Origin: a virus
Virus record (IMG/VR): IMGVR_UViG_3300005736_000002
Location: 1-64,000 of that record
Reading direction: 5' to 3' (one strand)
Length of the DNA: 64,000 nt
Position numbers and translations under genes: made by a program. Below, piece by piece: positions 1-64,000 of this stretch. Under the pieces are notes generated by a model, which was given only the letters and a program-made list of their open reading frames with translations, ran no database searches and had not been told where the DNA came from. Positions within the stretch are counted from its first letter, which is position 1. Every line of letters starts with the position of its first letter.

Positions 1-48
1 CGGACTGCAACTCCGTGTACGCCGGTTCGATTCCGACCCGCGCCTCCA
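1..48 (+). tRNA. tRNA-Cys (GCA), 3' part, cut by the window edge
   Basis: The sequence reads as the 3' part of a tRNA: anticodon stem CGGA/TCCG around a 7-base loop with anticodon GCA at 7-9, a variable region, a T-arm with TTCGATT loop, an acceptor strand CCGCGCC and an encoded CCA at 46-48. GCA is the cysteine anticodon. As I fold it, the T stem has one C-A mismatch. The 5' half lies outside the window. It is followed at once by a phage integrase, so this is a likely integration target. It could be the host gene or the tRNA-identical part of a phage attP; the window cannot decide. Confidence 0.85.
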
Positions 49-223
49 TCCACCAGTTTATAACCTTTCCAGCTTGTTCCACTAAATCCCAAAACCCTTG
101 ATTTTACTGGGTTTCGTGTCCTATGCTGTTTCACGTTGTTTCACCCTAGCCCAAGCATAGTGGGGGGATTTATGGGGGTATATTTGTGGTACCCCCAAAA
201 GTTGATACCCCCAGGGATAAAAT
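49..223. other. Candidate attL and integrase arm-site / promoter region
   Basis: No gene fits here. The stretch lies between the tRNA end and the integrase start. It holds three copies of the octamer TACCCCCA: 173-180 on the minus strand, 190-197 and 206-213 on the plus strand, just before the integrase start. Two GTTTCAC words lie near 129-142. Short repeats like these flanking a P4-type integrase commonly serve as arm-type binding sites and as integrase autoregulation sites. The core crossover would be in the tRNA 3' end. Function is inferred from position and repeats only. Confidence 0.5.
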
Positions 224-1474
224 ATGGCTCTTACAGACAAACATATTAAAGCTCTGGAACCCAGAGATAAGGATTACAAGGTATCGGACGGATTGGGCCT
301 GTACCTGCTGATCAAAAAGAATGGCGCTAAGTACTGGCGTATGAAATTTCGATTCAAAGTGGACGGGAAGTTAAAAGAGAAGGTTCTGGCGATCGGTGTG
401 TATCCCGAAGTTTCTCTGAAGAAAGCTCGAGAAGAAACACTCTCTGCTCGTTCTCTCCTGGATAAAGGTATTAATCCAATCGAGCACCGGAGGACTGAGC
501 AGCCTGTTCAGTTAACGGACACCTCTTTTCTGCGTATTGCTGAAGAATGGTTCAAGATGAAATCCGCTACCTGGTCGGATAAGACCTCCGATCGTAATCG
601 ATCCATTATGGATCTATGGGTTCTCCCTGCGATTGGTGAGCGTGATATGAATGAAATGAAACCTCTCGATATTCTAAAAGCCTGTAAAACAGCAGAAGAC
701 GCTGGTCATTTAGAAACGGCTCATCGAATGCGAGGCATGATTGATAACGTGTATCGCTACGGAATTATTTTAGAGTATGTAGATTTTAATCCGGCGGCAG
801 ATGTGAAGGGTGCACTGACTTCTACTAAGAAGAATCATTATGCGGCAATTACGGACCCGGAAGAGGTCGGACATCTGCTGGTGGCTATGGACGAGTACAA
901 AGGAACCTTTGTCGTAAAGACAGCAACGTGGTGTTCTGCTTACTGGTTCTGTCGTCCTGGGGAAGTGAGATATTTGGAGTGGGATGAGGTAAACCTCAAA
1001 GACAACATGGTGGTTGTCCCTGCTTCTAAGATGAAGCAGTTAAAGAATGCACTGGTGCAGGATCACATGATCCCGTTGTGTACTCAGAGTGCTCAGTTAT
1101 TAAAAGATCTGTACCCCATCACAGGGCGTTCTAAATACGTTTTTCCTTCAGCTCGAGGCGGAAGTAGGCCTTTATCCGAAAACACCGTGAGAGTCGCTCT
1201 GAGAACCATGGGATATGATAAAACTCAAATGACTGCTCACGGGTTCAGGGCCATGGCCCGTACTCTCTTGGATGAAGAACTGGAGTACCGGGTGGATTGG
1301 ATTGAACACCAACTGGCCCATGAAGTTAAGGATGCCAACGGTCGTGCTTATAACCGTACTAAGTTCCTGGCTCAACGGAAAACGATGATGCAGGACTGGG
1401 CGGACTATCTGGATGAATTGAAATTCAAGACAAACAATGGGCTTCCGATTATACGGAAACATGAGAGTGTCTGA
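224..1474 (+). CDS. int: Tyrosine site-specific recombinase, P4-type integrase
   Basis: This 416-residue protein has the usual length and layout of P4/CP4-57-type integrases. Residues 1-90 form the DUF4102 arm-binding domain, about 100-190 the core-binding SAM-like domain, and 210-400 the catalytic domain. The catalytic set is visible: R244 (in CRPGEV), H339 and R342 (HGFR), H366 and nucleophile Y376. Start ATG 224 has AGGGA about 7 bases upstream. It lies next to a tRNA 3' end, the normal target of the family. Its 3' end overlaps the AlpA-like gene on the other strand by 26 bases. It would carry out integration and, with an excisionase, excision. An integrase is unexpected in an N4-type phage. 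Confidence 0.95.
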   Translation: MALTDKHIKALEPRDKDYKVSDGLGLYLLIKKNGAKYWRMKFRFKVDGKLKEKVLAIGVYPEVSLKKAREETLSARSLLDKGINPIEHRRTEQPVQLTDTSFLRIAEEWFKMKSATWSDKTSDRNRSIMDLWVLPAIGERDMNEMKPLDILKACKTAEDAGHLETAHRMRGMIDNVYRYGIILEYVDFNPAADVKGALTSTKKNHYAAITDPEEVGHLLVAMDEYKGTFVVKTATWCSAYWFCRPGEVRYLEWDEVNLKDNMVVVPASKMKQLKNALVQDHMIPLCTQSAQLLKDLYPITGRSKYVFPSARGGSRPLSENTVRVALRTMGYDKTQMTAHGFRAMARTLLDEELEYRVDWIEHQLAHEVKDANGRAYNRTKFLAQRKTMMQDWADYLDELKFKTNNGLPIIRKHESV

Positions 1475-1670
1475 TTTTTTCGAGCCAGCGTTTAATATCG
1501 GACTCTAACCATCCGACACGCTGGCCTCCCAGACTGACTTGTTTCGGGAAGGTGCCGGCCTTCATCTGACGATATATGGTCGTTCTTCCCAGGGAAGTCT
1601 TTTTGATGACTTCATTTACATTCAGTACACGATCATCTTCCTGTACTTCAAGGTCTTGATAGGAGGTCAT
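1449..1670 (-). CDS. AlpA-like helix-turn-helix protein, probable excisionase/regulator
   Basis: 73 residues with the pattern of the AlpA/MerR-like family: a strand-HTH start (residues 16-35, LNVNEVIKKTSLGRTTIYR), then MKAGTFPKQVSLG and a C-terminal helix following GWLESDIKRWL. AlpA relatives act as transcription activators of P4-type integrases or as excisionase-like DNA-binding factors. The gene converges on the integrase and overlaps its end by 26 bases, so expression of one could disturb the other. Upstream it overlaps the neighbouring 106-residue membrane gene by 4 bases, so it is the last gene of the leftward operon. Role as recombination directionality factor is an inference. Confidence 0.85.
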   Translation of the reverse strand: MTSYQDLEVQEDDRVLNVNEVIKKTSLGRTTIYRQMKAGTFPKQVSLGGQRVGWLESDIKRWLEKIRHSHVSV

Positions 1671-1987
1671 TCTGTATCTCCAGGTTTTTTTAGAAGCTTT
1701 ACTAAGTTTCTGTTTTGTTTAATAAGCTCAGCGTTAATTTCTTTCGATTCTAGGAGGAATTGTTGTAATTTTTTAATGTGCTCATCTTTGTAGTCTTCTC
1801 CAGGTTCAGCCTTTTTTCGCGCAGGCCCGTAGAACCAGTTCGATAAAAACATAGCTGCATAGGCCGTACCGACTCCGTAGAACATGACATACCCAAGGTC
1901 TTCCCACTTGAGTAGATCAACCATAACGGTAGTGGACACATACCAGGTACCGCAGTACAGGAAGAGGGCGGAGATTGCTCTAATCAT
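1667..1987 (-). CDS. Small membrane protein with C-terminal coiled coil
   Basis: 106 residues. About residues 1-25 and 30-52 are two hydrophobic segments, followed by YGPARKK, typical of a cytoplasmic positive boundary. Residues 65-100 are charged and helical with coiled-coil character and end LVKLLKKPGDTE. I do not recognise the family. It is coupled to the genes on both sides: its start shares one base with the end of the 161-residue gene and its end overlaps the AlpA-like start. An inner-membrane location is likely. The position next to the integration genes would suit a lysogeny-specific accessory gene, but nothing in the sequence proves this. Confidence 0.7.
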   Translation of the reverse strand: MIRAISALFLYCGTWYVSTTVMVDLLKWEDLGYVMFYGVGTAYAAMFLSNWFYGPARKKAEPGEDYKDEHIKKLQQFLLESKEINAELIKQNRNLVKLLKKPGDTE

Positions 1988-2472
1988 CAGGCTTTATCCT
2001 TGAGTTGTTGGGCGTATTTTTCCAAAAAGAGCCCTACATCATCACCGAACTCTCTACGCATTATGTCTTGAAGCACCTCAACCGTCCTGACATCCATCTC
2101 TACAGCTAAATTCTCCATTACAGCTAGATCAAAGGTAAGTTTAGCAACCTTTGCTAGTAGCTCGTCGCGCTCTCGCTCGGTGCGGATGAGGCGAAAGGCG
2201 ATATCTGGATCACTAATTTTGAACAAATGGTATGCTGATGTAAGAACAACATTACCGTCTTTGAATATCAGTTCAGTTTCGTGCCAGTTGTGACCGGCGT
2301 TAGTGGTGAACTCGCACTTAACACCTAAAGGCGGTAAACCATCACTGTCCCATTTTGGGACTGATTGTTCCTGTTTTGGTTGTTCCTTCTTACCCGCACA
2401 TCCTTCGCAGTTTTGTGCTGTTGGATCATCCCTGCGCAGACAACGCATATCACAATTCTTTTTATCTTTCAT
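1987..2472 (-). CDS. Hypothetical protein with cysteine-rich N-terminus
   Basis: 161 residues. The first 27 residues contain four cysteines (C8, C12, C22, C25) in a lysine-rich context, a possible small metal-binding site. Residues 40-75 look like beta structure (VKCEFTTNAGHNWHETELIF). Residues 95-160 are charged and helical. No known family is recognised. Start ATG at 2472 has a GGAG-type Shine-Dalgarno sequence just upstream. The downstream membrane gene begins on its last base, so the two are translationally coupled. Confidence 0.65.
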   Translation of the reverse strand: MKDKKNCDMRCLRRDDPTAQNCEGCAGKKEQPKQEQSVPKWDSDGLPPLGVKCEFTTNAGHNWHETELIFKDGNVVLTSAYHLFKISDPDIAFRLIRTERERDELLAKVAKLTFDLAVMENLAVEMDVRTVEVLQDIMRREFGDDVGLFLEKYAQQLKDKA

Positions 2473-2511
2473 AACCCTCTCCTCTAAAGTATCTCGGCAA
2501 TCTCTGATTAC

Positions 2512-2838
2512 TTACTGTTGGTTTCCTATGAGCTTTATGTACTCAGACTCCTCCATAAGTATTTTATTTGGTTCAGACTTACGGAGGATGTGGAGCACTT
2601 TTTCATCTGGAGCTTCACCAGCGATCACCTTATTCAGGGAGGTTTTAGGTAGATCCTTTACCGCTGAATGATATTTACGGGTAAAGCCTCGTCTGAAAAT
2701 ATACGAGTGCATGTTGTGTATGTTGGTTTCGAATTTTACTGAAATGTCTTTTACAGACATGTGTTCCTCTTCATAGAGAATACGAATAAGCTCTCTGTCT
2801 TCTTCGAGTGCACTGAAAACCATTCCTTTATTAGACAT
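2512..2838 (-). CDS. Putative HTH protein ending in an xIKLIG tail
   Basis: 108 residues. Residues 15-52 resemble a helix-turn-helix (ELIRILYEEEHMSVKDISV, then a recognition-helix-like NIHNMHSYIF and basic RRGFTRKYH). The rest is helical and charged. The protein ends EYIKLIGNQQ, the same hydrophobic tail seen in the small-gene array at 15-20.8 kb, which makes it a distant member by that motif. It overlaps the upstream 107-residue gene by 8 bases. A DNA-binding role is inferred from the HTH pattern and is not certain. Confidence 0.65.
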   Translation of the reverse strand: MSNKGMVFSALEEDRELIRILYEEEHMSVKDISVKFETNIHNMHSYIFRRGFTRKYHSAVKDLPKTSLNKVIAGEAPDEKVLHILRKSEPNKILMEESEYIKLIGNQQ

Positions 2839-3154
2839 AGCGTTCAGGATGGGTTTTAGCGTGTAAAATCATCCCGCCCCCGTAATGTTGGGTTTTTTCG
2901 CCGTTACGCACAGCAGAGTCACCCAGCTTACCTCCACCCAACCGCATGGCGGCATTACGCCAGATGGCTTTGAAGGCTTCGCCTTCATCGAAGGTCATAT
3001 CCAGAGCACGAATGATGTCTTCACACTCGGTTATGTGGGGATCTAAACGCTTTGGATGGGTTATATGAGCCAGGTAGTAATTGCTATCGCCACCAGAAGA
3101 TTCCTTTTCGGAAGGTTTCTGGGTCATCTGGGTTTCTGGAATTCCGCGTGTCAT
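2831..3154 (-). CDS. DUF3310-like phage protein
   Basis: 107 residues. After a low-complexity N-terminus (about 30 residues), the segment ITECEDIIRALDMTFDEGEA followed by FKAIWRN has the paired-helix pattern of DUF3310-type phage proteins (consensus of the sort E-DII-A--L---EGN-FKYIWR). The C-terminus is Gly-rich, then basic and aromatic. DUF3310 proteins occur widely in phages; their exact role is unclear, although some are annotated as nucleotide-metabolism or kinase-associated proteins. It is the first gene after the terminator at 3232-3266, so it probably starts the last short operon before the integrase. Confidence 0.55.
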   Translation of the reverse strand: MTRGIPETQMTQKPSEKESSGGDSNYYLAHITHPKRLDPHITECEDIIRALDMTFDEGEAFKAIWRNAAMRLGGGKLGDSAVRNGEKTQHYGGGMILHAKTHPERYV

Positions 3155-3231
3155 CAGGGTCTAATGCCTCAAAAATTATAAAGAAAAGAGTTAAAGCCAG
3201 TATCTCGGTGGATACCCAACATAAATAAGTC

Positions 3232-3266
3232 ATAAAAAATCGGGCAGAGGTGTTTCCACATGCCCG
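3232..3266 (-). terminator. Rho-independent terminator (leftward)
   Basis: On the minus strand CGGGCA (6 bp) pairs with TGCCCG around a loop that holds a smaller GTG/CAC stem, followed by ATTTTTTATG. It lies 18 bases after the stop of the 3284-3511 gene, so it ends the leftward operon coming from the DNA polymerase region. Just downstream, at about 3200-3215, is a GTATC/GATAC inverted pair with the word GATACCCAACA, also found at 19674. Confidence 0.8.
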
Positions 3267-3283
3267 TAAGTAGCGAGGTGTAA

Positions 3284-3511
3284 TCAGTGCATCCTGGGGG
3301 GTTCTTCGTAGACTTCTACTTTGGAGCCTTCTTTAAGTGGCTCCATAACCAAGGGCATCCCCATATTCAATTGAGCCAACATGAACATCAGATCCTGCTC
3401 GGCTCCTTCAGGGAGTACAAAGCGCATCGGTTGTCCGTTCAGTTCGGCATATACGGTCAGATTTTTAAAAGGAAGTTCTGCTTCCTGGTCAACTTGAAGT
3501 TCTTCAGTCAT
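3284..3511 (-). CDS. Small acidic hypothetical protein
   Basis: 75 residues, acidic (pI clearly low), with a Met-rich central segment (MFMLAQLNMGMPLVME) and a C-terminal EEPPRMH. No family recognised. It overlaps the upstream 82-residue gene by 4 bases (ATGA) and is the last gene before a strong terminator. Composition suggests a soluble protein. Nothing further can be said. Confidence 0.65.
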   Translation of the reverse strand: MTEELQVDQEAELPFKNLTVYAELNGQPMRFVLPEGAEQDLMFMLAQLNMGMPLVMEPLKEGSKVEVYEEPPRMH

Positions 3512-3756
3512 CGGGCTACACGCCTTTCTGAGATACGTTGGAAGGCCTCTAGGTCTGCCTCCAACTCATAGGGTTGATTGCTGAATAGGAAACGCTCGTG
3601 ACCGATCTCACCAGTTACACAGTCGTTGGTGATGGTGATCTTAGTACCGGGTTTCAGTATCTGGCTCAGTTTTTTCAAAGAGTCGATACAGAAGCCCATG
3701 CGCGTAGGCTGAAGTTGAGTAATCATTGCTTGCTTGATTGCTTTCTGAGCTTCCAT
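3508..3756 (-). CDS. Hypothetical protein
   Basis: 82 residues. The N-terminus is helical (EAQKAIKQAMITQL). The middle, GTKITITNDCVTGEIGHERF, looks like a beta hairpin, and the C-terminus is helical and basic. No family recognised. ATG at 3756 is preceded by GAGGTGATGTC, a good Shine-Dalgarno. The gene sits in a run of small leftward genes with 4-12 base gaps or overlaps, so it is co-transcribed with its neighbours. Confidence 0.65.
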   Translation of the reverse strand: MEAQKAIKQAMITQLQPTRMGFCIDSLKKLSQILKPGTKITITNDCVTGEIGHERFLFSNQPYELEADLEAFQRISERRVAR

Positions 3757-3767
3757 GACATCACCTC

Positions 3768-3962
3768 TTATTTAAACTTTTCCCAGTCCGTCGCACAGTC
3801 TGCATCGCAGAACAGTTTGGGACTGCCTTTAGGGAACTTTTCTTCACAGTTGTAACAACAACCCATCGGGCTGATGGTTGGCCCTGCGTTACGGGCCGCT
3901 TGAATACGAGCCTCTAATACGAAGCTCTCTTTTTTGTCAGATAAATCACAAACGTCAGGCAT
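3768..3962 (-). CDS. Small zinc-ribbon-like protein
   Basis: 64 residues. The C-terminal half has CYNCEEKFPKG then KLFCDADCATDW: a C-x2-C ... C-x3-C set of the treble-clef or DksA-like zinc finger kind (cysteines near 37, 40, 52, 56). The N-terminal half is a charged helix (LEARIQAARNAG). DksA/TraR-type phage proteins bind RNA polymerase, but this one lacks an obvious long coiled coil, so only zinc binding is suggested. The upstream gene stops 9 bases before its ATG. Confidence 0.65.
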   Translation of the reverse strand: MPDVCDLSDKKESFVLEARIQAARNAGPTISPMGCCYNCEEKFPKGSPKLFCDADCATDWEKFK

Positions 3963-3971
3963 ATTGCCTCC

Positions 3972-4208
3972 TTAATATATGGCCCATTTCACGACACCTT
4001 TTATGTGTTCATTGGTATCTGGATCACGATAGTTAGGGTCTGATTTGTAGGTGGCTACATAATCGGGACGGATTGCTTTCCTCTCGGTACCGTCATCGAG
4101 TTGAACCAGGAGTAATATGCCTGGAGAGGGAAATTCACGTACCTGATGCCATAGGCGGTCATCGGGCTTATTAATCAGGGGGTGGTAGAAGTAATACTGG
4201 GAATTCAT
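3972..4208 (-). CDS. Hypothetical protein
   Basis: 78 residues, rich in Tyr, Pro and Asp (MNSQYYFYHPLINKPDDRLW). It looks like a small beta-rich soluble domain (GILLLVQLDDGTERKAIRP), similar in feel to short phage SH3-like folds. No family assignment. Its start overlaps the stop of the 54-residue gene upstream as ATGA, evidence of translational coupling and support for that upstream small gene. Confidence 0.6.
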   Translation of the reverse strand: MNSQYYFYHPLINKPDDRLWHQVREFPSPGILLLVQLDDGTERKAIRPDYVATYKSDPNYRDPDTNEHIKGVVKWAIY

Positions 4209-4369
4209 AAAGCGCCTTTAAAAGATCGCCCCATACACCCTCTGAAAGGGTGCGGTTGCATGTCTTCACCTTTCGGTGCCACTGATGAACTTTTCGTAAG
4301 TTCATAAAACGCTGGTTTGATTACCGGGGCTTGGGCAATAAAGACCAGTTGCAGGAGGAATAGGATCAT
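4205..4369 (-). CDS. Tiny protein with hydrophobic N-terminus
   Basis: This 54-residue frame begins on the stop of the 169-residue gene (ATGA) and ends on the start of the 78-residue gene (ATGA), which strongly supports it as a real coupled gene. Residues 2-14 (ILFLLQLVFIAQA) are hydrophobic and look like a signal peptide or short membrane anchor. The rest is polar and basic. The DNA holds three perfect stem-loops within the coding part: AGGGTG/CACCCT, CACC-GAAA-GGTG and an 8-bp ATGAACTT/AAGTTCAT stem. A control role on mRNA is possible. Confidence 0.55.
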   Translation of the reverse strand: MILFLLQLVFIAQAPVIKPAFYELTKSSSVAPKGEDMQPHPFRGCMGRSFKGAL

Positions 4370-4875
4370 GAGGCTTTCTCTTCCGGTAGGAAGTAAATTT
4401 CACCTGTTTCGCTGTTACGTTGTGCTTCAAAGGCACCCAGCTTACGGAAAATACGATCGATCTCGGCTTCACTGAAATCCTGGCCTTCAGGTGAGGCCAT
4501 CCAACCGGCACCAATAAAATGATGTCTATTGACTGATTTGATTAGGGTGTTGTGTTGGTCGTTCAGGAATTCGATGAGTTCGTGCTGGTAGTATTTTTCG
4601 TTGGAGGCAATGAGTTCGGACTTGGTGTATTCCTGTCCATTTTGATCTCTGCAGAATACTGCGATTACAACACTCCATTCGAAGGGTTGGTTGCCTAACG
4701 CATAGGCTAATCGTTTATCGACGACAATTTGTTTATCCTGCCTTAAACAGTACAGGTTATTAATATCGTCACCCGTAACATACGTTACTAGTTTATTTTT
4801 AAGAGCAATTCTGTCTACAACTCCATTTATTTTCTTAGGGTTGTATTTTTTGTTTCTCTTTTTAATTCTACTCAT
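4366..4875 (-). CDS. Hypothetical protein with basic N-terminus
   Basis: 169 residues. The first 16 residues are strongly basic (MSRIKKRNKKYNPKKIN). A beta-rich middle part (WSVVIAVFCRDQNGQEYTKS) is followed by helices and a C-terminal segment. No family recognised. It is the first gene after the terminator behind the DNA polymerase. The 5' end of the gene and its upstream region are AT-rich (about 4750-4960), as at other operon starts in this phage, so a promoter is likely there. Confidence 0.65.
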   Translation of the reverse strand: MSRIKKRNKKYNPKKINGVVDRIALKNKLVTYVTGDDINNLYCLRQDKQIVVDKRLAYALGNQPFEWSVVIAVFCRDQNGQEYTKSELIASNEKYYQHELIEFLNDQHNTLIKSVNRHHFIGAGWMASPEGQDFSEAEIDRIFRKLGAFEAQRNSETGEIYFLPEEKAS

Positions 4876-4963
4876 ATAAAAAACCTTACGAGATTATTAA
4901 TAATCTTCGTTAGCGGGGTTATTAATAATATAGGAAAGTTTCTTTTGTTTTAATCAAAACTGC

Positions 4964-4984
4964 AAAAAAGCCCCCGGAGGGGGC
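4964..4984 (-). terminator. Rho-independent terminator after DNA polymerase
   Basis: Minus-strand stem GCCCCC/GGGGGC (4970-4984) with a 3-base loop, followed by TTTTTT. It lies 5 bases after the DNA polymerase stop codon. Confidence 0.9.
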
Positions 4985-4989
4985 TATTA

Positions 4990-7629
4990 TTATGCGGCTA
5001 CTTTCTCAGTACAGAGATTAATAATCTCTTCTTCTGTAGCGCCATTTGGAAGGGTTATATCTTCTGACCAATCTGGATAGAAAATATCGAGTTCACCACC
5101 CAAAGGTACATCTGGATGGTAAAGTTCAGGTAAGCCTTGCCACTCCATTGCTTCTGTGACGACACCGTTTGCATACTCCATTACGACCGAATCATTTCGG
5201 ATCAAGAAGTACTGAGCATCATGGATATGTGCTACTGGGAGGATGTCGTATCTGAAGTTGGAGTTCAGGGTTTTTTCCTGTACCTCGATGGCAGCACGGT
5301 TATTCAGTAGACCATAGGATTGGCCCAATGCGTTACCGGCTGTTCTGCCTTCCTTCTTCGCCTCATACGGGGTTTTCTTCGAATCCCACAGGACTTGCTT
5401 CAGAAGGGGAGTACGGACTCTCAGACCGAACGCTACTGTCACATACCCATCTTTGGTGGCTTGCTTGATTTGATCAGCAACCCACTTATCTGAGACGTGA
5501 TAGAGCTTGTGGTAGTTATCTTCAATGGCTTTGGCTTCTGCCTCCGGTAAACCGGTCTGATCCATGATCGCATGGTAGGTACCACCGTAGGTCAGGGCAA
5601 AGGTTGGAACCTTTGAGGCCTGTCTCAGGGGTTTGTACTTCTTAGCGATGGAATTGATCGATTGTACCGTTTCTTTGATGTCAGACATCTGATCACCAAA
5701 GTAGGCATACGCACGTAGACAGTGACCATCATAACCGTCGGTATACACCTTCAGCTTCTGAGGATCACGCGTTGTCAGAGCACTGATTCTGTCTTCCAAA
5801 GAAGCAAAGTCAGCGCCTGCAAATAACCAACCTGGGGGTGCTGAGAAGCACATTTTAACCAGCTTGGCCCACTGGTTCCCTGCAGATGGAATGTTCTGTA
5901 GGTTAGGGCCGGATGAGCTTAAACGCCCACTGACTGTTCCGCCTAGATTGAAGTTACCGTGAAGGTAATACCAGCCATCTTCTTTCAGAACAGCCCCTTC
6001 AAAAGCCTTGATGAACGTACCGAGAATTTTCGAGGCATCCGCTATTTCTACGAGGGAGTCGATAAGTTCATGTACGGTAACGTTCCTGGTGTGGTTCTTT
6101 AGCTTTTTGAGAGTATCAGCGCCTACAGCAGGCTGCTTACTGTCTGTCAGATCCAGTACAGGCAAGTTCAACATGTCATACAGCAAATACTGTATTTGGG
6201 TGTTCGAGCCTGGATTAAACACAATGGCTTTATTACTGGTTTTAAATACATCCCAGTCTTTACGCTTTATGTTTTCCGGATGTTTGGCTTTCTTTCTTCG
6301 ATCGTCGAAGTCTTTCTCCCAGGCTTTACGTGACAGGTCTTCTTCAAGTACCTGAATATACGGTAAGCCTTTGAGAATTTTATCGTGCTTTTTAATCTCT
6401 GCTTCCAGTACGACACGGGCTTCTTTTACTTTCTCCATATTGATCGGCATCCCGGTCAGCTCCATCTGGAGAATGACTTTGACGCTGGGGATCATAATGT
6501 CGTTGTAAATTTGAAGCTGCTTGTCTGCAGTCATCGTTGGGGCATGTTTTTTGTACACATACCAGGTCGATAGGCAGTCCACGAGGTTGTACTGGAGAAG
6601 ATCCGGTTTCGGAATTACTGAGATGTCCTCGATGTCATTATGCGCCCAGTTACCCGCAAACTCGTGTGCCTGAGCCTTGAGGCCCAGATCATTCCCGGAG
6701 GTAGAGTTTGTGGCTAGGTAGGTCACAATCTTCGTATCGTGGAAACCACGGGTCATCACCTCAATACCTTTCTGCTTACCCTTTTCATCCAGAAGAGTCG
6801 CCATCCAGAGCGTGTTCACGATGATTTTTAAATCATAATTCGCGTTGTGCCAGATGATCTTACCTTCGTAGGTTTCAAAGAATTTCATGAGCAGGTCACG
6901 TATCGCCTGACGACGTAGGAAGCTCACCTGGTTCGGGTGATCCTCTAAATCGACAGGGAAGGCGAGGCCGTTATGTTCATCCCATGCGAAACCGATGGTG
7001 CCTATCCCCGTTTCCCAGAATTTCAGTGAGAACGCTTCTATGTCACAACTGAGCATCGGGTACTGGTGTAGGGATTCTAACGCCTGCCTAATACCCAAGT
7101 AGTCAGTAGGGTACTGGGCCGAGTGAATGATACCGCCCCCGAGCTCCTGGTACTGACCTTTGAGTAGGTCGCTGATTGTTTTAATCGCCATGTCCAGTTT
7201 GTCCTGGATCTCTGGTTTGTAGAAGATCGCACCGTAATTGGGGGCCAGTGTGACCGTCATATCCTCATAGGTTTCTTTGGTTGTGCTGTTTTGGTATTTG
7301 CAGTCCAGGACATAGCCGTAGTGAGGATCGACTTTACCCACTTTCGTGAGTGACTTGAAATACTGGCTGTCAGCACAGAGGATATTTTTTACACCCAGGT
7401 TTTTCAAAGCCGGTAAAAGGTTATTGAGATAAGGCTCCCAAGTACCTTTGGGACATTTACCGTTTTGAGCGTAATCCAGGGTGAAACAAATCAGAGAATC
7501 TTTATTAACACCTTGTTGAACCAATGGCTCAACATAATGTTCTAAGAGGGACTTTTTATTAAAACTGGAACTTTTAATTAAAATGGCGGTTTCATAGGTG
7601 TCAGCTTCTTTAAATAATAAGTGACGCAT
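4990..7629 (-). CDS. Family A DNA polymerase with 3'-5' exonuclease (N4 gp39-like)
   Basis: 879 residues, the size of N4-type replicative DNA polymerases. An N-terminal module of about 190 residues has no motif I recognise. The proofreading exonuclease follows: D196/E198 (SCDIEAF), HNANYD with D266, and YNLVDC with D351. The polymerase domain carries motif A (FAGADFASLEDR, D607), motif B (R669, K673, Y681 in RQASKVPTFALTYGG) and motif C (HIHDAQ, D804). It copies the phage genome. It heads leftward into a strong terminator and is preceded by a 172-residue gene and the helicase in one operon. The first 40 codons are AT-rich relative to the rest. Confidence 0.95.
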   Translation of the reverse strand: MRHLLFKEADTYETAILIKSSSFNKKSLLEHYVEPLVQQGVNKDSLICFTLDYAQNGKCPKGTWEPYLNNLLPALKNLGVKNILCADSQYFKSLTKVGKVDPHYGYVLDCKYQNSTTKETYEDMTVTLAPNYGAIFYKPEIQDKLDMAIKTISDLLKGQYQELGGGIIHSAQYPTDYLGIRQALESLHQYPMLSCDIEAFSLKFWETGIGTIGFAWDEHNGLAFPVDLEDHPNQVSFLRRQAIRDLLMKFFETYEGKIIWHNANYDLKIIVNTLWMATLLDEKGKQKGIEVMTRGFHDTKIVTYLATNSTSGNDLGLKAQAHEFAGNWAHNDIEDISVIPKPDLLQYNLVDCLSTWYVYKKHAPTMTADKQLQIYNDIMIPSVKVILQMELTGMPINMEKVKEARVVLEAEIKKHDKILKGLPYIQVLEEDLSRKAWEKDFDDRRKKAKHPENIKRKDWDVFKTSNKAIVFNPGSNTQIQYLLYDMLNLPVLDLTDSKQPAVGADTLKKLKNHTRNVTVHELIDSLVEIADASKILGTFIKAFEGAVLKEDGWYYLHGNFNLGGTVSGRLSSSGPNLQNIPSAGNQWAKLVKMCFSAPPGWLFAGADFASLEDRISALTTRDPQKLKVYTDGYDGHCLRAYAYFGDQMSDIKETVQSINSIAKKYKPLRQASKVPTFALTYGGTYHAIMDQTGLPEAEAKAIEDNYHKLYHVSDKWVADQIKQATKDGYVTVAFGLRVRTPLLKQVLWDSKKTPYEAKKEGRTAGNALGQSYGLLNNRAAIEVQEKTLNSNFRYDILPVAHIHDAQYFLIRNDSVVMEYANGVVTEAMEWQGLPELYHPDVPLGGELDIFYPDWSEDITLPNGATEEEIINLCTEKVAA

Positions 7630-7637
7630 TTGTATTC

Positions 7638-8156
7638 CTATTTTAAAACCATATTTAAAACTATTCGTTTATTAACGAGTTCGTAATCCTCCTGCATTTT
7701 ATTTTTAAATTCCAGAACTGTTTCTGAATTAATTGTTATTTCGTAACGGTCTTCTAAAGCAGAAAAATATTTAATCCAGAAGCTCATTAATTGATCAGGT
7801 AGTAATGCTTCTAAATCCGCTGGATTTTTACACTTAGCCAGAAGACTGGTGATGAGGTTTTCTACTCTGAGGGGTTCGTTAGGTACAATGTCTGCGGATT
7901 CCAGTAACGTACCCATTTCACTGTGGAAGATTGGATCTAAGTTAAATACATTAGACCACTTCTGTTCCCGTGAATGGTGGTAAGTGGTACCTGCGTATAC
8001 GAAGCCCATAACATCAGACCCTTTTCGATCACGCTGTTTAATGGCTAGACGATCAATTCCCGCAGTCAGAATCCGGTTTCGTTCAAAGTACAAGTAACTC
8101 ATTATCTTGTCTCTGAAACTAGACCGGAATGTACTGCTGAATACATCAGGCGGCAT
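7638..8156 (-). CDS. Hypothetical protein between helicase and DNA polymerase
   Basis: 172 residues, basic at the N-terminus (STFRSSFRDKIMSYLYFERN), mostly helical further on. No motif recognised. Its start overlaps the helicase end by 11 bases and it stops 8 bases before the DNA polymerase, so all three are made together. Genes wedged between helicase and polymerase in N4-type phages are usually replication-related, but this is inference. Internal ATG starts exist, for example at MSYLYF, so the true N-terminus is uncertain. Confidence 0.65.
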   Translation of the reverse strand: MPPDVFSSTFRSSFRDKIMSYLYFERNRILTAGIDRLAIKQRDRKGSDVMGFVYAGTTYHHSREQKWSNVFNLDPIFHSEMGTLLESADIVPNEPLRVENLITSLLAKCKNPADLEALLPDQLMSFWIKYFSALEDRYEITINSETVLEFKNKMQEDYELVNKRIVLNMVLK

Positions 8157-9423
8157 GAGCTAGTCCTCCATATTTCTGTGGAAGGTTCCCGTATAGGATG
8201 ACCTGCTGAGAGGCTCGGGAGATCGCAACATAAAGCATCCGGGCCACATCCGATGGGATGTTACAGCGACCAATGTCGGGCAGGTTAATGAACACCTTAT
8301 CGTAGGTACTGCCCTGACTTTTATGGATCGTGCACGAGTGCGTAGGTCGAAGATCGCCCCAGGTTTCTTTGATGTCGAAGTACTTAGGCCATGCCTTTTG
8401 ATCAGCGGCCTGTTTAAGTGCAACTTTCTCATCGTTTCGATTATCTGGGATGAACAACTGTACATTGGTGTTGTTCTGGTCATACACAGTTACTTTGTAA
8501 CCCTGTACACCGTACTCCACCGCCTCGTGGTAAGCCCCGGTTAAACGCACATGACTGTCCGTTTTAATGGATTTTTTCTTACCTTCGATGTGCTTGTTGG
8601 TGATTAACTCCTCCTGCACATCAAGACGACCGGTGAAACCATTCAGACCACGAACGTAATCGTTGTACTGGTTCACTTTAGCGTTCGACCAGGCAATGAT
8701 TTTGGAATTGTGATTCGGTTTTTTAAACTCCTGGTCAATCATCTGTTGGAAGGTAGGGCCATCCACATGGATGACTTTTTTACCGTCCGGTTGAATGAGA
8801 GGGAACTGTAGAGTCTGGACTGCATCTCTGAACGCATTAGCGTTTTTCTCGATGGCTCCTTCGTTACGCACCACTTCAGTTAAACGGGCTGTAAACAAGC
8901 CCTGAGTGAATACAGGCGTACTGGTTGAGCGTGTAGGTGCCAACTGGTAGGGATCACCTACATAGAGGATCTTACTGTTGACGACGCTTTTTCTGATCCA
9001 GTCCAATAAATCATCATCTATGAAGCTGGCTTCATCAATGAGCAGGATGCTGTTTTCAATCAGGTTTTGATCGTTGACCGGCTTCAGTATTGTTTTACCC
9101 GTACTCCACTCATTGTGGACTTTCAGGCCCAGTATGCTGTGGATCGTTCTCACATCCTGACCTGTCTTATCACTCAGTACGTGCGCTGCTTTATGTGTGG
9201 TGGCACTCAACACCACATTTTTCAGTTTGTCTGCATGAATTCCCATGGTCGTATAGAGCATGAGTTTTTGTTTATTCATACCAAACAGTAAGTGGTCTAC
9301 CAGAGTGGATTTTCCCGTACCCGCTGGGCCTTCAATCACCATTTCGGTTTTAGTTGGGTCGATTAGGAAATCCAGATATTTGCCAATGGCTTCTTGTTGC
9401 CCAGCGTTCAGGGAAATAGTCAT
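8146..9423 (-). CDS. ATP-dependent 5'-3' DNA helicase, Dda/RecD-like (SF1B)
   Basis: 425 residues. Walker A is at 32-40 (GPAGTGKST) and Walker B at 126-132 (SILLIDEA). Further SF1 motifs are the QxxR-like VGDPYQLAPT, TIHKSQGSTYDKV (motif V region, UvrD_C_2) and YVAISRASQQV (motif VI). The length and motif set match the phage T4 Dda / bacterial RecD2-short type. It would unwind DNA ahead of the phage polymerase or remodel recombination intermediates. Directly downstream are a small gene and the DNA polymerase. Upstream it overlaps the 118-residue gene by 4 bases. Confidence 0.9.
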   Translation of the reverse strand: MTISLNAGQQEAIGKYLDFLIDPTKTEMVIEGPAGTGKSTLVDHLLFGMNKQKLMLYTTMGIHADKLKNVVLSATTHKAAHVLSDKTGQDVRTIHSILGLKVHNEWSTGKTILKPVNDQNLIENSILLIDEASFIDDDLLDWIRKSVVNSKILYVGDPYQLAPTRSTSTPVFTQGLFTARLTEVVRNEGAIEKNANAFRDAVQTLQFPLIQPDGKKVIHVDGPTFQQMIDQEFKKPNHNSKIIAWSNAKVNQYNDYVRGLNGFTGRLDVQEELITNKHIEGKKKSIKTDSHVRLTGAYHEAVEYGVQGYKVTVYDQNNTNVQLFIPDNRNDEKVALKQAADQKAWPKYFDIKETWGDLRPTHSCTIHKSQGSTYDKVFINLPDIGRCNIPSDVARMLYVAISRASQQVILYGNLPQKYGGLAHAA

Positions 9424-9776
9424 GAGAATACGCTCGTTTTTTCTTTTTCAGGGGGTTCCAGATCAGAAACAGGTACTCCCAGTAACTTTGCCATTTTATG
9501 TTTATGGTAGTTATCTAGGGTGATGTAACTGATTTTAGGTGATTCGTCTCTTTTGAATTCACGAATATGCGGAAAATCTCCTTGATCCAGGATTTCTGCT
9601 TGTTCGATGATTTTATTGAACTCAGGTAGGAGTTCAGCCGGTATCACTAAACGTTCTCGCCAATTAAGATCGAGACTAATTACAGCCATCTTTTTACTTA
9701 CTTTAAGTTCACTAACTTTGATGGCATTGGCCGCTTTCTGTACTTCTTCAGGCAGGTGAGAGTATTTATTACCCAT
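9420..9776 (-). CDS. Hypothetical protein with C-terminal SVFS tail
   Basis: 118 residues, soluble, mixed alpha/beta, no family recognised. The last residues are EKEKTSVFS: a charged linker and then a short hydrophobic tip. A closely similar tip (KSLFS) ends two proteins at the far right of the window (62880-63353 and 63861-64000). The gene overlaps the helicase start by 4 bases, so a role beside the helicase is likely. Start ATG 9776 lies 8 bases after the VWA protein stop. Confidence 0.65.
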   Translation of the reverse strand: MGNKYSHLPEEVQKAANAIKVSELKVSKKMAVISLDLNWRERLVIPAELLPEFNKIIEQAEILDQGDFPHIREFKRDESPKISYITLDNYHKHKMAKLLGVPVSDLEPPEKEKTSVFS

Positions 9777-9784
9777 AAGTCACC

Positions 9785-10930
9785 TCAGTCAGGGTATTCG
9801 ATTATTTTTCCGAAGGGGTAGGTGAAAGTGTCATGCCCTCCGGAGTGGATGACCCAGATCACAGGAATGCCTGGATCTATGTCGTGCTTGTAAAAGTAGC
9901 CATCAGTGAAGATCACTAAGGCATTGGGTTTGTTTTCTTCTGCCCACTCCAGCACCTCTTTAACATCGGTGCCTCCGCGTCCTGTGAACTTAATACGACG
10001 GACATCTTCACCATCTTCAAGCTTATGGATCTCTTTGATGGAGGTGTCGAAGTCCAGTACCGTGGTTGTTTCCGGTTTTAAGTGATTTTGAATAGCATCA
10101 ATCTCTGAGATAAACGTCATGAACTGCTGGTCTGTCACAGAGCCTGAAGTATCTACTGCTACTGAGATTTCGCCCAAGGATTCGCTGTAGAGGGTGGGTA
10201 GGTAGAAATCCGGTAGGAACCGGCGATTGAATTTTTTGAAGGAGTAATCCTCCGGGCCGAGCCCTCGCATGTAGCGGTAGAGGATTTCATACCAAGGTAA
10301 CTTTGGGTTCAGCAGCTTGTCGATCGCTACCTGAATTTCACCTGGAATGGAGCCAGGGTCATCCTGAGCCATCCGCGCCTGGGTATTGGCCTTAATTACG
10401 ATGTCTTCAATTTGAGACTGGATCTGCTGTGCCTGGTCTTTTGATACCGAGCTTTGGGAAGATCCCGACATATTCTTCATGTCTTGATTAAAGCCATTAC
10501 GCCCCGGGTGATTCTGATCATTATGGATCTTGTTATAGACCTGATCAGAAGTCATATCATCGTACTGGTGATCCATCAGACCACCTTCCGGTAGCTTGTA
10601 CCCGTGATCATCTAGCATGTTGTTAATCACGTAGTCGGTTGCGATGTTCCAGTCATTGAAGTCTTTATCATCGACTCGAGTCATGTGCTGGAACGCAACG
10701 TGCCATGCTTCGTGGACTAACACACCTACACGTTCATCTTCAGTCATTGACTCAAAGAAGTCCGGGTTAAACTGGAGTGTCAGCCCATTGGTGCAGGCCG
10801 TTGGAATAGACGAATCCCATGAGAACTTCAGAGAGAACAGTACCGTTGTGATGAACGTGCTGTTAGGGTTCTGCATGAGCTTGATCTTGGCACGATCGAG
10901 TAGACGGGTAATATCCTTAGTGGGTTTCAT
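9785..10930 (-). CDS. VWA-like protein with HExxH metallopeptidase-like N-domain (N4 gp25-like)
   Basis: 381 residues, the pattern of DUF2201 proteins. The N-terminal half has LVHEAWHVAFQH, a HExxH zinc-site pattern (H73, E74, H77). A polar Q/S-rich linker lies at 150-190. The C-terminal VWA-like domain has a MIDAS-type DTSGS (D260, S262, S264) and a GRGGTD segment. In N4 a VWA protein sits beside a MoxR-type ATPase (gp24/gp25 region), and MoxR-VWA pairs generally act together in assembly or remodelling of protein complexes. The partner ATPase is encoded at 11407-12429. Whether the HExxH site is active is unknown. Confidence 0.85.
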   Translation of the reverse strand: MKPTKDITRLLDRAKIKLMQNPNSTFITTVLFSLKFSWDSSIPTACTNGLTLQFNPDFFESMTEDERVGVLVHEAWHVAFQHMTRVDDKDFNDWNIATDYVINNMLDDHGYKLPEGGLMDHQYDDMTSDQVYNKIHNDQNHPGRNGFNQDMKNMSGSSQSSVSKDQAQQIQSQIEDIVIKANTQARMAQDDPGSIPGEIQVAIDKLLNPKLPWYEILYRYMRGLGPEDYSFKKFNRRFLPDFYLPTLYSESLGEISVAVDTSGSVTDQQFMTFISEIDAIQNHLKPETTTVLDFDTSIKEIHKLEDGEDVRRIKFTGRGGTDVKEVLEWAEENKPNALVIFTDGYFYKHDIDPGIPVIWVIHSGGHDTFTYPFGKIIEYPD

Positions 10931-10941
10931 GGGAGTGTCCT

Positions 10942-11397
10942 TTAGGTAATGAGCCTTTTGGCCCGATAAAGTTTTTTATACTCAGCCTGGTTATCCCAGG
11001 GCATGTGAGTAACTTCTTCTTTATGGTTCAGGATGAATGTTCGGAGTTCGTCCGGGGAATCGATCAACGCTATCAGTCGATCTAAATCAGGGTTTTGTTT
11101 GGAGTCATCCACTTCAGTGGTGTGCTTCTCTCCGGTTGCATCGAACCGTATGGTGGTTGTGCCTGGTCCGTACTCTGAGCCTTGCTGCCATTCCCAATCG
11201 CAGGGAATACCAGCATTAAGTAATTCTTCCTCACAGAAGAAGCTCCCATAGTTAACTTCATGAAAATCGAAGTAAGCTATGTCATGGTTTGAGACATCTA
11301 ATTCATTAAACACCTCACCCATCCGGTTGAGGGTCTGTTTGACCAATTCGACATCATCTTTTTGTACGGACAGGCGACAGAAGGTTCTATCGCCCAT
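10942..11397 (-). CDS. Hypothetical protein between MoxR-like ATPase and VWA protein
   Basis: 151 residues, acidic. It has an aromatic patch (IAYFDFHEVNYGSFFCEEELL, shortened here to its character) that resembles the small phage domain responding to EVNYG--F-EEL patterns seen in uncharacterised phage and bacterial proteins. The C-terminal 40 residues (DELRTFILNHKEEVTH) are helical. No function can be assigned. Its place between ATPase and VWA genes, with 9-11 base gaps, suggests it belongs to the same complex. Confidence 0.6.
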   Translation of the reverse strand: MGDRTFCRLSVQKDDVELVKQTLNRMGEVFNELDVSNHDIAYFDFHEVNYGSFFCEEELLNAGIPCDWEWQQGSEYGPGTTTIRFDATGEKHTTEVDDSKQNPDLDRLIALIDSPDELRTFILNHKEEVTHMPWDNQAEYKKLYRAKRLIT

Positions 11398-11406
11398 AGT
11401 AGACTC

Positions 11407-12429
11407 CTACAGTAGTTCCGCTGCGGACTCCGCAACCCAGTCCATTACCGCCTGGTTCTGTACCAGTGCTGGGTTTCGCTTCATGACATCACGTAGGGTG
11501 ATGACCTGGAACTCAACCGGCATACGGTTAACGAACTTCATAAGCGGGGCAATGTTTGTGTCTTTGGCGTGATTACCGATGGAACCGCAGATCGCATACA
11601 ACGTACCCGGTTCTTCTGGTACTGGGATCTTCTCTGCGTTGTTAATGAGCTTATCTATGGTAGGAAGGCTCTGGAAGATCTTCACGTAGCTGATGAACTC
11701 ACGCGCTACACCTTCAGACACGGTACCTGCCAATAAAGCCAGCTTACCTTTGATGTCTGCCTCACCTTTGATCAGTTTGGAAGCAAACTCCCAAGTACGT
11801 GGACACGCAAAAGTGCGGTCACTGTGATCCGGTTGAAAGGTGTACAGGCATTCTGGCTTAAAGCCGATGTACGACGTGATGCGGTAATCGATGTCGTTGG
11901 CTGAGGCCCAGTCCAACCAGGCTTCATGGTCGATGTCGAGTTCAAAGTGAACCAGACGTGACTGCAGGGCCGTACTCATTTCATGCACGATGGCATTGTC
12001 TGAGTCTTTGTTACCGGCACAGGCCACCATGACATTCGTGTGAAGGTTATGTTCACCTACCTGTCTATCCAGGGTCAGTTTGTAAGCTGCTGCCTGAACT
12101 GCTTTAGGCGCAGAGTTAATTTCATCCAGGAACAACAACCATCCGTCTTTTCCGGCAGGTATATCATCCGATTCCAGAGGGAAGGTGTTCATAGGTGCGT
12201 AGTACGCTTTACCGGTTTCTTTATCAACGGTAGGAAAACCCATGAGATCTGTTGGATCACACTGACTCAGACGCTTATCAATGATCTGAAGGTTATATTC
12301 TTCAGCAATCTGTTTGATGATGTCTGACTTACCGATCCCTGGTGAACCATGGATCATAGGTACCAGTTGTGCTTTCAGAGCTACTGGGATTTCTTCGATT
12401 GCAGTGGTGGTATTGACTGTAATTGCCAT
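11407..12429 (-). CDS. MoxR-type AAA+ ATPase (N4 gp24-like)
   Basis: 340 residues. Walker A is HGSPGIGKS (27-35), Walker B WLLFLDEINS (D102, E103), and a sensor-1-like VMVACAGNKD follows. These fit the MoxR/NorQ AAA+ branch. Such ATPases usually pair with a VWA protein; one is encoded two genes downstream. N4 and its relatives carry this pair in the middle region. The exact substrate is unknown; a role in DNA replication or in remodelling of host or phage complexes is inferred. ATG 12429 is preceded by AAAGGACACGTCCC. Confidence 0.9.
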   Translation of the reverse strand: MAITVNTTTAIEEIPVALKAQLVPMIHGSPGIGKSDIIKQIAEEYNLQIIDKRLSQCDPTDLMGFPTVDKETGKAYYAPMNTFPLESDDIPAGKDGWLLFLDEINSAPKAVQAAAYKLTLDRQVGEHNLHTNVMVACAGNKDSDNAIVHEMSTALQSRLVHFELDIDHEAWLDWASANDIDYRITSYIGFKPECLYTFQPDHSDRTFACPRTWEFASKLIKGEADIKGKLALLAGTVSEGVAREFISYVKIFQSLPTIDKLINNAEKIPVPEEPGTLYAICGSIGNHAKDTNIAPLMKFVNRMPVEFQVITLRDVMKRNPALVQNQAVMDWVAESAAELL

Positions 12430-12478
12430 GGGACGTGTCCTTTAATTTTTAAATTGGTTTACTCGCTACGGGGTAACA

Positions 12479-12494
12479 CCTGCCGGAGGGCAGG
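12479..12494 (-). other. Stem-loop directly after a stop codon, no U tract
   Basis: Perfect 6-bp stem CCTGCC/GGCAGG with a GGAG loop (plus strand), touching the stop codon of the 12495-12866 gene and lying 50 bases before the MoxR-like gene. A loop of the same sequence and stem length is at 19713-19728. It lacks a T run, so it is not a classical terminator. It may act as an mRNA-stabilising hairpin or as a phage RNA polymerase signal. Confidence 0.5.
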
Positions 12495-12866
12495 CTAAAA
12501 CGCTTCTATTTCGAGGCAGTTCATTAACCATTCCCAGTAACCCAGTACGGTGTGACCGTTAGCTACTTCAAGCTTCCAATCCGTTCTTGGGTATCCAGGG
12601 TGTTCATCTTCAAAGGCATAAATGAGTGCCTGTAAATCATTACGGGACTTCACGCAACGGTGGTGTTTTTCCAATAGCCTACGGACACTCTGGCGGTAGT
12701 TGTAATGCAGAGCACGAGCGTCTTTTAGATCGCGCTTTAAGCAGCGAATCTGACGGGTCTGTTCGTTGACGATCTCGGCATCCAGATCAATGAGTGAGAT
12801 CGGGGTTTTGTCCTGCAGGGTATCCAGGATGAAGTCGAGTTCTTCATTGGTCAGTATCTTGCCCAT
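12495..12866 (-). CDS. Helical hypothetical protein
   Basis: 123 residues. Residues 25-75 form a long basic helix, possibly a coiled coil (LDAEIVNEQTRQIRCLKRDL, then RQSVRRLLEKHHR). The C-terminus is shorter and aromatic. No family recognised. Its start overlaps the end of the 72-residue gene by 23 bases. It is followed at once by the stem-loop at 12479. Confidence 0.6.
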   Translation of the reverse strand: MGKILTNEELDFILDTLQDKTPISLIDLDAEIVNEQTRQIRCLKRDLKDARALHYNYRQSVRRLLEKHHRCVKSRNDLQALIYAFEDEHPGYPRTDWKLEVANGHTVLGYWEWLMNCLEIEAF

Positions 12867-13062
12867 GGCTCTCTCTCCGGATCATATTTTGTATTTCAGT
12901 GATAAGGGTGTTGTGGTAATTCATGATGGCAGCGGTCACTAGACCGGATGGAGAATCGGGCAGATTATCAATGGCATATTTCATTGCTGCCTTTGCTGAT
13001 TCGCTTTCACCAAACACCCCTAGTTTTTGTGTTTCAAGGGATTCAATTAGGGGGTTTTGCAT
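12844..13062 (-). CDS. Small helical hypothetical protein
   Basis: 72 residues, all-helical by composition (SESAKAAMKYAIDNLP; LITEIQNMIRRES). No known domain. It is the first gene of the operon that includes the MoxR-like ATPase and VWA protein, about 100 bases downstream of the GGA-loop hairpin at 13166-13180. Start ATG 13062 has AAGGGT-type spacing that is only moderate. Confidence 0.55.
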   Translation of the reverse strand: MQNPLIESLETQKLGVFGESESAKAAMKYAIDNLPDSPSGLVTAAIMNYHNTLITEIQNMIRRESHGQDTDQ

Positions 13063-13080
13063 AAGGGTTACTCTTACAGA

Positions 13081-13180
13081 TTAAGTATCGGGTTCGTATA
13101 GTCGGATTTAGGTGATTTGGGATATTTAGAATATCGGTTCGTAGATTTCCGACTGATTCACAGACGGTGCCGGAGGCACC
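13081..13180 (-). promoter_or_regulatory. Candidate middle promoter region with N4-type hairpin
   Basis: Between the RNAP2 terminator and the next leftward gene lies a perfect 6-bp stem with 3-base loop, GGTGCC-GGA-GGCACC (13166-13180). N4 virion RNA polymerase recognises template-strand hairpins with 5-7 bp stems and 3-base loops with a central purine, and the N4 P2 loop is also GGA. If the plus strand is template, transcription would run leftward into 13062. Further downstream are two copies of TACGAACC(C)GATA on the minus strand (around 13125-13144 and 13084-13100). Promoter function is inferred. Confidence 0.4.
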
Positions 13181-13211
13181 TACTATCTATCCGCTGGAGT
13201 TTTTCCAGAAT

Positions 13212-13242
13212 GGAAAAAATAAAGCCTCCCGAAGGAGGCTCT
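13212..13242 (-). terminator. Rho-independent terminator after RNAP2
   Basis: Minus-strand stem AGCCTCC-TTCG-GGAGGCT followed by TTATTTTTTCC. It starts 5 bases beyond the RNAP2 stop. Confidence 0.9.
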
Positions 13243-13245
13243 GAA

Positions 13246-14439
13246 TTAGGAGAGTGCGTAGTTAGAGTTGCGTACTTTGTCTGCGATGTTGTCCCACTTA
13301 ACGTAGGTCACAGGAGTCCCGTGCACATCCGACAGGATCTGCTCCAGGATCTTAGACTCAGCGATTTCTGCCAGGATCTCCTTATACCAGTAACGTAAAC
13401 GGTTAACGTGGTTAGGGTGGCACTTGAACTCGTCATGTACACAGACGATTGGGAACTCTCTGTAGCTCAGAGTTTCAATGATCAGGTTACGCAGACGTAC
13501 CAGGTCATTGTGGCTCAGTTTATCAATAGCTGTCTTGATGTTCTCTATATGAACCAGGGAGATGAAGTTATCTGTATTGAGATCCACTGGATCACGGACA
13601 CCTTCTAGCTCTACGTTGATGAAGCGTAGTGCTCTGCGGAGTTGAGTTTCATCGTGGTTACAACGACGGCTCATCTCACGTACCACCATACCATCAACAG
13701 AGTGAGTGATATTGGCAGCAATGGATAGGCCTGTTTCTGAGCCCCGGTTCTCCATGAAGCGGTGAGTGAAGGTAGCGTGATCCAGCTCATCTACTTCTAC
13801 TTTGATGTCCACTTCCTGCATGACCTTAACGTTCACGCAGAAGCCATCTGGGAGCGTCCAGGAGTGCGCTGGAGCCCATGACTGCCAAGAAGCCATCATG
13901 TCATCCATTACTTCACAAGCACCTGGCGCAACGATCTTCTGAGCCTCGTAGAACTTTTCCAATTCCACAGTCTCTTCACCGAAGATCTCTTTAGGCTTTG
14001 CCTTAGATCCGTAGAAGTGCGTCATCTGAGCCTGCTTCACTTCTTTACGCAGGGGAGCAACCTGCACACCTTCATGCTTCAGGAGCTGGTTCATCTCTTC
14101 AGTGGTGGTTGAGTAGATGTCAGCGCGTACATTTGGGTCAATCAGACCTGTATTGTTCGCTGTGACTTCACAACCGATCAGGCAGCTCATGATCTGCAGA
14201 CCAGAGGAACACGCATCAAAGCCAACCAGGTGGCCTGAAGCGATGCCTGCTTGCGCTTCACGCAGAGCCATGACTGCTTTCAGGTACAGGACGGGTTCAT
14301 CAGCGTCGTCCAGCAGTTCTTCGAGTTTATTTAGGTTGGAATCCACCCAGGCAAGGCGATCTTCAAACAGGGCTTTGTCTAGGCCAAACTGGTTAGCGAT
14401 GTCGAGTTTAATGTATTCAAATCCTGTGAAGTGGTCCAT
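13246..14439 (-). CDS. RNAP2, large subunit of split T7-like RNA polymerase (N4 gp16-like)
   Basis: I place the start at ATG 14439, giving 397 residues (N4 gp16 is about 404). The upstream extension of the frame runs through the HNH gene and is not plausible. T7 family motifs are present: motif A GFDACSSGLQ (D75), motif B with R131, K135, Y143 G144 at the T7 spacing (R-x4-K-x7-YG), HSVDG at 246-250 and motif C CVHDEF (D336). It lacks the N-terminal part and the promoter-side DxxGR motif, which are supplied by RNAP1 at 18042-18941. Together they should form the middle-gene RNA polymerase. The subunits are 3.6 kb apart here. Confidence 0.93.
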   Translation of the reverse strand: MDHFTGFEYIKLDIANQFGLDKALFEDRLAWVDSNLNKLEELLDDADEPVLYLKAVMALREAQAGIASGHLVGFDACSSGLQIMSCLIGCEVTANNTGLIDPNVRADIYSTTTEEMNQLLKHEGVQVAPLRKEVKQAQMTHFYGSKAKPKEIFGEETVELEKFYEAQKIVAPGACEVMDDMMASWQSWAPAHSWTLPDGFCVNVKVMQEVDIKVEVDELDHATFTHRFMENRGSETGLSIAANITHSVDGMVVREMSRRCNHDETQLRRALRFINVELEGVRDPVDLNTDNFISLVHIENIKTAIDKLSHNDLVRLRNLIIETLSYREFPIVCVHDEFKCHPNHVNRLRYWYKEILAEIAESKILEQILSDVHGTPVTYVKWDNIADKVRNSNYALS

Positions 14440-14440
14440 T

Positions 14441-14926
14441 TTATTCTCTCCGAGGTCTGCGGTTGTTAGCCTGTTCTTTTCTGGATGCCCAACGGCAGTT
14501 ACTAGGCTCGTAATTTCCGCTGTTATTAGTGCGTTCGATAGTGAGGTCTTCGGTATAGCCGGCGTTGTATGCCCACTCAGCAAAGACACTGAAATCATCC
14601 CAATCAGGGGTAATGTTGATGCCTCTACCCCCATAGTACTGATAACTAGGGGTATTGGTGTTGTTACAACGGGATCTCATATTCTTCCAAATACGATGAA
14701 GTCTGGAGCCTGAAGCTCCATGCTGCCGGGACATATTTCCGGTAACTTCTTTTCGGATACATCCGCAAGATTGTGTTTTTCCTGATCTCAAAGAGTTTTG
14801 GTCAATGACCTTTGTGTTACCACACGAACACTTACACATCCATTTTCTAGGGCGAGTTCTAGGCAGCACCTCTTCAATCGCAGTAAGTTGTCCGAAGGTT
14901 TGTTTGGTAATGTCTATAGCCTGCAT
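14441..14926 (-). CDS. HNH homing endonuclease
   Basis: 161 residues. Residues 11-60 hold a zinc-ribbon-like CKCSCGN ... SCGC pair. The C-terminal 100 residues match the common phage HNH type: [20 protein letters not shown], then [19 protein letters not shown] with final basic [10 protein letters not shown]. Such free-standing endonucleases spread by cutting alleles that lack them. It ends one base before the RNAP2 start, so it sits exactly at the 5' border of RNAP2 without interrupting it. It may have separated the two polymerase subunit genes or moved in afterwards. Confidence 0.88.
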
Positions 14927-15014
14927 GTTTAGTACCTTTATGGAGTGAATCCATTAAATTCTAACATACGGAGGACTTTACTAGTACCAGTAAATTCTTG
15001 CATGAGTAGATTCC

Positions 15015-15251
15015 TTAATCGGTAATGAGTTTCAGGACTTCGTATTGTTTCTGTGCTTCTGAGATTCTGGCGCGAAGGGTTATGAGATCTTGTCTCTCTT
15101 CTTTATCCATCTCATAATGAGCGAGTCTTTGATTTATTCTTATTATTTGACGAGTACACTCGTAGTAACACTGCGTTGCTGTTTTAGTGGTTGAGCTTCC
15201 GAGTATCGGGATACTTTCGTCCACCTTTTTTGAGGCTACCTTCTCGTTCAT
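15015..15251 (-). CDS. Array gene: small helical protein with LKLI tail
   Basis: 78 residues if begun at ATG 15251, which has AAGGA 8 bases upstream. A longer frame begins at 15290 but overlaps more of the neighbour. The C-terminal 45 residues form a charged coiled-coil-like helix (IRINQRLAHYEMDKEERQDL) ending QKQYEVLKLITD. This terminal hydrophobic motif recurs across the array. It is the last array member before the HNH gene and overlaps the 15184-15435 gene by 68 bases in another frame. Function unknown. Confidence 0.65.
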   Translation of the reverse strand: MNEKVASKKVDESIPILGSSTTKTATQCYYECTRQIIRINQRLAHYEMDKEERQDLITLRARISEAQKQYEVLKLITD

Positions 15252-15435
15252 GACGTAAGTCCTTATTAGGTTTCGCTTCCCAGGTTTCATCCGCTAACCA
15301 CACTGACGGCGGCATGGATGCGTTTAATTTATCCAGGTTGGACTGTTGTTCGTGTTGCGGAGGGAGTCCCAGGATGATACGACGTAACTCTTCTTCTTTC
15401 TTTTGTTGACGCTTATTCACTTTCTTTTTCTTCAT
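15184..15435 (-). CDS. Array gene: basic protein with internal RRIILGLPP
   Basis: 83 residues. The start is extremely basic (KKKKVNKRQQKKEEELRR), followed by IILGLPPQHEQQSNLDKL. That segment is similar to LILGLSPMLPDRPNMAKV in the 16687-17079 product, so the two are paralogues in this part. The C-terminus is polar and basic. Its 3' end overlaps the next gene by 68 bases. No known family. Confidence 0.55.
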   Translation of the reverse strand: MKKKKVNKRQQKKEEELRRIILGLPPQHEQQSNLDKLNASMPPSVWLADETWEAKPNKDLRHEREGSLKKGGRKYPDTRKLNH

Positions 15436-15438
15436 GGT

Positions 15439-15642
15439 TCACTCCAGAATCAAAAGCTCTAAATCAATAGATTTAATACGGTGCTTAATACGTTGTATTT
15501 TGTCTTCGATCTTTTCGTAGATTTCACGAGAAGTGGGACAGTTACGCTTGCGTCCTATAAGTTGTTGTTGAGCCCACTTGAGATCCCACTCTAATGATTT
15601 TTTCTGGCGTTTCAGATAGTAAATTCTTTTATGAACTAGCAT
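15439..15642 (-). CDS. Array gene: basic coiled-coil protein, LELLILE tail
   Basis: 67 residues, nearly all one or two charged helices (KRQKKSLEWDLKWAQQQLIG; IEDKIQRIKHRIKS) ending IDLELLILE. The tail fits the array motif loosely. ATG 15642 is preceded by GGAGTGAACC, the same Shine-Dalgarno context used by several neighbours. 3 bases separate it from both adjacent genes. Confidence 0.6.
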   Translation of the reverse strand: MLVHKRIYYLKRQKKSLEWDLKWAQQQLIGRKRNCPTSREIYEKIEDKIQRIKHRIKSIDLELLILE

Positions 15643-15645
15643 GGT

Positions 15646-15798
15646 TCACTCCGTTATGAGTTCCCACATCTCGTGTTCTTTAAGGGCTCTGTTCAACCTT
15701 TCTAACTTACGCAGTAGGTGTTCTTTTTCTTTTTCATCGTGGATGGGGAAATTTAGGCGTTCTTTGATTCTCATTACTTCGAGTTTGGTGGATAGCAC
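15646..15798 (-). CDS. Array gene: tiny helical protein, MWELITE tail
   Basis: I prefer a GTG start at 15798, just past the stop of the preceding gene (AAAGGCTGAGGTG), giving 50 residues. A longer open frame without a good start continues upstream over the neighbour. The protein is a charged helix (RIKERLNFPIHDEKEKEHLL; RKLERLNRALKE) ending HEMWELITE, a clear copy of the array tail. Function unknown. The start choice is uncertain. Confidence 0.55.
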   Translation of the reverse strand: MLSTKLEVMRIKERLNFPIHDEKEKEHLLRKLERLNRALKEHEMWELITE

Positions 15799-15799
15799 C

Positions 15800-16003
15800 T
15801 CAGCCTTTAGGGAGGTCTTGTCCGGTGAATGTTTCAAGGTCTTTGAGTAGCTCACGTTTCTCTGCCTCCATACGGGTGCTTTCACGTACATCGTTGTAGT
15901 AAGCCTGACCGTCGGCATAGGGTAGGTGCTTTCTGAGGTCTGCTATACGTTGATCCAAGGCATCCAGTTTCAGCAGGACATCAGCTTTTAGCGAATGGGT
16001 CAT
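15800..16003 (-). CDS. Array gene: helical protein without clear LI tail
   Basis: 67 residues, two charged helices (DVLLKLDALDQRIADLRKHL; ESTRMEAEKRELLKDLETF) and a short polar end GQDLPKG. It has the size, charge and position of an array member, but the terminal motif is reduced to LLKDLETF. It overlaps the 15981-16292 gene by 23 bases. Confidence 0.6.
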   Translation of the reverse strand: MTHSLKADVLLKLDALDQRIADLRKHLPYADGQAYYNDVRESTRMEAEKRELLKDLETFTGQDLPKG

Positions 16004-16292
16004 GATCGTGCCCTTTAGGTTGTATCAGCCCCATGAGTGCTGCTTTGTTTTGTTTGTACATTTCCCAGCGTTGGAGCAACTGGTAAGAGTCCAGAGCTTT
16101 TTCCCCGGTATGCTGAACCAGCATTCCTGTATCACCGTCAATCAATATTCGGGTGTTATAACAAGCTTGTTGTAGCGGGTGGGCAGGCTGGTAGGCACTT
16201 TCTATGTTTCTTAGTAACTCAGTTAAATGCGTTTCAAGGATGGCTACACGGGTTTCCAGATAGGTCACCCTATCCATTTGTATCGGGTTCAT
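15981..16292 (-). CDS. Array gene: coiled-coil protein with ALMGLIQP
   Basis: 103 residues. An N-terminal coiled coil (VTYLETRVAILETHLTELLR) is followed by a small beta region (NTRILIDGDTGMLVQ) and a helix leading to NKAALMGLIQPKG, then a 10-residue polar tail. The array motif is present but not terminal. It overlaps the preceding gene by 23 bases. Unknown function. Confidence 0.62.
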   Translation of the reverse strand: MNPIQMDRVTYLETRVAILETHLTELLRNIESAYQPAHPLQQACYNTRILIDGDTGMLVQHTGEKALDSYQLLQRWEMYKQNKAALMGLIQPKGHDHDPFAKS

Positions 16293-16491
16293 GAGGATAG
16301 ACTCCTATTAGGTCATGTATTTTTCGACGTTTAACGATTCTGTCGATCTGATCCAGTTTTTCCTGGTAGATTTTTAAGGCTTTAGGATGCGGGCAGTGGT
16401 TGGCTTTCAGTTCTTCGATCATGGACTTATGTTCTTCCAGTTGATCTACAGTCCATCGTTCATTCGGAGTCCCTATTTCTGTTGCTTTCAT
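16270..16491 (-). CDS. Array gene: helical protein with KIHDLIGV
   Basis: 73 residues from ATG 16491, which has GGAG 7 bases upstream; a GTG at 16506 is also open. A helical hairpin (VDQLEEHKSMIEELKANHC; EKLDQIDRIVKRR) runs into KIHDLIGVYPHEPDTNG. The array motif lies 10 residues before the end. The start overlaps the 16460-16690 gene by 32 bases. Confidence 0.62.
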   Translation of the reverse strand: MKATEIGTPNERWTVDQLEEHKSMIEELKANHCPHPKALKIYQEKLDQIDRIVKRRKIHDLIGVYPHEPDTNG

Positions 16492-16690
16492 TCGGATCTC
16501 CTGCACCGATCAGATCCAGCATTTCATACTGTTTCATGTAGGCATTGATGTCGTTGATACGTTGTTCATAAGGTTCCCTGGCATCAGCGTAATGCTCAGG
16601 AGGAGAGAGGAGTGTGAGGACTTTATTGGCGTTCACTAGCTCCTCATTCAGTTCCTCTCGAGTGAGTGTATCGAGGGTTCTCATGGTCAT
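16460..16690 (-). CDS. Array gene: helical protein with EMLDLIGAG
   Basis: 76 residues. Helices REELNEELVNANKVLTLL and EQRINDINAYMKQYEMLDLI lead to GAGDPNESNRNRDSE. The motif is close to that of 17685-17858 (QMLDLIGG) and 17327-17698 (KILDLINP). It overlaps the upstream gene by 4 bases (ATGA). Acidic, unlike most of the array. Confidence 0.65.
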   Translation of the reverse strand: MTMRTLDTLTREELNEELVNANKVLTLLSPPEHYADAREPYEQRINDINAYMKQYEMLDLIGAGDPNESNRNRDSE

Positions 16691-17079
16691 TTATCCTGGT
16701 CAAAGAGTGAGACGAAATCCTCTCCTGGAGTGAGGTCTATTTGTACCTTAGCCATGTTAGGGCGGTCAGGTAGCATAGGACTCAGGCCCAGTATCAGGCG
16801 CTTCAGTTTACGTTGTTCACGTATATCCCACTGGGTCAGGAATTCATTGGTTTTAGGGTGACGGTAGCTTTCTCCCTCACGGGATTGAAGTTCCTCTTTC
16901 ATGACTTTTATCCAGAAGACACGGTGATAGTACTGGGTAGTCATGTGACCGAACCGGTCATCGATGAACATCTGCAAGGCGTTCTCAATGTGTTTGGTAT
17001 CCATGTCATAAAGAGAAGTTTCTTGGGTACCGTTTATCCAGACGGGTGCGTACCCGTCATCTGGGTTAGTTGGAATCAT
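16687..17079 (-). CDS. Array gene: larger member with LKRLILGLSP
   Basis: 130 residues, the largest array member. The N-terminal 75 residues are rich in aromatic residues and His (MTTQYYHRVFWIKVMKEEL), then QWDIREQRKLKRLILGLSP and an acidic C-terminus ending VSLFDQDK. It shares the ILGL-P segment with 15184-15435. Both ends overlap neighbours by 4 bases. No family recognised. Confidence 0.65.
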   Translation of the reverse strand: MIPTNPDDGYAPVWINGTQETSLYDMDTKHIENALQMFIDDRFGHMTTQYYHRVFWIKVMKEELQSREGESYRHPKTNEFLTQWDIREQRKLKRLILGLSPMLPDRPNMAKVQIDLTPGEDFVSLFDQDK

Positions 17080-17318
17080 GCGAGCCTCCCATCAGATTTG
17101 TAGTAGTCAACACCGATGAGTCCCAATGCTTCTCGTTTTTTATTAGAGAGTTTGAGTTGTTTCAGGTGTTTGCGTATTTTTCTTCGTTTAGTACGAGAAG
17201 GTTCGTTTTCAAGAGCTGCTTCCAGACGATCTACATGTTGCAGGAAGCGGTACTCAGGGCAATCAGGAGGTAGATCTTTTCTCTTACTTACTATGGGTGG
17301 TGCTGCTTTGTGCATCAT
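17076..17318 (-). CDS. Array gene: very basic helical protein with EALGLIGVD
   Basis: 80 residues. The middle is strongly basic (SRTKRRKIRKHLKQLKLSNK) and leads into KREALGLIGVDYYKSDGRLA. The charge suggests nucleic-acid or acidic-protein binding. It overlaps the next gene by 4 bases. Closest in style to the 17327-17698 and 17685-17858 products. Confidence 0.65.
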   Translation of the reverse strand: MMHKAAPPIVSKRKDLPPDCPEYRFLQHVDRLEAALENEPSRTKRRKIRKHLKQLKLSNKKREALGLIGVDYYKSDGRLA

Positions 17319-17326
17319 AATAACCC

Positions 17327-17698
17327 CTACACTGTGGTTATGATCTGAGCCCCTAGAGCAGGGGACTTGATGACAGAATGTCCATAGTTCATTGCGAAGT
17401 TAATGTCTTTCGCTTTACGTCGAGCTTCCGCCGGGTCTACTACAGGTTTGGGTGGATTGATCAGATCCAGGATCTTCTGCTCTTTCCTACGCTTCAGACA
17501 CCTTTCCAGCTTTCGTATATGGTTCTGTATGGCTCTGCGTTTATGTTTACCTCGAGCTTTCTGAAGGGCTGTACGTTGGACTGCCAGAGCCTCCTCAACA
17601 CGCTGTATAGGATCGAAGGGTGTTCTTTTAGAGCTTTTAGTAAAATCTGTGTCCATCTGCAGTGAATCAATTATGTGGTCGGTATTAGAGACGGCCAT
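17327..17698 (-). CDS. Array gene: basic helical protein with KILDLINP and a C-terminal extension
   Basis: 123 residues. Residues 30-80 are a basic helix (RTALQKARGKHKRRAIQNHI; RKLERCLKRRKEQ) followed by KILDLINPPKP, then about 38 further residues (AEARRKAKDINFAMNYGHSV...). The array motif is thus internal. The start lies inside the end of the 57-residue gene upstream (14-base overlap). Confidence 0.65.
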   Translation of the reverse strand: MAVSNTDHIIDSLQMDTDFTKSSKRTPFDPIQRVEEALAVQRTALQKARGKHKRRAIQNHIRKLERCLKRRKEQKILDLINPPKPVVDPAEARRKAKDINFAMNYGHSVIKSPALGAQIITTV

Positions 17699-17858
17699 GT
17701 GTACCCCCTATCAGATCAAGCATCTGAGCTTTCTTTAACTTACCTTCGAAGTATCGAATACGTTTCTGGTGACGGTCTTTTATATGCCGTTTCTTGGCAG
17801 CTTTTTTACGTTGAGTATGGTATTCAATACGTCTTTCAAGAAATTCAAAGTGTGTCAT
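17685..17858 (-). CDS. Array gene: 57-residue basic protein with QMLDLIGG
   Basis: Begins at ATG 17858 and overlaps neighbours at both ends (14 bases each). The product is His/Arg/Lys-rich (LERRIEYHTQRKKAAKKRHI) and ends LKKAQMLDLIGGTHGRL. It is a clear relative of the 17845-18045 product, which ends LKEAQLLQMIGAPNDTL; both have an aromatic-basic hairpin followed by KLKxAQ. This pair suggests recent duplication and divergence. Confidence 0.65.
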   Translation of the reverse strand: MTHFEFLERRIEYHTQRKKAAKKRHIKDRHQKRIRYFEGKLKKAQMLDLIGGTHGRL

Positions 17859-18045
17859 TAGGTGCTCCTATCATCTGAAGTAACTGAGCTTCTTTCAGCT
17901 TCTCAGTCCAATACTTAATCGAGTTCTCGTGGTGAGTCTTTGACCAGGGTCTAATGGCCCGTTTGAGGTGTTCTTGGTGGAACGTGATACGTTTCTTTAA
18001 CCAAGTAATGCTCTGGTCGTTCTCTGGGTTTATTCTGGGTTTCAT
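17845..18045 (-). CDS. Array gene: 66-residue basic protein with QLLQMIGAP
   Basis: Basic and His-rich (WLKKRITFHQEHLKRAI), ending TEKLKEAQLLQMIGAPNDTL. Similar in layout to the 17685-17858 product. Its ATG overlaps the RNAP1 stop by 4 bases, so the RNA polymerase subunit and this array member are translationally coupled. Function unknown. Confidence 0.68.
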   Translation of the reverse strand: MKPRINPENDQSITWLKKRITFHQEHLKRAIRPWSKTHHENSIKYWTEKLKEAQLLQMIGAPNDTL

Positions 18046-18941
18046 ACCCCCTCCACAATCTCTTTATCGTGTAGTTCAATGATGGCCTTTCTGAACGCAT
18101 TACCCTGGGTAGATACGTGGTATCCCTGGGCGTATGTGCGGCCTCGTTTATCGACTTTGTGCGTGAGCCAGAACTCATTACCTTGATGGATCAAGTCCCT
18201 GTAGATCAGGTAGGAGTCCTTCACGAACTTCTCCCATTGCTCTTTACGTTCTGGGTCTTCGATCAGTTTTTTAGGTATCTCAGAGTATGTCTTTAGCAGC
18301 TCTACATTGAGGCTCAGAGGCACCTGATTGAACCGGTTAATACTGTCCAGACAGATATCATCTTCATGGAAATTAACGTTACCGCCTAAGATAAGAGAGT
18401 CACGTTTAGTAAGGTAACCGCTGTCGTAGTTACTGCGGACTTTCTTCGGTGGAACAATCATGGGTGGTAAGTATTTGGTCTGAGCTATGAAGCGTTGTAA
18501 TCCTTCGCTTGGCGTGATGCGTGGACGTACCATCAGAGAGGCTTGTTTGCTCTCTTTTATGATGTCATAGATGTCCAGATCACACAGGACTGCAAGGATC
18601 TCAGCGGAGGTCTTAACGCCGTCTCCTTTGTCTGAGAAACCCAGTTTTCCTGCGAGTTGACCGACAACCTGGGTGAACAGAGTGGTCTTCTCGAGCACCA
18701 GGATTTCCATGATGACTTCCATCACAATCTCTTCCAGATCGAGGATGAGGAGCTGCTCTACACGGATACGTTTGGAGTCGTGATACTCCGGTGCTTTGTT
18801 GATGTAATCAATCAGCAATAGCTTACCTTCAGTAATGATCTGGGCTGCACCGTCTGTCTCTTCAATCTCCTTTTTGATGGCTTTACGGATGTTGGATTTA
18901 GAGAACATTTTCTCAATGTCTTCTTGGAATTCAGGCAGCAT
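18042..18941 (-). CDS. RNAP1, small subunit of split T7-like RNA polymerase (N4 gp15-like)
   Basis: 299 residues (N4 gp15 is about 269). It matches the part of T7 RNA polymerase that precedes motif A: YLPPMIVPPKKV (157-168) corresponds to the RPMxxPP region, and DKRGR (264-268) is the T/DxxGR motif that contacts the RNA-DNA hybrid. It ends shortly after that motif, exactly where N4 splits the enzyme. The rest is RNAP2 at 13246-14439. In N4 the two genes are adjacent; here thirteen array genes and an HNH gene lie between. It is flanked on both sides by array members. Confidence 0.9.
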   Translation of the reverse strand: MLPEFQEDIEKMFSKSNIRKAIKKEIEETDGAAQIITEGKLLLIDYINKAPEYHDSKRIRVEQLLILDLEEIVMEVIMEILVLEKTTLFTQVVGQLAGKLGFSDKGDGVKTSAEILAVLCDLDIYDIIKESKQASLMVRPRITPSEGLQRFIAQTKYLPPMIVPPKKVRSNYDSGYLTKRDSLILGGNVNFHEDDICLDSINRFNQVPLSLNVELLKTYSEIPKKLIEDPERKEQWEKFVKDSYLIYRDLIHQGNEFWLTHKVDKRGRTYAQGYHVSTQGNAFRKAIIELHDKEIVEGV

Positions 18942-18945
18942 GGGC

Positions 18946-19161
18946 TTAGTCCTTATGAATTAACTTGAGGCTATCGTAGTAGGGTTTTAGGAGTTCAAGT
19001 TCTTTACGGGCTTTTCTCATAGAAGCTGCATTGTCGAAAGCGCAGCTAGGACAGAAAGTAGGGTGATGGTCACAACCAACACAGACTTCAGGTGTTTGTA
19101 CTTTACTGTCCTGGTATTGCATTTGTTCCAGAGCTATGTCGAGTGATTTGATTAGGCTCAT
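18946..19161 (-). CDS. Array gene: cysteine-rich protein with SLKLIHKD tail
   Basis: 71 residues. CVGCDHHPTFCPSC (27-40) is a C-x2-C ... C-x2-C zinc-binding pattern. The C-terminal helix KARKELELLKPYYD ends SLKLIHKD. It overlaps the membrane gene upstream by 59 bases in another frame. Together with 19944, 20125 and 20354 it forms the cysteine-containing subgroup of the array. Confidence 0.65.
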   Translation of the reverse strand: MSLIKSLDIALEQMQYQDSKVQTPEVCVGCDHHPTFCPSCAFDNAASMRKARKELELLKPYYDSLKLIHKD

Positions 19162-19255
19162 GGTTCATTTCCTCTTCAAACACCTGGTTCGAGATCCCAA
19201 TAAAAAGGGCCAACAGTGTGGCCCCTATAAGTAACTTTCCGACGGTCAGTCCCAT
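19103..19255 (-). CDS. Single-pass membrane peptide
   Basis: 50 residues from ATG 19255, which has GGAGG about 10 bases upstream. Residues 5-22 (VGKLLIGATLLALFIGIS) form one membrane segment; the C-terminal half is polar and acidic. The end overlaps the following array gene in another frame, and the start overlaps the SLOG gene end by 10 bases. No LI tail. Could be a small inner-membrane toxin-like or signalling peptide, but nothing specific is visible. Confidence 0.55.
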   Translation of the reverse strand: MGLTVGKLLIGATLLALFIGISNQVFEEEMNHEPNQITRHSSGTNAIPGQ

Positions 19256-19656
19256 GGTGGTGAATCCTCCGGTACGTGCTGTTCTATCCTGGGTCGGTAC
19301 TTCACAACCCAGTGCAGGATGTCTTTCTGACGACAAATGTCGATCATGTGCTTGGTGCCTTTACTCACCTCATCCCAGAAGATAATGGCAGCGTCACAGA
19401 CTTCAGCCATCTCCTCATTTCTGAGATAACCTGCACGTTTCCCGTGCTTGTCCCAGTTGGCTGGATACTTCTCAAGTCCGAGGCTATATTCCTTCGCTAT
19501 ACGCTCTCCCAGTAGGTCTGCACCTCGAGCCCCACCACTGACAATACACACACCTTGGTTCTCCAGTTCTTTCTCTTTAGCGAACTGACAAACTATCTTT
19601 TCCATCAGTGGATAGTCATCAAACTCACGACTACCGGCAATACAAATACGAAACAT
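19246..19656 (-). CDS. SLOG-family (DUF2493/YspA-like) protein
   Basis: 136 residues. RICIAGSREFDDY at the N-terminus and IVSGGARGADLLGERIAKEY (57-76 region) are the signature of DUF2493/YspA SLOG domains, with AIIFWDEVSKGTKHMID completing the Rossmann-like core. SLOG domains bind nucleotides or nucleotide-derived ligands and turn up in NAD/ADP-ribose and second-messenger contexts and in anti-phage systems. In a phage early region it may sense or sequester a host nucleotide signal; this is inference. It lies within the array and has its own intergenic region upstream (19657-19735). Confidence 0.85.
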   Translation of the reverse strand: MFRICIAGSREFDDYPLMEKIVCQFAKEKELENQGVCIVSGGARGADLLGERIAKEYSLGLEKYPANWDKHGKRAGYLRNEEMAEVCDAAIIFWDEVSKGTKHMIDICRQKDILHWVVKYRPRIEQHVPEDSPPWD

Positions 19657-19735
19657 AGTCTTCTCCTTAACTTGATACCCAACACCTGCGCGAATGCGCT
19701 CGTCTATATAAACCTCGCGGAGGCGAGGCTAGTGA
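19657..19735 (-). promoter_or_regulatory. Intergenic control element: stem-loop plus GCGCGAATGCGC repeat
   Basis: Contains a perfect 6-bp stem CCTCGC/GCGAGG with GGAG loop (19713-19728), 7 bases after the stop of the 19736-19930 gene, and the 12-base element GCGCGAATGCGC (19688-19699) that recurs at 21676 and 22379. The word GATACCCAACA at 19674 also occurs near 3211. The stem-loop may end the upstream transcript; the repeat may be a promoter or operator for the SLOG gene. Confidence 0.45.
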
Positions 19736-19930
19736 TTATTCAGGTACGTCGATACCTATCAGGAAGGCTTCAAATTTGATTTGCTTGATGTTTTCTTCTA
19801 GTTCTTTGATTCTATCTAGGTGCTTGCGTCTACGTTTACCCATAGTTTCTTGGGCACGTTCCTGATTCCATTCCATCCAGTGCCTATTATGATTAACTAT
19901 TTCCTGGGCTCTTTTTGCTGTTCTTATCAT
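19736..19930 (-). CDS. Array gene: basic helical protein with EAFLIGIDVPE tail
   Basis: 64 residues, one long basic helix (NQERAQETMGKRRRKHLDRI then KELEENIKQIKF) ending EAFLIGIDVPE. The tail is a looser version of the array motif. It is followed by a stem-loop, so it may end one transcript. Unknown function. Confidence 0.62.
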   Translation of the reverse strand: MIRTAKRAQEIVNHNRHWMEWNQERAQETMGKRRRKHLDRIKELEENIKQIKFEAFLIGIDVPE

Positions 19931-19943
19931 GAGTTATTCCTAC

Positions 19944-20135
19944 TTAACCGGTGATCAGTTGAAGGGTATCTATCTTTGTCTGCATCTCAGCGAGTTCTTC
20001 ATCAGGTACCGTGAATAAACAGTTATCACAGTGCTCCTCAGTACAACCGGCTTTGCGCTTTATCTGACTGCAGATGGTTTCGTTCATGTCTGCTTCCAGG
20101 TAGGTAATACACATCAGATCTATCTTATGTTTCAT
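19944..20135 (-). CDS. Array gene: cysteine-containing protein with TLQLITG tail
   Basis: 63 residues. Cysteines cluster as CSQIKRKAGCTEEHCDNC. The C-terminal helix EELAEMQTKID ends TLQLITG. It overlaps the 20125-20361 gene by 11 bases and resembles it and 20354-20590 in layout: leading IDLxxIxxL-like strand, cysteine cluster, helix, LI tail. It is probably the most diverged of that trio. Confidence 0.65.
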   Translation of the reverse strand: MKHKIDLMCITYLEADMNETICSQIKRKAGCTEEHCDNCLFTVPDEELAEMQTKIDTLQLITG

Positions 20136-20361
20136 GACTGTCTCCTGAGTGGATCAAGTTAACGACATCCAGTTTCTTCTGGACTTCAGTTAGATCTATT
20201 CGGTTGTGATACAGAGGGCATTTAATACACATACCCCCATGACAAGCTTCCTGAGACAGATGACTGATCGCATCACAGATGTCTTCAAAATCATTCTCAG
20301 GGTTAGCCCCAATCACAGTATTAAGTTTCTCGATGATGGTGAGATCTACTTCATTACTCAT
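20125..20361 (-). CDS. Array gene: cysteine-containing protein with VVNLIHSG tail (paralogue of next)
   Basis: 78 residues: EVDLTIIEKLNTVIG start, cysteines in CHGGMCIKCPLYHN, then TEVQKKLDVVNLIHSGDSHET. It is clearly a tandem duplicate of the 20354-20590 product, which has the same order and nearly the same C-terminus. The two overlap by 8 bases. A metal-binding cluster of three to four cysteines is likely. Unknown function. Confidence 0.7.
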   Translation of the reverse strand: MSNEVDLTIIEKLNTVIGANPENDFEDICDAISHLSQEACHGGMCIKCPLYHNRIDLTEVQKKLDVVNLIHSGDSHET

Positions 20362-20590
20362 GACTACCCCCTGGATGTATTAAGTTCACTACATTCAACT
20401 GTTTTTGGATCTTTTTATAGTTGTGGGTTTTATGGGCAAGAGGACACTGATCACAAGGTACATCAGGAGGACAGCAACCACGCTCGTTGACCAACTCACA
20501 GATGCTTTTTGAGTCTTCTCTGGTTAGTTCAGAGTCCTGTCTGAGTAGATTATTAATCTTAGTGATAACAGTTAAATCTATCTGGCTCAT
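20354..20590 (-). CDS. Array gene: cysteine-containing protein with VVNLIHPG tail
   Basis: 78 residues: QIDLTVITKINNLLR start, CCPPDVPCDQCPLAHK cluster, then YKKIQKQLNVVNLIHPGGSHE. Paralogue of 20125-20361. Conservation of both the cysteine cluster and the C-terminal NLIH while the rest drifts suggests that both parts are functional. It overlaps its copy by 8 bases. Confidence 0.7.
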   Translation of the reverse strand: MSQIDLTVITKINNLLRQDSELTREDSKSICELVNERGCCPPDVPCDQCPLAHKTHNYKKIQKQLNVVNLIHPGGSHE

Positions 20591-20599
20591 GATTTACTC

Positions 20600-20791
20600 C
20601 TACTTAATTTCGTTTATCAGATCGATTACTACCAGCTTTAGACTGAGCGTTGTTTCAGACATTTCAGCTCTTTTAATAAGCTTATCCAGGCGCTTCTGTC
20701 TTTCTTCTTTGCGCATTTCAATTAACGCCTGGTGATTACTAATACCCTTAACTAAAGCTCGGGCTTTGACGCTCTCCACAGTAATGTCCAC
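20600..20791 (-). CDS. Array gene: helical protein with VIDLINEIK tail
   Basis: 63 residues, a basic helical hairpin (EMRKEERQKRLDKLIKRAEM) ending LSLKLVVIDLINEIK. It is the first array member transcribed (rightmost). GGAGACAGTCGTGG precedes its ATG. Function unknown. Confidence 0.65.
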   Translation of the reverse strand: MDITVESVKARALVKGISNHQALIEMRKEERQKRLDKLIKRAEMSETTLSLKLVVIDLINEIK

Positions 20792-20819
20792 GACTGTCTC
20801 CTTACTATCTGTCCAATGA

Positions 20820-20852
20820 AATCAGCAGAAGGCACAATGGCCCTCTGCTCAT
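20820..20852 (-). other. Stem-loop in the gap before the array
   Basis: An imperfect inverted repeat, GCAGAAGGC and GGCCCTCTGC (20825-20849), lies just after the stop of the 53-residue gene and before the first array gene. There is no T run. It may separate the first early transcript from the array. Confidence 0.4.
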
Positions 20853-20856
20853 GTCA

Positions 20857-21018
20857 CTAACATATTGGTGATATACGTTTAACTTTCATATTGAAGTTTT
20901 CTTCAACGTGCTTTCTCACGGCCTCAAAGGATTTACCGTATTCATACAGCACCGTTCCGTCTTCACAGGTGATCATAAACTTCATCAATTTAGGTACTCC
21001 TTTCACTTCAGCGTTCAT
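20857..21018 (-). CDS. Small hypothetical protein
   Basis: 53 residues from ATG 21018, which has GGAGAGACTG upstream. MKFMITCEDGTVLYEYGKSF followed by a helix (EAVRKHVEENF) and a basic end looks like a compact beta-beta-alpha fold. No LI tail. It sits between the 86-residue gene and the array with short gaps. No family recognised. Confidence 0.6.
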   Translation of the reverse strand: MNAEVKGVPKLMKFMITCEDGTVLYEYGKSFEAVRKHVEENFNMKVKRISPIC

Positions 21019-21028
21019 CAGTCTCTCC

Positions 21029-21289
21029 TTACCAACAGTATTGATAACCAGTAGTTTCTTCTGCTTTGTTAGTCGCAGCTTCTTCCAGCCCTTTCAGGCT
21101 GAACTCAGGGTTTCTGATCAGACCCGCCTCAACAGCGTGGCAACTGACTTCAACCATCAGTTGATTCTCAACCTGGTTCAGATAATCAATATCTTCTTGC
21201 GAATCTGCACCTCGATGCAGAACGAAATAACGAGCTTCAATTACTTTTTCAGCAACATCGATTAGTGCCTGTGGAACGATGTATTTCAT
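21029..21289 (-). CDS. Helical hypothetical protein
   Basis: 86 residues, mostly helical (ALIDVAEKVIEARYFVL; DYLNQVENQLMVEVSCHAVE), ending in an aromatic GYQYCW. No family recognised. It follows the terminator at 21311-21341, so its transcription must come from a promoter near that gap or from read-through. Confidence 0.6.
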   Translation of the reverse strand: MKYIVPQALIDVAEKVIEARYFVLHRGADSQEDIDYLNQVENQLMVEVSCHAVEAGLIRNPEFSLKGLEEAATNKAEETTGYQYCW

Positions 21290-21310
21290 TGCTTCTTACC
21301 TCTGACTACT

Positions 21311-21341
21311 TACAAAACAAAAGGGACACCGAAGCGTCCCC
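21311..21341 (-). terminator. Rho-independent terminator
   Basis: Minus-strand GGGACGC-TTCG-GTGTCCC (one G-T pair) followed by TTTTGTTTTG, 8 bases after the stop of the 21349-21618 gene. Confidence 0.85.
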
Positions 21342-21348
21342 TTATTTA

Positions 21349-21618
21349 TTACTCACCAGCAGCTTTGGCGAATGAGAAATCATCTGCTGACTGCTCAGTG
21401 ATAACGTTCATATCACATGAGACTTTCAGACCATCGAGATCACCAGCATTGATCAAGGCTTCATGTAACGCCTTACTCTTCATCAGCTTGATACCACCGA
21501 TCTGCTTACGAGTACCATCAGCCATCTCAACGTAAACGTTAAGGAAGCCTGCTGCTTTCTCAAACTTAGCTACGTTACCGTTGTCGTTCTGTACTGCTTC
21601 ATCTTTTGCGAATGCCAT
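21349..21618 (-). CDS. Small early protein, beta-rich
   Basis: 89 residues from ATG 21618; AGAGGAAATACGTC gives a good ribosome binding site. Longer upstream frames lack support. The middle (GFLNVYVEMADGTRKQIGGI) looks like a beta sheet; the end is ADDFSFAKAAGE. Similar small proteins (FLNVYV--ADGT--K-GGI--) are found in several N4-type and other podoviruses, to my recollection; their function is unknown. It has its own upstream control region and a downstream terminator, so it forms a single-gene early transcription unit. Confidence 0.65.
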   Translation of the reverse strand: MAFAKDEAVQNDNGNVAKFEKAAGFLNVYVEMADGTRKQIGGIKLMKSKALHEALINAGDLDGLKVSCDMNVITEQSADDFSFAKAAGE

Positions 21619-22024
21619 GACGTATTTCCTCTTTACGAATAATTTCAACACCAACACGGTGCTTTTCCGTCATTAGCGCGAATGCGCCTACACAAATGTC
21701 TAAAGTCTTAGGGAGATTGGTCGATAAATAGATAGAGTATCGGTAACGTATCGTTTAGGAATTCTTCCTAGATACTGTATCGGAATGATGTGATACCATT
21801 TCTGGTGCACCAGTGTGAGTCCTGTCTGTCATGTATGTGGTGTTTGTAAGCCTCTCTCAGGAGGATTCAGAGTTGAGTAGTGCGATGACACCACTCACTG
21901 CTTGAATGAGCTTACAGAGCGTCAGAGGAGCACGTCCTCTCAGTCCTTTCTTATACTTTCCTATCTCACCCGTGTAGTGTTTGTTGTGTAATATACGCAC
22001 TGACCCGAAGGCCAGTGCTGTAGG
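21619..22024 (-). promoter_or_regulatory. Early intergenic control region, no gene seen
   Basis: Holds the second GCGCGAATGCGC element (21676-21687), three CGATAC words on the minus strand at 21737-21780 (two as CCGATAC), a 6-bp/3-base hairpin TAGGAA-TTC-TTCCTA (21756-21770), the palindrome CTGGTGCACCAG (21806-21817 region), a 6-bp hairpin AGAGGA-GCACG-TCCTCT (21932-21949 region) and, touching the upstream gene stop, a 9-bp stem with TTCG loop (about 22000-22021). Only very short open frames occur. The density of symmetry elements suggests promoters for phage RNA polymerases. Confidence 0.5.
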
Positions 22025-22234
22025 TTATGCTTGCTCCAGGAGTTTCTGTTGTTCCTGGTATTCTGCTTCCATTTTGAGGCGACGTAGTTTGCGGTTGGCC
22101 TGTTCTTCTTCTTTGAAGTCTACGGCTGCTTCGTTGGCTACTTCTCCTACGGATTTGAATGCTTTGGCGAACTCTTCGATACCTTGGAAGATAACGATGA
22201 ATGCTTGCCATAATGCTGTAAGTGCTTGTCTCAT
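22025..22234 (-). CDS. First early gene: small helical protein
   Basis: 69 residues. The first 25 residues are hydrophobic-aromatic (ALTALWQAFIVIFQGIEEFA), possibly an amphipathic or membrane-associated helix, followed by a charged coiled coil (EEEQANRKLRRLKMEAEYQE). It is the first leftward gene after the large control region, so it is probably expressed first on infection. ATG 22234 has AGAGGT upstream. Unknown function; in N4-type phages such genes often encode host-takeover proteins. Confidence 0.62.
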   Translation of the reverse strand: MRQALTALWQAFIVIFQGIEEFAKAFKSVGEVANEAAVDFKEEEQANRKLRRLKMEAEYQEQQKLLEQA

Positions 22235-22744
22235 GATGTATACCTCTGAGGTTAATGGTTGATCTGTGCACGGATGCCAGTCGTCACTGGGCTTTGTGAT
22301 AAGTCACCTCGTCAGGTGGGAAGCTGCTGTGCGAGCTATGCTAATTGAAAGGGTTTCACTCCCTCACTTCCGTTGCCTGCGCGAATGCGCTATGGGGTAG
22401 GGTGGCTGAGGTGGTCTGGAGTAAAGACCGGGGGGGTAGTTTGGAATTTTGGAGTTCAAGACTCCAGTAATGAACTCGTACCTAATTATTAAAAATGCTC
22501 AGACCCTTCAAATAATATTTTGTAAGTCTAATCTGGGATTTTTGGGGATTTGTAAGTCTAACTTCCAGTAAGTAACTGCCTGTTACTATTTGTAAGTCCT
22601 TTACTATCTTGTCCGATACTCTCTCTGTTTCTCTGTTTCTCTGTTTAGGGTTTTCACCAAGGACGAAGCGCAGTATGTGACTGAAGCGAGGAACGAGCTG
22701 AGGGAGCTAATACGGGAGCGTAGGACGCTAGTGGGTATAGTAGA
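22235..22744. promoter_or_regulatory. Main early control region / likely junction of virion genome ends
   Basis: No gene fits. Elements seen: two hairpins with the same CGTC loop but different 5-bp stems (22277-22290 CCAGT/ACTGG; 22305-22318 CACCT/AGGTG); the third GCGCGAATGCGC (22379-22390); hairpins TGGAGT-TCAAG-ACTCCA (about 22450-22466) and AGTAAC-TGCCT-GTTACT (22571-22587); three TTTGTAAGTC direct repeats (about 22519, 22550 and 22589); a CTCTGTTT triplet repeat (22623-22646). It separates early leftward genes from the rightward terminase module, the place where N4 genome ends lie. Confidence 0.5.
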
Positions 22745-22770
22745 TAAAAAGAACCCCTCACAAGGAGGGG
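22745..22770 (-). terminator. Rho-independent terminator (leftward)
   Basis: Minus-strand CCCCTC/GAGGGG stem (22754-22770) with 5-base loop, followed by TTCTTTTTATC. Shields the early control region from leftward transcription. Confidence 0.85.
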
Positions 22771-22807
22771 CTTAAAGCATTTGTATGACCAACTCAAATC
22801 AAAACTT

Positions 22808-22822
22808 TTATCCAGAGGATAA
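22808..22822. other. 6-bp hairpin with AGA loop
   Basis: TTATCC-AGA-GGATAA has the stem length and 3-base purine-centred loop of N4 virion RNA polymerase promoters. It lies between two terminators. Hairpins this size arise by chance about 16 times in 64 kb, so only its location is suggestive. Confidence 0.3.
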
Positions 22823-22876
22823 GTAAGAAGCCCCCTAATAATAATATTATTTAAAATTTTGTAAATGGTTTTAAAT

Positions 22877-22900
22877 AAAAAAGCCCTCAATTAAGAGGGC
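22877..22900 (-). terminator. Rho-independent terminator after the Tad2-like gene
   Basis: Minus-strand GCCCTC/GAGGGC with 6-base loop followed by TTTTTTATTT. About 70 bases past the Tad2-like gene stop. Confidence 0.85.
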
Positions 22901-22970
22901 TAAAAACAGAGAATGTCAAAAATGTCCTGACCAGATAATATTATTTATTTAATATTATTGGTTCAAGTTT

Positions 22971-23459
22971 TTATTTAACTAATATCCAGTCGCTTTCAAA
23001 TAAATCTGATTGGGAAGCTACCCAAGGAACGATCTCACCGTTTACTGTTTTCATATCGATATGAGGACGGTAGTTAATCTCTGTATCTTCTGGGTAGATG
23101 CCCAGTAGAGGAGGCCGGTTTACCTTGAAGGTTGAACCAGGGACTATGAATAGGAACATATCTTTACCGTTCCAGCCCTTGCGGGAGATCTTTGCTCCAG
23201 CCTTCATGAACTCTAGGGCTTCACCGAAGTTCATGTTCTCTGATGAACGGTAGTGTTCAAAAAATTCTTCGGTAGGCATCCAACTTATATAGCCGGAATA
23301 TTCGATGGTTGTACCGTTGGTTTTGGAGAGGTGTTCTACCAGGAATCCTGAATCATTTGGGTCTTCGTCCGTAGGGACTTTCCATCCACGGTGGAGACAA
23401 TATTCGCCTCGTGACATTGGTTCAGCGTTAATAAGTTTGGTACCAACAAATAAACCCAT
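22971..23459 (-). CDS. tad2: Tad2-like (DUF2829) anti-Thoeris protein with an N-terminal partner domain
   Basis: 162 residues. Residues 77-162 are a clear DUF2829 domain: MNFGEALEFMKAGAKISRKG, then MFLFIVPGS, NRPPLLGIYPE, INYRPHIDMKT, IVPWVASQSDL and a final DWILVK. DUF2829 is the Thoeris anti-defence protein Tad2, which sequesters the cyclic ADP-ribose-type signal made by Thoeris and so blocks the defence. Residues 1-75 (FVGTKLINAEPMSRGEYCLHRGW, shortened) are a second small domain common in phage proteins and sometimes fused or adjacent to DUF2829. The gene stands alone on the minus strand next to the early control region, with its own terminator. Confidence 0.9.
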   Translation of the reverse strand: MGLFVGTKLINAEPMSRGEYCLHRGWKVPTDEDPNDSGFLVEHLSKTNGTTIEYSGYISWMPTEEFFEHYRSSENMNFGEALEFMKAGAKISRKGWNGKDMFLFIVPGSTFKVNRPPLLGIYPEDTEINYRPHIDMKTVNGEIVPWVASQSDLFESDWILVK

Positions 23460-23484
23460 TTAAATAATCTTCCTGTTAAATTAT

Positions 23485-23512
23485 TTGAAAAACTATATTC
23501 GGGCGATACACT
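23485..23512 (+). promoter_or_regulatory. Candidate sigma70-type late promoter
   Basis: TTGAAA (23485-23490), 16-base spacer, TACACT (23507-23512), 39 bases before the first rightward gene. N4 late genes are read by host sigma70 RNA polymerase with phage SSB, usually from weak promoters. Location fits; the match is modest. Confidence 0.4.
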
Positions 23513-23550
23513 ACACGAAAATATTATTATGTGAAGAAAAAATATTATTT

Positions 23551-24246
23551 ATGAGTGAACTACTTTCTACGGAACAATTTAAACAGGCGCTTCCTCCGCA
23601 GGTTAAGAAATTAGTAAGTCAGGAAGTTATCGATAATTTAAATAATATGGTTATCGACCCTGAGTTTAGAGAAGCTTACCGGGATAACTTATTGGGTTAT
23701 ACCAATGTAATGGCTCAAGGTAAGTTTAAGATTCAGAGCTATATCGATGCGGTGAGGTACGTTAGCTTCAAGCTAATGGGTGATAATAATATTACCGCGC
23801 ACAGTAAAACCTTTCCGGATAAGCATAAGAATTGGGCGATTCAACAGGTAGCTTCCAAAGATATCGCGTCTTATGTAACGGCTTACAACAAATCTAAGCT
23901 GGTTAACCTTATTTATGAGCAGACGATCGTGCCGGCTCATGTGCTTAACCAGGATCTCTTTCAGAAAGCTTTGAACGTACAGGCGGAGTTAATGATTAGC
24001 GCCTCTTCAGAAAAGGTACGGGCCGAAGCTGCTAACTCCCTGCTGAGTCACCTCAAGATGCCTGAGACTAAGAAGGTTGAATTGGATATAGGGATCAAAG
24101 AAGACAAGTCTGTGGAGGCACTTAGACAGTCCACGATGGAATTGGTGGCTCAACAAAGGGAAATGATCCGGGCAGGGGTATTGGATGCTCAGGCAGCAGC
24201 CCATTCAAAACTGGTTATCGATGGTGAAGCGGAGGAAGTGGTATGA
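23551..24246 (+). CDS. Probable small terminase subunit (N4 gp69-like position)
   Basis: 231 residues from ATG 23551; an in-frame longer version begins upstream but lacks a ribosome binding site. The protein is helical (QEVIDNLNNMVIDPEFREAY; an IQSYIDAVRYVSFKLMG segment) with charged C-terminal helices. It lies two small genes before the large terminase, the place of gp69 in N4. Small terminase subunits recognise the packaging site and feed it to the large subunit. Assignment rests mainly on position and helical make-up. It overlaps the next gene by 4 bases. Confidence 0.6.
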   Translation: MSELLSTEQFKQALPPQVKKLVSQEVIDNLNNMVIDPEFREAYRDNLLGYTNVMAQGKFKIQSYIDAVRYVSFKLMGDNNITAHSKTFPDKHKNWAIQQVASKDIASYVTAYNKSKLVNLIYEQTIVPAHVLNQDLFQKALNVQAELMISASSEKVRAEAANSLLSHLKMPETKKVELDIGIKEDKSVEALRQSTMELVAQQREMIRAGVLDAQAAAHSKLVIDGEAEEVV

Positions 24247-24470
24247 GTGCAGGTGAAGAACTATACAGACGTGAAAACGCTCTGATGGAAGTACAGGCAA
24301 TCAGAACGCAGGAACTGAGTCCACGTAATATCCGGTTTGCCAATTATCCTGATGGTTCTCTGCGCCTGCAGGGTGCCTTCTTCTGGAATGAAGGTTTTCG
24401 GTCAGGCTACGAATGGCGGGATATTGATGTGGTTCAGGTGGATGAAAATGGACAGGAGATCCCTGAATGA
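24243..24470 (+). CDS. Small hypothetical protein in terminase operon
   Basis: 75 residues, aromatic and acidic (NYPDGSLRLQGAFFWNEGFR). No family recognised. Overlaps its neighbours by 4 bases at both ends (ATGA), so it belongs to the packaging operon. Confidence 0.6.
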   Translation: MSAGEELYRRENALMEVQAIRTQELSPRNIRFANYPDGSLRLQGAFFWNEGFRSGYEWRDIDVVQVDENGQEIPE

Positions 24471-24610
24471 TTCCCGGTTATCTCTGGCTCTTGATTACTT
24501 ACTCTTTGATTGTGTTCTCAGCCTACCAGACGCTCCTCCTGATCGACTTTATTAAGTACCAGATACGAGAGGACGATGATGACGGAGAGTTCGGGGAGGA
24601 CATCCCCTGA
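24467..24610 (+). CDS. Tiny single-pass membrane protein
   Basis: 47 residues. Residues 2-28 (IPGYLWLLITYSLIVFSAYQ and on to LLLIDFI) form one membrane helix; the C-terminus is highly acidic (EDDDDGEFGEDIP). Start overlaps the 75-residue gene stop as ATGA and its stop TGA overlaps the terminase start, so it is coupled on both sides. Function unknown. Confidence 0.6.
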   Translation: MIPGYLWLLITYSLIVFSAYQTLLLIDFIKYQIREDDDDGEFGEDIP

Positions 24611-26229
24611 TGGATATGTCTACGCACGACATCATTGAAGAAGCTCTGGGTGGTCAAAAGAAGGTTGAGGATTACCTCAATTCAACCGACTACAAATCAG
24701 ACCCTTATTATGTTCCGAGTGACTTTGCTCTGGAATTCGTCACGTTTATTAAACTTGTTAACGGAGAAGACGGTGAAGAGAACCTTACCCCTCTTGTGCA
24801 TTACCACATGCTTGACACTATCACCTTTGGTGGTACCCGCATTGCTAACCTATGCCACCGTGGTATTGCAAAAACCACCCTCATGGGTGAGTACCTCTTC
24901 CTCTACTTAGGGGTTTATGGGCAGATCCCAGGCTTCGGTAAAATAGACCTGGCTCTGTATGTATCGGACTCCATTGAGAACGGTGTGAAGAACATGAGGA
25001 AGAACCTGGAGTTCCGTTGGGAGAACTCTGACTTCCTCAAAGAGTACATCCCTGTCGTCAAATTGACGGATATTCGTTGGGAGTTCCGGAACAGAGATGG
25101 GGATATCTTCATTGTTAAGGGGTACGGTGCCAAGACCGGTGTCCGTGGTGCGAAGGAGATGGGTAAACGTCCTCAGTTGGCGGTACTCGATGACCTGATC
25201 TCGGATGAGGATGCACGATCTGCGACTGTTATTTCTGCGGTAGAGGACACGATCTATAAAGCGGTCAACTACGCCTTACACCCGAAGAAAAACATCATCA
25301 TCTGGTCAGGTACACCCTTTAATGCGAAAGATCCCCTGTATAAGGCCGTAGAATCCGGTGCCTGGGCCGTAAACGTGTTCCCAGTATGTGAACAATTCCC
25401 GTGCGCTAAAGAGGATTTCAAAGGTTCCTGGCCCGACCGATTCAACTATGAGTACGTGAAAGAGCAATATGAGATTGCTGTTAAGACCGGTAAGGTGGAT
25501 ACCTTCAACCAGGAGCTGATGCTCCGGATCATGTCTGATGAAGACCGTTTGATCCAGAACTCAGACATTCAGTGGTACTCTCGTAAGGCGGTACTGGAGA
25601 ACAGGCAACTGTTCAACTTCTACATCACCACCGATTTTGCGACTTCTGAAAAGACCTCTTCCGATTTCTCGGTGATCTCAGTCTGGGCCTACAACAATAA
25701 TGGGGACTGGTTCTGGGTTGATGGGGTAGTGAAACGGCAGTTGATGGATAAAAACGTGAATGACCTGTTCCGACTGGCTCAGATCTATAAGCCTCAGTCA
25801 GTAGGGATTGAGGTGACTGGGCAGCAAGGCGGATTCGTTCAGTGGATTCAGAACGAGATGCTCACTCGTAACATTTACTTCCCGCTGGCCTCAGAAGGTA
25901 ACAACAACAACCCAGGTATTCGTCCAAACACGAACAAAATGGTGCGTTTTAATACCATGGTTCCGATGTTTAAATCCCATAAAATGTTCTTCCCTGTGGA
26001 ATTAAAAACCGATCCTAGAATACTGGAGGCGATGGACGAATTAACCCTCGCATCCCCAGGTGGTTTTAAATCAAAACACGACGATTTTATCGACACAATT
26101 TCTATGCTTTCTAGTTTACATGTATGGAAACCTTCCCAGCAGAGTGATTTTAATTCTAATGCGGAAAAAGATTATTGGGAGCTAGAAATGGAGGAGGAAG
26201 ATAATAGAATGGTTTCCTATATTGTTTAA
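24610..26229 (+). CDS. terL: Terminase large subunit (N4 gp68-like)
   Basis: 539 residues. The ATPase half has a Walker-A-like RGIAKTT (84-90) and Walker B LAVLDDL (D194, D195), followed by a coupling-motif-like IIWSGTP. The RNase H-like nuclease half shows D342 (TTDFATS), E401 (VGIEVTG) and HDDFID (D491-D495). It drives DNA into the procapsid and cuts it to length at the headful or terminal repeat. The last 60 codons turn AT-rich. A 53-base gap then precedes the next gene. Confidence 0.93.
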   Translation: MDMSTHDIIEEALGGQKKVEDYLNSTDYKSDPYYVPSDFALEFVTFIKLVNGEDGEENLTPLVHYHMLDTITFGGTRIANLCHRGIAKTTLMGEYLFLYLGVYGQIPGFGKIDLALYVSDSIENGVKNMRKNLEFRWENSDFLKEYIPVVKLTDIRWEFRNRDGDIFIVKGYGAKTGVRGAKEMGKRPQLAVLDDLISDEDARSATVISAVEDTIYKAVNYALHPKKNIIIWSGTPFNAKDPLYKAVESGAWAVNVFPVCEQFPCAKEDFKGSWPDRFNYEYVKEQYEIAVKTGKVDTFNQELMLRIMSDEDRLIQNSDIQWYSRKAVLENRQLFNFYITTDFATSEKTSSDFSVISVWAYNNNGDWFWVDGVVKRQLMDKNVNDLFRLAQIYKPQSVGIEVTGQQGGFVQWIQNEMLTRNIYFPLASEGNNNNPGIRPNTNKMVRFNTMVPMFKSHKMFFPVELKTDPRILEAMDELTLASPGGFKSKHDDFIDTISMLSSLHVWKPSQQSDFNSNAEKDYWELEMEEEDNRMVSYIV

Positions 26230-26282
26230 ATAAATATAGGTATCATTAGCGCGAATTAATAATAACTTCACTGGAGTTTTTA

Positions 26283-26993
26283 ATGTTTCTCTCTGAATTA
26301 TTTGAGCAACTTACTTACGGTGAGTTATCTCAAACAGCCATCGGTGGATTAAATGCAGTCGGCATTGGTTCCGAGCATTATAAACAAGTCGTGGCTCACG
26401 TTAATCTCGCGCTTACCGACCTACACAAGCGATTCCCTCTGCGTTTCGAAGAAGTGCTGGTTCAGCAATATGACTGGATTCAGGAATATCACCTTAAAGC
26501 TCAGTACGCGGAAACTAATACTGATTCAACAGAAGAAGTTAAATATTTAATTGATTCTGTTTATGAACCTTTTAAAAATAATGTTTTAAAGATTGAGCAA
26601 GTATTTTCTGAAATAGGTGAAGAAAGACCTATTAATGATACTTCAAAACAATGGTCTGTTTTTACTCCAAAACCCAAAACTGTTTTGATTCCTTATAATG
26701 ATGAACACAATACTTTCTCAGTTATTTATAGAGCCAATCATCCAAAAATAATTGTTGATGATGACTTTGATCCAGAAAATGTTGAACTGGATATTGTGGA
26801 TGCGTTAATCGCACCGATTTGTATTTATGTGGCTGGAAGAATCGTTGGCAATATGGGATCTACCGATAACCTTAACGCATCGAGTCACTACCAGAGCCGT
26901 TATGAACTGGCTCTATTGGAGGTCGAGAAACACGACCTGATCCCTAAAGACACTCTGTATAACGATCGTTTGGAGAAAAACGGATGGGTGTAA
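26283..26993 (+). CDS. Virion protein, N4 gp67-like
   Basis: 236 residues. Helical N-terminus (MFLSELFEQLTYGELSQTAI) and mixed body; LIAPICIYVAGRIVGNMG and SHYQSRYELALLEVEKHDL match the style of phage structural proteins of the portal-to-tail connector type. It lies between terminase and the appendage gene, the place of N4 gp67, a head-completion protein. GGAG precedes ATG 26283. The central third (26520-26780) is AT-rich with many TTA/AAT codons, unlike its ends. It overlaps the next gene by 10 bases. Confidence 0.65.
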   Translation: MFLSELFEQLTYGELSQTAIGGLNAVGIGSEHYKQVVAHVNLALTDLHKRFPLRFEEVLVQQYDWIQEYHLKAQYAETNTDSTEEVKYLIDSVYEPFKNNVLKIEQVFSEIGEERPINDTSKQWSVFTPKPKTVLIPYNDEHNTFSVIYRANHPKIIVDDDFDPENVELDIVDALIAPICIYVAGRIVGNMGSTDNLNASSHYQSRYELALLEVEKHDLIPKDTLYNDRLEKNGWV

Positions 26994-28936
26994 TTAATAG
27001 CCAACGGGCCACAACAGGCCTAATTCATAAGTATCTGGGTTCGTCCTACGATACGGTTAAGTTGGTTGCCGACAGTATTGAAGATGTGAACGCTCTGGCG
27101 GATGTGCTAGGCGATAACGTCGATTTTGCTCTATTGGCGGATGTACTTACCAACCTGGGTGATTCGGTAGCAGATCTGGCAGCTCTGGCTGTGGCGGATC
27201 TTGAGAATATCGCGTCTGACCTGGAGAAAGGTAACTACCTCGGTAACCGTAAGATTGATATTGATCTGTCACTGAATAACCAATCAACAGATACAGAAGT
27301 GACCTATCAGGGTCTGACGATCGTCACCACAGACGGTGTGAGCGTCCCTGTGAACTTCACGGTACTGGATGGTAACGGTGATCCGATCATCAATGAGCTG
27401 GCTTCTTATGCAGCCATCTTCAGTGAGTTAAAGGACGGTATTACCGCCTACAACGCCTCTGAACCGGATTCTCAGTTGCACATCCTAGATACTGAGATCG
27501 ACATCATTAACAGTACGCTCCCTGACAAGCCGACCATGATCCGTATCCGAGATACAGACGGTTCTGCTTCTAAGATTGAGCGTGTGATTATGCACTCCTA
27601 CAATGGTCAGCCGATCTACACTGACCCAGAGTACTATTGGGCGAAAACCACATCTGCCCTGCAGACGCTGGCTAACCGTGTGGGTGATATTATCTCTCTG
27701 GGTAATGATATCGATTCGATCATTCAGTTGGCGACTCAGAAGGATGAGATCAACTACCTGTACTCGAAACGTACCGAGTTACTGGGTGTATCCAATTCCA
27801 TCTACAGTGAGTTGAACAACCTCCTGGCAGTACACAGCAGCTTATCCTCTATCAATAACGTCAATACAAACATGGCTGATATTCAGTCTGTAGAGGCGGC
27901 TCTGGCGGATATTGATGTTGTTGTAACAAACCTACTGGATATTCAGAATGCGTACCAGAACGCTCAGGATGCGATCAACGCAGCCTCTGCGTCTGCGAAC
28001 TCCGCAACCGATTCTCAGACTTACGCTACCAGCTCCATGGGGTACCGTGACACTGCTCAGACGTTGAAAGATGCGACACAGACTCTGAAAAACGAGACTG
28101 AGGCCATCCGTACTGCGATCCAGAACATCACGGTTCTACAGACCATTACCGGTGCGGCAGGTACCTCTGCTTCCGTGGTCTATGACGGTAACAACAATGA
28201 GTTCACCTTCATCGTACCTCAAGGGGACAAAGGCGATAAGGGTGATTCCTTTACGGTAAACGCGGTAGGCCAAACGGCTGAACGTGCTTTGTACGATGCC
28301 CAGATTGAAGGTTTCTCCTTCCTGGATACAACAACAGCCCAGATCTACTTCAAGGTATCAGCCACCTCTGGTGACTGGTCTACAGGTGCACCGTTTGGTA
28401 AAGGTGACCAGGGTGATCCTGGAGCTACTGGTAACGGTATTGCGTCGGTCACTTGGACTTCTACTACCGGGGTTTCTGCGGCACCTAATGAACCAGGTGA
28501 GACTGATACTTACACCGTCACCTATGACAACGCAGGTACAGCAACCTTCACGGTGTACAACGGTACTGACTTCAGTCCGACGGATCTGATTGATGACACT
28601 CAGGCTCTGGCGGATAAAACCTGGAGTTCAAACAAGATCACTACTGAACTAGGGACTAAGAAAAATGCCCCTGGTTATGTTGTATCTGCTGGTTCACGAA
28701 CGCTACAGCCTGGGGAATCCTGTTATTTCTCGTCAACAGGTACAGCAACCCTACCTCTAACACCTACTGACAATACTGAGGTGGAGATCTCAGGTGGCAA
28801 CTTCGCCACACTGATTGTGGCACGTAACGGTGAGCTATTGATGGGCCTGTCGGAAGATATGACCCTGAACGTGACGTACCCGCACATCAAACTGCGCTTT
28901 GTTAACTCCGGTATTGGTTGGAGGCTCGTAGCATGA
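26984..28936 (+). CDS. Tail appendage / fibre protein with collagen-like repeats
   Basis: 650 residues. The N-terminus (about 1-250) is beta-rich with repeated Asp/Ala/Leu helices (DVLGDNVDFALLADVLTNLG). A helical coiled-coil part (290-400, NAAQDAINAASASANSATD-like) is followed by collagen-like GDKGDKGDS and GKGDQGDPGATG stretches and a C-terminal beta domain. This is the build of trimeric fibres that attach to the tail and bind the host surface; N4 gp66 occupies this place. It overlaps its neighbours at both ends (10 and 4 bases). Confidence 0.8.
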   Translation: MGVINSQRATTGLIHKYLGSSYDTVKLVADSIEDVNALADVLGDNVDFALLADVLTNLGDSVADLAALAVADLENIASDLEKGNYLGNRKIDIDLSLNNQSTDTEVTYQGLTIVTTDGVSVPVNFTVLDGNGDPIINELASYAAIFSELKDGITAYNASEPDSQLHILDTEIDIINSTLPDKPTMIRIRDTDGSASKIERVIMHSYNGQPIYTDPEYYWAKTTSALQTLANRVGDIISLGNDIDSIIQLATQKDEINYLYSKRTELLGVSNSIYSELNNLLAVHSSLSSINNVNTNMADIQSVEAALADIDVVVTNLLDIQNAYQNAQDAINAASASANSATDSQTYATSSMGYRDTAQTLKDATQTLKNETEAIRTAIQNITVLQTITGAAGTSASVVYDGNNNEFTFIVPQGDKGDKGDSFTVNAVGQTAERALYDAQIEGFSFLDTTTAQIYFKVSATSGDWSTGAPFGKGDQGDPGATGNGIASVTWTSTTGVSAAPNEPGETDTYTVTYDNAGTATFTVYNGTDFSPTDLIDDTQALADKTWSSNKITTELGTKKNAPGYVVSAGSRTLQPGESCYFSSTGTATLPLTPTDNTEVEISGGNFATLIVARNGELLMGLSEDMTLNVTYPHIKLRFVNSGIGWRLVA

Positions 28937-29991
28937 GTTTACTTACAGACTTTTTTGAAATTAAAGACAAATCAGATGCTGAGATCTTTGCCCAGGTTTT
29001 GACTCAGGACGGTGCGGGCTCAGGTCTTGATGCCGACTTGCTTGACGGTCAGCAGGGTAGTTACTACTTGGCGGCTTCTGCCTACACCGCAGCAGATGTT
29101 TTGGCAAAATTGTTAACCGTTGATGGCCCTGCTACAGGACTGGATGCTGATCTCCTTGACGGTAACCAGGCGGCTGATTTTGTTGCTGCAACTTCCTACA
29201 CCGCTGCGGACGTTCTGGCGAAACTGCTTACTGTAGATGGTTCAGGTTCAGGGTTAGATGCTGACTTACTGGACGGAAACAACAGTGATTACTTCTTGCC
29301 TGCGGGTTCTTATACAGCAGCGGACGTGTTTGCAAAGGTATTAACCCAAGACGGGGCAGGTTCCGGTCTGGATGCGGATACCTTAGATGGTCAGCAAGCG
29401 AGTTACTTCCTAGCTGCAACAGCGTATACCGCAGCCGATGTGTTGGCGAAACTACTTACGGTGGATGGTGCTGCATCTGGCTTGGATGCGGATTTGTTGG
29501 ACGGGCAGCACGGTAGCTATTATTACCCTGCGTCTAACCCTAATGGCTATACCTCTAATGTAGGTGATGTTACAAGCGTATCCGCTGGTGCAGGCCTAGA
29601 TGGGGGTGGTACTAGCGGGGCTGTGACCCTCACCCATTCTGATACCAGTTCACAAGGTTCTGTGAACAACTCAGGTAACACGGTTATACAAGACATAACC
29701 TTGGACGGTTATGGACACATAACTAATATTAACAGTAAAGCATTGAGCATACCTTCAGCCCAATCCACCCGTTTAGGTGCGGTGGGTACTTATGCGCTAT
29801 TGAGAACCACTGCAACGTCAGGTAGCCACTCTCCCGGTACCACGCGGGCAGGCTCTGGCCTCGATTATGCGAGTGCGAGTGGTGATTATGTAAGTACATC
29901 GCCTTCCGGTACTTGGCGTTGTATGGGGTATTGCGTAGGCGCTATTGGAGGCGCTGACAGACAGGTAACTATTTGGGTGAGGATTTCTTAA
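28933..29991 (+). CDS. Tail fibre with five tandem 38-residue repeats
   Basis: 352 residues from ATG 28933 (GGAGG 9 bases upstream, ATGA overlap with the previous stop). Residues about 13-205 contain five copies of a 38-residue unit with core LDADLLDG and linkers YTAADVLAKLLTVDG. Copies 1 and 4 share the variant VLTQDGAGSG, so the array has been rearranged or converted. The last 140 residues are Gly/Ser-rich, beta-type, with a closing VTIWVRIS tip. It binds host receptors, by analogy with other repeat fibres. Confidence 0.82.
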   Translation: MSLLTDFFEIKDKSDAEIFAQVLTQDGAGSGLDADLLDGQQGSYYLAASAYTAADVLAKLLTVDGPATGLDADLLDGNQAADFVAATSYTAADVLAKLLTVDGSGSGLDADLLDGNNSDYFLPAGSYTAADVFAKVLTQDGAGSGLDADTLDGQQASYFLAATAYTAADVLAKLLTVDGAASGLDADLLDGQHGSYYYPASNPNGYTSNVGDVTSVSAGAGLDGGGTSGAVTLTHSDTSSQGSVNNSGNTVIQDITLDGYGHITNINSKALSIPSAQSTRLGAVGTYALLRTTATSGSHSPGTTRAGSGLDYASASGDYVSTSPSGTWRCMGYCVGAIGGADRQVTIWVRIS

Positions 29992-29993
29992 TT

Positions 29994-30440
29994 ATGCAAA
30001 TACCTACAGTTACAGACTATAAGAACCCTATCTATATGTCCGTAGACCAAGATTTAATCGATCTTGACATTCTGACAGAAGAGTTTGGGTGGATTCCGAC
30101 AACTATCCGTATGAGTGATGACGATACTCAAGGGCATATTGTTCAAATCAAAAACTGGTTACATGCCTACCGAGACACTATCTCAGAATATGTGCCTCCT
30201 GTGGTTGAGGAAGTAGTATTCACTGAGATCACTAAGCTGCAATGCAAAAAGCAGGCTGTTACTGAGAACTTATGGGATACCTTAAAATCCGCGCTCTCCG
30301 CTGATGATGAAATCAGAGAAGATTGGGACTTAGCGACCAGCCTGGTAATAACTGAACCAAGTGTTCAGGCGATGGGGGTGGTCATGGGTAAGACTCCAGA
30401 GGAATTGCAGACCTTTTTTAATGCGGCAGGGTTGTTGTAG
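29994..30440 (+). CDS. Tail fibre assembly / accessory protein
   Basis: 148 residues from ATG 29994; an upstream TTG start is less likely. The N-terminus (NPIYMSVDQDLIDLDILTEEF) and the middle HIVQIKNWLHAYRDTIS resemble fibre-associated small phage proteins. The C-terminal half is helical. It lies directly after the repeat fibre and overlaps the endolysin start by one to three bases, so a chaperone or fibre tip role is likely but unproven. Confidence 0.55.
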   Translation: MQIPTVTDYKNPIYMSVDQDLIDLDILTEEFGWIPTTIRMSDDDTQGHIVQIKNWLHAYRDTISEYVPPVVEEVVFTEITKLQCKKQAVTENLWDTLKSALSADDEIREDWDLATSLVITEPSVQAMGVVMGKTPEELQTFFNAAGLL

Positions 30441-30829
30441 TGGGTGATTTAACTACAAACATCTCAAGACATGAACTGGCCTGTGGCTGTGGTTGCGGGT
30501 TTCAGTCTATGGACTGGGAAACAATTGAGGTGGTCCAGGATGTCTGTGATCACTTCGCAGATAACCTGGGTGTTGAGAAAGTCGTTCTGACCATCACCAG
30601 TGCTGCGCGGTGTTACGAGTACAACCGTAAACCCGCCAGTGAAGGTGGTCCCGGCTCTAACGATAATTCTCAGCACCCGAAAGCATGTGCGATTGATCTT
30701 CAAATTGCCGGTGTATCTCCCCAGGAGGTATACGAATACCTGGATCAGAAGTACCCCAATACATTCGGGATTGGTTTATATAAAACCTTTGTCCATATAG
30801 ACACCCGACCTTATCGAGCCAGGTGGTGA
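30440..30829 (+). CDS. M15-type peptidoglycan peptidase endolysin
   Basis: 129 residues from GTG 30440, which overlaps the previous stop (TAGTG). The Peptidase_M15_3 zinc site is visible: SAARCYEYN, SQHPKACAIDL (H and D ligands) and FVHIDTRPYRARW (third ligand H). These enzymes are D-Ala-D-Ala or L-Ala-D-Glu peptidases that break the cell wall at lysis. The first 40 residues (SRHELACGCGCGFQS) are cysteine-rich. It is followed by a holin gene 3 bases on, giving a lysis cassette. Confidence 0.9.
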   Translation: MGDLTTNISRHELACGCGCGFQSMDWETIEVVQDVCDHFADNLGVEKVVLTITSAARCYEYNRKPASEGGPGSNDNSQHPKACAIDLQIAGVSPQEVYEYLDQKYPNTFGIGLYKTFVHIDTRPYRARW

Positions 30830-30832
30830 AAG

Positions 30833-31339
30833 ATGAGTTGGTTAAGTAAGTTAAAGAAGTACGCACCAGATCTTGCTGCAGCAATAGCAACCGGGGGTGC
30901 GACACTGCCTCAGTTGGCCCTGAAAGCGATTGCAGATGCGACCGGTGAAGATGTCCCTACTGAGCAGAAACTCGCTCAGGTCGTCGATACAGCCGATCCA
31001 GATACCCTCCTGAAGATTGAGAGCGCGAACCACGCATTCAAGATTCGTATGAAGGAGCTGAATATTGAGCTGACCGTCTCTGAGTTGGGTGATAAACAAC
31101 ATGCCCGCGAGAAGCATAAGCACAGTAAGATGCCTGCGCTCATCACGTTCATGATGACGTGCATTGTGGGTGGTTTGTTTTACTACTTATTTGAGGGGGA
31201 TGTACCGGAAGGTAATAAAGACATTCTCTACATTCTGATCGGACAAACTTCTGCTTTGTGGGGTGCTTCCATTACCTACTGGGTAGGTACCACTCGATCC
31301 AGTGCTGAGAAAAATTTCAGAAAATTATCTGTAGCATAG
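30833..31339 (+). CDS. Holin, 3TMP family
   Basis: 168 residues. The N-terminus (WLSKLKKYAPDLAAAIATGG) and the GEDVPTEQKLAQVV region are typical of the Holin_3TM family; the charged helix at 60-100 is followed by hydrophobic MPALITFMMTCIVGGLFYYL and the final ILIGQTSALWGASITYWVG. It forms membrane lesions that let the M15 endolysin through. It follows the endolysin by 3 bases and is closed by a terminator. Confidence 0.85.
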   Translation: MSWLSKLKKYAPDLAAAIATGGATLPQLALKAIADATGEDVPTEQKLAQVVDTADPDTLLKIESANHAFKIRMKELNIELTVSELGDKQHAREKHKHSKMPALITFMMTCIVGGLFYYLFEGDVPEGNKDILYILIGQTSALWGASITYWVGTTRSSAEKNFRKLSVA

Positions 31340-31348
31340 AAATTAAAA

Positions 31349-31372
31349 AGAGGGGTTTTAAACCCCTCTAAT
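31349..31372 (+). terminator. Rho-independent terminator
   Basis: GAGGGGTTT/AAACCCCTC hairpin followed by TAATTTT, 10 bases after the first holin. The stem is symmetric, and a weak A-rich run on the other side exists, but no opposite gene uses it. Confidence 0.85.
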
Positions 31373-31425
31373 TTTATATTAACTATTCAAGTAATCCTTT
31401 TCGTTAAATTAAATAATATTTAAAT

Positions 31426-31456
31426 AAACTTTTTGAATTTATATTATTTTCTCTCC
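31426..31456 (+). promoter_or_regulatory. Late repeat element upstream of second holin
   Basis: AAACTTTTTGAAT (31426-31438) followed by TATATTATTTTCTCTCC (31440-31456). Both words recur exactly before the portal gene (36808-36820 and 36910-36926). An AT-rich 200-base gap with two shared words suggests a phage late promoter element. Confidence 0.5.
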
Positions 31457-31541
31457 TGTTTTTGTTGCCCTAACATTTAAATGATTAATTAAAAAACATT
31501 GGTACAATTCCGGAAAATCAACTTTATCCGGAGTATTAATT

Positions 31542-31844
31542 GTGCCTTTCTCGCAGAAAGAGTTAATGGAGGCTATGACGCACCCCAGCATTCTGGGTGT
31601 GTTGTTGGCGATGGCCTTAGCAGTCCTCAGAGTTATCTACGATCGACAAGAAACTTCCCGTATACGAATCCTTCTTGAGTCTTTGATCTGCGGGGGCTTG
31701 AGTCTCACTGCCAGTGCTGCAATTACCGCTATGGGTCTGGATGATGGGTGGGCCATGTTTGCAGGCGGTGTGATCGGTTATTTTGGCTCAACTCAAGTTC
31801 GACTGTTTTCCTACAAGATTATTAATAAACAAATTGATGACTGA
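31542..31844 (+). CDS. Second holin, lambda-type superfamily (Phage_holin_3_3-like)
   Basis: 100 residues from GTG 31542 with CCGGAG upstream. LGVLLAMALAVLRVIYD, SLICGGLSLTASAAITAMG and AMFAGGVIGYFGS give three membrane segments, the layout of lambda-S-type class I holins. Having two different holins about 700 bases apart suggests a tuned lysis clock or a holin/antiholin pair. Confidence 0.85.
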   Translation: MPFSQKELMEAMTHPSILGVLLAMALAVLRVIYDRQETSRIRILLESLICGGLSLTASAAITAMGLDDGWAMFAGGVIGYFGSTQVRLFSYKIINKQIDD

Positions 31845-31856
31845 TTGAGGTTTATT

Positions 31857-32126
31857 ATGCGTTTGTTTTTATTCCAACTACTTCAAGTATTAATCGCATT
31901 CGATCAATTAATAAATACATTAATTGGTGTCTTTGTTTGTCCTTTTACTAAAAACACTTTCTGGGCGGATGAAACTATGTCCAGCGTTTCGCATCGACTG
32001 AGTTTAAAAGGAATTACTTGGCCTAAAACATTCGTAAATGATCTTTTCTTTTGGCAGGACGACCATTGCAAAGATGCCTTCCAATCCGAGCGTGAACGCT
32101 CTCAGGCGCACCCGGAAACGAGGTAA
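31857..32126 (+). CDS. Small membrane-associated phage protein
   Basis: 89 residues from ATG 31857 (TTGAGG upstream); an earlier ATG at 31845 would be read with less spacing. The N-terminus (LFLFQLLQVLIAFDQLINTL) is a hydrophobic helix. WADETMSSVSHRLSLKG is a signature seen in many short proteins beside phage lysis genes. It may be a lysis accessory factor. No spanin-type cysteine lipobox is seen. Confidence 0.6.
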   Translation: MRLFLFQLLQVLIAFDQLINTLIGVFVCPFTKNTFWADETMSSVSHRLSLKGITWPKTFVNDLFFWQDDHCKDAFQSERERSQAHPETR

Positions 32127-32131
32127 TAGTC

Positions 32132-32461
32132 ATGGCTCTAAAAAACACTGATCCAAACGCCGAATATCCTTACGTGTTCATGGTGTCTCAGTCGATCAAC
32201 CAGTTACGCCCTCAGTTGGCGACTGACCCGGCTGAATACACTCTGAGCGTTGTTCTCATGAACTATAAGATCGATGAGAACGGTCAACTGGTGTTTGATT
32301 ATGACAGTCAATACTCCTACACCTGCGACAACTTCACAGCCCTGGCCTTTGTAAATTACAGCCAGGGTAACGCTACACATCTACAGACTTTAGGTGCACA
32401 GCAGCTCTCGATCAAAGAGATCGTAGAGACTGAGCTTGGCATCACTCTGGAGGTGCTGTAA
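32132..32461 (+). CDS. Hypothetical structural-type protein
   Basis: 109 residues, beta-rich (YTLSVVLMNYKIDENGQLVF) and aromatic. No family recognised. Overlaps the next gene by one base. Position in front of the large coiled-coil fibre suggests a virion or fibre-base protein. Confidence 0.55.
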   Translation: MALKNTDPNAEYPYVFMVSQSINQLRPQLATDPAEYTLSVVLMNYKIDENGQLVFDYDSQYSYTCDNFTALAFVNYSQGNATHLQTLGAQQLSIKEIVETELGITLEVL

Positions 32462-32700
32462 TGCCAGTAGGTATTAATGCCGCAGGGACGTACAAAGTCA
32501 TCCGTGTAGACAATGCGGATACTGCGACAGGTGGTGGTACGACTAAGACCATCAGTACTAGCCTGATCTACAACGCAGACATCACAGTAATTGGTTGGGT
32601 ACGTCACGGTGATGAGGCTGCACCAGATACTCCAGCGATCTTGTCTGGTGTGATTGGTTCAGCGGGTTACAGTGCTTCGGTTACCCTGAGCAACGAGTAA
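32461..32700 (+). CDS. Small hypothetical structural-type protein
   Basis: 79 residues, Thr/Gly/Ala-rich and beta-type (TATGGGTTKTISTSLIYNAD). No family recognised. Starts on the last base of the previous gene and ends 8 bases before the large fibre gene. Probably part of the same fibre complex. Confidence 0.5.
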   Translation: MPVGINAAGTYKVIRVDNADTATGGGTTKTISTSLIYNADITVIGWVRHGDEAAPDTPAILSGVIGSAGYSASVTLSNE

Positions 32701-32708
32701 TCTGACCT

Positions 32709-34856
32709 ATGGCTTACTCCGTCAACTGGGATACCAAAGTAATCTCTGTTCCGGACGCTGACTTAACGTTGGTGTCTGGGACGGAGTATGAACTGGATAT
32801 GTCCTCTTTTCTGGGTAAGATCCGTGTCCTGGAGGCCAACGAAGGCCTCTGGGCTCCTCAGATCTTAAAGCATACCAACGCAAAAGTTTTGGCGGGGGAT
32901 ACATACGCTCCATTTGATGAATTATTCAACGACTTTCAGGTGCAGTTTACAGGGCCAAATGCAACCCGAGTAAACCTGAAAGGTTCCAATAACAACATCA
33001 TCGACGTGCTCATCGCCAACGGAGTGTCGGTTGTACCGTCTAACTCTGCAGGCCTGATCATTGGTGAAGGGGGTGGTGGTGGAAGCCTCACCACGACCCA
33101 ATCAAACCAGCTTCAGGCAATTTACGACAAGATCAGTCAGATGCTCTTTACCAACACCAACGAATTAGACGTTCATGTGAAGAGTCTGGACTCGGGTATC
33201 AATGTGGGTACAGACGCACCTACAGCGAGTGAGAATGCTGCAGCAGTCTGGGCCAGCCTGACCGGTGCCAAAGTTGCTTCAGATGCTGACGGTATCTCGG
33301 GTGTTAACACGATCGTTAATAACATTGCGACCGATCTGACAGCAGCACGGGTTGTGATTGATGACAGCAACACGAAAGTGACTGGAGTCGATACCAAGGT
33401 CAACTCAATCAAAACAACGGTTGAAGATACCAACGTGGATGTATCGGATCTGGATGTGGACGTACTGGCAGTCAAAGGTGTGGTCGATGCCATCTCCTCG
33501 AAAGTCGATAACGTTGATCTGGATGTAGCGGGTGTGAAGACCGTGGTGGATAGCCTAGTTCTCTCTGTTGATGATCTGGATGCCGACGTTGTTGGTTTAG
33601 GTACTGCCGTATCTAACGTGGATGCCAAGGTGGTTAACCTGGACGGTGATGTAGTTGCTGTGAAAGGTGTCGTCGATACCAACGGTACGAAGCTCAATAC
33701 CTTACAGACTTCTGTGGATGGACTGGATACTGACATGGCTGCGGTTGTTGCAGCATCGGATTCTAACACTACAGCAGTAACAGGATTGGATACTAAGGTT
33801 ACCGATCTTGATGGTGACGTACTCGCAGTGAAGAACGTGGTCGATACGATCAATGGTGACATGACCGGCCTGAGTACCGATATGGGTACCTTGTCCTCTT
33901 CCTTCGGTTCTCTGGAACTGACGGTCGATGGTATTGATGGTAAAGCCGACTCTCTGGCGACTCAGAACACCAATATCAACAGCGCAGTCGGTGCGGTGTC
34001 TACCAAGGTATCTACTGTCGAGGGCAAGGTGGATAACGCCAATATTGCTCTTGGTTCTCTGGATACGAAAGTCTCTACCGTACAGACCAGGGTTGATGTG
34101 GTGGATTCTGTAGTTGATGGCCTGGTTCTGGACGTAGCTGCGGTTGATACCAAAGTCACTACACGGGCCAGCACAATTGATGGGGCCATCGCTGCCGTGG
34201 CTGCTGATGTAACAGACATTGATGCGAACGTGAACAGTGCGCACACCAAACTGGATGGGCTTCCTACAGCCGTTCAGAACGCAGACCAGGTATGGACTCA
34301 CCTCACTGCTACGGATCTTGTATCTGATGTTTCCGGTTTGGAAACATCTGTAACCGGTGTGTCTGGACAAGTGACCGGGCTGAGTACTGATGTTGCTGCG
34401 GTGGATGCCAAGGTAGTCACGGTGGACGGAGTGGTGGATCAGAACCAGTTGGATATTGCTGCACTGAATACGCTCATCACTCAGTTGAATGATCCGTCTG
34501 CAGCCGATGTAGCTGGTGCAACTTGGGCTCACGCTTCGGCTCTGGATGTGTTGTCTCGTACTGCTGAGATCTCTGGATTGGATACCAGCATGACGAATGT
34601 AGTGAATACCGTTAACGGGGTGGACTTCAGCGCACTCACGACTCAGATCTCAGGTGTACAGAACACCGTGGATCAGTTGATCGTTGATCACGACTCTATC
34701 GATGGGGATCTTGCGGCACTCCAGGCGAATATCGCAGGAATGCTTGCAGATCTAAATACTGTGAACTCTCAAGTTGCTGCTGTGGATACCAAGGTGGGTG
34801 CCATTCCGACAGCTTCCGAGAACGCCGACGCAACTTGGACATACACGAGGCCGTAA
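32709..34856 (+). CDS. Long coiled-coil fibre protein
   Basis: 715 residues. Residues 1-115 are a beta domain, closed by a GGGGGS linker (about 118). From 130 to the end the protein is an almost unbroken array of 7- and 14-residue repeats with V/L at a and d positions and D/N/T elsewhere (VDTKVNSIKTTVEDTNVDVS is typical). This predicts a very long parallel coiled coil, probably trimeric. It is a good candidate for the shaft of a second tail fibre or appendage. DNA repeats follow the protein repeats. Confidence 0.75.
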   Translation: MAYSVNWDTKVISVPDADLTLVSGTEYELDMSSFLGKIRVLEANEGLWAPQILKHTNAKVLAGDTYAPFDELFNDFQVQFTGPNATRVNLKGSNNNIIDVLIANGVSVVPSNSAGLIIGEGGGGGSLTTTQSNQLQAIYDKISQMLFTNTNELDVHVKSLDSGINVGTDAPTASENAAAVWASLTGAKVASDADGISGVNTIVNNIATDLTAARVVIDDSNTKVTGVDTKVNSIKTTVEDTNVDVSDLDVDVLAVKGVVDAISSKVDNVDLDVAGVKTVVDSLVLSVDDLDADVVGLGTAVSNVDAKVVNLDGDVVAVKGVVDTNGTKLNTLQTSVDGLDTDMAAVVAASDSNTTAVTGLDTKVTDLDGDVLAVKNVVDTINGDMTGLSTDMGTLSSSFGSLELTVDGIDGKADSLATQNTNINSAVGAVSTKVSTVEGKVDNANIALGSLDTKVSTVQTRVDVVDSVVDGLVLDVAAVDTKVTTRASTIDGAIAAVAADVTDIDANVNSAHTKLDGLPTAVQNADQVWTHLTATDLVSDVSGLETSVTGVSGQVTGLSTDVAAVDAKVVTVDGVVDQNQLDIAALNTLITQLNDPSAADVAGATWAHASALDVLSRTAEISGLDTSMTNVVNTVNGVDFSALTTQISGVQNTVDQLIVDHDSIDGDLAALQANIAGMLADLNTVNSQVAAVDTKVGAIPTASENADATWTYTRP

Positions 34857-35069
34857 ATGGACGCATGGGAAAAACTCAGAAGTATGTCTACAGCACCCCC
34901 AGGCAGTGATGCCTGGGAGGTACTTCATCAGCAAAGGGTAGGGGACATCATGTCCGACGGTATCCAGGTAATTGTGACTGACACGATAGATGTTGCAATA
35001 ACGGATGAACCGATCCTGGTTCACGTAAACGATAACTCAATTCATGTTGTAGTGGATGATACGGAATGA
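34857..35069 (+). CDS. Small hypothetical protein after fibre
   Basis: 70 residues; after a helical start, residues 30-70 are beta-type with repeated VT-D-I-V-I-D spacing (QVIVTDTIDVAITDEPILVH). It starts right after the fibre stop and overlaps the next gene by 4 bases. Possibly a fibre tip or adaptor. No family recognised. Confidence 0.55.
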   Translation: MDAWEKLRSMSTAPPGSDAWEVLHQQRVGDIMSDGIQVIVTDTIDVAITDEPILVHVNDNSIHVVVDDTE

Positions 35070-35401
35070 AAGAACTAGAAAGAAAACGTGGCGATACCTA
35101 CGCAAACGAGTTGACGTTATCTCGGCGTAGTAATGGACAGCTCTTGGATATTACAGGGTATACTTTTAAGTTAACCCTGAACCGTGAAAAGAACCCCAAA
35201 GATACCACCAAACAGGTGTATCAAATTGCCGGGACCATACTGGACGCTACTAACGGTGTCGTGGAGTTCGCTCCAACCGCTGAGCAGGCAGATCAGGATC
35301 CAGGGGTGTATTGGTATGATGTTGAGATGATTGATGCGTCAGGCCGTAAAAGAACGATACTGGAAGGTAAGTACACCTTCACCCAGGACATCACCAAATA
35401 A
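35066..35401 (+). CDS. BppU-like beta-sandwich protein
   Basis: 111 residues. KRGDTYANELTLSRRSNGQL, then LDITGYTFKLTL, and PGVYWYDVEMID fit the N-terminal domain common to phage baseplate-upper (BppU/DUF2479-type) and fibre-anchor proteins. It ends the second fibre operon and is followed by a terminator. It would anchor a fibre or receptor-binding protein to the virion. Confidence 0.65.
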   Translation: MKELERKRGDTYANELTLSRRSNGQLLDITGYTFKLTLNREKNPKDTTKQVYQIAGTILDATNGVVEFAPTAEQADQDPGVYWYDVEMIDASGRKRTILEGKYTFTQDITK

Positions 35402-35402
35402 A

Positions 35403-35427
35403 AAGAGGGCATTAGCCCTCTTCTTTA
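35403..35427 (+). terminator. Rho-independent terminator
   Basis: GAGGGC-ATTA-GCCCTC followed by TTCTTTATT, just after the stop at 35401. It also faces the convergent 59-residue gene. Confidence 0.88.
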
Positions 35428-35462
35428 TTCTTCCACTCCTGGAGCATGGATTTACGTTCTTT

Positions 35463-35642
35463 TCAATGAGCTGCGACCCAGCCCTGTACAACATCCACAT
35501 TTACCAATTTGTGATCCAGCATCTCATTGATGCTGTTACAGGTAGCGTCATAGACCCACTTACTGCCTACTTTACATGCCAGTCGCTCGACACCATTTAC
35601 TTTAATGATTTTGTAAATTTTTAAAGGAACTACGTTAGACAT
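35463..35642 (-). CDS. 59-residue hypothetical protein
   Basis: Starts at ATG 35642 and ends at 35463. The product begins SNVVPLKIYKIIKVNGVERL with two cysteines (C23, C35) and closes with a helix and VVQGWVAAH. Small, basic at the start, no family recognised. It is convergent with the fibre operon. The AT-rich 120 bases upstream (35660-35710) could hold its promoter. Confidence 0.5.
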   Translation of the reverse strand: MSNVVPLKIYKIIKVNGVERLACKVGSKWVYDATCNSINEMLDHKLVNVDVVQGWVAAH

Positions 35643-35730
35643 ACTACTTCTTCCATGAGTTTTAATTTATGAGTTAATCAAATGCTTATAATTTATATAT
35701 AATTCACCTGTGGTTAAAAAACAAACAAAA

Positions 35731-35752
35731 AAAGGGACAAAAGTCCCTTTTC
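35731..35752. terminator. Bidirectional terminator
   Basis: AAAGGGAC-AAAA-GTCCCTTTT with T runs on both strands. It lies 17 bases beyond the glutaredoxin stop. Confidence 0.8.
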
Positions 35753-35767
35753 TACTATAAGTTAGAG

Positions 35768-35986
35768 CTATATTTGTTGTTTTAATTCACTAAAACCACC
35801 AATACGCTCTCCGTCGATCCAGATTTGAGGCACCTGAGAAACACCTTCTTCTTTTAGTTTCAGCACCACTAAAGCATTTTCTTCTTCACGTGCATCCAGA
35901 TATTTAAATGATTTACCCTGGCTCGCCAGGTATTGAATCGCCATCTTGCAGTATGAACAATCTTTATGCCCAAGAACTTCAATCAT
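35768..35986 (-). CDS. Glutaredoxin
   Basis: 72 residues, a standard short glutaredoxin: active site CSYC (residues 10-13) and cis-proline region QVPQIWIDGERIGGFSEL. It can reduce disulfides and would support ribonucleotide reductase, or keep phage proteins reduced. Its ATG shares one base with the PhoH-like gene stop, so both are in one leftward operon inserted between fibre and head genes. Confidence 0.93.
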   Translation of the reverse strand: MIEVLGHKDCSYCKMAIQYLASQGKSFKYLDAREEENALVVLKLKEEGVSQVPQIWIDGERIGGFSELKQQI

Positions 35987-36702
35987 TAATAAAACCCCAC
36001 TTCAGTTAATCCAGTTACTATTTCACGACAGATATCGGAACGAACAATTTGTGATAAATCGTCGAAGTCGATATGAGCTGTCGCCTTTTTTAATCTTTGG
36101 TTTGTTTTGCGCATATCCAGGAATTGTCCCATTCCTGAATTATTTAAATCGCACTGACCAATATCTCCACAGATAACCAGTGTGGTGTTTTTACCTATAC
36201 GAGTAATAAGCGAGATAATTTCTTCGAGAGTACAGTCTTCTGCTTCATCCACAATGACGAAGGCATTATCCCAACTGTTACCTTTCACGTTCTCTAGGGG
36301 GCAGAAATCCAGTTTACCGATCTCTTCTTTCATCAGGTAACTCAACTGACCGAACGAAAACTCTTCTTTGAGTGGTTTGAGTATGGGCCTGAGCCAGTGT
36401 TTCATTTTCTCTTCATGAGTACCTTTCGCAAACCCCACGGATTTTGAGGCGGATACGGCAGGGCGTAGCAGGATGATCTTCTTGACACCGTTATTATGTA
36501 ACCACCGAGAGGCGATGCGGGTAGGTATGTATGTTTTACTGGTTCCGGGATAACCCGAAGCAAAAACTATTGGGGAGTTCTCGATTAAATCAATATAAAA
36601 ACTTTGAGTTTTATTTAATGGTTCAAGTGGTTCTGCTCTTTTAAAGTTTTCTTCCACTTTATCTTCTCGGGTATTTCTGCCCGTCGTTTTCTGTTTACCC
36701 AT
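35986..36702 (-). CDS. PhoH-like ATPase
   Basis: 238 residues. Walker A GYPGTSKT (50-58), PAVSASKSVGF, and Walker B VIVDEAEDC (D152, E153) followed by VICGDIGQCDL are the PhoH set. PhoH-like proteins are common in phages, especially marine ones; roles in RNA metabolism or phosphate stress have been proposed. The first 30 residues are basic and flexible. The gene diverges from the portal gene over a 245-base AT-rich control region. Confidence 0.9.
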   Translation of the reverse strand: MGKQKTTGRNTREDKVEENFKRAEPLEPLNKTQSFYIDLIENSPIVFASGYPGTSKTYIPTRIASRWLHNNGVKKIILLRPAVSASKSVGFAKGTHEEKMKHWLRPILKPLKEEFSFGQLSYLMKEEIGKLDFCPLENVKGNSWDNAFVIVDEAEDCTLEEIISLITRIGKNTTLVICGDIGQCDLNNSGMGQFLDMRKTNQRLKKATAHIDFDDLSQIVRSDICREIVTGLTEVGFY

Positions 36703-36947
36703 AAATATCCCGTTGCAGTAATTATCAGGCTTTCAGCCAATAATTGAGAGCGATGAGAATATCAATTTAATTAAACCAAACCCAGAGATAATGTTTTTAT
36801 TAATAAAAAACTTTTTGAATAATAATTAAATGTTGAGTTTGTTTGTTTATTTTAGTTAAACTACGCCCAATTCAGCTCTGCTATTATATTTAAGAGCGTT
36901 TCTTCAAATTATATTATTTTCTCTCCATAGTTTTTACGGGAATTAAA
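36703..36947. promoter_or_regulatory. AT-rich divergent control region before portal
   Basis: No gene. Contains AAACTTTTTGAAT (36808-36820) and TATATTATTTTCTCTCC (36910-36926, 21 bases before the portal start). Both are exact copies of words at 31426-31456. Likely promoters for the head operon (+) and the PhoH/glutaredoxin operon (-). Confidence 0.5.
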
Positions 36948-39089
36948 ATGCAGGAAGAATCCCTCGAAAATAACACAGAGGTCACAGAGGATAGCCCAGT
37001 TAATCAATTAACTGAGTGGGAAAATCCTCCTTCTCTCAGAGATCTTAAACAAGATTATTCTGACGCTAAACAGGACACCGATGCTCAGGTTCTGAAAGTT
37101 AATGGCTGGTTAGACAGTTTCAATGTTGAAGGCGCTGCCAAACCTAAACAGGTTGATGGCAACTCCAGCATTCAGCCTAAGCTGATCCGTAAACAGGCGG
37201 AGTGGCGTTATCCTGCGTTGAGTGAACCTTTCCTAAGTGATGAAGACATCTTCCGTGTTCGTCCTGCAGGCCATGCTGACCGTAACTCGGCCTATCAGAA
37301 TCAACTGGTTCTGAATCATCAGTTCAATACTGAGATTGATAAAGTCGAGTTTATTGATGAATTTGTGCGTACAGCGGTTGAAGAGGGTACAGCTTTTGTT
37401 CGTGTAGGTTGGGCCTATGAAGAAAAGACTGAGGAAATTGAAATACCGGAGTTTGTTTACCGTCCGGCTAATACCCAGAAAGAGATCCAGGACATTCAGA
37501 TCCTGGCGACCCTGGCTCAAAACAATCCTCAAGAATTCTCTCAGATAGCTCCTCACTTTCAACAAGCAGTAATGCTTTCTGCCCAGCAGCAGCGTCCTCT
37601 TTATCCGGAACAGAAAGGTACCCGTATTGAGGAAGAAGTGACGGTCATAAAGAACCGTCCAACTCTGGAAGTATGTGACTACCGTAATCTGACGATTGAC
37701 CCGAGCTGTAACGGTAACCTGGATGAAGCGAAGTTCGTGATTTACAGCTTTGAAACATCCAAATCCGAGCTTGACGCAACCGGGCTATACACCAACCTTG
37801 ACCGCATCATGATTGATGAGAACAGTCCTCTGGGACAGGCTGATCATGAAGTTGAGGAGGGTTCTAATTTCAACTTCAAAGATGATCCCCGTAAACGCCT
37901 GATTGCTCATGAGTATTGGGGGTTCTGGGATATCGATGGTACGGGTGAAATCAAACCGTTCGTTGCTACCTGGGTAGGCAGTACCTTGATCCGTATGGAA
38001 GAAAACCCATACCCAGATCAGAAACTCCCGTTTGTTGGTATTAAATACTTACCGAAACGTAAATCAATTTATGGTGAACCGGACGGTGCGCTTCTGGAAG
38101 ATAACCAGAAGATTGTCGGTGCGGTCACTCGCGGCATGATCGACATCATGGCGAAATCTGCGAACGGACAGACCGGTGTGCGTAAAGATGCCCTGGATCT
38201 ATCCAACCGTCGTAGATTCATGAAAGGCCAGGACTACGAATTCAATGCGAATGTAGATCCTCGTCAAGCTATCCACATGCACACTTACCCTGAGATCCCA
38301 GTCTCTGCCTTCAACATGCTTCAACTGCAGAATGCAGACGCTGAGTCGATGTCAGGCACCAAAGCATTCAATGACGGTATCTCAGGCCAGTCTTTCGGTG
38401 AGGTAGCTGCCGGTGTACGTGGTGCACTGGACGCAACTTCAAAACGTGAGATGTCCATCCTGCGTCGTCTGGTTGCAGGCATGGTTAAGATCGGTACCAA
38501 GATCATCAGCATGAACTCCGAGTTCCTGTCCGATGAGACGATTGTCCGTGTGACTGATGAAGAACAGGTACTGATTAAACGCGATGCCTTGGCTGGTAAG
38601 TTTGATCTGAAACTGAGTATCAGCACTGCAGAAGAAGATAACGCTAAAGCTCAAGAGCTGGCCTTCATGCTGCAGACAATGGGACCGAATGAAGACCCTG
38701 GTCTTCGTAAGCTCCTTCTTACCGAAATTGCTCGACTCCGCAAGATGCCAGAACTGGCGAAGCGTCTCGAGACTTATGAACCTCAACCTGACCCATTACA
38801 GCAACGTATCCAGATGCTCGAGATTGCCAAGCTGGAGGCGGAGATTGCTCAGATTCAGGGTAAGGCCCGAGAACATCAGTCAGGTGCTGTCCTGGATCAA
38901 GCGAAAGCTAAGAACCTGAATGCAGACACTGATCTTAAAAACCTGGACTTTGTTGAACAAGAGTCCGGGGTACAACAAGCGCGTGAACTACAGAAACAGA
39001 GCGAACAGGCCAAGTCCAATACGCAACGTGACGTAGTGAGCCACCTTTTGAAAAACCAAGAAGGCACACAACAACCTTCTGCAACTTAA
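36948..39089 (+). CDS. Portal protein (N4 gp59-like)
   Basis: 713 residues, close to the N4 portal size. A polar N-terminus (1-60), then a portal core with WRYPALSEPFLSDEDIFRV, a large beta/helix wing, and a long C-terminal coiled-coil region (600-700, Gln/Lys/Ala-rich). It forms the dodecameric DNA gate in the head vertex and the hub for tail proteins. It is first in the block whose order matches N4 gp59 to gp50. Named from order, length and C-terminal barrel-like helices. Confidence 0.85.
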   Translation: MQEESLENNTEVTEDSPVNQLTEWENPPSLRDLKQDYSDAKQDTDAQVLKVNGWLDSFNVEGAAKPKQVDGNSSIQPKLIRKQAEWRYPALSEPFLSDEDIFRVRPAGHADRNSAYQNQLVLNHQFNTEIDKVEFIDEFVRTAVEEGTAFVRVGWAYEEKTEEIEIPEFVYRPANTQKEIQDIQILATLAQNNPQEFSQIAPHFQQAVMLSAQQQRPLYPEQKGTRIEEEVTVIKNRPTLEVCDYRNLTIDPSCNGNLDEAKFVIYSFETSKSELDATGLYTNLDRIMIDENSPLGQADHEVEEGSNFNFKDDPRKRLIAHEYWGFWDIDGTGEIKPFVATWVGSTLIRMEENPYPDQKLPFVGIKYLPKRKSIYGEPDGALLEDNQKIVGAVTRGMIDIMAKSANGQTGVRKDALDLSNRRRFMKGQDYEFNANVDPRQAIHMHTYPEIPVSAFNMLQLQNADAESMSGTKAFNDGISGQSFGEVAAGVRGALDATSKREMSILRRLVAGMVKIGTKIISMNSEFLSDETIVRVTDEEQVLIKRDALAGKFDLKLSISTAEEDNAKAQELAFMLQTMGPNEDPGLRKLLLTEIARLRKMPELAKRLETYEPQPDPLQQRIQMLEIAKLEAEIAQIQGKAREHQSGAVLDQAKAKNLNADTDLKNLDFVEQESGVQQARELQKQSEQAKSNTQRDVVSHLLKNQEGTQQPSAT

Positions 39090-39126
39090 CCACTCACCCC
39101 GTTAGGGGGAGGACACGGAGAAACAC

Positions 39127-39483
39127 ATGAACGACATGGTTCAAGAAATCGATCTGGAAACAATTGAAGTATCAATGGAACAGGCTCTGAAGGCTGTGAA
39201 ATTGAAAAAGAATATGCAGCGCCTAAAGGCTAACCGTGATTTTAAAGCGGTGGTTATGGAAGGCTTCTTTGAACAGGAATCTGTTCGTCTGGTTCTGTTG
39301 AAAGCAGACCCGTCGTTACAGGGGCCAGAAGAACAGGCTGACATCATTAAACAGATCGATGCAATCGGTGCGTTCCGACAGTACTGCAGTCGTGTTTTGC
39401 AGTTTGGCACCATGGCGGAAAAAGAGCTGGTTTCTCTGGAAGAAACTCGTGGGGAAATCCTTGCTGAAGAAGGTGAGGCTTAA
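39127..39483 (+). CDS. Small helical head-operon protein (N4 gp58 position)
   Basis: 118 residues, all helical (TIEVSMEQALKAVKLKKNMQ; FRQYCSRVLQFGTMAEKELV) with an acidic end. GGAG lies 8 bases before the ATG. Place between portal and scaffold equals N4 gp58. Possibly a connector or assembly helper. No function known. Confidence 0.6.
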   Translation: MNDMVQEIDLETIEVSMEQALKAVKLKKNMQRLKANRDFKAVVMEGFFEQESVRLVLLKADPSLQGPEEQADIIKQIDAIGAFRQYCSRVLQFGTMAEKELVSLEETRGEILAEEGEA

Positions 39484-39488
39484 TCCAC

Positions 39489-40655
39489 ATGAGTGATCAG
39501 GATCTGAATGAACAAGCATCTTCCAGTCCTCTGGAAATGTCTGACGCTGACATCATGAATATGGATCTATTCGGTGACGGCCTTGTGCCTGAATCTGAAG
39601 AAGGTTCAGTTGCAGATGAAGACGTACAGGCAGAAGAGGAGATCGTTTCTGAGGCGGATGCCCAGGACGATCAGGATGATGCTGAAGAAACAGATCCGGA
39701 AGGTGAAGTAGAAGCAGAAGACGACCTTGATGATGAAGAGGAATCCGTAGATGAAGAATCTACGGATGAGTCTGAAGATGAAGGCGACGTGGATGAGCAG
39801 GAAGATCAGTCCGAAGAGACTGACGATGCTGATTACAAGTCCATGGTAGATCAGATTCTCGCTCCTTTTAAAGCGAATGGTAAAGAGATCCAAGTGGACT
39901 CTATTGATGATGCCATCACGCTGATGAAGATGGGCGCGAACTACAACAAGAAAATGGCGGCTCTGAAGCCAAACCTGAAAATCATGCGAATGCTTGAGAA
40001 CAACGGTTTGATGGATGAGAGCAAACTCAACTTCCTGATTGAACTGGATCAAAAGAAACCCGGTGCAGTGCAGAAGTTGTTGAAAGACAGTGGGACTGAT
40101 CCACTGGATTTAGATTTAGATGGCGCGGATGACTACACCCCTGAGTCGTACCAGGTCGATGATCGTGAGATAGCACTGGATGAAGTCTTTAAGGATATTC
40201 AAGACACACCCACCTATAAAGAAACGGTCGAGCTGGTCAGCAAACAATGGGATGAGCAATCCCGCGACATCATCGTAAACAATCCCGAAATTATCCGTGT
40301 GATCAATGATCATAAACAGAATGGTATTTATGACCAAATCAGCGGGGTAATCGAGAAAGAAAGGATGCTGGGTAAGCTATCAGGCGTATCCGACATCGAG
40401 GCGTATAAACAGGTAGGCGATCGTCTTCACGCTGACGGTAAATTCGGCTCTACAGAACCGAACACCGATGAAGCCAATGAAACTGTACCAGAACCTGCGA
40501 GAAAGCCCAAAGAAGCAAACCCTCAACTCAAAAAACGCAAGCAAGCGGCGAGTACCCCTCGCAAGAAGCCTGCGAAGAAAGCACCAACTGACTTTAACCC
40601 ACTGGCTATGTCTGACGACGAAATCGAGAAAATCGCGGCAAGCCAGTACATGTAA
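39489..40655 (+). CDS. Head scaffold protein (N4 gp57-like)
   Basis: 388 residues. Residues 30-110 are extremely acidic (long runs of D and E, for example EAEDDLDDEEESVDEESTDE), the middle is helical (SMVDQILAPFKANGKEIQVD), and the C-terminus is basic (KKRKQAASTPRKKPAKKAP). This charge split is typical of scaffold proteins that bind the capsid protein through a basic tail. It lies directly before the major capsid gene. Confidence 0.8.
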   Translation: MSDQDLNEQASSSPLEMSDADIMNMDLFGDGLVPESEEGSVADEDVQAEEEIVSEADAQDDQDDAEETDPEGEVEAEDDLDDEEESVDEESTDESEDEGDVDEQEDQSEETDDADYKSMVDQILAPFKANGKEIQVDSIDDAITLMKMGANYNKKMAALKPNLKIMRMLENNGLMDESKLNFLIELDQKKPGAVQKLLKDSGTDPLDLDLDGADDYTPESYQVDDREIALDEVFKDIQDTPTYKETVELVSKQWDEQSRDIIVNNPEIIRVINDHKQNGIYDQISGVIEKERMLGKLSGVSDIEAYKQVGDRLHADGKFGSTEPNTDEANETVPEPARKPKEANPQLKKRKQAASTPRKKPAKKAPTDFNPLAMSDDEIEKIAASQYM

Positions 40656-40670
40656 TTGAGGTTTTAACTC

Positions 40671-41846
40671 ATGGCTGATGAACGTATGTATAACGACCCG
40701 GCGGGTGGAACACCTTCCGAGGTCGGCCCACAGTTTCGCACGGACTTCTATCAGAAAAAGGCTCTGATTGAAGCTCAGAAGGAACAGTATTTCATGCCTT
40801 TGGCGGATGTTACTGCAATGCCTAAGCATTTCGGTAAGACCATCAAAAAATATCACTACATGCCGCTGCTTGATGATCGAAACATCAACGACCAGGGTAT
40901 TGATGCGGCGGGTACAACCATCGCTGATGGTAACTTGTATGGTTCTTCTAAAGACATCGGTACCATCCCAGGTAAGCTGCCTACGCTGTCTGAAGCAGGC
41001 GGTCGTGTAAACCGTGTCGGTTTCAAGCGTCTGGAGCTTGAAGGTACTATCAACAAGTTCGGTTTCTTTGACGAATACACTCAGGAGTCTCTGGACTTCG
41101 ATACTGATGCTGAACTGGAAATGCACATTAACCGTGAAATGGTTCGTGGTGCTTCCGAGATCACTGAAGACGCTCTGCAGATCGACCTGATCAACGGTGC
41201 GGGTGTAATTCGTTTTGCGGGTGATGCGACAGCGAATGCTGAAGTAGACGATGCAGATGAAGTTACTTATGGCGACATCATGCGTCTAGGTATCGATCTG
41301 GATAACAACCGTACACCGAAGCACACTAAGATCATCACAGGTACTCGCCTGGTTGATACTAAAGTGGTTAACGCTTGCCGTGTTATGTACGTGGGCTCTG
41401 AACTGATTCCTCTGCTGAAAGGCATGAAGGATCTGCACAACAACCCTGCGTTCATTCCAGTACAGCACTACGCTGCTGGCGGTGACGTAATGAACGGTGA
41501 AATCGGTTCTATCGATAACTTCCGTATCGTTGTTGTACCTGAAATGTTGAAGTGGGCAGGTGCCGGTGCAGATGCTTCTGCAACAGCTACTCACCACGAG
41601 ACAGGTAACGCCTACGACGTATTCCCAATGCTGGTTGTGGGTAACGCTTCCTTCACAACTATCGGTTTCCAGACTGATGGTAAGACTGTGAAGTTCAAGA
41701 TCACTCACAAGAAACCAGGTCGTGAAACTGCGGATCGTAATGATCCATACGGCGAAACTGGCTTCATGTCTATTAAGTGGTACTACGGCACAATGATCCT
41801 GCGCGGCGAGCGTATCGGTCTGATCAAAACTGCTGCACCTCTCTAA
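40671..41846 (+). CDS. Major capsid protein (N4 gp56-like)
   Basis: 391 residues, near the N4 gp56 length. [20 protein letters not shown] at the N-terminus, conserved [20 protein letters not shown] and the C-terminal [19 protein letters not shown] region fit the N4gp56-type HK97-fold capsid family. Codon use is even and well-adapted, as expected for the most abundant phage protein. It is followed by a terminator hairpin at 41860-41887. Confidence 0.9.
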
Positions 41847-41859
41847 TAGGTAGCTAAAC

Positions 41860-41887
41860 GCCTCTCCCTCCGGGGAGGGGCTTCTTT
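41860..41887 (+). terminator. Terminator hairpin after capsid gene
   Basis: A 10-bp stem with one T-G pair (GCCTCTCCC against GGGAGGGGC) and TCCG loop, followed by TTCTTT. Would reduce transcription beyond the capsid gene. Confidence 0.8.
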
Positions 41888-41927
41888 CCCAAAGCAGGTT
41901 TCACCCTGAGTAAAAAGAGACTGAACC

Positions 41928-42500
41928 ATGACAGACACAACTACTCCTGAACTACAGCAAGATGAAAAAGCATCTTTGCAGGCTCGTCTGAAACAGATGA
42001 ACGTAAAATTCCACCCGAATGCGGGTGTTGATAAATTAAAAGAGTTACTTGCCAGCACACTGGCAGGTGATACACCAGACGCTTCGACACCCGATGAAGG
42101 CAAAGATGAAGGTGCGGAAGTAGAGCTGACAACCGCTCAGAAGCGTTTGAAGCTGAAAAAAGAGGCACTGGCCTTAGTGCGTGTCCGTATCACCTGCATG
42201 AACCCAGCTAAGAAAGACTGGGAAGGTGAATTTTTCACGATCGGTAATTCCTTTATCGGTATTAAACGTTATGTACCTTTCAATGCAGAAGACGGTTGGC
42301 ATGTTGAGCGCATCCTGTTGAATGCTTTGAAAGAACGTAAATATCAGGCTTTCATTAAAAAGAAAAACAAAGGCGGCACATCAACTGTCGTAACTAAGTT
42401 GGTGCCTGAGTTTGCGATCGAAATACTTGAGCCCTTGACTGAAGATGAGCTGAAAGAACTGGCTCAACAGCAGGCAATGGCCGGCTCAATCGACGCATAA
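41928..42500 (+). CDS. Head-operon protein (N4 gp55 position)
   Basis: 190 residues. N-terminal 60 residues contain a SAP/LEM-like short helix pair (KQMNVKFHPNAGVDKLKELL), then an acidic linker, then a beta domain (EFFTIGNSFIGIKRYVPFNA) with basic patch IKKKNKGGTST. Possibly a virion or head-decorating protein. Assignment from order only. Confidence 0.6.
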   Translation: MTDTTTPELQQDEKASLQARLKQMNVKFHPNAGVDKLKELLASTLAGDTPDASTPDEGKDEGAEVELTTAQKRLKLKKEALALVRVRITCMNPAKKDWEGEFFTIGNSFIGIKRYVPFNAEDGWHVERILLNALKERKYQAFIKKKNKGGTSTVVTKLVPEFAIEILEPLTEDELKELAQQQAMAGSIDA

Positions 42501-42508
42501 GGTGAACC

Positions 42509-43315
42509 ATGGCTCAGGTAATTACTAACGCAGAACTGACCCAGGCGATTACAGACGGTACAGGTACATTCGATGTACTTATGCAGGCTGCTAAAGGTCA
42601 CCTGGAACAAGAGTACAACACTGGACGTATTCAAGGCGCTCAGTACGCGCAAGTGTACCTGGGCTCCCTTACTGCAGTAATGCAGAACGCTACTCAGTTT
42701 CTACTCGGTCAGTTGAATGCGGATAAGAACGCTCTGTTGATTGATGCTCAGATTGCTAAGACTGATGCAGAGAAACTACTGGTAGATAAGCAGGTAGAAA
42801 AAGTCACTGCGGACATCGCCCTCATTGTTCAGCAGGAAGCTAATCTACTGGCTGAGGCTGCTAACATCCCTAAGCAAGGTGCGCTTCTGGATTCTCAGAA
42901 ACTCAAAGTGGACGCAGACAAGCTGCTTGTTGATGCCCAGGAGCTGAAGATCGATCAGGAGACTGCGAACCTAACTGCCCAGTCACTGAACATCCCTAAA
43001 CAGGGTGCGAAGATTGATGCTGAAAAAGCCTTACTGGATCAGAAGAAGTTTACTGAAGAAGCCCAGATTAAAGACACTGTGGACGGTGCGTCGGTTGTGG
43101 GTGTTGTCGGTAAGCAGAAGGATCTGTATCAGGCTCAAACGGATGGTTTCGCTCGAGATGCGGAGCACAAGCTGGCTAAGCTCATGACGGATGTGTGGAA
43201 CGTACAACGAACCACAGATGAAGGGATCAGTCCTGCTGGTGCAGGTATCTCAGACTCTGAAATCAAGAAGGTGGTCGATGCAGCGAAAACAGGCATCGGG
43301 GTTACACCGGGCTAA
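42509..43315 (+). CDS. Helical structural protein (N4 gp54-like)
   Basis: 268 residues. The middle (95-200) is a set of repeated helical units of the form NIPKQGALLDSQKLKVDADK and LLVDAQ, with Gln/Lys/Asp/Ala bias. Such repeats are a mark of N4 gp54-type proteins, which belong to the tail/sheath or internal virion set. 8 bases after the previous stop. Confidence 0.7.
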   Translation: MAQVITNAELTQAITDGTGTFDVLMQAAKGHLEQEYNTGRIQGAQYAQVYLGSLTAVMQNATQFLLGQLNADKNALLIDAQIAKTDAEKLLVDKQVEKVTADIALIVQQEANLLAEAANIPKQGALLDSQKLKVDADKLLVDAQELKIDQETANLTAQSLNIPKQGAKIDAEKALLDQKKFTEEAQIKDTVDGASVVGVVGKQKDLYQAQTDGFARDAEHKLAKLMTDVWNVQRTTDEGISPAGAGISDSEIKKVVDAAKTGIGVTPG

Positions 43316-43332
43316 CAGGAACTGAATTGAGG

Positions 43333-43353
43333 AGGGGGCTACGGCCCCCTTTT
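43333..43353 (+). terminator. Terminator hairpin before the 872-residue gene
   Basis: AGGGGGC-TACG-GCCCCCT followed by TTTGTG. It lies 18 bases past the gp54-like stop and only 7 bases before the next start codon, so the hairpin could also cover that gene's ribosome binding site. Confidence 0.75.
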
Positions 43354-43359
43354 GTGTAT

Positions 43360-45978
43360 ATGGGATTATTCAGCAGTAAAACGAAACACTATGTTGCTTC
43401 CGAGTCTGTACCTCTGATCGGGGGTGTAGAGGATCCAATCAAAGAAACCTTGATGAGTACGATCCTGGGTGATCGCTCATTCACAGATGCCTTGGTCGAT
43501 GATTCATTGAATGGTTCCGGTATCCGTATTAACCGGGCTTACCGGTACGGTAGGGATCATTTCACCTACGGTTTGCCCCAGGGGTACACCGAGTATTTTG
43601 AAACCGATGATGATGCGCTGGTCGATACGCTAATGGCTATTGAGGGTAAGGTGGTTACCTTGATGCGCGTTAACGTAGACCACGGTGAAGCAGAGAACTT
43701 CGTGGTGGATTGGTTGAAGCCCAATAGAGGGTTAAACACTACGACTTATGAAATCTCCAATATTCACGGGGCCATCACCACACAGAAGAATAACCAATAC
43801 ACGGCTTCAGTAAACCAGGCTAACTCAGAGATGACCGCAGATGCGGCCTCTATCAAAGCCGGTATTGATGATGTTGAGGTGACGGACGATAAGTCGTTTA
43901 TTGTGGATTTTCGTGATCCGGACTACTACCACGTAGAAACCAATAACCGAACTACTGTGACAACAGTGGCTACCGTTACACCGGATACTGTGACTGTCAC
44001 AGATGATCTAACAGTGTTGTACGATCCGAGCCTGGATGTATTGGTGGATCGGGATACAGGTGAATATGATATAGGCTATGCCTACACGATTGACCAGACC
44101 ATCACTAAAGATTTTGACATCAGTACGACTGAAACCACTCAGGTTGATGTGGTCGTCACTGAAACGCTCTGCGACCAGTTTGGCGTGTTCCTTGAGCCAT
44201 TGGATCAAACGGTAGACACCACCCCAGGTACGCCTTCTGACGTGGTTACACCGTCTACTCAGCAGATCGTGACAACCCCGGCGTTTGTCGGTACACACAC
44301 GGAGACGACCTTTCTGACGTACAGTCCTGAAAAATTGTATTACCACGTACTGTACAACGTGCCGGACGGGTCAGGAGGGAAGGAATATAAAGAGTGGACT
44401 TACGATCCCAGCACTAACGTATACCCAGCACTGAATATCGGAGTTGGCGTAGGCTCTGCCAGTCCGTTTTACCCGATCGTACCGTTCCGGCGTAATAACG
44501 CGGATCTGTCTGATCCATCCAGATCAGGTACGGGTTTGTACCAGACCAGCGAAAAGCTGCTCAAAAAATTAAATATTAACTTTGCTGAACTGGGTGCGGG
44601 TATTAATGAGAACCCGGATATTGATGAGGTGGACCATGCGTACTTGTTTTTCGGTACCTCTATACACACGGAGAACCAGGCAGCGATACGGTACCTGGCA
44701 ATGTTCTTTGAGAACATGGCTACAAGTTGCCCCTACTCAGAAGCGGACTACGATGCCGGATTACTTTCCCACACTTACCAGGTGAATGACCCTGTAGAAG
44801 GTGGAACATCTTTTGTACACGTACCTGCATCAGGCCCGCCTTCCTGGAACTTCCGTATCGAAGACGCCGGGTTGAAGTATGAAATCGTATGTCACTACAT
44901 TGATGTGACTCACCATTCTGGTTCTATCGGTAATAAGGGCCATGCAACTCGGGCATTTACGATCTTACCTAGAGGTTTAGTAGAGACGTTCGCGGGTGAT
45001 GGGGAAATAGTCTCTATCTACACGTCGTATGAACAGAGTTACGTTACTTTTGAGTATCAGGACTCACCGACCACTTACACCCGCATCAAAGTGCATGGGC
45101 TGGTGCACCATAACTACGTTTACTCCGGGTATAAAGTGACAACAAATCTGGAGGACAGTACCAATGGGAGTATGCTGATTCCTCTCCAGTACAACGTTGT
45201 TTCGGAGATGCCGTTGATACAACGTAACTTCCTGTTCCAGGATGCGTTCCAGATGGTGTTCAACAGTCACGTTGCGGTGAAGGTGAAGTGGTACCAGACC
45301 GGTTTATTCAGGTTCGGTACCATTGTTGTGGGCTTTATCTGGATGGCGTACACGGGAGACTTTTCTGCACTTAAAGTGGCGATAGCAGCAGGTGCTTCTG
45401 CTGTGGCAATTTACCTGATTCAGCAGATTGTAATCTCAATCATCTGGCAGCAGGTCTTTAAAGTCCTGGCAAAAGCTATAGGTGCAGAGTGGGCTGCAGC
45501 GTTAGCAGCGGTGGTTGCCTTCGCAGCAAAAACAGGCGTAATGGATACGAAGTCACTCCCTAACGTACCTTTTGCTGAAGATCTATTAAATGCGTTACCC
45601 GCGAATATAAAAGATTTCACTTCAGGATTTTTTGATAACTTCGGGGCAGAATTTTTAAAAGGGGCCAGCAGCGCGTTTGGTGGGATTGATTTATTTATAG
45701 AGTCCGAGTTTGATCAATTAAAATTAGACTTAGAACAGTTTGAATTATTAAAAGATGAGCAAGAAGCTACATTAGAAACAGCTAACGAGTTATTAGAGAC
45801 TTCAGGTATTATTGATCCATTCGAATTTATCGAAAGTACTGGACTAGACCCTTTTGAAAATCCTGAAGAGTTTTATAATAGGACAGTACATTCAGGCAAT
45901 GTCGGTGCACTGGTTTATGATGCCATCACTCATTATGTGGATATGATGCTTGAATTACCGAAAAACCAATATGTTTGA
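43360..45978 (+). CDS. Large virion protein (N4 gp53 position)
   Basis: 872 residues from ATG 43360 (product MGLFSSKTKHY...). Mostly beta-rich N-terminal two thirds with acidic repeats, for example VTVTDDLTVLYDPSLDVLV. About 640-740 there are hydrophobic helices (GASAVAIYLIQQIVISIIWQ; WAAALAAVVAFAAK) that may span or enter a membrane. The C-terminus is helical and acidic. It is likely an internal virion protein delivered during infection or a tail tube component. AT-rich codons dominate the last 110 codons. The ribosome binding site is partly hidden in the terminator hairpin. Confidence 0.7.
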   Translation: MGLFSSKTKHYVASESVPLIGGVEDPIKETLMSTILGDRSFTDALVDDSLNGSGIRINRAYRYGRDHFTYGLPQGYTEYFETDDDALVDTLMAIEGKVVTLMRVNVDHGEAENFVVDWLKPNRGLNTTTYEISNIHGAITTQKNNQYTASVNQANSEMTADAASIKAGIDDVEVTDDKSFIVDFRDPDYYHVETNNRTTVTTVATVTPDTVTVTDDLTVLYDPSLDVLVDRDTGEYDIGYAYTIDQTITKDFDISTTETTQVDVVVTETLCDQFGVFLEPLDQTVDTTPGTPSDVVTPSTQQIVTTPAFVGTHTETTFLTYSPEKLYYHVLYNVPDGSGGKEYKEWTYDPSTNVYPALNIGVGVGSASPFYPIVPFRRNNADLSDPSRSGTGLYQTSEKLLKKLNINFAELGAGINENPDIDEVDHAYLFFGTSIHTENQAAIRYLAMFFENMATSCPYSEADYDAGLLSHTYQVNDPVEGGTSFVHVPASGPPSWNFRIEDAGLKYEIVCHYIDVTHHSGSIGNKGHATRAFTILPRGLVETFAGDGEIVSIYTSYEQSYVTFEYQDSPTTYTRIKVHGLVHHNYVYSGYKVTTNLEDSTNGSMLIPLQYNVVSEMPLIQRNFLFQDAFQMVFNSHVAVKVKWYQTGLFRFGTIVVGFIWMAYTGDFSALKVAIAAGASAVAIYLIQQIVISIIWQQVFKVLAKAIGAEWAAALAAVVAFAAKTGVMDTKSLPNVPFAEDLLNALPANIKDFTSGFFDNFGAEFLKGASSAFGGIDLFIESEFDQLKLDLEQFELLKDEQEATLETANELLETSGIIDPFEFIESTGLDPFENPEEFYNRTVHSGNVGALVYDAITHYVDMMLELPKNQYV

Positions 45979-45992
45979 TGGCGGAGTTTTAA

Positions 45993-46469
45993 ATGAACGG
46001 TAATTATTCTGGAATTCCTTCTCCAGTTAATCTGGATCTGAATTCAATGAGTTCTTGGGGTACAACCCCAATTCAAGGTACACCAGTCGTTCCTTTACCT
46101 GGTCTAGGCGGTTCAGGTAATGAAGGTATTGATTGGGGTGGTACAAGTAAATTACTCGATAATGCTAAAGGCTTTGATTTGGGAGCCCTGGGAGAGTCTC
46201 TCGGGGGCGCTGCGGACTGGTTAGGTTCTGACACTGGTCAGGGCGTAATGGGCGCTCTGCAGGGTTTGGCGAACTCCTGGATGGCTTTTCAGAAGCTGGA
46301 TCTCGCTCGGGATCAATTTGATTTCAATAAGAGCGCGTGGCAGCAGCAGTATGATAACCAGGCTTCACTGACGAATACCCGATTGGAAGATCGTCAACGT
46401 GCACGTTTGGGGGCTAATCCCGACGGGTATGAATCTGTGGGCAGCTACATGAAGAAGCACGGGGTATAA
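45993..46469 (+). CDS. Internal virion protein (N4 gp52 position)
   Basis: 158 residues. A Gly/Pro/Ser-rich N-terminus (SWGTTPIQGTPVVPLPGLGG), then helices (ALQGLANSWMAFQKLDLARD; QFDFNKSAWQQQYDNQASL). The pattern QFDFNKSAWQQQYDNQA is typical of small T7/N4 internal core proteins. It precedes the gp51-like gene by 3 bases. Confidence 0.65.
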   Translation: MNGNYSGIPSPVNLDLNSMSSWGTTPIQGTPVVPLPGLGGSGNEGIDWGGTSKLLDNAKGFDLGALGESLGGAADWLGSDTGQGVMGALQGLANSWMAFQKLDLARDQFDFNKSAWQQQYDNQASLTNTRLEDRQRARLGANPDGYESVGSYMKKHGV

Positions 46470-46472
46470 ACC

Positions 46473-47852
46473 ATGGCCTCTCCAATTACTTGGCGGAATA
46501 TCAACGCACCTAATTTCGGAAGCTCGAACCAGTTATTGAATTCGGCTACTGATGACCTCGATGGTGCATTCGACAGTCTTCGTAGTAGCTTCAAGAATCG
46601 GGCAGACAATCAGCAGAAATCTGAATCAGACGCGCTGTTAGCCCGTATTGCGGGTGCTCAGACGATGGATGAGTACAACGCACTGAGAACGGAGATCACT
46701 CCTGAATCCCTGGCAGGGAACAAAAATGCTCTGCAGGTACTGAATGCGTTGAATGGGCGGGATGATTCTATCCGCCAAGACATCACAGATCAGCAGACCT
46801 TTCAGGACGGTCAGCAGCTCCGTGGTGAGCGTGACATCACAGGCTTCATTAAACAATTGGTGGGTAAGCGTGACTTCACCAATGCTCAGTCTCTGATTAA
46901 CGATGTAGCCGGCTTAAGTACGAACAGCCGTGCAACGCTTCAGGATACCCTGAATAAAGCGATTGAGGCTCGGGATGATGATAACTGGGAAACTGAAACC
47001 CGCAATAACAAACGCTCGGATCGTAACTACCTATTGAACCAGCGTATGCAGCAACAGCAGTTGTCTGCTGCAGTGACGGGTGTGGTGAATCAGGGTCTTG
47101 CCCCTGAAGAATCCCGACAGGCTCTGACAGCCGCTATTGCGGATCTACCGGCGGATCTACAGACTCAGGCATACACTAAGCTTGAACAGGCTTGGGGCCA
47201 GCGTTACGGTATCGAAAGTAAAGAAGACCAGGATCGTTTGGATTTCTTGAACACGGGTATCAAAGATGTTCACTTTGGTCAGGATAACCAAGGTAACGAC
47301 ATCACCTTTAAGCAGGCAGATGATCTACTCACTAAGGCAGAAACCAGCCTGCAACAGGAATACGGACGACTGCCGAATCACTACAAGCCCGATAATATTG
47401 AACCCGGTAAAACATTGGGTCAACTTACTCGAGATCAAATCGATGCACTGGATTTAAAAGACAGTAATGACTGGCTTGACAGTGATACTGGTTTGGATGA
47501 TGCACCTAAGTTGGTACGAGACGTGGCTGAACGCCTTTTGAACAGGTTTGGTGTACAAAGAGTAGACCAGTTACCGGCACAATTGGTGGCTGATGTATTC
47601 TCTGTCGAAGGTCTGGAAAATTTGTCAGACGGTAAAGGGCAGGTGAACCGGGACACACTCCTGGATGAGAAACTGGATGCACTGGTTCTCGACTATAATG
47701 CAGGCAGTAAACGAGCCATTGAGCTGTTTGAGGCGTTGCAAGATGTGAGTGTGAGACGTGCTGCTTACGATAAACAGTTACAGAGCGAGAAAGATAATAA
47801 TATCGCATTCTTGCAACGACAGAACTTAATCAAGTATCGTAATAAGAAATAA
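46473..47852 (+). CDS. Internal virion protein (N4 gp51 position)
   Basis: 459 residues. ITWRNINAPNFGSSNQLLNS at the N-terminus and a long helical, Gln/Arg/Asp-rich body. Similar beginnings (PxWRNIxAPxF) are found in internal proteins of N4-like and T7-like virions. It is probably ejected with the virion RNA polymerase encoded downstream. A terminator at 47857-47878 follows. Confidence 0.7.
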   Translation: MASPITWRNINAPNFGSSNQLLNSATDDLDGAFDSLRSSFKNRADNQQKSESDALLARIAGAQTMDEYNALRTEITPESLAGNKNALQVLNALNGRDDSIRQDITDQQTFQDGQQLRGERDITGFIKQLVGKRDFTNAQSLINDVAGLSTNSRATLQDTLNKAIEARDDDNWETETRNNKRSDRNYLLNQRMQQQQLSAAVTGVVNQGLAPEESRQALTAAIADLPADLQTQAYTKLEQAWGQRYGIESKEDQDRLDFLNTGIKDVHFGQDNQGNDITFKQADDLLTKAETSLQQEYGRLPNHYKPDNIEPGKTLGQLTRDQIDALDLKDSNDWLDSDTGLDDAPKLVRDVAERLLNRFGVQRVDQLPAQLVADVFSVEGLENLSDGKGQVNRDTLLDEKLDALVLDYNAGSKRAIELFEALQDVSVRRAAYDKQLQSEKDNNIAFLQRQNLIKYRNKK

Positions 47853-47856
47853 AACT

Positions 47857-47878
47857 ACCACCCTCCGGGGTGGTTTTT
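47857..47878 (+). terminator. Rho-independent terminator
   Basis: ACCACCC-TCCG-GGGTGGT followed by TTTT, 5 bases past the gp51-like stop. Confidence 0.85.
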
Positions 47879-47891
47879 CATGGAGATGAAC

Positions 47892-48194
47892 ATGTCAGTA
47901 TCGAAGATGGTCTTTCATTCTACAGTAGTAGGTTTGTGTCTTGTTTGTTTAGCCTCATTATCCAGAGGTGAGTTGCCGGACTTTGATGATGCTTTCTTAA
48001 TGTTTTTAGTTTTTAGTTCTCCCTATCTTTCTTTTTGTATTATCAAATCTTATATCTGGCCTTTAACTAAATCCTTAGTAACTAATCAGATGACTTTCAG
48101 AAAGTTAAAGCAACTTAAAGAATTAAAAGATATGGGAGTTATTTCTGAGTCGGAATATGATCAGAAAATACTTACATTAAAACAAAAGATATAA
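47892..48194 (+). CDS. Membrane protein with C-terminal SHOCT-like helix pair
   Basis: 100 residues from ATG 47892, chosen because GGAG lies 6 bases upstream; two earlier ATGs at 47880 and 47886 are in frame. Two hydrophobic segments (FHSTVVGLCLVCLASL; AFLMFLVFSSPYLSFCII). The end KLKQLKELKDMGVISESEYD and QKILTLK is a SHOCT-type short domain. Not part of the N4 core; an accessory insertion between gp51- and gp50-like genes. Confidence 0.65.
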   Translation: MSVSKMVFHSTVVGLCLVCLASLSRGELPDFDDAFLMFLVFSSPYLSFCIIKSYIWPLTKSLVTNQMTFRKLKQLKELKDMGVISESEYDQKILTLKQKI

Positions 48195-48319
48195 TGAAAT
48201 ATGTTTTATGGTTATTGAAGGATCTATTAGAAACTTTAATTTATTTATGTCATGAATTAGTTTTGTCTTTTCTGGGTTTATTTAAATCTCCAAAAGAAGA
48301 TAATCAAGATAAAAATTAA
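48194..48319 (+). CDS. Tiny membrane protein
   Basis: 41 residues: a single hydrophobic helix (YVLWLLKDLLETLIYLCHEL, VLSFLGLF) then a polar SPKEDNQDKN tail. Start ATG overlaps the previous stop (TAATG). AT-rich codons. Unknown function; coupled to the SHOCT-type membrane gene. Confidence 0.5.
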   Translation: MKYVLWLLKDLLETLIYLCHELVLSFLGLFKSPKEDNQDKN

Positions 48320-48393
48320 ATAGTAAAAGATTGTTTTTTATTTAAGCATTAAACTAAGCCTCGAGATTATTTAATTAAATCCGGGGCTTTTTA

Positions 48394-51300
48394 ATGTACG
48401 ATCAAAATAATCCCTCGCCAAAAGAAAATGCTTTAAAAAAGGCGATTGACCGAAATACTCAGCATATTAACCAAGTCACAAATCCTACAGGTTTTTTTGA
48501 CTCTGAATTAAAACGTATCCAGGGATCTAATCGCATCGCTGAGGAAAGTTACCAGCGAAATTCTCAAGCCTGGGTCAACGATACTGAACTGGGTACGATC
48601 CCCGGTAACCTCAAACAGGTCGCCGCAGTTGCTGTTCAGGGTGGTTTGAGAATTGGTAATAAACTGTATGCAGGGGTCGATGACCTACAGGCTGATATTA
48701 ACCTGGCTCATACCAGTGAAGAAGCTCGTGGAATTTATCAACGTATAAAAGGGCGTGAACAGCTTACCAGTGCTATAGGTGAGTTACGCTACATGGAGCG
48801 TAACGGGCACATCACACGAGATCAGGCGAATCAGCGACTGCTGCAGCTCCAGTCTGAGCTGGCTACCCTCAAAGAAGTTAGTCCAGAGGAGGAGGCACTT
48901 TTAGATCAAGTAGCCACTCCAGAGAATATCTATGACCAAAGCACCCAACGTGATCACCTAGACCGCTTTTATAAGAATTTAGATGAAGCGTCGTATTCCC
49001 GTCAGGTATTTGAAGAGAGTACTACAGGAAATATTGCTAACCCCATCCGTAAGAGCAAACCGATCACTGAGTTGAGCGAGTTAAATGAGCAGAATGCCCC
49101 TGAGTGGGCTGCTGCAATTGACGAGCTGTTTGATGGAGATACGGGGCAGGGTATTTTGGATCTAGCCAAGGCTGCCGGCAAATCAGGTAAGAACATTGCA
49201 CAGGCCGCTATCAATAATCCACTCGGCACACTGGATCTGCTCCTTGAAGACCTTGGCCCGACTGCGGCGGCTACTCTCCTGGGCGGCAAAAAGATCGGTA
49301 CCCTTGTTAACTTACTAGGATCTAGTGGCGATGCTCTGAGAGCCCACAACGAAGGTCTGAGGAAGTTTATCGAAGAAAATAACCGATTACCCACAGAGAC
49401 TGAACACCTCTCTATGGTGGCCTCTGCAGTGGCCTATGCGGGTGCAGACTTTGTGGCGGATAAGATTGCCGTTGATAAGTTGATTCCAAAGAAAACTTTA
49501 GATGCGGCTAAAGCTGCTGTTGATAAAGCAGGTAGCACCAACAAACTCACTCAAGCAGCGAAACGTGTCGGAGGTGCGGGTAAAGATGTTGCGGCTGCGA
49601 CAGCGGCTGAATTTGTGGCGGGCGGTGCTCAGGGTTTACTTGAGGAGACGACCCTCAAAGGCAACTACGACCCGTCAAAAATTGATTCAAAAGCTGTACT
49701 GGATAATGCCACAACAGAAGCTTTGGCAGGTTTTGGTGCAGGTGTCACTGGTACTCCTCTTAGATTATCTGGTAAGATCCCCGCCCGAAAAAATGGTGAA
49801 AATGTACCAAATAACAAAGAAAACGTTGTAGGGGGTGAAAGTGATTCAACAACGGAGCCTGATGATACTAATACCAATGAAGTTAGTGCAGATGCTACTA
49901 ACTCCGGATCCCAAACTACAAACGATGATTTACGTGACAAAAACAAAGCTCAACAAGTACAAGAGCGAAAACAGCAAGAGATTGCTGAACAATTCAAAGA
50001 GTTAGACCGGTATGATGATCAACTAGATCAACTCGAGTCGCAGGGTAAAACCGACACACGTCGTTTCAAAAAACTCTCTGAAAAGCGTGATGTAATTGAG
50101 TCACAGATCCTGAGAAATCAGGAGACTGTCAGAGCAGCTTTAGCACGTATCCATTCACCGAAGGATACAAAAGAACTCGTGCAAAGCATAAACGATGCAC
50201 AGGAAGTTAGTTCTGAAGTCGAAGAAAAAACGAACCAGGTAGTTCAGCAAGCTCGTACTGCTCCTGACTCGTTATCAGTGGAAGATGCCCAGTCTCTCGC
50301 CAAAAGTAAGGTGATGACTGATACACAAAAAGAGGAACTGCAGTCGTTCGCTATCGCAAAACAAGCGGTAGAGGCGGCAACTTCAACTGACCCTGAAGAT
50401 AAGTTAACAACCGAGAAGGTTCAAAAAGAAGTTCTATTTGGAGGTAAACGCACTCAGCGTAGAGGTCTTAAACAATTCCGTGAGGAATTTATCCATGCTG
50501 TACGAGTAGGTGATGCAGATCAAGCCGTATTGGTTCGATCTTCTCTGGCTCGTTTCGTTACGACGCACGGTGATAAGGCCAGTGAACTTTCAGACGCTTT
50601 ACAACCTTACTTGGCAAGCCCAAATCGTGAAGGCTATACCTCCACCCGGTTCAAGCTGAGTCGTCCTCGTCCGGACGGTTCCACTGATTTCCGTATTGAT
50701 CGTGGTTCAAAAGCCACGGTAGATGCGATTCAGCTAGAGGCTCGTGCACTTGAAGCGGGTCTTGCGGAAATTGACGCGATCGCAAAAGCAGAAGGCATTC
50801 AACTACTGGGTGATCCAATCCCAGTACGCCCGCCTGTGCGCTCAGTTGCGGTAAACCCCTCTGCAGCTAAACCTCAGCCTACCCAGGAAGTAACGCCTGA
50901 CGTAGAGCCTGAGATCGACCTACAGCAGGAACTTGCTAATCTGGATGCTGCTCAGGAGTTTTTAGCGGCGGAACCTCCCGTCTCTGAGAGAAGTTCTGAA
51001 ACGAGTGAAGTGACGAGGGAAGTTCCGCAGGAACTTCAGGAGGAGCCTGAACGAGTTGAGGAAGTTATCGAAGCTGCCGGAGAGGTGGAGCAAGCGTCAG
51101 AACCGACAGAGCGCCAAAACATCCGTGAGAATATCCGAAAGTTAGAGGATCGAGTCCAGCAGCGTAAACGACTAATACGCAGTAAAGCTTCGTTGACCCA
51201 GGCGGCTAAAGACTACGATACGACTGTTGAGAGGGTACGTGATGCGATGAACGCTTCTCTCCTTGATGATCAGTCCCGGTTAGAGGCCTACAGGAATCAA

Positions 51301-54300
51301 CTGGATACGCTGGATGGTAAGCGTGAGGGTTACTCACTGTCTGAACAACTTACGACGGAAACTGCTGCGGATGTAGCATTGGAAAAGCGTGTTCAGGATA
51401 GTCGTACAGCGCCTGAAGCAAAGGCTAAAAAAATCCACCGGACAGTAAACCTTGTGAAGAAGTACTTTACTGCAGGGCGTAAATCAATTTTGAACCAGGT
51501 TCAAAACGTAGAGGAAGCCTTGAAAGCAGATCCTGAGATCGTACTTGGGTATGTGGATCAGGATGTTCTGTCTGAAAAAGAGAAGGGAATTATTGGTAAC
51601 TTTGTACAATTCTCAGAGTACATGGCTCCCGTTCTGGCTCGACTACACAAGAAAGAAATTAAATATCGTTTCAACGACTACATCAATTATTTGATAGACG
51701 ATGAAACAGGTGATCTTGATCCTAACGTAATTACCGCGATCAACGCATCAATTTACAGTTGGGTAATCAAGGATGCTAAGGGTACTTATCTCAATACTCC
51801 GGAGGCTATTAACAGCTTACTAGGTAGGGATAGCAAAACCAAAGTCAATCGAGATGAATGGAACCTTCTTGGTGATGCCGGTATGTCTGAGAACCAGTTA
51901 GTCAGGACTCTGGGCCGAGATGCTGTTGGTATGCTAGGTCTTCGATTACCCCCGGATGTGCCTACAAATCTAAAGGAGCGTTTAGAACTCAGTCTAGGTA
52001 ATCATGCCCTCGCTATGTTAGTGGCCCAGGATATAGTGACTCTAAAGCAAGTACCTGTAAGAGAGCTTTCTGCACTTTCTGGTAAGGACGTAGCAGATGA
52101 GGTAGATGATATTGAGGCTAAGCTAAATGAGTCTCCAGACTGGGAAGGGGCTGAAGAAGCGGCAATGGAAGAAAAGAAGGTTGTGTACGCAAACTTCTAC
52201 CGTGCTTCTTTTAAAACAGGGCCGGACGGGGAACCGATCCTAGCTCAAGGTCTTGAATCGATCGTGAGTAGGAACCGAGATTCCGGTAGTTTTTTCCACC
52301 GTCTCGTAGCCAATAACTTTGCGTCTCAGCGTCCTTCTCTGCGTCCGGTAGAAGAGGTAGGGGAGTTGATGCAAGGAACTGATCAAAAGGTACCTGCAGA
52401 GGTTCGGGAGATCTTGAAGGAGCACCAGTCACGAGCTCACAGTATCTCTCCAGACACGGATAAAGTATTTAGCTTTTTGACCTACGATCAGATGCAAGAA
52501 GCGGTCGGTGTCGATCCAAACTATGAAGAGACTCGTCATGTCGAGAACTATGAAGAAGTAATCGGTAAGAACGCGACACTGAAACGTGAAATTGACAACT
52601 ACAAAAGTTGGAAAGATGAATTAATTGCACGGACAGGTGACCCTGTTCACCCATTCTTCATGGCGCATAGTGCATGGAAGAACCTCCGTATCGGTATGAA
52701 TGGTTCAGTCATCAACCCCCAGGCCAGTAAAGTACAGCGCGGCCTGATCCGGATGAATGACTGGATTCAGCAAATCGACAAGTCTAATCCAAGACATGTC
52801 GAACAGTTTCGCCTGGGTGTTGCTGAAGCCCTGGATTTAAAAGTTGATAAACAGGAGATCCACACATCCATTGAGAAGCTTGAGGCAGCGTTAGCCGATC
52901 CTAAGACAGGGTTGAGAGCTGCGGTCGATGCCATCAAAGCCATCTTGGGTGATCAACTTGGTGAGCTTTCTGAGGAACAGATTGCGAACTACCAGCAGGC
53001 AATCACCCAGGCCTCTAAAAACTACGAAGGGACGCACACCCTTCATGGCCTTACGAACCTGGCGAAATTTGAACTGGCCCCGGAAGACGGTACCTTTGAA
53101 AGTGATCTGGCTCGAGAGATCGACGGAGTAACCAATGGCCCGATCATCGGTACCGTACAGTTCGCTGCTCAACGTACCTTTGGTCGTCTACGTTCTATGT
53201 TAGAACGTGGAGGTATTTTCTTTGGAAAAGAGCGGAGTTTGGGTAAGTGGTTCGGGGGGCAAAACGTAGACAGTTACGTTGCCTTGTCTCAGGATTGGAA
53301 AGAAGCCGTAAATCGTCTGAAGCAAAATACACACAACCCAAGAGATATTGCCCGTATTGATTTAATCAGTAGTTACTTTGAGCCGGATCGTGGTAACAGC
53401 AAAGATCCTCTCATGACTACGGTGTACGGTTCAGGTAAACGCGCACAGAAAGCTAAGTTGACTCAAATGTTCATGGCATCTGTCTATACGAAAATAGAAG
53501 ATGTCGTAAATAGCGATAAGAGCGTGTCAGATAAGCAAGATGAATTGAACCAAATTGAAAATGACATCAATACGATTGCCGGTGCTCAGGTGTTCAATTT
53601 CTCTGGTACCGTGGAGAGTACGTTAAAGGCAGTGGCTGACCCGAAGGCGTTGAAGCAGTTGGATGCTTTCGTGGGACGTACTTATGGTGATGCTGTCATG
53701 GATGCGATCAAGGCTAAGTATGAGGGATTCCAGCATAATCGTACTGTCTTCAACAACGCGATGGAGTCAATCACTGCGATATACAAAGTTATGTATACAC
53801 GCGCGGTGGAGAAACGCACTCAAGAGATGATTGCATCTGGCGATTTAGTAGAGGGTTTTGAGACACTCCCTAAAACCGAAATCAAAAAGATAAAAGAGTT
53901 GTTACATAAGGTAATGCCCATCATAAGTACCACATTTGATGCGGACGATCCTTCTACCGGTATCTTTGTTTCTAATGAAGAACGGATGACGGCTTATGAA
54001 GCCCACAGTACGGTCCGTTCCACGTTCGCTAGAGGTGCGAGGCTGGTTTACAAAGATGCTAAAGGTAAGGCCATACATTCTGCTGGTTCCTTGGAATCTC
54101 ATGGTACACGCTCAGTCATTAGTAGTCCCGGAGTAGCGCCTGCCATAGTCGGTATCCATTCCATCGATGCGTCCATTGCCTTAATGACGATGAGAACTAA
54201 GAAAGTTCTGAACGTTCATGACGGTTTCGGTGCAGGTATTCTGTCTACTCTAGGGGTCGGTAAAGCTCTGAATCAGAACTTCACAAAGATGATGACGGAC

Positions 54301-57300
54301 TACAGTCTTCCAGCAGAAGCTAAGAAGACAATGGAACGGGTCATGAGTGAACTGGATGCGCTACCCGAAGAAGAGAAGAACAGTATCTTGTCTGAGGCTG
54401 AAGATCAGATAGTTGATTGGATGCCAGAGTACTTACGGGATGATTACAAAGATTTGCCCACTGGTTCGATTATCATTCCTCGTGCGAATGCTATCTATAA
54501 AAGTGGGCAGGATATACCGAACTACATCCGTAAGGTGTTTTCTAAAGTAACTCATGTTCTCCAGTACAACGTGGAAGAAGGCGGATATACCACAGGGAAC
54601 CAGGGGGTTGATACACCGCAGGAAGAGATCCAGCCGGCTCAATCTCAGAGTCGTCCGAATCCGATCGAAAACTTCATCCGGAACAGTGATGACCTGACTC
54701 CCCGTAAATTGTTGGATTACCTTGAGACGAACATGAACGCAGAGGGTACTTACCCGAAAGCGATGAAGGCTCTGATCAAGCGTCTGAAGACAGCGGTACC
54801 GAAGGATGTGCAGCTTAAACTGTACGATAACAACTCGACGGATGTTGTGATTGATCCAACCCTACCACCAGAAGAACAAGTGAACCTACTCGAGACAGGA
54901 GTCCGCGGACTCTTTGATCCGAACAGCAACACAATCTATCTGCGGAGTACGGATTTTAAAAATCACGGAATGGGTATCGAAACGGTTACCCACGAGATGT
55001 TCCATGCAGTTGTGTCTAAAACCCTGCAGTCTAAGAACAAGCCTACTCACGTTAAACAAGCGGTACGTGATCTGAATAACCTGATGGACAAAACGCAGCA
55101 GTACATTGCAGCGAACCCAGGTGAGTTTAGTAATCCGGCTCCGTTTGAAACGATCGATGAGTTCGTAACCTGGGGTATGACAAATAAAGACTTCCAGGAA
55201 CTCCTGAAGAAAGTTCAGGTAGAGCGTCGTACAGGTCAACGTGTACTCAACGGCTTTAAAACTCTGGTGAATAACCTACAGAAAATTCTGTTTGGAAAAT
55301 CGGCACTGGGTTCCTCGGCAACGATGAACACAGCGTTGTATCAGTTGGTTGAGAATGCTGGAGTGATCCTTTCTGAAGGTGCTCCTACAGACACCGACCA
55401 GGTGTACTCTGTATCTCCGCAGAGAGCTGATGATGTTGACCGTATGACTTCAGCGCAGATTCTGTCTGCACTGGGTCAGATTGATGAGCGTAACCCTCGC
55501 TCAGAGCTTCACAAAGACCATTTAACAGATCTTCAACAACGTGTAGTGGATTCGGTGGCAGGGCCATTTAACACCCGCCTGGACGAAGCACAGAAGGCTG
55601 TCGGTGACGACACGGATCAATTCATCCGAAACATCGCAGAAGAGACAACCCCATTCACATCCGAGCTGGTGATGGCGTTTGAGATGTCTCACCAGGAAGC
55701 GTATGTGGCTGAACAGATTGAGGCCGTATTCGGTAACAGTCTGGATGATCAGAGTGATGTTACAAATGAACTGGATCGATTGTGGCAAGTGGCCCGTAAG
55801 AACCTAAGACCTGCAGATTTTTATGGCATGGCTCAGGACTCGGAACAGGCTCAGTGGCAGTACGATCTTTTATTCAACACCGAGATCGAAGACACCAACA
55901 GCTACTATTCCGAAGAAGCCGGTAAAGTCGTACAACGTAAGACTTCCGCTTACCTACAGCGATTTGCAGCCCTGGCTCTGACAAACGAAGCGTTCCGTAA
56001 CAAACTGAATGCTCTGGATGCCAATGTGCCGGTGGAAACCTTCGGCGGTAAAACTTTTGGACAGCAGTTGAATCTGTTACTGGATCGTATCCTGCAGTTG
56101 TTGTCTCGATGGACACATCCGGCAGAACGTTTGAAAGGAGACTCTGTAACAGCGCGTACCGATAATCTGTTGAATCACCTGGCTCAGATTGAGTTAAGAC
56201 AGAAACAGCGTGTACTGAGGGCTCAGGAGCTGAGAGAGCATCCTGTGAACCAGAAGCTGAATGAAACGCTGAATGGGTTCAAGAGTAAGCTGGATAAGCT
56301 GGGCCGATCTGAACGACTACAGAACTCACGTATTCAGACTGTGGGTGCTGTCGGTACTGTGATCTCGACGATTGCCGGGGGTCGTGTTGAAGTCATGGCA
56401 GATACCTTGAAAAAAGTACGTGACCGAATGTACGGCGATCGTCTGGGGCATCTGGGTGAACTGACAAATGAAGTACGTGGTGCGACTCCGGTTACTCGTA
56501 AGTTCTTTAACTTACTGCGCTTTGCTAAGCGTGACATCGACCAGCAACGTGCACAGGTTACAGATTGGGTGAAGGATCTGGTGAAAGGTAACTTTATCCA
56601 GGAGCTGACTAAAGAAGAGTCCGAGTCCCTAACCAAAACGGTACTGCGTACTGATATGGCTGCACTGCTGGGTAAATACACGGTGAACGATCTGATTAAC
56701 TTTATGCAGGACGGTTCTAAACATCTGGATACTGAGATCCGGGATCTGCGTAGACAACTGAGCCAGTACCAACACCAACACTGGTACCGTAATCAGTCCC
56801 GTGCACTGGGTTACCACATGGTAAAAGGTCGCTCGACTTCAGCGATGTTGATGCTGAACGCACACAACATTGCTCACATGGGAGGCACTAATGCTTCAGT
56901 GAATACAAAAGAAGCCGATGCAGCGATGGGGCTTATTGATCGACTGGCTTCCCTGGAAGCGATTAAGTATACCGACCAGAAAGCGAAGAACACGGCAATT
57001 GAGGTGTTCCGTCGAGAGATCTCTACGAATGACACAGAGAACGGTGTAACAAATCTGATGCAGCAGGCGAAGCTTCTCAAAGAGCAGGCGCTCAGTGATG
57101 TCTTTGCAGGTGATCTGGTTCAATTCCAGAAGGGTTATACCTTTGATATGACCGATCCACACCAGTCCGTTGTGATGATGACGGAAGCTCAGGCGAATGC
57201 TGAGAAGCTAATGGAGAAAGGGTATACCCGGTATCCGAACGGAGTGGGTAAAGACCCGGGTGATCCAGACCAGGATACCGTTTACATCTACCATCGTCGT

Positions 57301-58956
57301 GATGGCGGCAACAATGCGTACCTGACCGGGGTGATCTCCTATACCTCAAAAGCAATGAAGGGTACGTCCTTGTCCAGCTCTCTGCAGCAGGCCGGTGTTG
57401 AGGGTGCGTACATGACTCGGCAGAAGGATATGCGTCAAGTACTTCAGGCGAAACAACCGATGATTCAGAATCTGATGAATCGCAGTGACTTTGATCCGGA
57501 GCAGGTTAAAACCAACCACTTAGTACCGGTTCTTAATGCCCGAGGTGATGTACATAACCTGCGTTACATGATGTCCGATCAAGTGAAGGACTCTGTACTT
57601 AAACGCCACAACGATGTCGCTGAGATTATGGGTGCTCAAGCCGGTAACATTATCGATAAGGGGGCCACTAAGGACAGTAACGAGCGCACGATCGATGCCC
57701 TAAAAGAGATGTATGATCAGGACTTTTTGGATAACTCTGAAGCTTACATAAAAATAGGCCCAGACGCTAAAGATGAACGCCTGAAAGAAGTTTGGGACAT
57801 GCTGCCGGCAGAAGCAAAACAACGGATTGAAGAGGTCTGGGGTAACCAGCCTGGGCAGTCGGGTCTGTGGGTGCGTAACGATATTCTGGACCTCGTGTTC
57901 GGTTACCGAAAAATGTCTCTGGCGAATGTATGGAACAAGGAATATAACGAGCGCAACATGGCAGAGAAAGCGTTCACATTTGCGGCTGAGTTGATGTTCA
58001 AAAAATCTAAATTTGGTGCAGCAACGGGTATTAAAGCAGGGGAGGATGCGGTTCAGGAATTGATTAAGGAAGTGAAGGATATACTGGTTATCAAGAACTT
58101 CTTTACCCTGGCGGGTAATATCATGAGTAACCTGGCCTTACTGTCTTGGAGTGGTGTTCCGATGAAAGAGATCGTGAAAAGCCATAAAGAGGCTTACGAA
58201 GGGGCTCTACGTTATCAGAAAGATCAGAAGGAGCTTTTCCAGACGCGACAAAAACTGAATCAAGGTTCAGTGAATACGCAGGTGGAGAAGGAGTTGAAAT
58301 CAACGATCGCACGTTTGGAACATCGTTTATCGAATAATCCAGTGGCTGAGTTGATTGAAGCGGGGGTTTTCCAGACGATTATTGAAGATGTAGATCAACA
58401 TGATGATCAGTTCAGCTTCAAGTCTCGATTGGGTGAGTTCTCAGAGTCGTACACCAATAAGGTGCCTGAATCTATTCGTAACTCATTTAAGTTCATGGTG
58501 CTCTCTCACGATACAGGTGCTTATAAGTTCCTGAACCAGACAACACAAATGTCTGACTTCGTGGCGAGATATACCAAGTACAAGTATCTGACTCAGCACC
58601 CGACTAAAGCGGTGTCTAAGGCAGAAGCGATTGAGACAATCATGGATGACTTCGTACATTACGACGTACCGACTTCCCGTACCATCCAGTATCTGAATGA
58701 CATGGGTATCATGATGTTCTCGAAATACTATCTGAGAATGCAGCGCCCACTGTTAAGACTGTTCCGGGAAAACCCGGCTCGAGGTCTGTGGCTGCTGGCG
58801 ATGCAGGGAATGGTGGACTTCAGTGCTCCGACCGATTCGGTGATCTGGACAAGAAGTTTCCTAGATTGGTTCTCAAATCCAGTGTCTACCGTGTTCGGTG
58901 CACCGGATGAGATCATACCGATTAACGCGACACTTCACGCAACCGGTATCAAGTAA
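48394..58956 (+). CDS. Giant virion-encapsidated RNA polymerase (N4 gp50-like) with embedded zincin signature
   Basis: 3520 residues against about 3500 in N4. The polymerase core lies around 1430-1950. Visible are an NLRIGMNGS segment near 1430 (T/DxxGR region), motif A EIDGVTNGP (D1577), motif B with K1670 and Y1678 (KDPLMTTVYGSG) and motif C VGIHSID (D1925). The N-terminal 1000 residues include helical and acidic linkers. After the core, VTHEMFHAVV at 2198-2207 is an HExxH zinc site (H2200, E2201, H2204) with a following E2256 in TIDEFVTW, the layout of gluzincins. The enzyme is carried in the virion, injected and used for early transcription. The start region is AT-rich. Confidence 0.95.
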   Translation: MYDQNNPSPKENALKKAIDRNTQHINQVTNPTGFFDSELKRIQGSNRIAEESYQRNSQAWVNDTELGTIPGNLKQVAAVAVQGGLRIGNKLYAGVDDLQADINLAHTSEEARGIYQRIKGREQLTSAIGELRYMERNGHITRDQANQRLLQLQSELATLKEVSPEEEALLDQVATPENIYDQSTQRDHLDRFYKNLDEASYSRQVFEESTTGNIANPIRKSKPITELSELNEQNAPEWAAAIDELFDGDTGQGILDLAKAAGKSGKNIAQAAINNPLGTLDLLLEDLGPTAAATLLGGKKIGTLVNLLGSSGDALRAHNEGLRKFIEENNRLPTETEHLSMVASAVAYAGADFVADKIAVDKLIPKKTLDAAKAAVDKAGSTNKLTQAAKRVGGAGKDVAAATAAEFVAGGAQGLLEETTLKGNYDPSKIDSKAVLDNATTEALAGFGAGVTGTPLRLSGKIPARKNGENVPNNKENVVGGESDSTTEPDDTNTNEVSADATNSGSQTTNDDLRDKNKAQQVQERKQQEIAEQFKELDRYDDQLDQLESQGKTDTRRFKKLSEKRDVIESQILRNQETVRAALARIHSPKDTKELVQSINDAQEVSSEVEEKTNQVVQQARTAPDSLSVEDAQSLAKSKVMTDTQKEELQSFAIAKQAVEAATSTDPEDKLTTEKVQKEVLFGGKRTQRRGLKQFREEFIHAVRVGDADQAVLVRSSLARFVTTHGDKASELSDALQPYLASPNREGYTSTRFKLSRPRPDGSTDFRIDRGSKATVDAIQLEARALEAGLAEIDAIAKAEGIQLLGDPIPVRPPVRSVAVNPSAAKPQPTQEVTPDVEPEIDLQQELANLDAAQEFLAAEPPVSERSSETSEVTREVPQELQEEPERVEEVIEAAGEVEQASEPTERQNIRENIRKLEDRVQQRKRLIRSKASLTQAAKDYDTTVERVRDAMNASLLDDQSRLEAYRNQLDTLDGKREGYSLSEQLTTETAADVALEKRVQDSRTAPEAKAKKIHRTVNLVKKYFTAGRKSILNQVQNVEEALKADPEIVLGYVDQDVLSEKEKGIIGNFVQFSEYMAPVLARLHKKEIKYRFNDYINYLIDDETGDLDPNVITAINASIYSWVIKDAKGTYLNTPEAINSLLGRDSKTKVNRDEWNLLGDAGMSENQLVRTLGRDAVGMLGLRLPPDVPTNLKERLELSLGNHALAMLVAQDIVTLKQVPVRELSALSGKDVADEVDDIEAKLNESPDWEGAEEAAMEEKKVVYANFYRASFKTGPDGEPILAQGLESIVSRNRDSGSFFHRLVANNFASQRPSLRPVEEVGELMQGTDQKVPAEVREILKEHQSRAHSISPDTDKVFSFLTYDQMQEAVGVDPNYEETRHVENYEEVIGKNATLKREIDNYKSWKDELIARTGDPVHPFFMAHSAWKNLRIGMNGSVINPQASKVQRGLIRMNDWIQQIDKSNPRHVEQFRLGVAEALDLKVDKQEIHTSIEKLEAALADPKTGLRAAVDAIKAILGDQLGELSEEQIANYQQAITQASKNYEGTHTLHGLTNLAKFELAPEDGTFESDLAREIDGVTNGPIIGTVQFAAQRTFGRLRSMLERGGIFFGKERSLGKWFGGQNVDSYVALSQDWKEAVNRLKQNTHNPRDIARIDLISSYFEPDRGNSKDPLMTTVYGSGKRAQKAKLTQMFMASVYTKIEDVVNSDKSVSDKQDELNQIENDINTIAGAQVFNFSGTVESTLKAVADPKALKQLDAFVGRTYGDAVMDAIKAKYEGFQHNRTVFNNAMESITAIYKVMYTRAVEKRTQEMIASGDLVEGFETLPKTEIKKIKELLHKVMPIISTTFDADDPSTGIFVSNEERMTAYEAHSTVRSTFARGARLVYKDAKGKAIHSAGSLESHGTRSVISSPGVAPAIVGIHSIDASIALMTMRTKKVLNVHDGFGAGILSTLGVGKALNQNFTKMMTDYSLPAEAKKTMERVMSELDALPEEEKNSILSEAEDQIVDWMPEYLRDDYKDLPTGSIIIPRANAIYKSGQDIPNYIRKVFSKVTHVLQYNVEEGGYTTGNQGVDTPQEEIQPAQSQSRPNPIENFIRNSDDLTPRKLLDYLETNMNAEGTYPKAMKALIKRLKTAVPKDVQLKLYDNNSTDVVIDPTLPPEEQVNLLETGVRGLFDPNSNTIYLRSTDFKNHGMGIETVTHEMFHAVVSKTLQSKNKPTHVKQAVRDLNNLMDKTQQYIAANPGEFSNPAPFETIDEFVTWGMTNKDFQELLKKVQVERRTGQRVLNGFKTLVNNLQKILFGKSALGSSATMNTALYQLVENAGVILSEGAPTDTDQVYSVSPQRADDVDRMTSAQILSALGQIDERNPRSELHKDHLTDLQQRVVDSVAGPFNTRLDEAQKAVGDDTDQFIRNIAEETTPFTSELVMAFEMSHQEAYVAEQIEAVFGNSLDDQSDVTNELDRLWQVARKNLRPADFYGMAQDSEQAQWQYDLLFNTEIEDTNSYYSEEAGKVVQRKTSAYLQRFAALALTNEAFRNKLNALDANVPVETFGGKTFGQQLNLLLDRILQLLSRWTHPAERLKGDSVTARTDNLLNHLAQIELRQKQRVLRAQELREHPVNQKLNETLNGFKSKLDKLGRSERLQNSRIQTVGAVGTVISTIAGGRVEVMADTLKKVRDRMYGDRLGHLGELTNEVRGATPVTRKFFNLLRFAKRDIDQQRAQVTDWVKDLVKGNFIQELTKEESESLTKTVLRTDMAALLGKYTVNDLINFMQDGSKHLDTEIRDLRRQLSQYQHQHWYRNQSRALGYHMVKGRSTSAMLMLNAHNIAHMGGTNASVNTKEADAAMGLIDRLASLEAIKYTDQKAKNTAIEVFRREISTNDTENGVTNLMQQAKLLKEQALSDVFAGDLVQFQKGYTFDMTDPHQSVVMMTEAQANAEKLMEKGYTRYPNGVGKDPGDPDQDTVYIYHRRDGGNNAYLTGVISYTSKAMKGTSLSSSLQQAGVEGAYMTRQKDMRQVLQAKQPMIQNLMNRSDFDPEQVKTNHLVPVLNARGDVHNLRYMMSDQVKDSVLKRHNDVAEIMGAQAGNIIDKGATKDSNERTIDALKEMYDQDFLDNSEAYIKIGPDAKDERLKEVWDMLPAEAKQRIEEVWGNQPGQSGLWVRNDILDLVFGYRKMSLANVWNKEYNERNMAEKAFTFAAELMFKKSKFGAATGIKAGEDAVQELIKEVKDILVIKNFFTLAGNIMSNLALLSWSGVPMKEIVKSHKEAYEGALRYQKDQKELFQTRQKLNQGSVNTQVEKELKSTIARLEHRLSNNPVAELIEAGVFQTIIEDVDQHDDQFSFKSRLGEFSESYTNKVPESIRNSFKFMVLSHDTGAYKFLNQTTQMSDFVARYTKYKYLTQHPTKAVSKAEAIETIMDDFVHYDVPTSRTIQYLNDMGIMMFSKYYLRMQRPLLRLFRENPARGLWLLAMQGMVDFSAPTDSVIWTRSFLDWFSNPVSTVFGAPDEIIPINATLHATGIK

Positions 58957-58960
58957 AACA

Positions 58961-58986
58961 AAAACCCCTCTTCGGAGGGGTTCTTT
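58961..58986. terminator. Bidirectional terminator between convergent operons
   Basis: AACCCCTC-TTCG-GAGGGGTT with T runs on both strands. It separates the late block (+) from the leftward genes at the right end. Confidence 0.9.
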
Positions 58987-59298
58987 TTACCATTCTTCAG
59001 GGAATTCCAAGGTATCTTTATCTACTTCTACAGCAGACTTATAAATACCTAGAGGCGCTTTAACTATCCCTTTCCCTTGTTTGAACTTACTCGGCTCAAT
59101 GTAAGGTAGACCATCATCATAACCTAAGTTATCTTCATCTTGAGACACCATAATAGATACGGTGTAGGGTCGTTCATCACAATTTACATTACCAATCGGG
59201 CGGCAAGAAGAAGTAAAGGTAACTCCTTCAATAGTTTTTCTTACCATTTCGTTGATAACTTCTTGAATGTCTACTTCTTGTAAAACAAAGTTGCTCAT
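58987..59298 (-). CDS. Hypothetical protein after thymidylate-synthase-like gene
   Basis: 103 residues, mixed, with FTSSCRPIGNVNCDERPYTV in the middle. No family recognised. It lies 2 bases after the thymidylate-synthase-like stop, so it is co-transcribed. It could be a small nucleotide-metabolism helper, but nothing shows this. Confidence 0.6.
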   Translation of the reverse strand: MSNFVLQEVDIQEVINEMVRKTIEGVTFTSSCRPIGNVNCDERPYTVSIMVSQDEDNLGYDDGLPYIEPSKFKQGKGIVKAPLGIYKSAVEVDKDTLEFPEEW

Positions 59299-59300
59299 AA

Positions 59301-60197
59301 TTACACCGCCATAGGGGGTCGTTCAGCTTTAAACGGTTCTTTATTTACCTCAAGGCCAGTGACGTTAATATCGTCCCAGGTGAGGTTCAGAATGTCGTCC
59401 AGGCTGTTCAGTTCAGGGAGTTCGATCTTACCAGGAACACCCAGCTTACGATCGATCATCTCTTCAGCGTATTCAAACTGGTTCTGATAGATATGGATCT
59501 GAGTGAGGTCACACGACATCCAGCCCAATTCAAAGTCCAGTGCCTTCGCCATACACATCTGATACAGACGGTACTGCTGCGCGGCAAACTGGAAGCCGAA
59601 GATGGTGTCCAGAGAACGGTTGTTCACCTTCATGTGAAGGGTCGGTTTACCCGTTACCTTATCAGGCAGTACAACGAACTGGTGAGAGTACCAGCACGGA
59701 GTTAGAGCCATGAAACGAGAGGCAGCAGGGTTCCAGAAAGTTGTCAGGTGACGACGACCGTAGGGATCATTCTTCAGACCCTCAAAGGTTTCTCTGAGTT
59801 GGTCTACAACGTTACCCGGTGCGATCTGACGATTAAAGTTACGCCATTGCCAGCCATAAGCCTGCCCCATATCACCTTCGTCCAGGTGATCCAGACCGCG
59901 CTTATCGAGGAACTCACGAGTGGTGTTGCCTTGCCAGAAAAAGATACCTTTTTCTTCAAGCTCTTTGGTCTGAGTACGTCCGTTCATCATCATCCAGAAC
60001 TCCTCAAACGCCATACGCAAAGCGGCAGGACGGATGGTAGAGAACGGGAACTCACGAGGACTGTACACAACCTTGGCATCAAACATGGCCCGTGAACCGA
60101 CACCGGTTCGATCCGGAACATCGACACCTAGAAGGAGAATGTCTGAGGCCATCTGAACGTAGCCTTCTTCTCCTTTGTACACTGTACCGTTAAACAT
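59301..60197 (-). CDS. Thymidylate-synthase-family pyrimidine C5 transferase, variant
   Basis: 298 residues. Family landmarks: RTGVGSRAMF, PYGRRHLTTFWNP, catalytic Cys in LTPCWYSHQF (C168), NNRSLDTIFGFQFAA and IHIY (H235, Y237). The residue equivalent to E. coli Asn177, which holds the dUMP base, is Ala205 (FGFQFA in place of LGLPFN). In dCMP hydroxymethylases that site is Asp. The enzyme could therefore act on an altered substrate or make a modified pyrimidine, or just be a diverged dTMP synthase. It starts with AGGAGACAG upstream. Confidence 0.85.
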   Translation of the reverse strand: MFNGTVYKGEEGYVQMASDILLLGVDVPDRTGVGSRAMFDAKVVYSPREFPFSTIRPAALRMAFEEFWMMMNGRTQTKELEEKGIFFWQGNTTREFLDKRGLDHLDEGDMGQAYGWQWRNFNRQIAPGNVVDQLRETFEGLKNDPYGRRHLTTFWNPAASRFMALTPCWYSHQFVVLPDKVTGKPTLHMKVNNRSLDTIFGFQFAAQQYRLYQMCMAKALDFELGWMSCDLTQIHIYQNQFEYAEEMIDRKLGVPGKIELPELNSLDDILNLTWDDINVTGLEVNKEPFKAERPPMAV

Positions 60198-60436
60198 ACT
60201 GTCTCCTAAAAATAGTGGTGCACTATCGACCTTGCCCGTCGAACTGTTGTCACGTTAGCCCCAAAGGTCTTAACGATAGCGCATTTATGGGTGTCTCCTT
60301 CCAGACGGATATTTGAGTATTATTTGTGTTTACCTCAACATCCCCGTCTTCCCCAGTACTTCAGTATTGACTTCAAATAGCACAACCTATTGTCCATCTA
60401 CCTTTTCCTTTCGAGCGACGAAGCTTACAGACTCAG
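60198..60436 (-). other. Intergenic region upstream of thymidylate-synthase-like gene
   Basis: No gene seen in 239 bases. Contains a 5-bp hairpin with 3-base loop, TAGTG-GTG-CACTA (60209-60223 region), and GCGCATTTATG, a partial relative of the early repeat. Possibly the promoter of the thymidylate-synthase-like operon. Confidence 0.4.
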
Positions 60437-60904
60437 TTATAACCCCTTCATATAGCGTTGATTACGCTTCCGAAAAGGTGTCCAGCGAGGTTTTTTACCT
60501 GCCAGAATTCGTTTGGATTCAGCCTCTACCTTACGTTCATTTCGTATCTTTCTGAACTTGGTTATCGGACTGAATCCCCGTGATGTTCGATACCAGGTTA
60601 TCCCTCTCTGTGGTTTCACATTATGGGGTTTACCTGAAGGTAATTTTTTGATCCCGTGAGAAGAACTTCCATAAAAACTCTGCCAGGAATACGTTCGTTT
60701 CTCTTCCCAGGCATCAAGTACTTCAATGAGGGTTAGCCCTCTCCGTATGGCGTGATGTTGAGCCAATGCAATAATGCTACGGAACTTTTTATACAGCACC
60801 TCTTTACTGTCAAAGCTGTTACCACGACGGACAGTATCGATGTAAGAGGCCTTTAATGATTTGTAACCCTTAGATTGGGCTACTTGTTTCCAATCAATCT
60901 TCAT
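60437..60904 (-). CDS. Basic hypothetical protein, possibly DNA-binding
   Basis: 155 residues, strongly basic throughout. The N-terminal half (DSKEVLYKKFRSIIALAQHH and AIRRGLTLIEVLDAWE) is helical; the C-terminal half has WYRTSRGFSPITKFRKIRNE and ends in Lys/Arg-rich coils (GKKPRWTPFRKRNQRYMKGL). The pattern of helix, then aromatic-basic segment fits AP2- or homing-endonuclease-associated DNA-binding proteins, but no catalytic motif is seen. It is alone between two gene-free stretches. Confidence 0.55.
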   Translation of the reverse strand: MKIDWKQVAQSKGYKSLKASYIDTVRRGNSFDSKEVLYKKFRSIIALAQHHAIRRGLTLIEVLDAWEEKRTYSWQSFYGSSSHGIKKLPSGKPHNVKPQRGITWYRTSRGFSPITKFRKIRNERKVEAESKRILAGKKPRWTPFRKRNQRYMKGL

Positions 60905-61125
60905 GGATCAGTCTCTCTAAGGGTTGGAATTGGGGTGAGAAACCCGGTTCGGTGATACACCTGAACACACTCAAGGGTAGCCACAGATGGGTTATCCACT
61001 TTATGTGAGTGCTGAGTTTCTCGAGCTGTCTTTCCAGCAGTCAAGGCTTGTAGCGACTCGTTTATCCAACTGGTGAGTCGTACCAGTCCGCGCCTAGTAC
61101 CTGGGAGGTACTGTGGCTGGATTCG
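60905..61125 (-). promoter_or_regulatory. Intergenic region with 7-bp hairpin
   Basis: No gene in 221 bases. AGTACCT-GGG-AGGTACT (61096-61112) is a perfect 7-bp stem with a 3-base purine loop, the geometry of an N4 virion RNA polymerase promoter reading leftward into 60904. With G61104 as -11, the template base at +1 would be C61093, as in N4 P2. It also lies 14 bases after a stop codon, so an mRNA 3' role is possible. Confidence 0.4.
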
Positions 61126-61596
61126 TTAGCTCAGACGAGGTTCATGCCAATTGGTGTTCTTCAAGAACTTACCTTTCGGATAGAACTTACCGTCCGTGCC
61201 TGTTTGATCCTGAGAGGACTTGATTGCCACTTCAGGGAAGTGACCTTCAGCGTATACCTGAATACCGATCTCATCCTCATAGAAGCCCAGAGTCTCTGTC
61301 ACTTCGTCTGAGGTGGTACACAGCTTAGACATGTTACTGTCATGGACTGCTGCCATGTCTGCATCGGCATCGATACCCATAATGTGAGCCATACCGTAAG
61401 TGACTACCAGGATGTCAGAGACTGCATCACGCATCTCCTGCCAATCCTTTGTTTCAACACCTTCGGTCAACTCTACAGTTTCTTCCTGGATCAAATGCAA
61501 CTGTTTACGGATGTGCTCCCAATTGGGTTTATTGGGATCACCTTGCTCATTACCGAAGACATCGTTCAGTTTTGAGACATTCACAAAATTCGTCAT
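61126..61596 (-). CDS. MazG-like all-alpha NTP pyrophosphohydrolase
   Basis: 156 residues. LHLIQEETVELTEGV followed by WQEMRDAVSDILVVTYGMAH gives the E-x-x-E ... ExxD metal-binding helices of the MazG/PRA-PH superfamily. The C-terminal 60 residues are polar with an EVAIKSSQDQ segment. Such phage enzymes hydrolyse (d)NTPs or alarmone-like nucleotides, balancing nucleotide pools and dampening host starvation signals. It lies downstream of a large gene-free structured region. Confidence 0.88.
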   Translation of the reverse strand: MTNFVNVSKLNDVFGNEQGDPNKPNWEHIRKQLHLIQEETVELTEGVETKDWQEMRDAVSDILVVTYGMAHIMGIDADADMAAVHDSNMSKLCTTSDEVTETLGFYEDEIGIQVYAEGHFPEVAIKSSQDQTGTDGKFYPKGKFLKNTNWHEPRLS

Positions 61597-62032
61597 AGTA
61601 CGTCCTGATTTGAGAAGTTGTATGCACCCCTGTTTCAGTCAACAGGTAGGGGGCAACCCTGTTAATGGAGAACGCGAGCAACCCGTCCTCATGACCTCCG
61701 TACTTTTTGTAAACGTAAAGCTCACGTTTTATACACAACCTCTGCAAAGGTTGCGGATACCAAGGAAAGCATCACTAATGAGATTACTGTGCGAGTACGG
61801 ACGCGATCCACCAAGCGCAAAGCTAAGTAAACCCTGTTTCGTCCACAGGTAGGGTATACCTGCTATTCAGGCTGTGAGGAGCCTTGGACTATTTGCACAG
61901 CTAACTGATGGGCTATGGCTCCCATCGGATAGGAACCTACGGCTCTACTCTTGCTGGAGAACGGAACCTGTCATGGCTTCCGTAAGTCCCTATCCGATGG
62001 GAGTGGGGGAGGTTAATCCCCCGGTGAGATCA
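61597..62032 (-). ncRNA. Candidate structured RNA region
   Basis: 436 bases without a convincing gene and with many perfect inverted repeats: a 15-bp arm pair CTCCCATCGGATAGG (61919-61933) / CCTATCCGATGGGAG (61989-62003); GGGGGA/TCCCCC (about 62006-62022); CAGGTA/TACCTG (61845-61862 region); CAACCT/AGGTTG (about 61737-61754); AGGCT/AGCCT (about 61868-61884); and two copies of CCCTGTTTC-GTC-ACAGGTAGGG (61627-61653 and 61832-61854). If transcribed leftward with its neighbours it would form a highly folded RNA. A DNA role, such as an origin, is an alternative. Confidence 0.45.
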
Positions 62033-62218
62033 TCAGCAGTCTGTCTTGTCTGATTTATTTCCAAACAATAAAGGCCACACAACAACCAGTATCGTACCGG
62101 CGATCGCAGCATCAAACGCCATGGACATTAGACTGGATACGAAGTCCACTGCGACTACAGCAAATAACAGTAGTATGAATCCGATAATGCGTATTTTGTT
62201 GATGAACTCAGGTGCCAT
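62033..62218 (-). CDS. Small two-pass membrane protein
   Basis: 61 residues. IRIIGFILLLFAVVAVDFVS and IAGTILVVVWPLLFG are two membrane segments; the end GNKSDKTDC is polar. The start shares one base with the TerB-like gene stop, so the two are coupled. Inner membrane location. No known family. Confidence 0.6.
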   Translation of the reverse strand: MAPEFINKIRIIGFILLLFAVVAVDFVSSLMSMAFDAAIAGTILVVVWPLLFGNKSDKTDC

Positions 62219-62670
62219 TAGTTAGCGTCCAGACCATAGTCAGCAAGACGGATACCCAGTTTAGAGCCGACTTCTTTTAAGATAGCCAGTTCTTCTGGTT
62301 CGATCTCACCGTCAGCTTCAGCAACGGTTAACATAGTGATGAAGACTTCTTCAGCTTCCTGTGGGGAAGTTTTGACATCTTCGATTTCACGCATGATTTT
62401 CATCTTTCCGATACGGAAACCCGCATCCAGCATAGATTCGAATCGAGCCATCACTTTGTTGATTTCAGGGCCGAAGTGCTCCAGGGATGGGTTAGCTGCC
62501 AACAGCTTCTCCAGGCTGGTAATTTCTTCTGGCTCAATTTCACCATCAGCCGCAGCAATCAGCAGGGAACCTGCTACTACTGCTTCCATCAGGTCACGGT
62601 TTTCCATTTTTTTCAGTTCTGCAGCAGCAGAACCTGCTTTCTTTCTAAATAGTTTGCCTAACATGGACAT
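62218..62670 (-). CDS. TerB-like tellurite-resistance-domain protein
   Basis: 150 residues. The TerB acidic motif appears twice, AAADGEIEPEEITSLEKLL and AEADGEIEPEELAILKEVG, within a helical domain; the N-terminus is basic (GKLFRKKAGS). TerB-type domains are linked to stress and metal-binding complexes at the membrane and to phage-defence or phage-inhibition systems. Here it is encoded in a phage, next to two small membrane proteins (62033 and 62688), an arrangement like a membrane-linked stress module. Function in phage is unknown. Confidence 0.85.
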   Translation of the reverse strand: MSMLGKLFRKKAGSAAAELKKMENRDLMEAVVAGSLLIAAADGEIEPEEITSLEKLLAANPSLEHFGPEINKVMARFESMLDAGFRIGKMKIMREIEDVKTSPQEAEEVFITMLTVAEADGEIEPEELAILKEVGSKLGIRLADYGLDAN

Positions 62671-62687
62671 TCTCTTAGTTGTACCGA

Positions 62688-62867
62688 CTATTGTCGGTGA
62701 TCAGAATCGGGCGGGCCTGAATTGTATTCCCTCACCAGGGCATACAAGAGGAACACCCCCAGGACGACTGCACCTACAATTGAGAAGAAATACGTGAGTC
62801 CGATGAGAACCATCACGACTAACATCAACCCAAGTGCTTGGAGCAAAAATTTGATTTTGCCTAGCAT
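62688..62867 (-). CDS. Small membrane protein upstream of TerB-like gene
   Basis: 59 residues, begun at ATG 62867 after GGGAGGTCGCT (good ribosome binding site). Nearly all hydrophobic between residues 8 and 45 (LLQALGLMLVVMVLIGLTYF; FSIVGAVVLGVFLLYALV), two membrane helices, with a polar NSGPPDSDHRQ tail. It lies 12 bases after the acidic 157-residue gene. Together with 62033 it flanks the TerB-like gene. Confidence 0.6.
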   Translation of the reverse strand: MLGKIKFLLQALGLMLVVMVLIGLTYFFSIVGAVVLGVFLLYALVREYNSGPPDSDHRQ

Positions 62868-62879
62868 AGCGACCTCCCG

Positions 62880-63353
62880 TTATGAGAAGAGGCTTTTACC
62901 TTTTGGCTTACTTTCTGTAGCCGCCATCACTTCAGGCGGTACTTCGGGTACTTCTTCTGCACCGTCAGGGTCTTCAGATTCCGCTTCGACATCATTTTGT
63001 GCGAAGAGGCTGGGTTTAGGCTCGTTAACTGCCTCCTGTTCAGGTTCAGCGACAGCTTCTTCCTTTACTTCAGGCGCTTCGTTTTCGATCTCTTCTTCAG
63101 CGACTTCAGGTACCTCTTCAGTCTCTTGAATTTTTTTAGTTGGATCGACCGTGAGGGTGCCTTTTTCGAACTTAATGAAGTCCATCAAGTGATCTGTGAT
63201 TGTACGACTGATGCGTTGTGCACCTTTGTCACGTAGGAAATCGGTGTACGCATCGATACGAGACTGGTCCTGGTGTACTTCCAGGTACTCTTCAGCCGCT
63301 TCGAGTGTGTCGAAGATCTCTCGACCTACGACGTATTTCTGTTCAACTTTCAT
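62880..63353 (-). CDS. Acidic protein with internal and terminal SLF motifs
   Basis: 157 residues. Residues 1-65 are a folded-looking start (YVVGREIFDTLEAAEEYLEV). Residues 75-150 are an acidic, Glu/Pro/Val-rich linker with KPSLFAQ in its middle; the end is KPKGKSLFS. The gene next to it at 63861 ends AKSLFS. Repeated SLF motifs in an acidic tether suggest a partner-binding tail, in the way SSB tails or clamp-binding motifs work. Its place beside RuvC and a probable SSB points to DNA replication or late transcription. No family recognised. Confidence 0.65.
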   Translation of the reverse strand: MKVEQKYVVGREIFDTLEAAEEYLEVHQDQSRIDAYTDFLRDKGAQRISRTITDHLMDFIKFEKGTLTVDPTKKIQETEEVPEVAEEEIENEAPEVKEEAVAEPEQEAVNEPKPSLFAQNDVEAESEDPDGAEEVPEVPPEVMAATESKPKGKSLFS

Positions 63354-63363
63354 GGGAAATTCC

Positions 63364-63858
63364 TTACGGGTATTTCAGTAGGGCGTAGTGGGCAATCATC
63401 AATGCGTCACTGCGTCCATCCAGAAGACCCCCTTTCGGGCCTCGGATATTGACTTGAGGGTAGAGTCGCTCACATATCTCAGCGACACCCTGTTTGATGG
63501 CTTTCTGTCTCGGTGCACCTTTGAGCTTACTGCTCACAGATAGGCCTATCTCTTTTTGCCATGCTTTAGGTCTGACTAAATCAACAGGGGAACCTGATAC
63601 TCTAGCGAGGGTATTAACTACCCCTACGTTGTAGCCAAACTTAAAGTTGGAACCTGCAGAGGCACCTTGGATAGAACTTACGTCCTCAACCATGACCATC
63701 CGTAGGGTGTATTCCTCTTGGATCTGTTTGAACCAAGCGGCAATATCAATAGGCTTATCTGTGGTGGGCATAAAAATAGCTTTATGCTCACTCGGCAGTA
63801 CCGCACAGATAGCCCCCTTATCTCCGGGATCTATCCCGACGTAGACAGAGGGCTTCAT
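63364..63858 (-). CDS. RuvC-like Holliday junction resolvase
   Basis: 164 residues, RuvC length. VGIDPGDKGA (first Asp), MVMVEDVS (Glu) and DGRSDALMIAHYA (final Asp pair) are the RNase H-fold catalytic set. FGYNVGVV and RPKAWQKEIGL are typical for phage RuvC-type enzymes. It resolves branched DNA before packaging and may act in recombination. Start ATG 63858, 2 bases after the upstream stop at 63861. Confidence 0.9.
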   Translation of the reverse strand: MKPSVYVGIDPGDKGAICAVLPSEHKAIFMPTTDKPIDIAAWFKQIQEEYTLRMVMVEDVSSIQGASAGSNFKFGYNVGVVNTLARVSGSPVDLVRPKAWQKEIGLSVSSKLKGAPRQKAIKQGVAEICERLYPQVNIRGPKGGLLDGRSDALMIAHYALLKYP

Positions 63859-63860
63859 CG

Positions 63861-64000
63861 TTACGAGAACAGGGATTTAGCAGGGCCACCTGCCTGAGTA
63901 GCTGCCGCTGCTGGAGCGCCCGCTACACCCGCCTGAGCACCTGTCATGCCTTTGGCTTTGTTTTTAGTGATACCTGTCCACTTTTCAGCCCACTGGTCGT
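63861..64000 (-). CDS. C-terminal end of a probable SSB (cut by the window edge)
   Basis: The last 45 codons of a leftward gene; its start lies beyond the window. The visible part is WAEKWTGITKNKAKGM, then an Ala/Gly/Pro/Gln-rich flexible segment and the end GGPAKSLFS. A disordered linker with a short conserved tip is typical of single-stranded DNA-binding proteins, and in N4-type phages the SSB (gp45) lies near these genes. The identity is an inference from context. The tip matches that of the neighbouring 157-residue protein. Confidence 0.5.
   Translation of the reverse strand, partial: DQWAEKWTGITKNKAKGMTGAQAGVAGAPAAAATQAGGPAKSLFS

Follow-up and report, generated by a model that had tools for sequence, protein, structure and literature searches.

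An N4-type phage genome, probably temperate and integrated at the 3' end of a host tRNA-Cys gene, with its integrase in a recurrent slot

The DNA analysed, here called the window, is a stretch of 64,000 nucleotides (positions 1-64,000 of a virus record that is 71,677 bp long and is classed as linear). We found the record to be an otherwise complete genome of the N4 type (Schitoviridae), which probably belongs to a temperate phage inserted into a host tRNA-Cys(GCA) gene at its 3' end and probably breaks off before attR. Terminase, portal, major head protein, two RNA polymerase (RNAP) subunits, DNA polymerase (DNAP), helicase, primase and exonuclease of the N4 type were recognised in the record. 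Matches of the terminase, portal and major head protein were to PHROG 38, 1216 and 1357 (E 1e-104 to 1e-243), and the two-subunit RNAPII was present (PHROG 2166 and 2051). The integrase, an adjacent AlpA-type protein and all structural and replication genes tested were full length, in agreement with the original prediction, made from the DNA letters, of an N4-type phage with its lytic genes apparently intact. The genes of the window beyond the integrase region are as follows.

1667..3154 (−): small genes separating AlpA from the DNAP side
2512-2838 (−): gene with no family match
2831-3154 (−): conserved 107-aa gene, whose homologue sits between DNAP and exonuclease in relatives
4990..7629 (−): DNAP of the N4 gp39 type (PHROG 17, E 7e-159), left border of the integration slot
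13246..14634 (−): N4-type RNAP subunit (gp16-like)
18042..18941 (−): N4-type RNAP subunit (gp15-like)
24610..26229 (+): terminase large subunit (TerL; PHROG match), 81% identical to TerL of a Marinobacterium prophage
36948..39089 (+): portal protein (PHROG match)
40671..41846 (+): major head protein (PHROG match)
48394..58956 (+): virion RNA polymerase (vRNAP) open reading frame, 3,520 aa, assigned by position and by homology to the vRNAP regions of relatives

The gene at 2512-2838 might, at a guess, encode a regulator; no repressor was identified in the record. Host genes were not recognisable anywhere in the 71,677 bp, the record ending before host DNA on both sides, and the record had neither a terminal repeat nor overlapping ends. 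Searches returned no close DNA relatives among cultured phages and no IMG/VR contig of the same virus reaching past position 1; another contig matched the record at 100% identity over 15,020 bp and extended no more than 18 nt past its right end. Rfam gave no structured RNA at the gathering threshold. Two AT-rich 44-nt repeats (31413-31456 and 36883-36926), 77% alike and located ahead of + strand genes, are possibly late promoters. Outside the window, a 200-aa HNH-type gene splits the Sak4-like gene (record 65,489-66,529; L056:7490-8530), and the same interval gave a group I intron match below the Rfam gathering score (34.7 bits, E 1e-6); this insertion is probably a self-splicing intron with a homing endonuclease. 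A homologous HNH gene follows the primase in the related contig L110, and between the exonuclease and the right end there is a further gene, HNH-like by its sequence (208 aa; record 70,625-71,251; L056:12626-13252).

At the left end, a P4-type integrase with intact catalytic residues, an AlpA-like factor and the 3' end of tRNA-Cys had been predicted side by side, and all three were confirmed. The region is arranged as follows.

1..48 (+): 3' portion of a tRNA-Cys(GCA) from the host, truncated where the record begins; most likely attL
31..48 (+): att core as predicted from related P4-type integrases, covering the tRNA's final 17-18 nt
67..81 (+): putative integrase arm-type site TTCCAGCTTGTTCCA, with a 10-bp period
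129..143 (+): putative integrase arm-type site TTTCACGTTGTTTCA
161..213 (+): G5/C5 inverted repeats (TGGGGG.../GATACCCCCA), just upstream of the integrase gene
224..1474 (+): P4-type tyrosine integrase, 416 aa
1449..1670 (−): AlpA-type excisionase/regulator, 73 aa (PF05930, E 4e-18; PHROG 2790)

The integrase contains Arm-DNA-bind_3, Phage_int_M and Phage_integrase domains, all exceeding the Pfam cut-offs, matched PHROG 1 (E 5e-57) as well as solved CP4-type arm domains and shared 35% identity with the Int of phage P4 across 95% of the length. The catalytic residues R244, H339, R342, H366 and Y376 were invariant in an alignment with nine relatives. The AlpA-type gene is convergent with the integrase gene and overlaps its 3' end. 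Two arm-like 15-nt pairs of this kind occurred in none of 5,000 shuffles of 49-223, a figure that serves only as a guide, the motif having been picked after similar 10-bp-period repeats were seen upstream of related integrases; genome-wide, 7 were counted on both strands. The G5/C5 inverted repeats are possible operator or arm sites, and the GATACCCCCA repeats were also present upstream of the closest integrase relative found (Marinobacterium, L219) and, in similar form, in L002.

Bases 1-48 (CGGACTGCAACTCCG...CGCGCCTCCA) begin with the 5' strand of the anticodon stem and extend via the anticodon GCA to CCA, thereby comprising the anticodon stem-loop (CGGA CTGCAAC TCCG), the T-arm, the acceptor strand and CCA. 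ARAGORN called no tRNA at the left end of the window, since part of the gene is missing where the record begins. The 48 nt matched an intact tRNA-Cys in L077; of 392 genomes from the order that includes Marinobacterium, 55 contained them without a mismatch (0 with a reversed-pattern control), a distribution that points to this kind of host. Down to 13-mers, the record contained no second copy of the tRNA-Cys 3' end, and a tRNA-Cys pattern search of viral contigs returned no N4-type phage. Other, unrelated viral elements at tRNA-Cys (L069, L079, L082, L084, L087 and others) share a 43-nt 3' fragment starting at the anticodon loop, and no integrase similar to that of the window was found in the contigs sharing this end; a second kind of element would appear to use tRNA-Cys, with a longer shared end than that of the P4-type relatives.

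Upstream of related integrases, we measured over how many nucleotides at most the sequence agrees exactly with the 3' end of a tRNA, with 98 tRNA genes from the compared loci as the reference. A complete tRNA (the attL state) was located upstream in 13 loci and only the last 14-18 nt (attP or attR) in 7; L110, L219 and two other loci gave no match upstream of the integrase gene. Matches stopped after 17-18 nt in L009, L019, L023 and G014 and after 14 nt in L044, and in the two remaining loci the contig itself starts precisely there, 18 nt (L010) and 17 nt (L021) from the tRNA end, divergence being directly visible only in the other five loci. The distance from tRNA to integrase gene was 161-165 nt in both groups, except in L044 and L049 (tRNA-Ser, about 195 nt), and was 175 nt in the window. 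Here, the tRNA match is 48 nt long and reaches the first base, 30 nt beyond such a core (no more than 18 nt), the core length being drawn from relatives that use other tRNAs, none of them tRNA-Cys. Because the match exceeds the core of the relatives and reaches the record edge, beyond which the 5' half of the tRNA would lie, the left end is most likely attL, with the contig breaking off inside a host tRNA that is itself intact. Among the compared loci, G014 (L223, L259) is a 61-kb N4-type contig with an integrase gene and a 17-nt tRNA-Leu end, flanked on both sides by phage genes; about 13 kb of other genes, possibly for tail and lysis, lie between its att site and the exonuclease side. Because its tRNA end and integrase are about 15 kb away from the exonuclease gene, it was used only as an example of attP.

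If the core of the window's integrase were longer, as the approximately 43 nt shared by tRNA-Cys elements would allow, the left end could be the attP of a free phage. Position 1 would then lie in an attP with a tRNA-Cys fragment of at least 48 nt, a circular or concatemeric assembly would have been broken at the tRNA shared with the host, and the phage would still be temperate. The record without a host gene is consistent with such a phage, as are the tRNA-Cys elements, which carry another integrase, and the integrase genes of L110 and G014, which have phage genes on both sides. We nevertheless regard a free phage as rather unlikely: truncated tRNA ends beside related P4-type integrases did not exceed 18 nt; a core of 43 nt would still leave 4 further nt that agree with the host tRNA, for which the chance is about 1/256; and an unbranched circle should assemble with overlapping ends, of which none were found.

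Integration at tRNA-Cys, the reading that we prefer, places the junction with the host within the middle gene region, where the genome had been predicted to open between the DNAP side and the SSB/RuvC side; comparison of gene orders upheld this and narrowed the opening to one slot. In four relatives (L061, L063, L065 and L068), the order is DNAP, exonuclease, primase and Sak4-like gene, with a homologue of the 107-aa gene between DNAP and exonuclease in three of the four, and the same middle gene order occurs in Vibrio phage K479 and in N4 (gp39-gp40-gp41-gp42-gp43-gp44). In the record, DNAP is located near the left end and exonuclease and primase near the right end, and because of this departure from the order in relatives we read the record as permuted, with the tRNA, integrase and AlpA genes at the cut. 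Once the record ends were joined, the order gp37-gp39-gp42-gp43-gp44 was restored, with the integrase cassette between gp39 and gp42. Judged by gene order, the record is circularly permuted, and its opening falls in the gp40/gp41 slot, between N4 gp39 (DNAP) and gp42 (exonuclease). By analogy with N4, the virion ends would be expected elsewhere, between the early genes and the terminase gene, at about 22-24 kb here, a region through which the record runs. L110, with homologous exonuclease-side genes, also has an integrase in the slot, and its phage genes run on to exonuclease and primase.

Two isolates with N4-type prophages were found by a genome scan with a primase profile. In Alteromonas sp. 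BMJM2 (G003:C65), a 233-kb contig leads from host genes through exonuclease-primase-vRNAP, terminase, RNAPs, DNAP, a 421-aa integrase and tRNA-Leu(GAG) to host genes again. A 30-nt repeat (AAATTGGTGCGGAAAGCGGGACTTGAACCC) at both ends of this prophage bounds about 72.7 kb, one copy lying at tRNA-Leu and the other some 600 nt ahead of the first exonuclease-side gene (L095:7887 and L215:13379), and is the duplicated 3' end of the tRNA, that is, an att duplication. The original proposal of a temperate, or at least integrating, N4-like phage is supported by this duplication and by the 48-nt tRNA match of the window relative to a core of no more than 18 nt. In Marinobacterium litorale DSM 23545 (G002:C16), an N4-type prophage directly follows a cluster of tRNA-Gly, tRNA-Cys and tRNA-Leu(TAA). 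Its primase gene is cut at a contig end carrying transposase-like sequence (L094:1-330), and this prophage looks broken. In a TerL tree, the record and the Alteromonas and Marinobacterium prophages fell in one supported group together with lytic Vibrio phages (11 rows, support 100/98); the record was nearest to Marinobacterium, with branches inside the group weakly resolved. Because the integrases differ, the feature shared among these prophages is the slot, not the enzyme.

Integrase-bearing 67- to 70-kb phages of Rhodobacter and Rhizobium were rejected as N4-type, being Casjensviridae, and matches in Dyella ASV21, Pantoea eucrina and Methylophaga were more distant, the Dyella integrase gene being located elsewhere in its genome. 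Five N4-type contigs (L097, L099, L101, L103 and L104) were binned in metagenome-assembled genomes labelled as archaeon, Gastranaerophilales, Desulfurococcales, Clostridia and Gracilibacteria, and these are probably binning errors rather than hosts.

The interrupted primase gene of the Marinobacterium relative and the record without an identified repressor would fit a decayed or grounded prophage, or a captured tRNA fragment, in which the integrase is a passenger and integration and excision have been lost. We consider such decay improbable in view of the full length of the integrase, AlpA and tested structural and replication genes, the intact catalytic residues of the integrase and the arm-like sites in place beside it. 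That an unrelated integrative element (tRNA-Cys plus integrase) was wrongly joined in assembly to a lytic N4-type genome is very improbable, for although the best integrase relatives sit in unrelated phages and islands, the N4-type genes (2831-3154 and DNAP) follow integrase and AlpA unbroken and in the expected order, and several independent N4-type genomes have an integrase in the same slot.

For an integrated prophage at tRNA-Cys, we propose the following course of events. The linear virion genome would first circularise, probably via terminal repeats between the early genes and the terminase gene, at about 22-24 kb. Recombination by the P4-type integrase between the chromosomal tRNA gene and the phage attP, in which by analogy no more of the tRNA is present than its final 17-18 nt, would then reopen the circle at a second point, between gp39 (DNAP) and gp42 (exonuclease). 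Integration would re-form an intact tRNA at attL beside the integrase gene (position 1) and leave a short tRNA copy at attR, which is expected immediately beyond the right edge of the record. The probable role of the AlpA-like protein is to control the integrase gene or to serve as an excisionase or directionality factor.

N4 is a textbook lytic phage, and N4-like viruses have long been called strictly lytic; the original prediction noted that N4-type phages are described mainly in this way. In N4, the early genes are read by a virion-carried RNA polymerase that is injected to start infection, and the vRNAP gene is a late gene read by the host RNA polymerase. Integrated N4 relatives raise the question of how a prophage without an injected polymerase stays silent and then starts; hypothetically, the early genes of such a prophage would by default go untranscribed, and on induction the late genes would have to be read first. 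It is conceivable, though we hold it only tentatively, that temperate Schitoviridae repeatedly acquired different integrases at gp39|gp42 and that prophage induction starts with late vRNAP transcription via the host RNA polymerase, in the reverse of the order during infection. Mapped attachment sites and a recurrent slot make such prophages findable and their excision testable by PCR. An N4-type genome is not automatically that of a strictly lytic phage, a point that is relevant to the choice of therapy phages.

The novelty attached in the original prediction to an integrating N4-type phage is weakened by the first report of this lifestyle in the family, a 2023 account in mSystems ('Identification of hidden N4-like viruses and their interactions with hosts', PMC10654107) of 40 N4-like proviruses, mainly of Moraxella, and of 54 genomes with an integrase or other lysogeny hallmark genes, by which temperate N4-like viruses as such were already known; its main text makes no mention of attachment, integration site, excision or Marinobacterium. 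New here are a further temperate N4-type member with a readable probable attachment site, two more isolate prophages and a recurrent integration slot. The proviruses of that report likewise combine Schitoviridae core genes with lysogeny genes, and the present analysis differs in giving the tRNA, the probable core, the opening point and the two further isolate prophages. The Alteromonas sp. BMJM2 prophage is opened at the same gp39|gp42 slot, with an att duplication at a tRNA 3' end, but uses tRNA-Leu(GAG), has a TerL 73% identical to that of the record and carries a 421-aa integrase in which no similarity to the window's integrase was detected. The Marinobacterium litorale prophage has the closest TerL of those compared (81%), with 76% for the head protein and 58% for DNAP, but has its own 327-aa integrase gene just downstream of tRNA-Leu(TAA), and its exonuclease/primase side is on another contig and interrupted. 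Like the phage P4 integrase and CP4-57 AlpA modules, the window has, beside a tRNA 3' end, an Arm-DNA-bind_3 integrase paired with an AlpA-type protein; unlike them, its module is carried by a 72-kb N4-type genome, and its Int is only 35% identical to P4 Int. With Escherichia phage N4 and lytic Schitoviridae such as Vibrio phage K479, the record shares gene content and genome order, whereas the slot that holds an integrase here is occupied in those phages only by small genes (such as gp40 and gp41).
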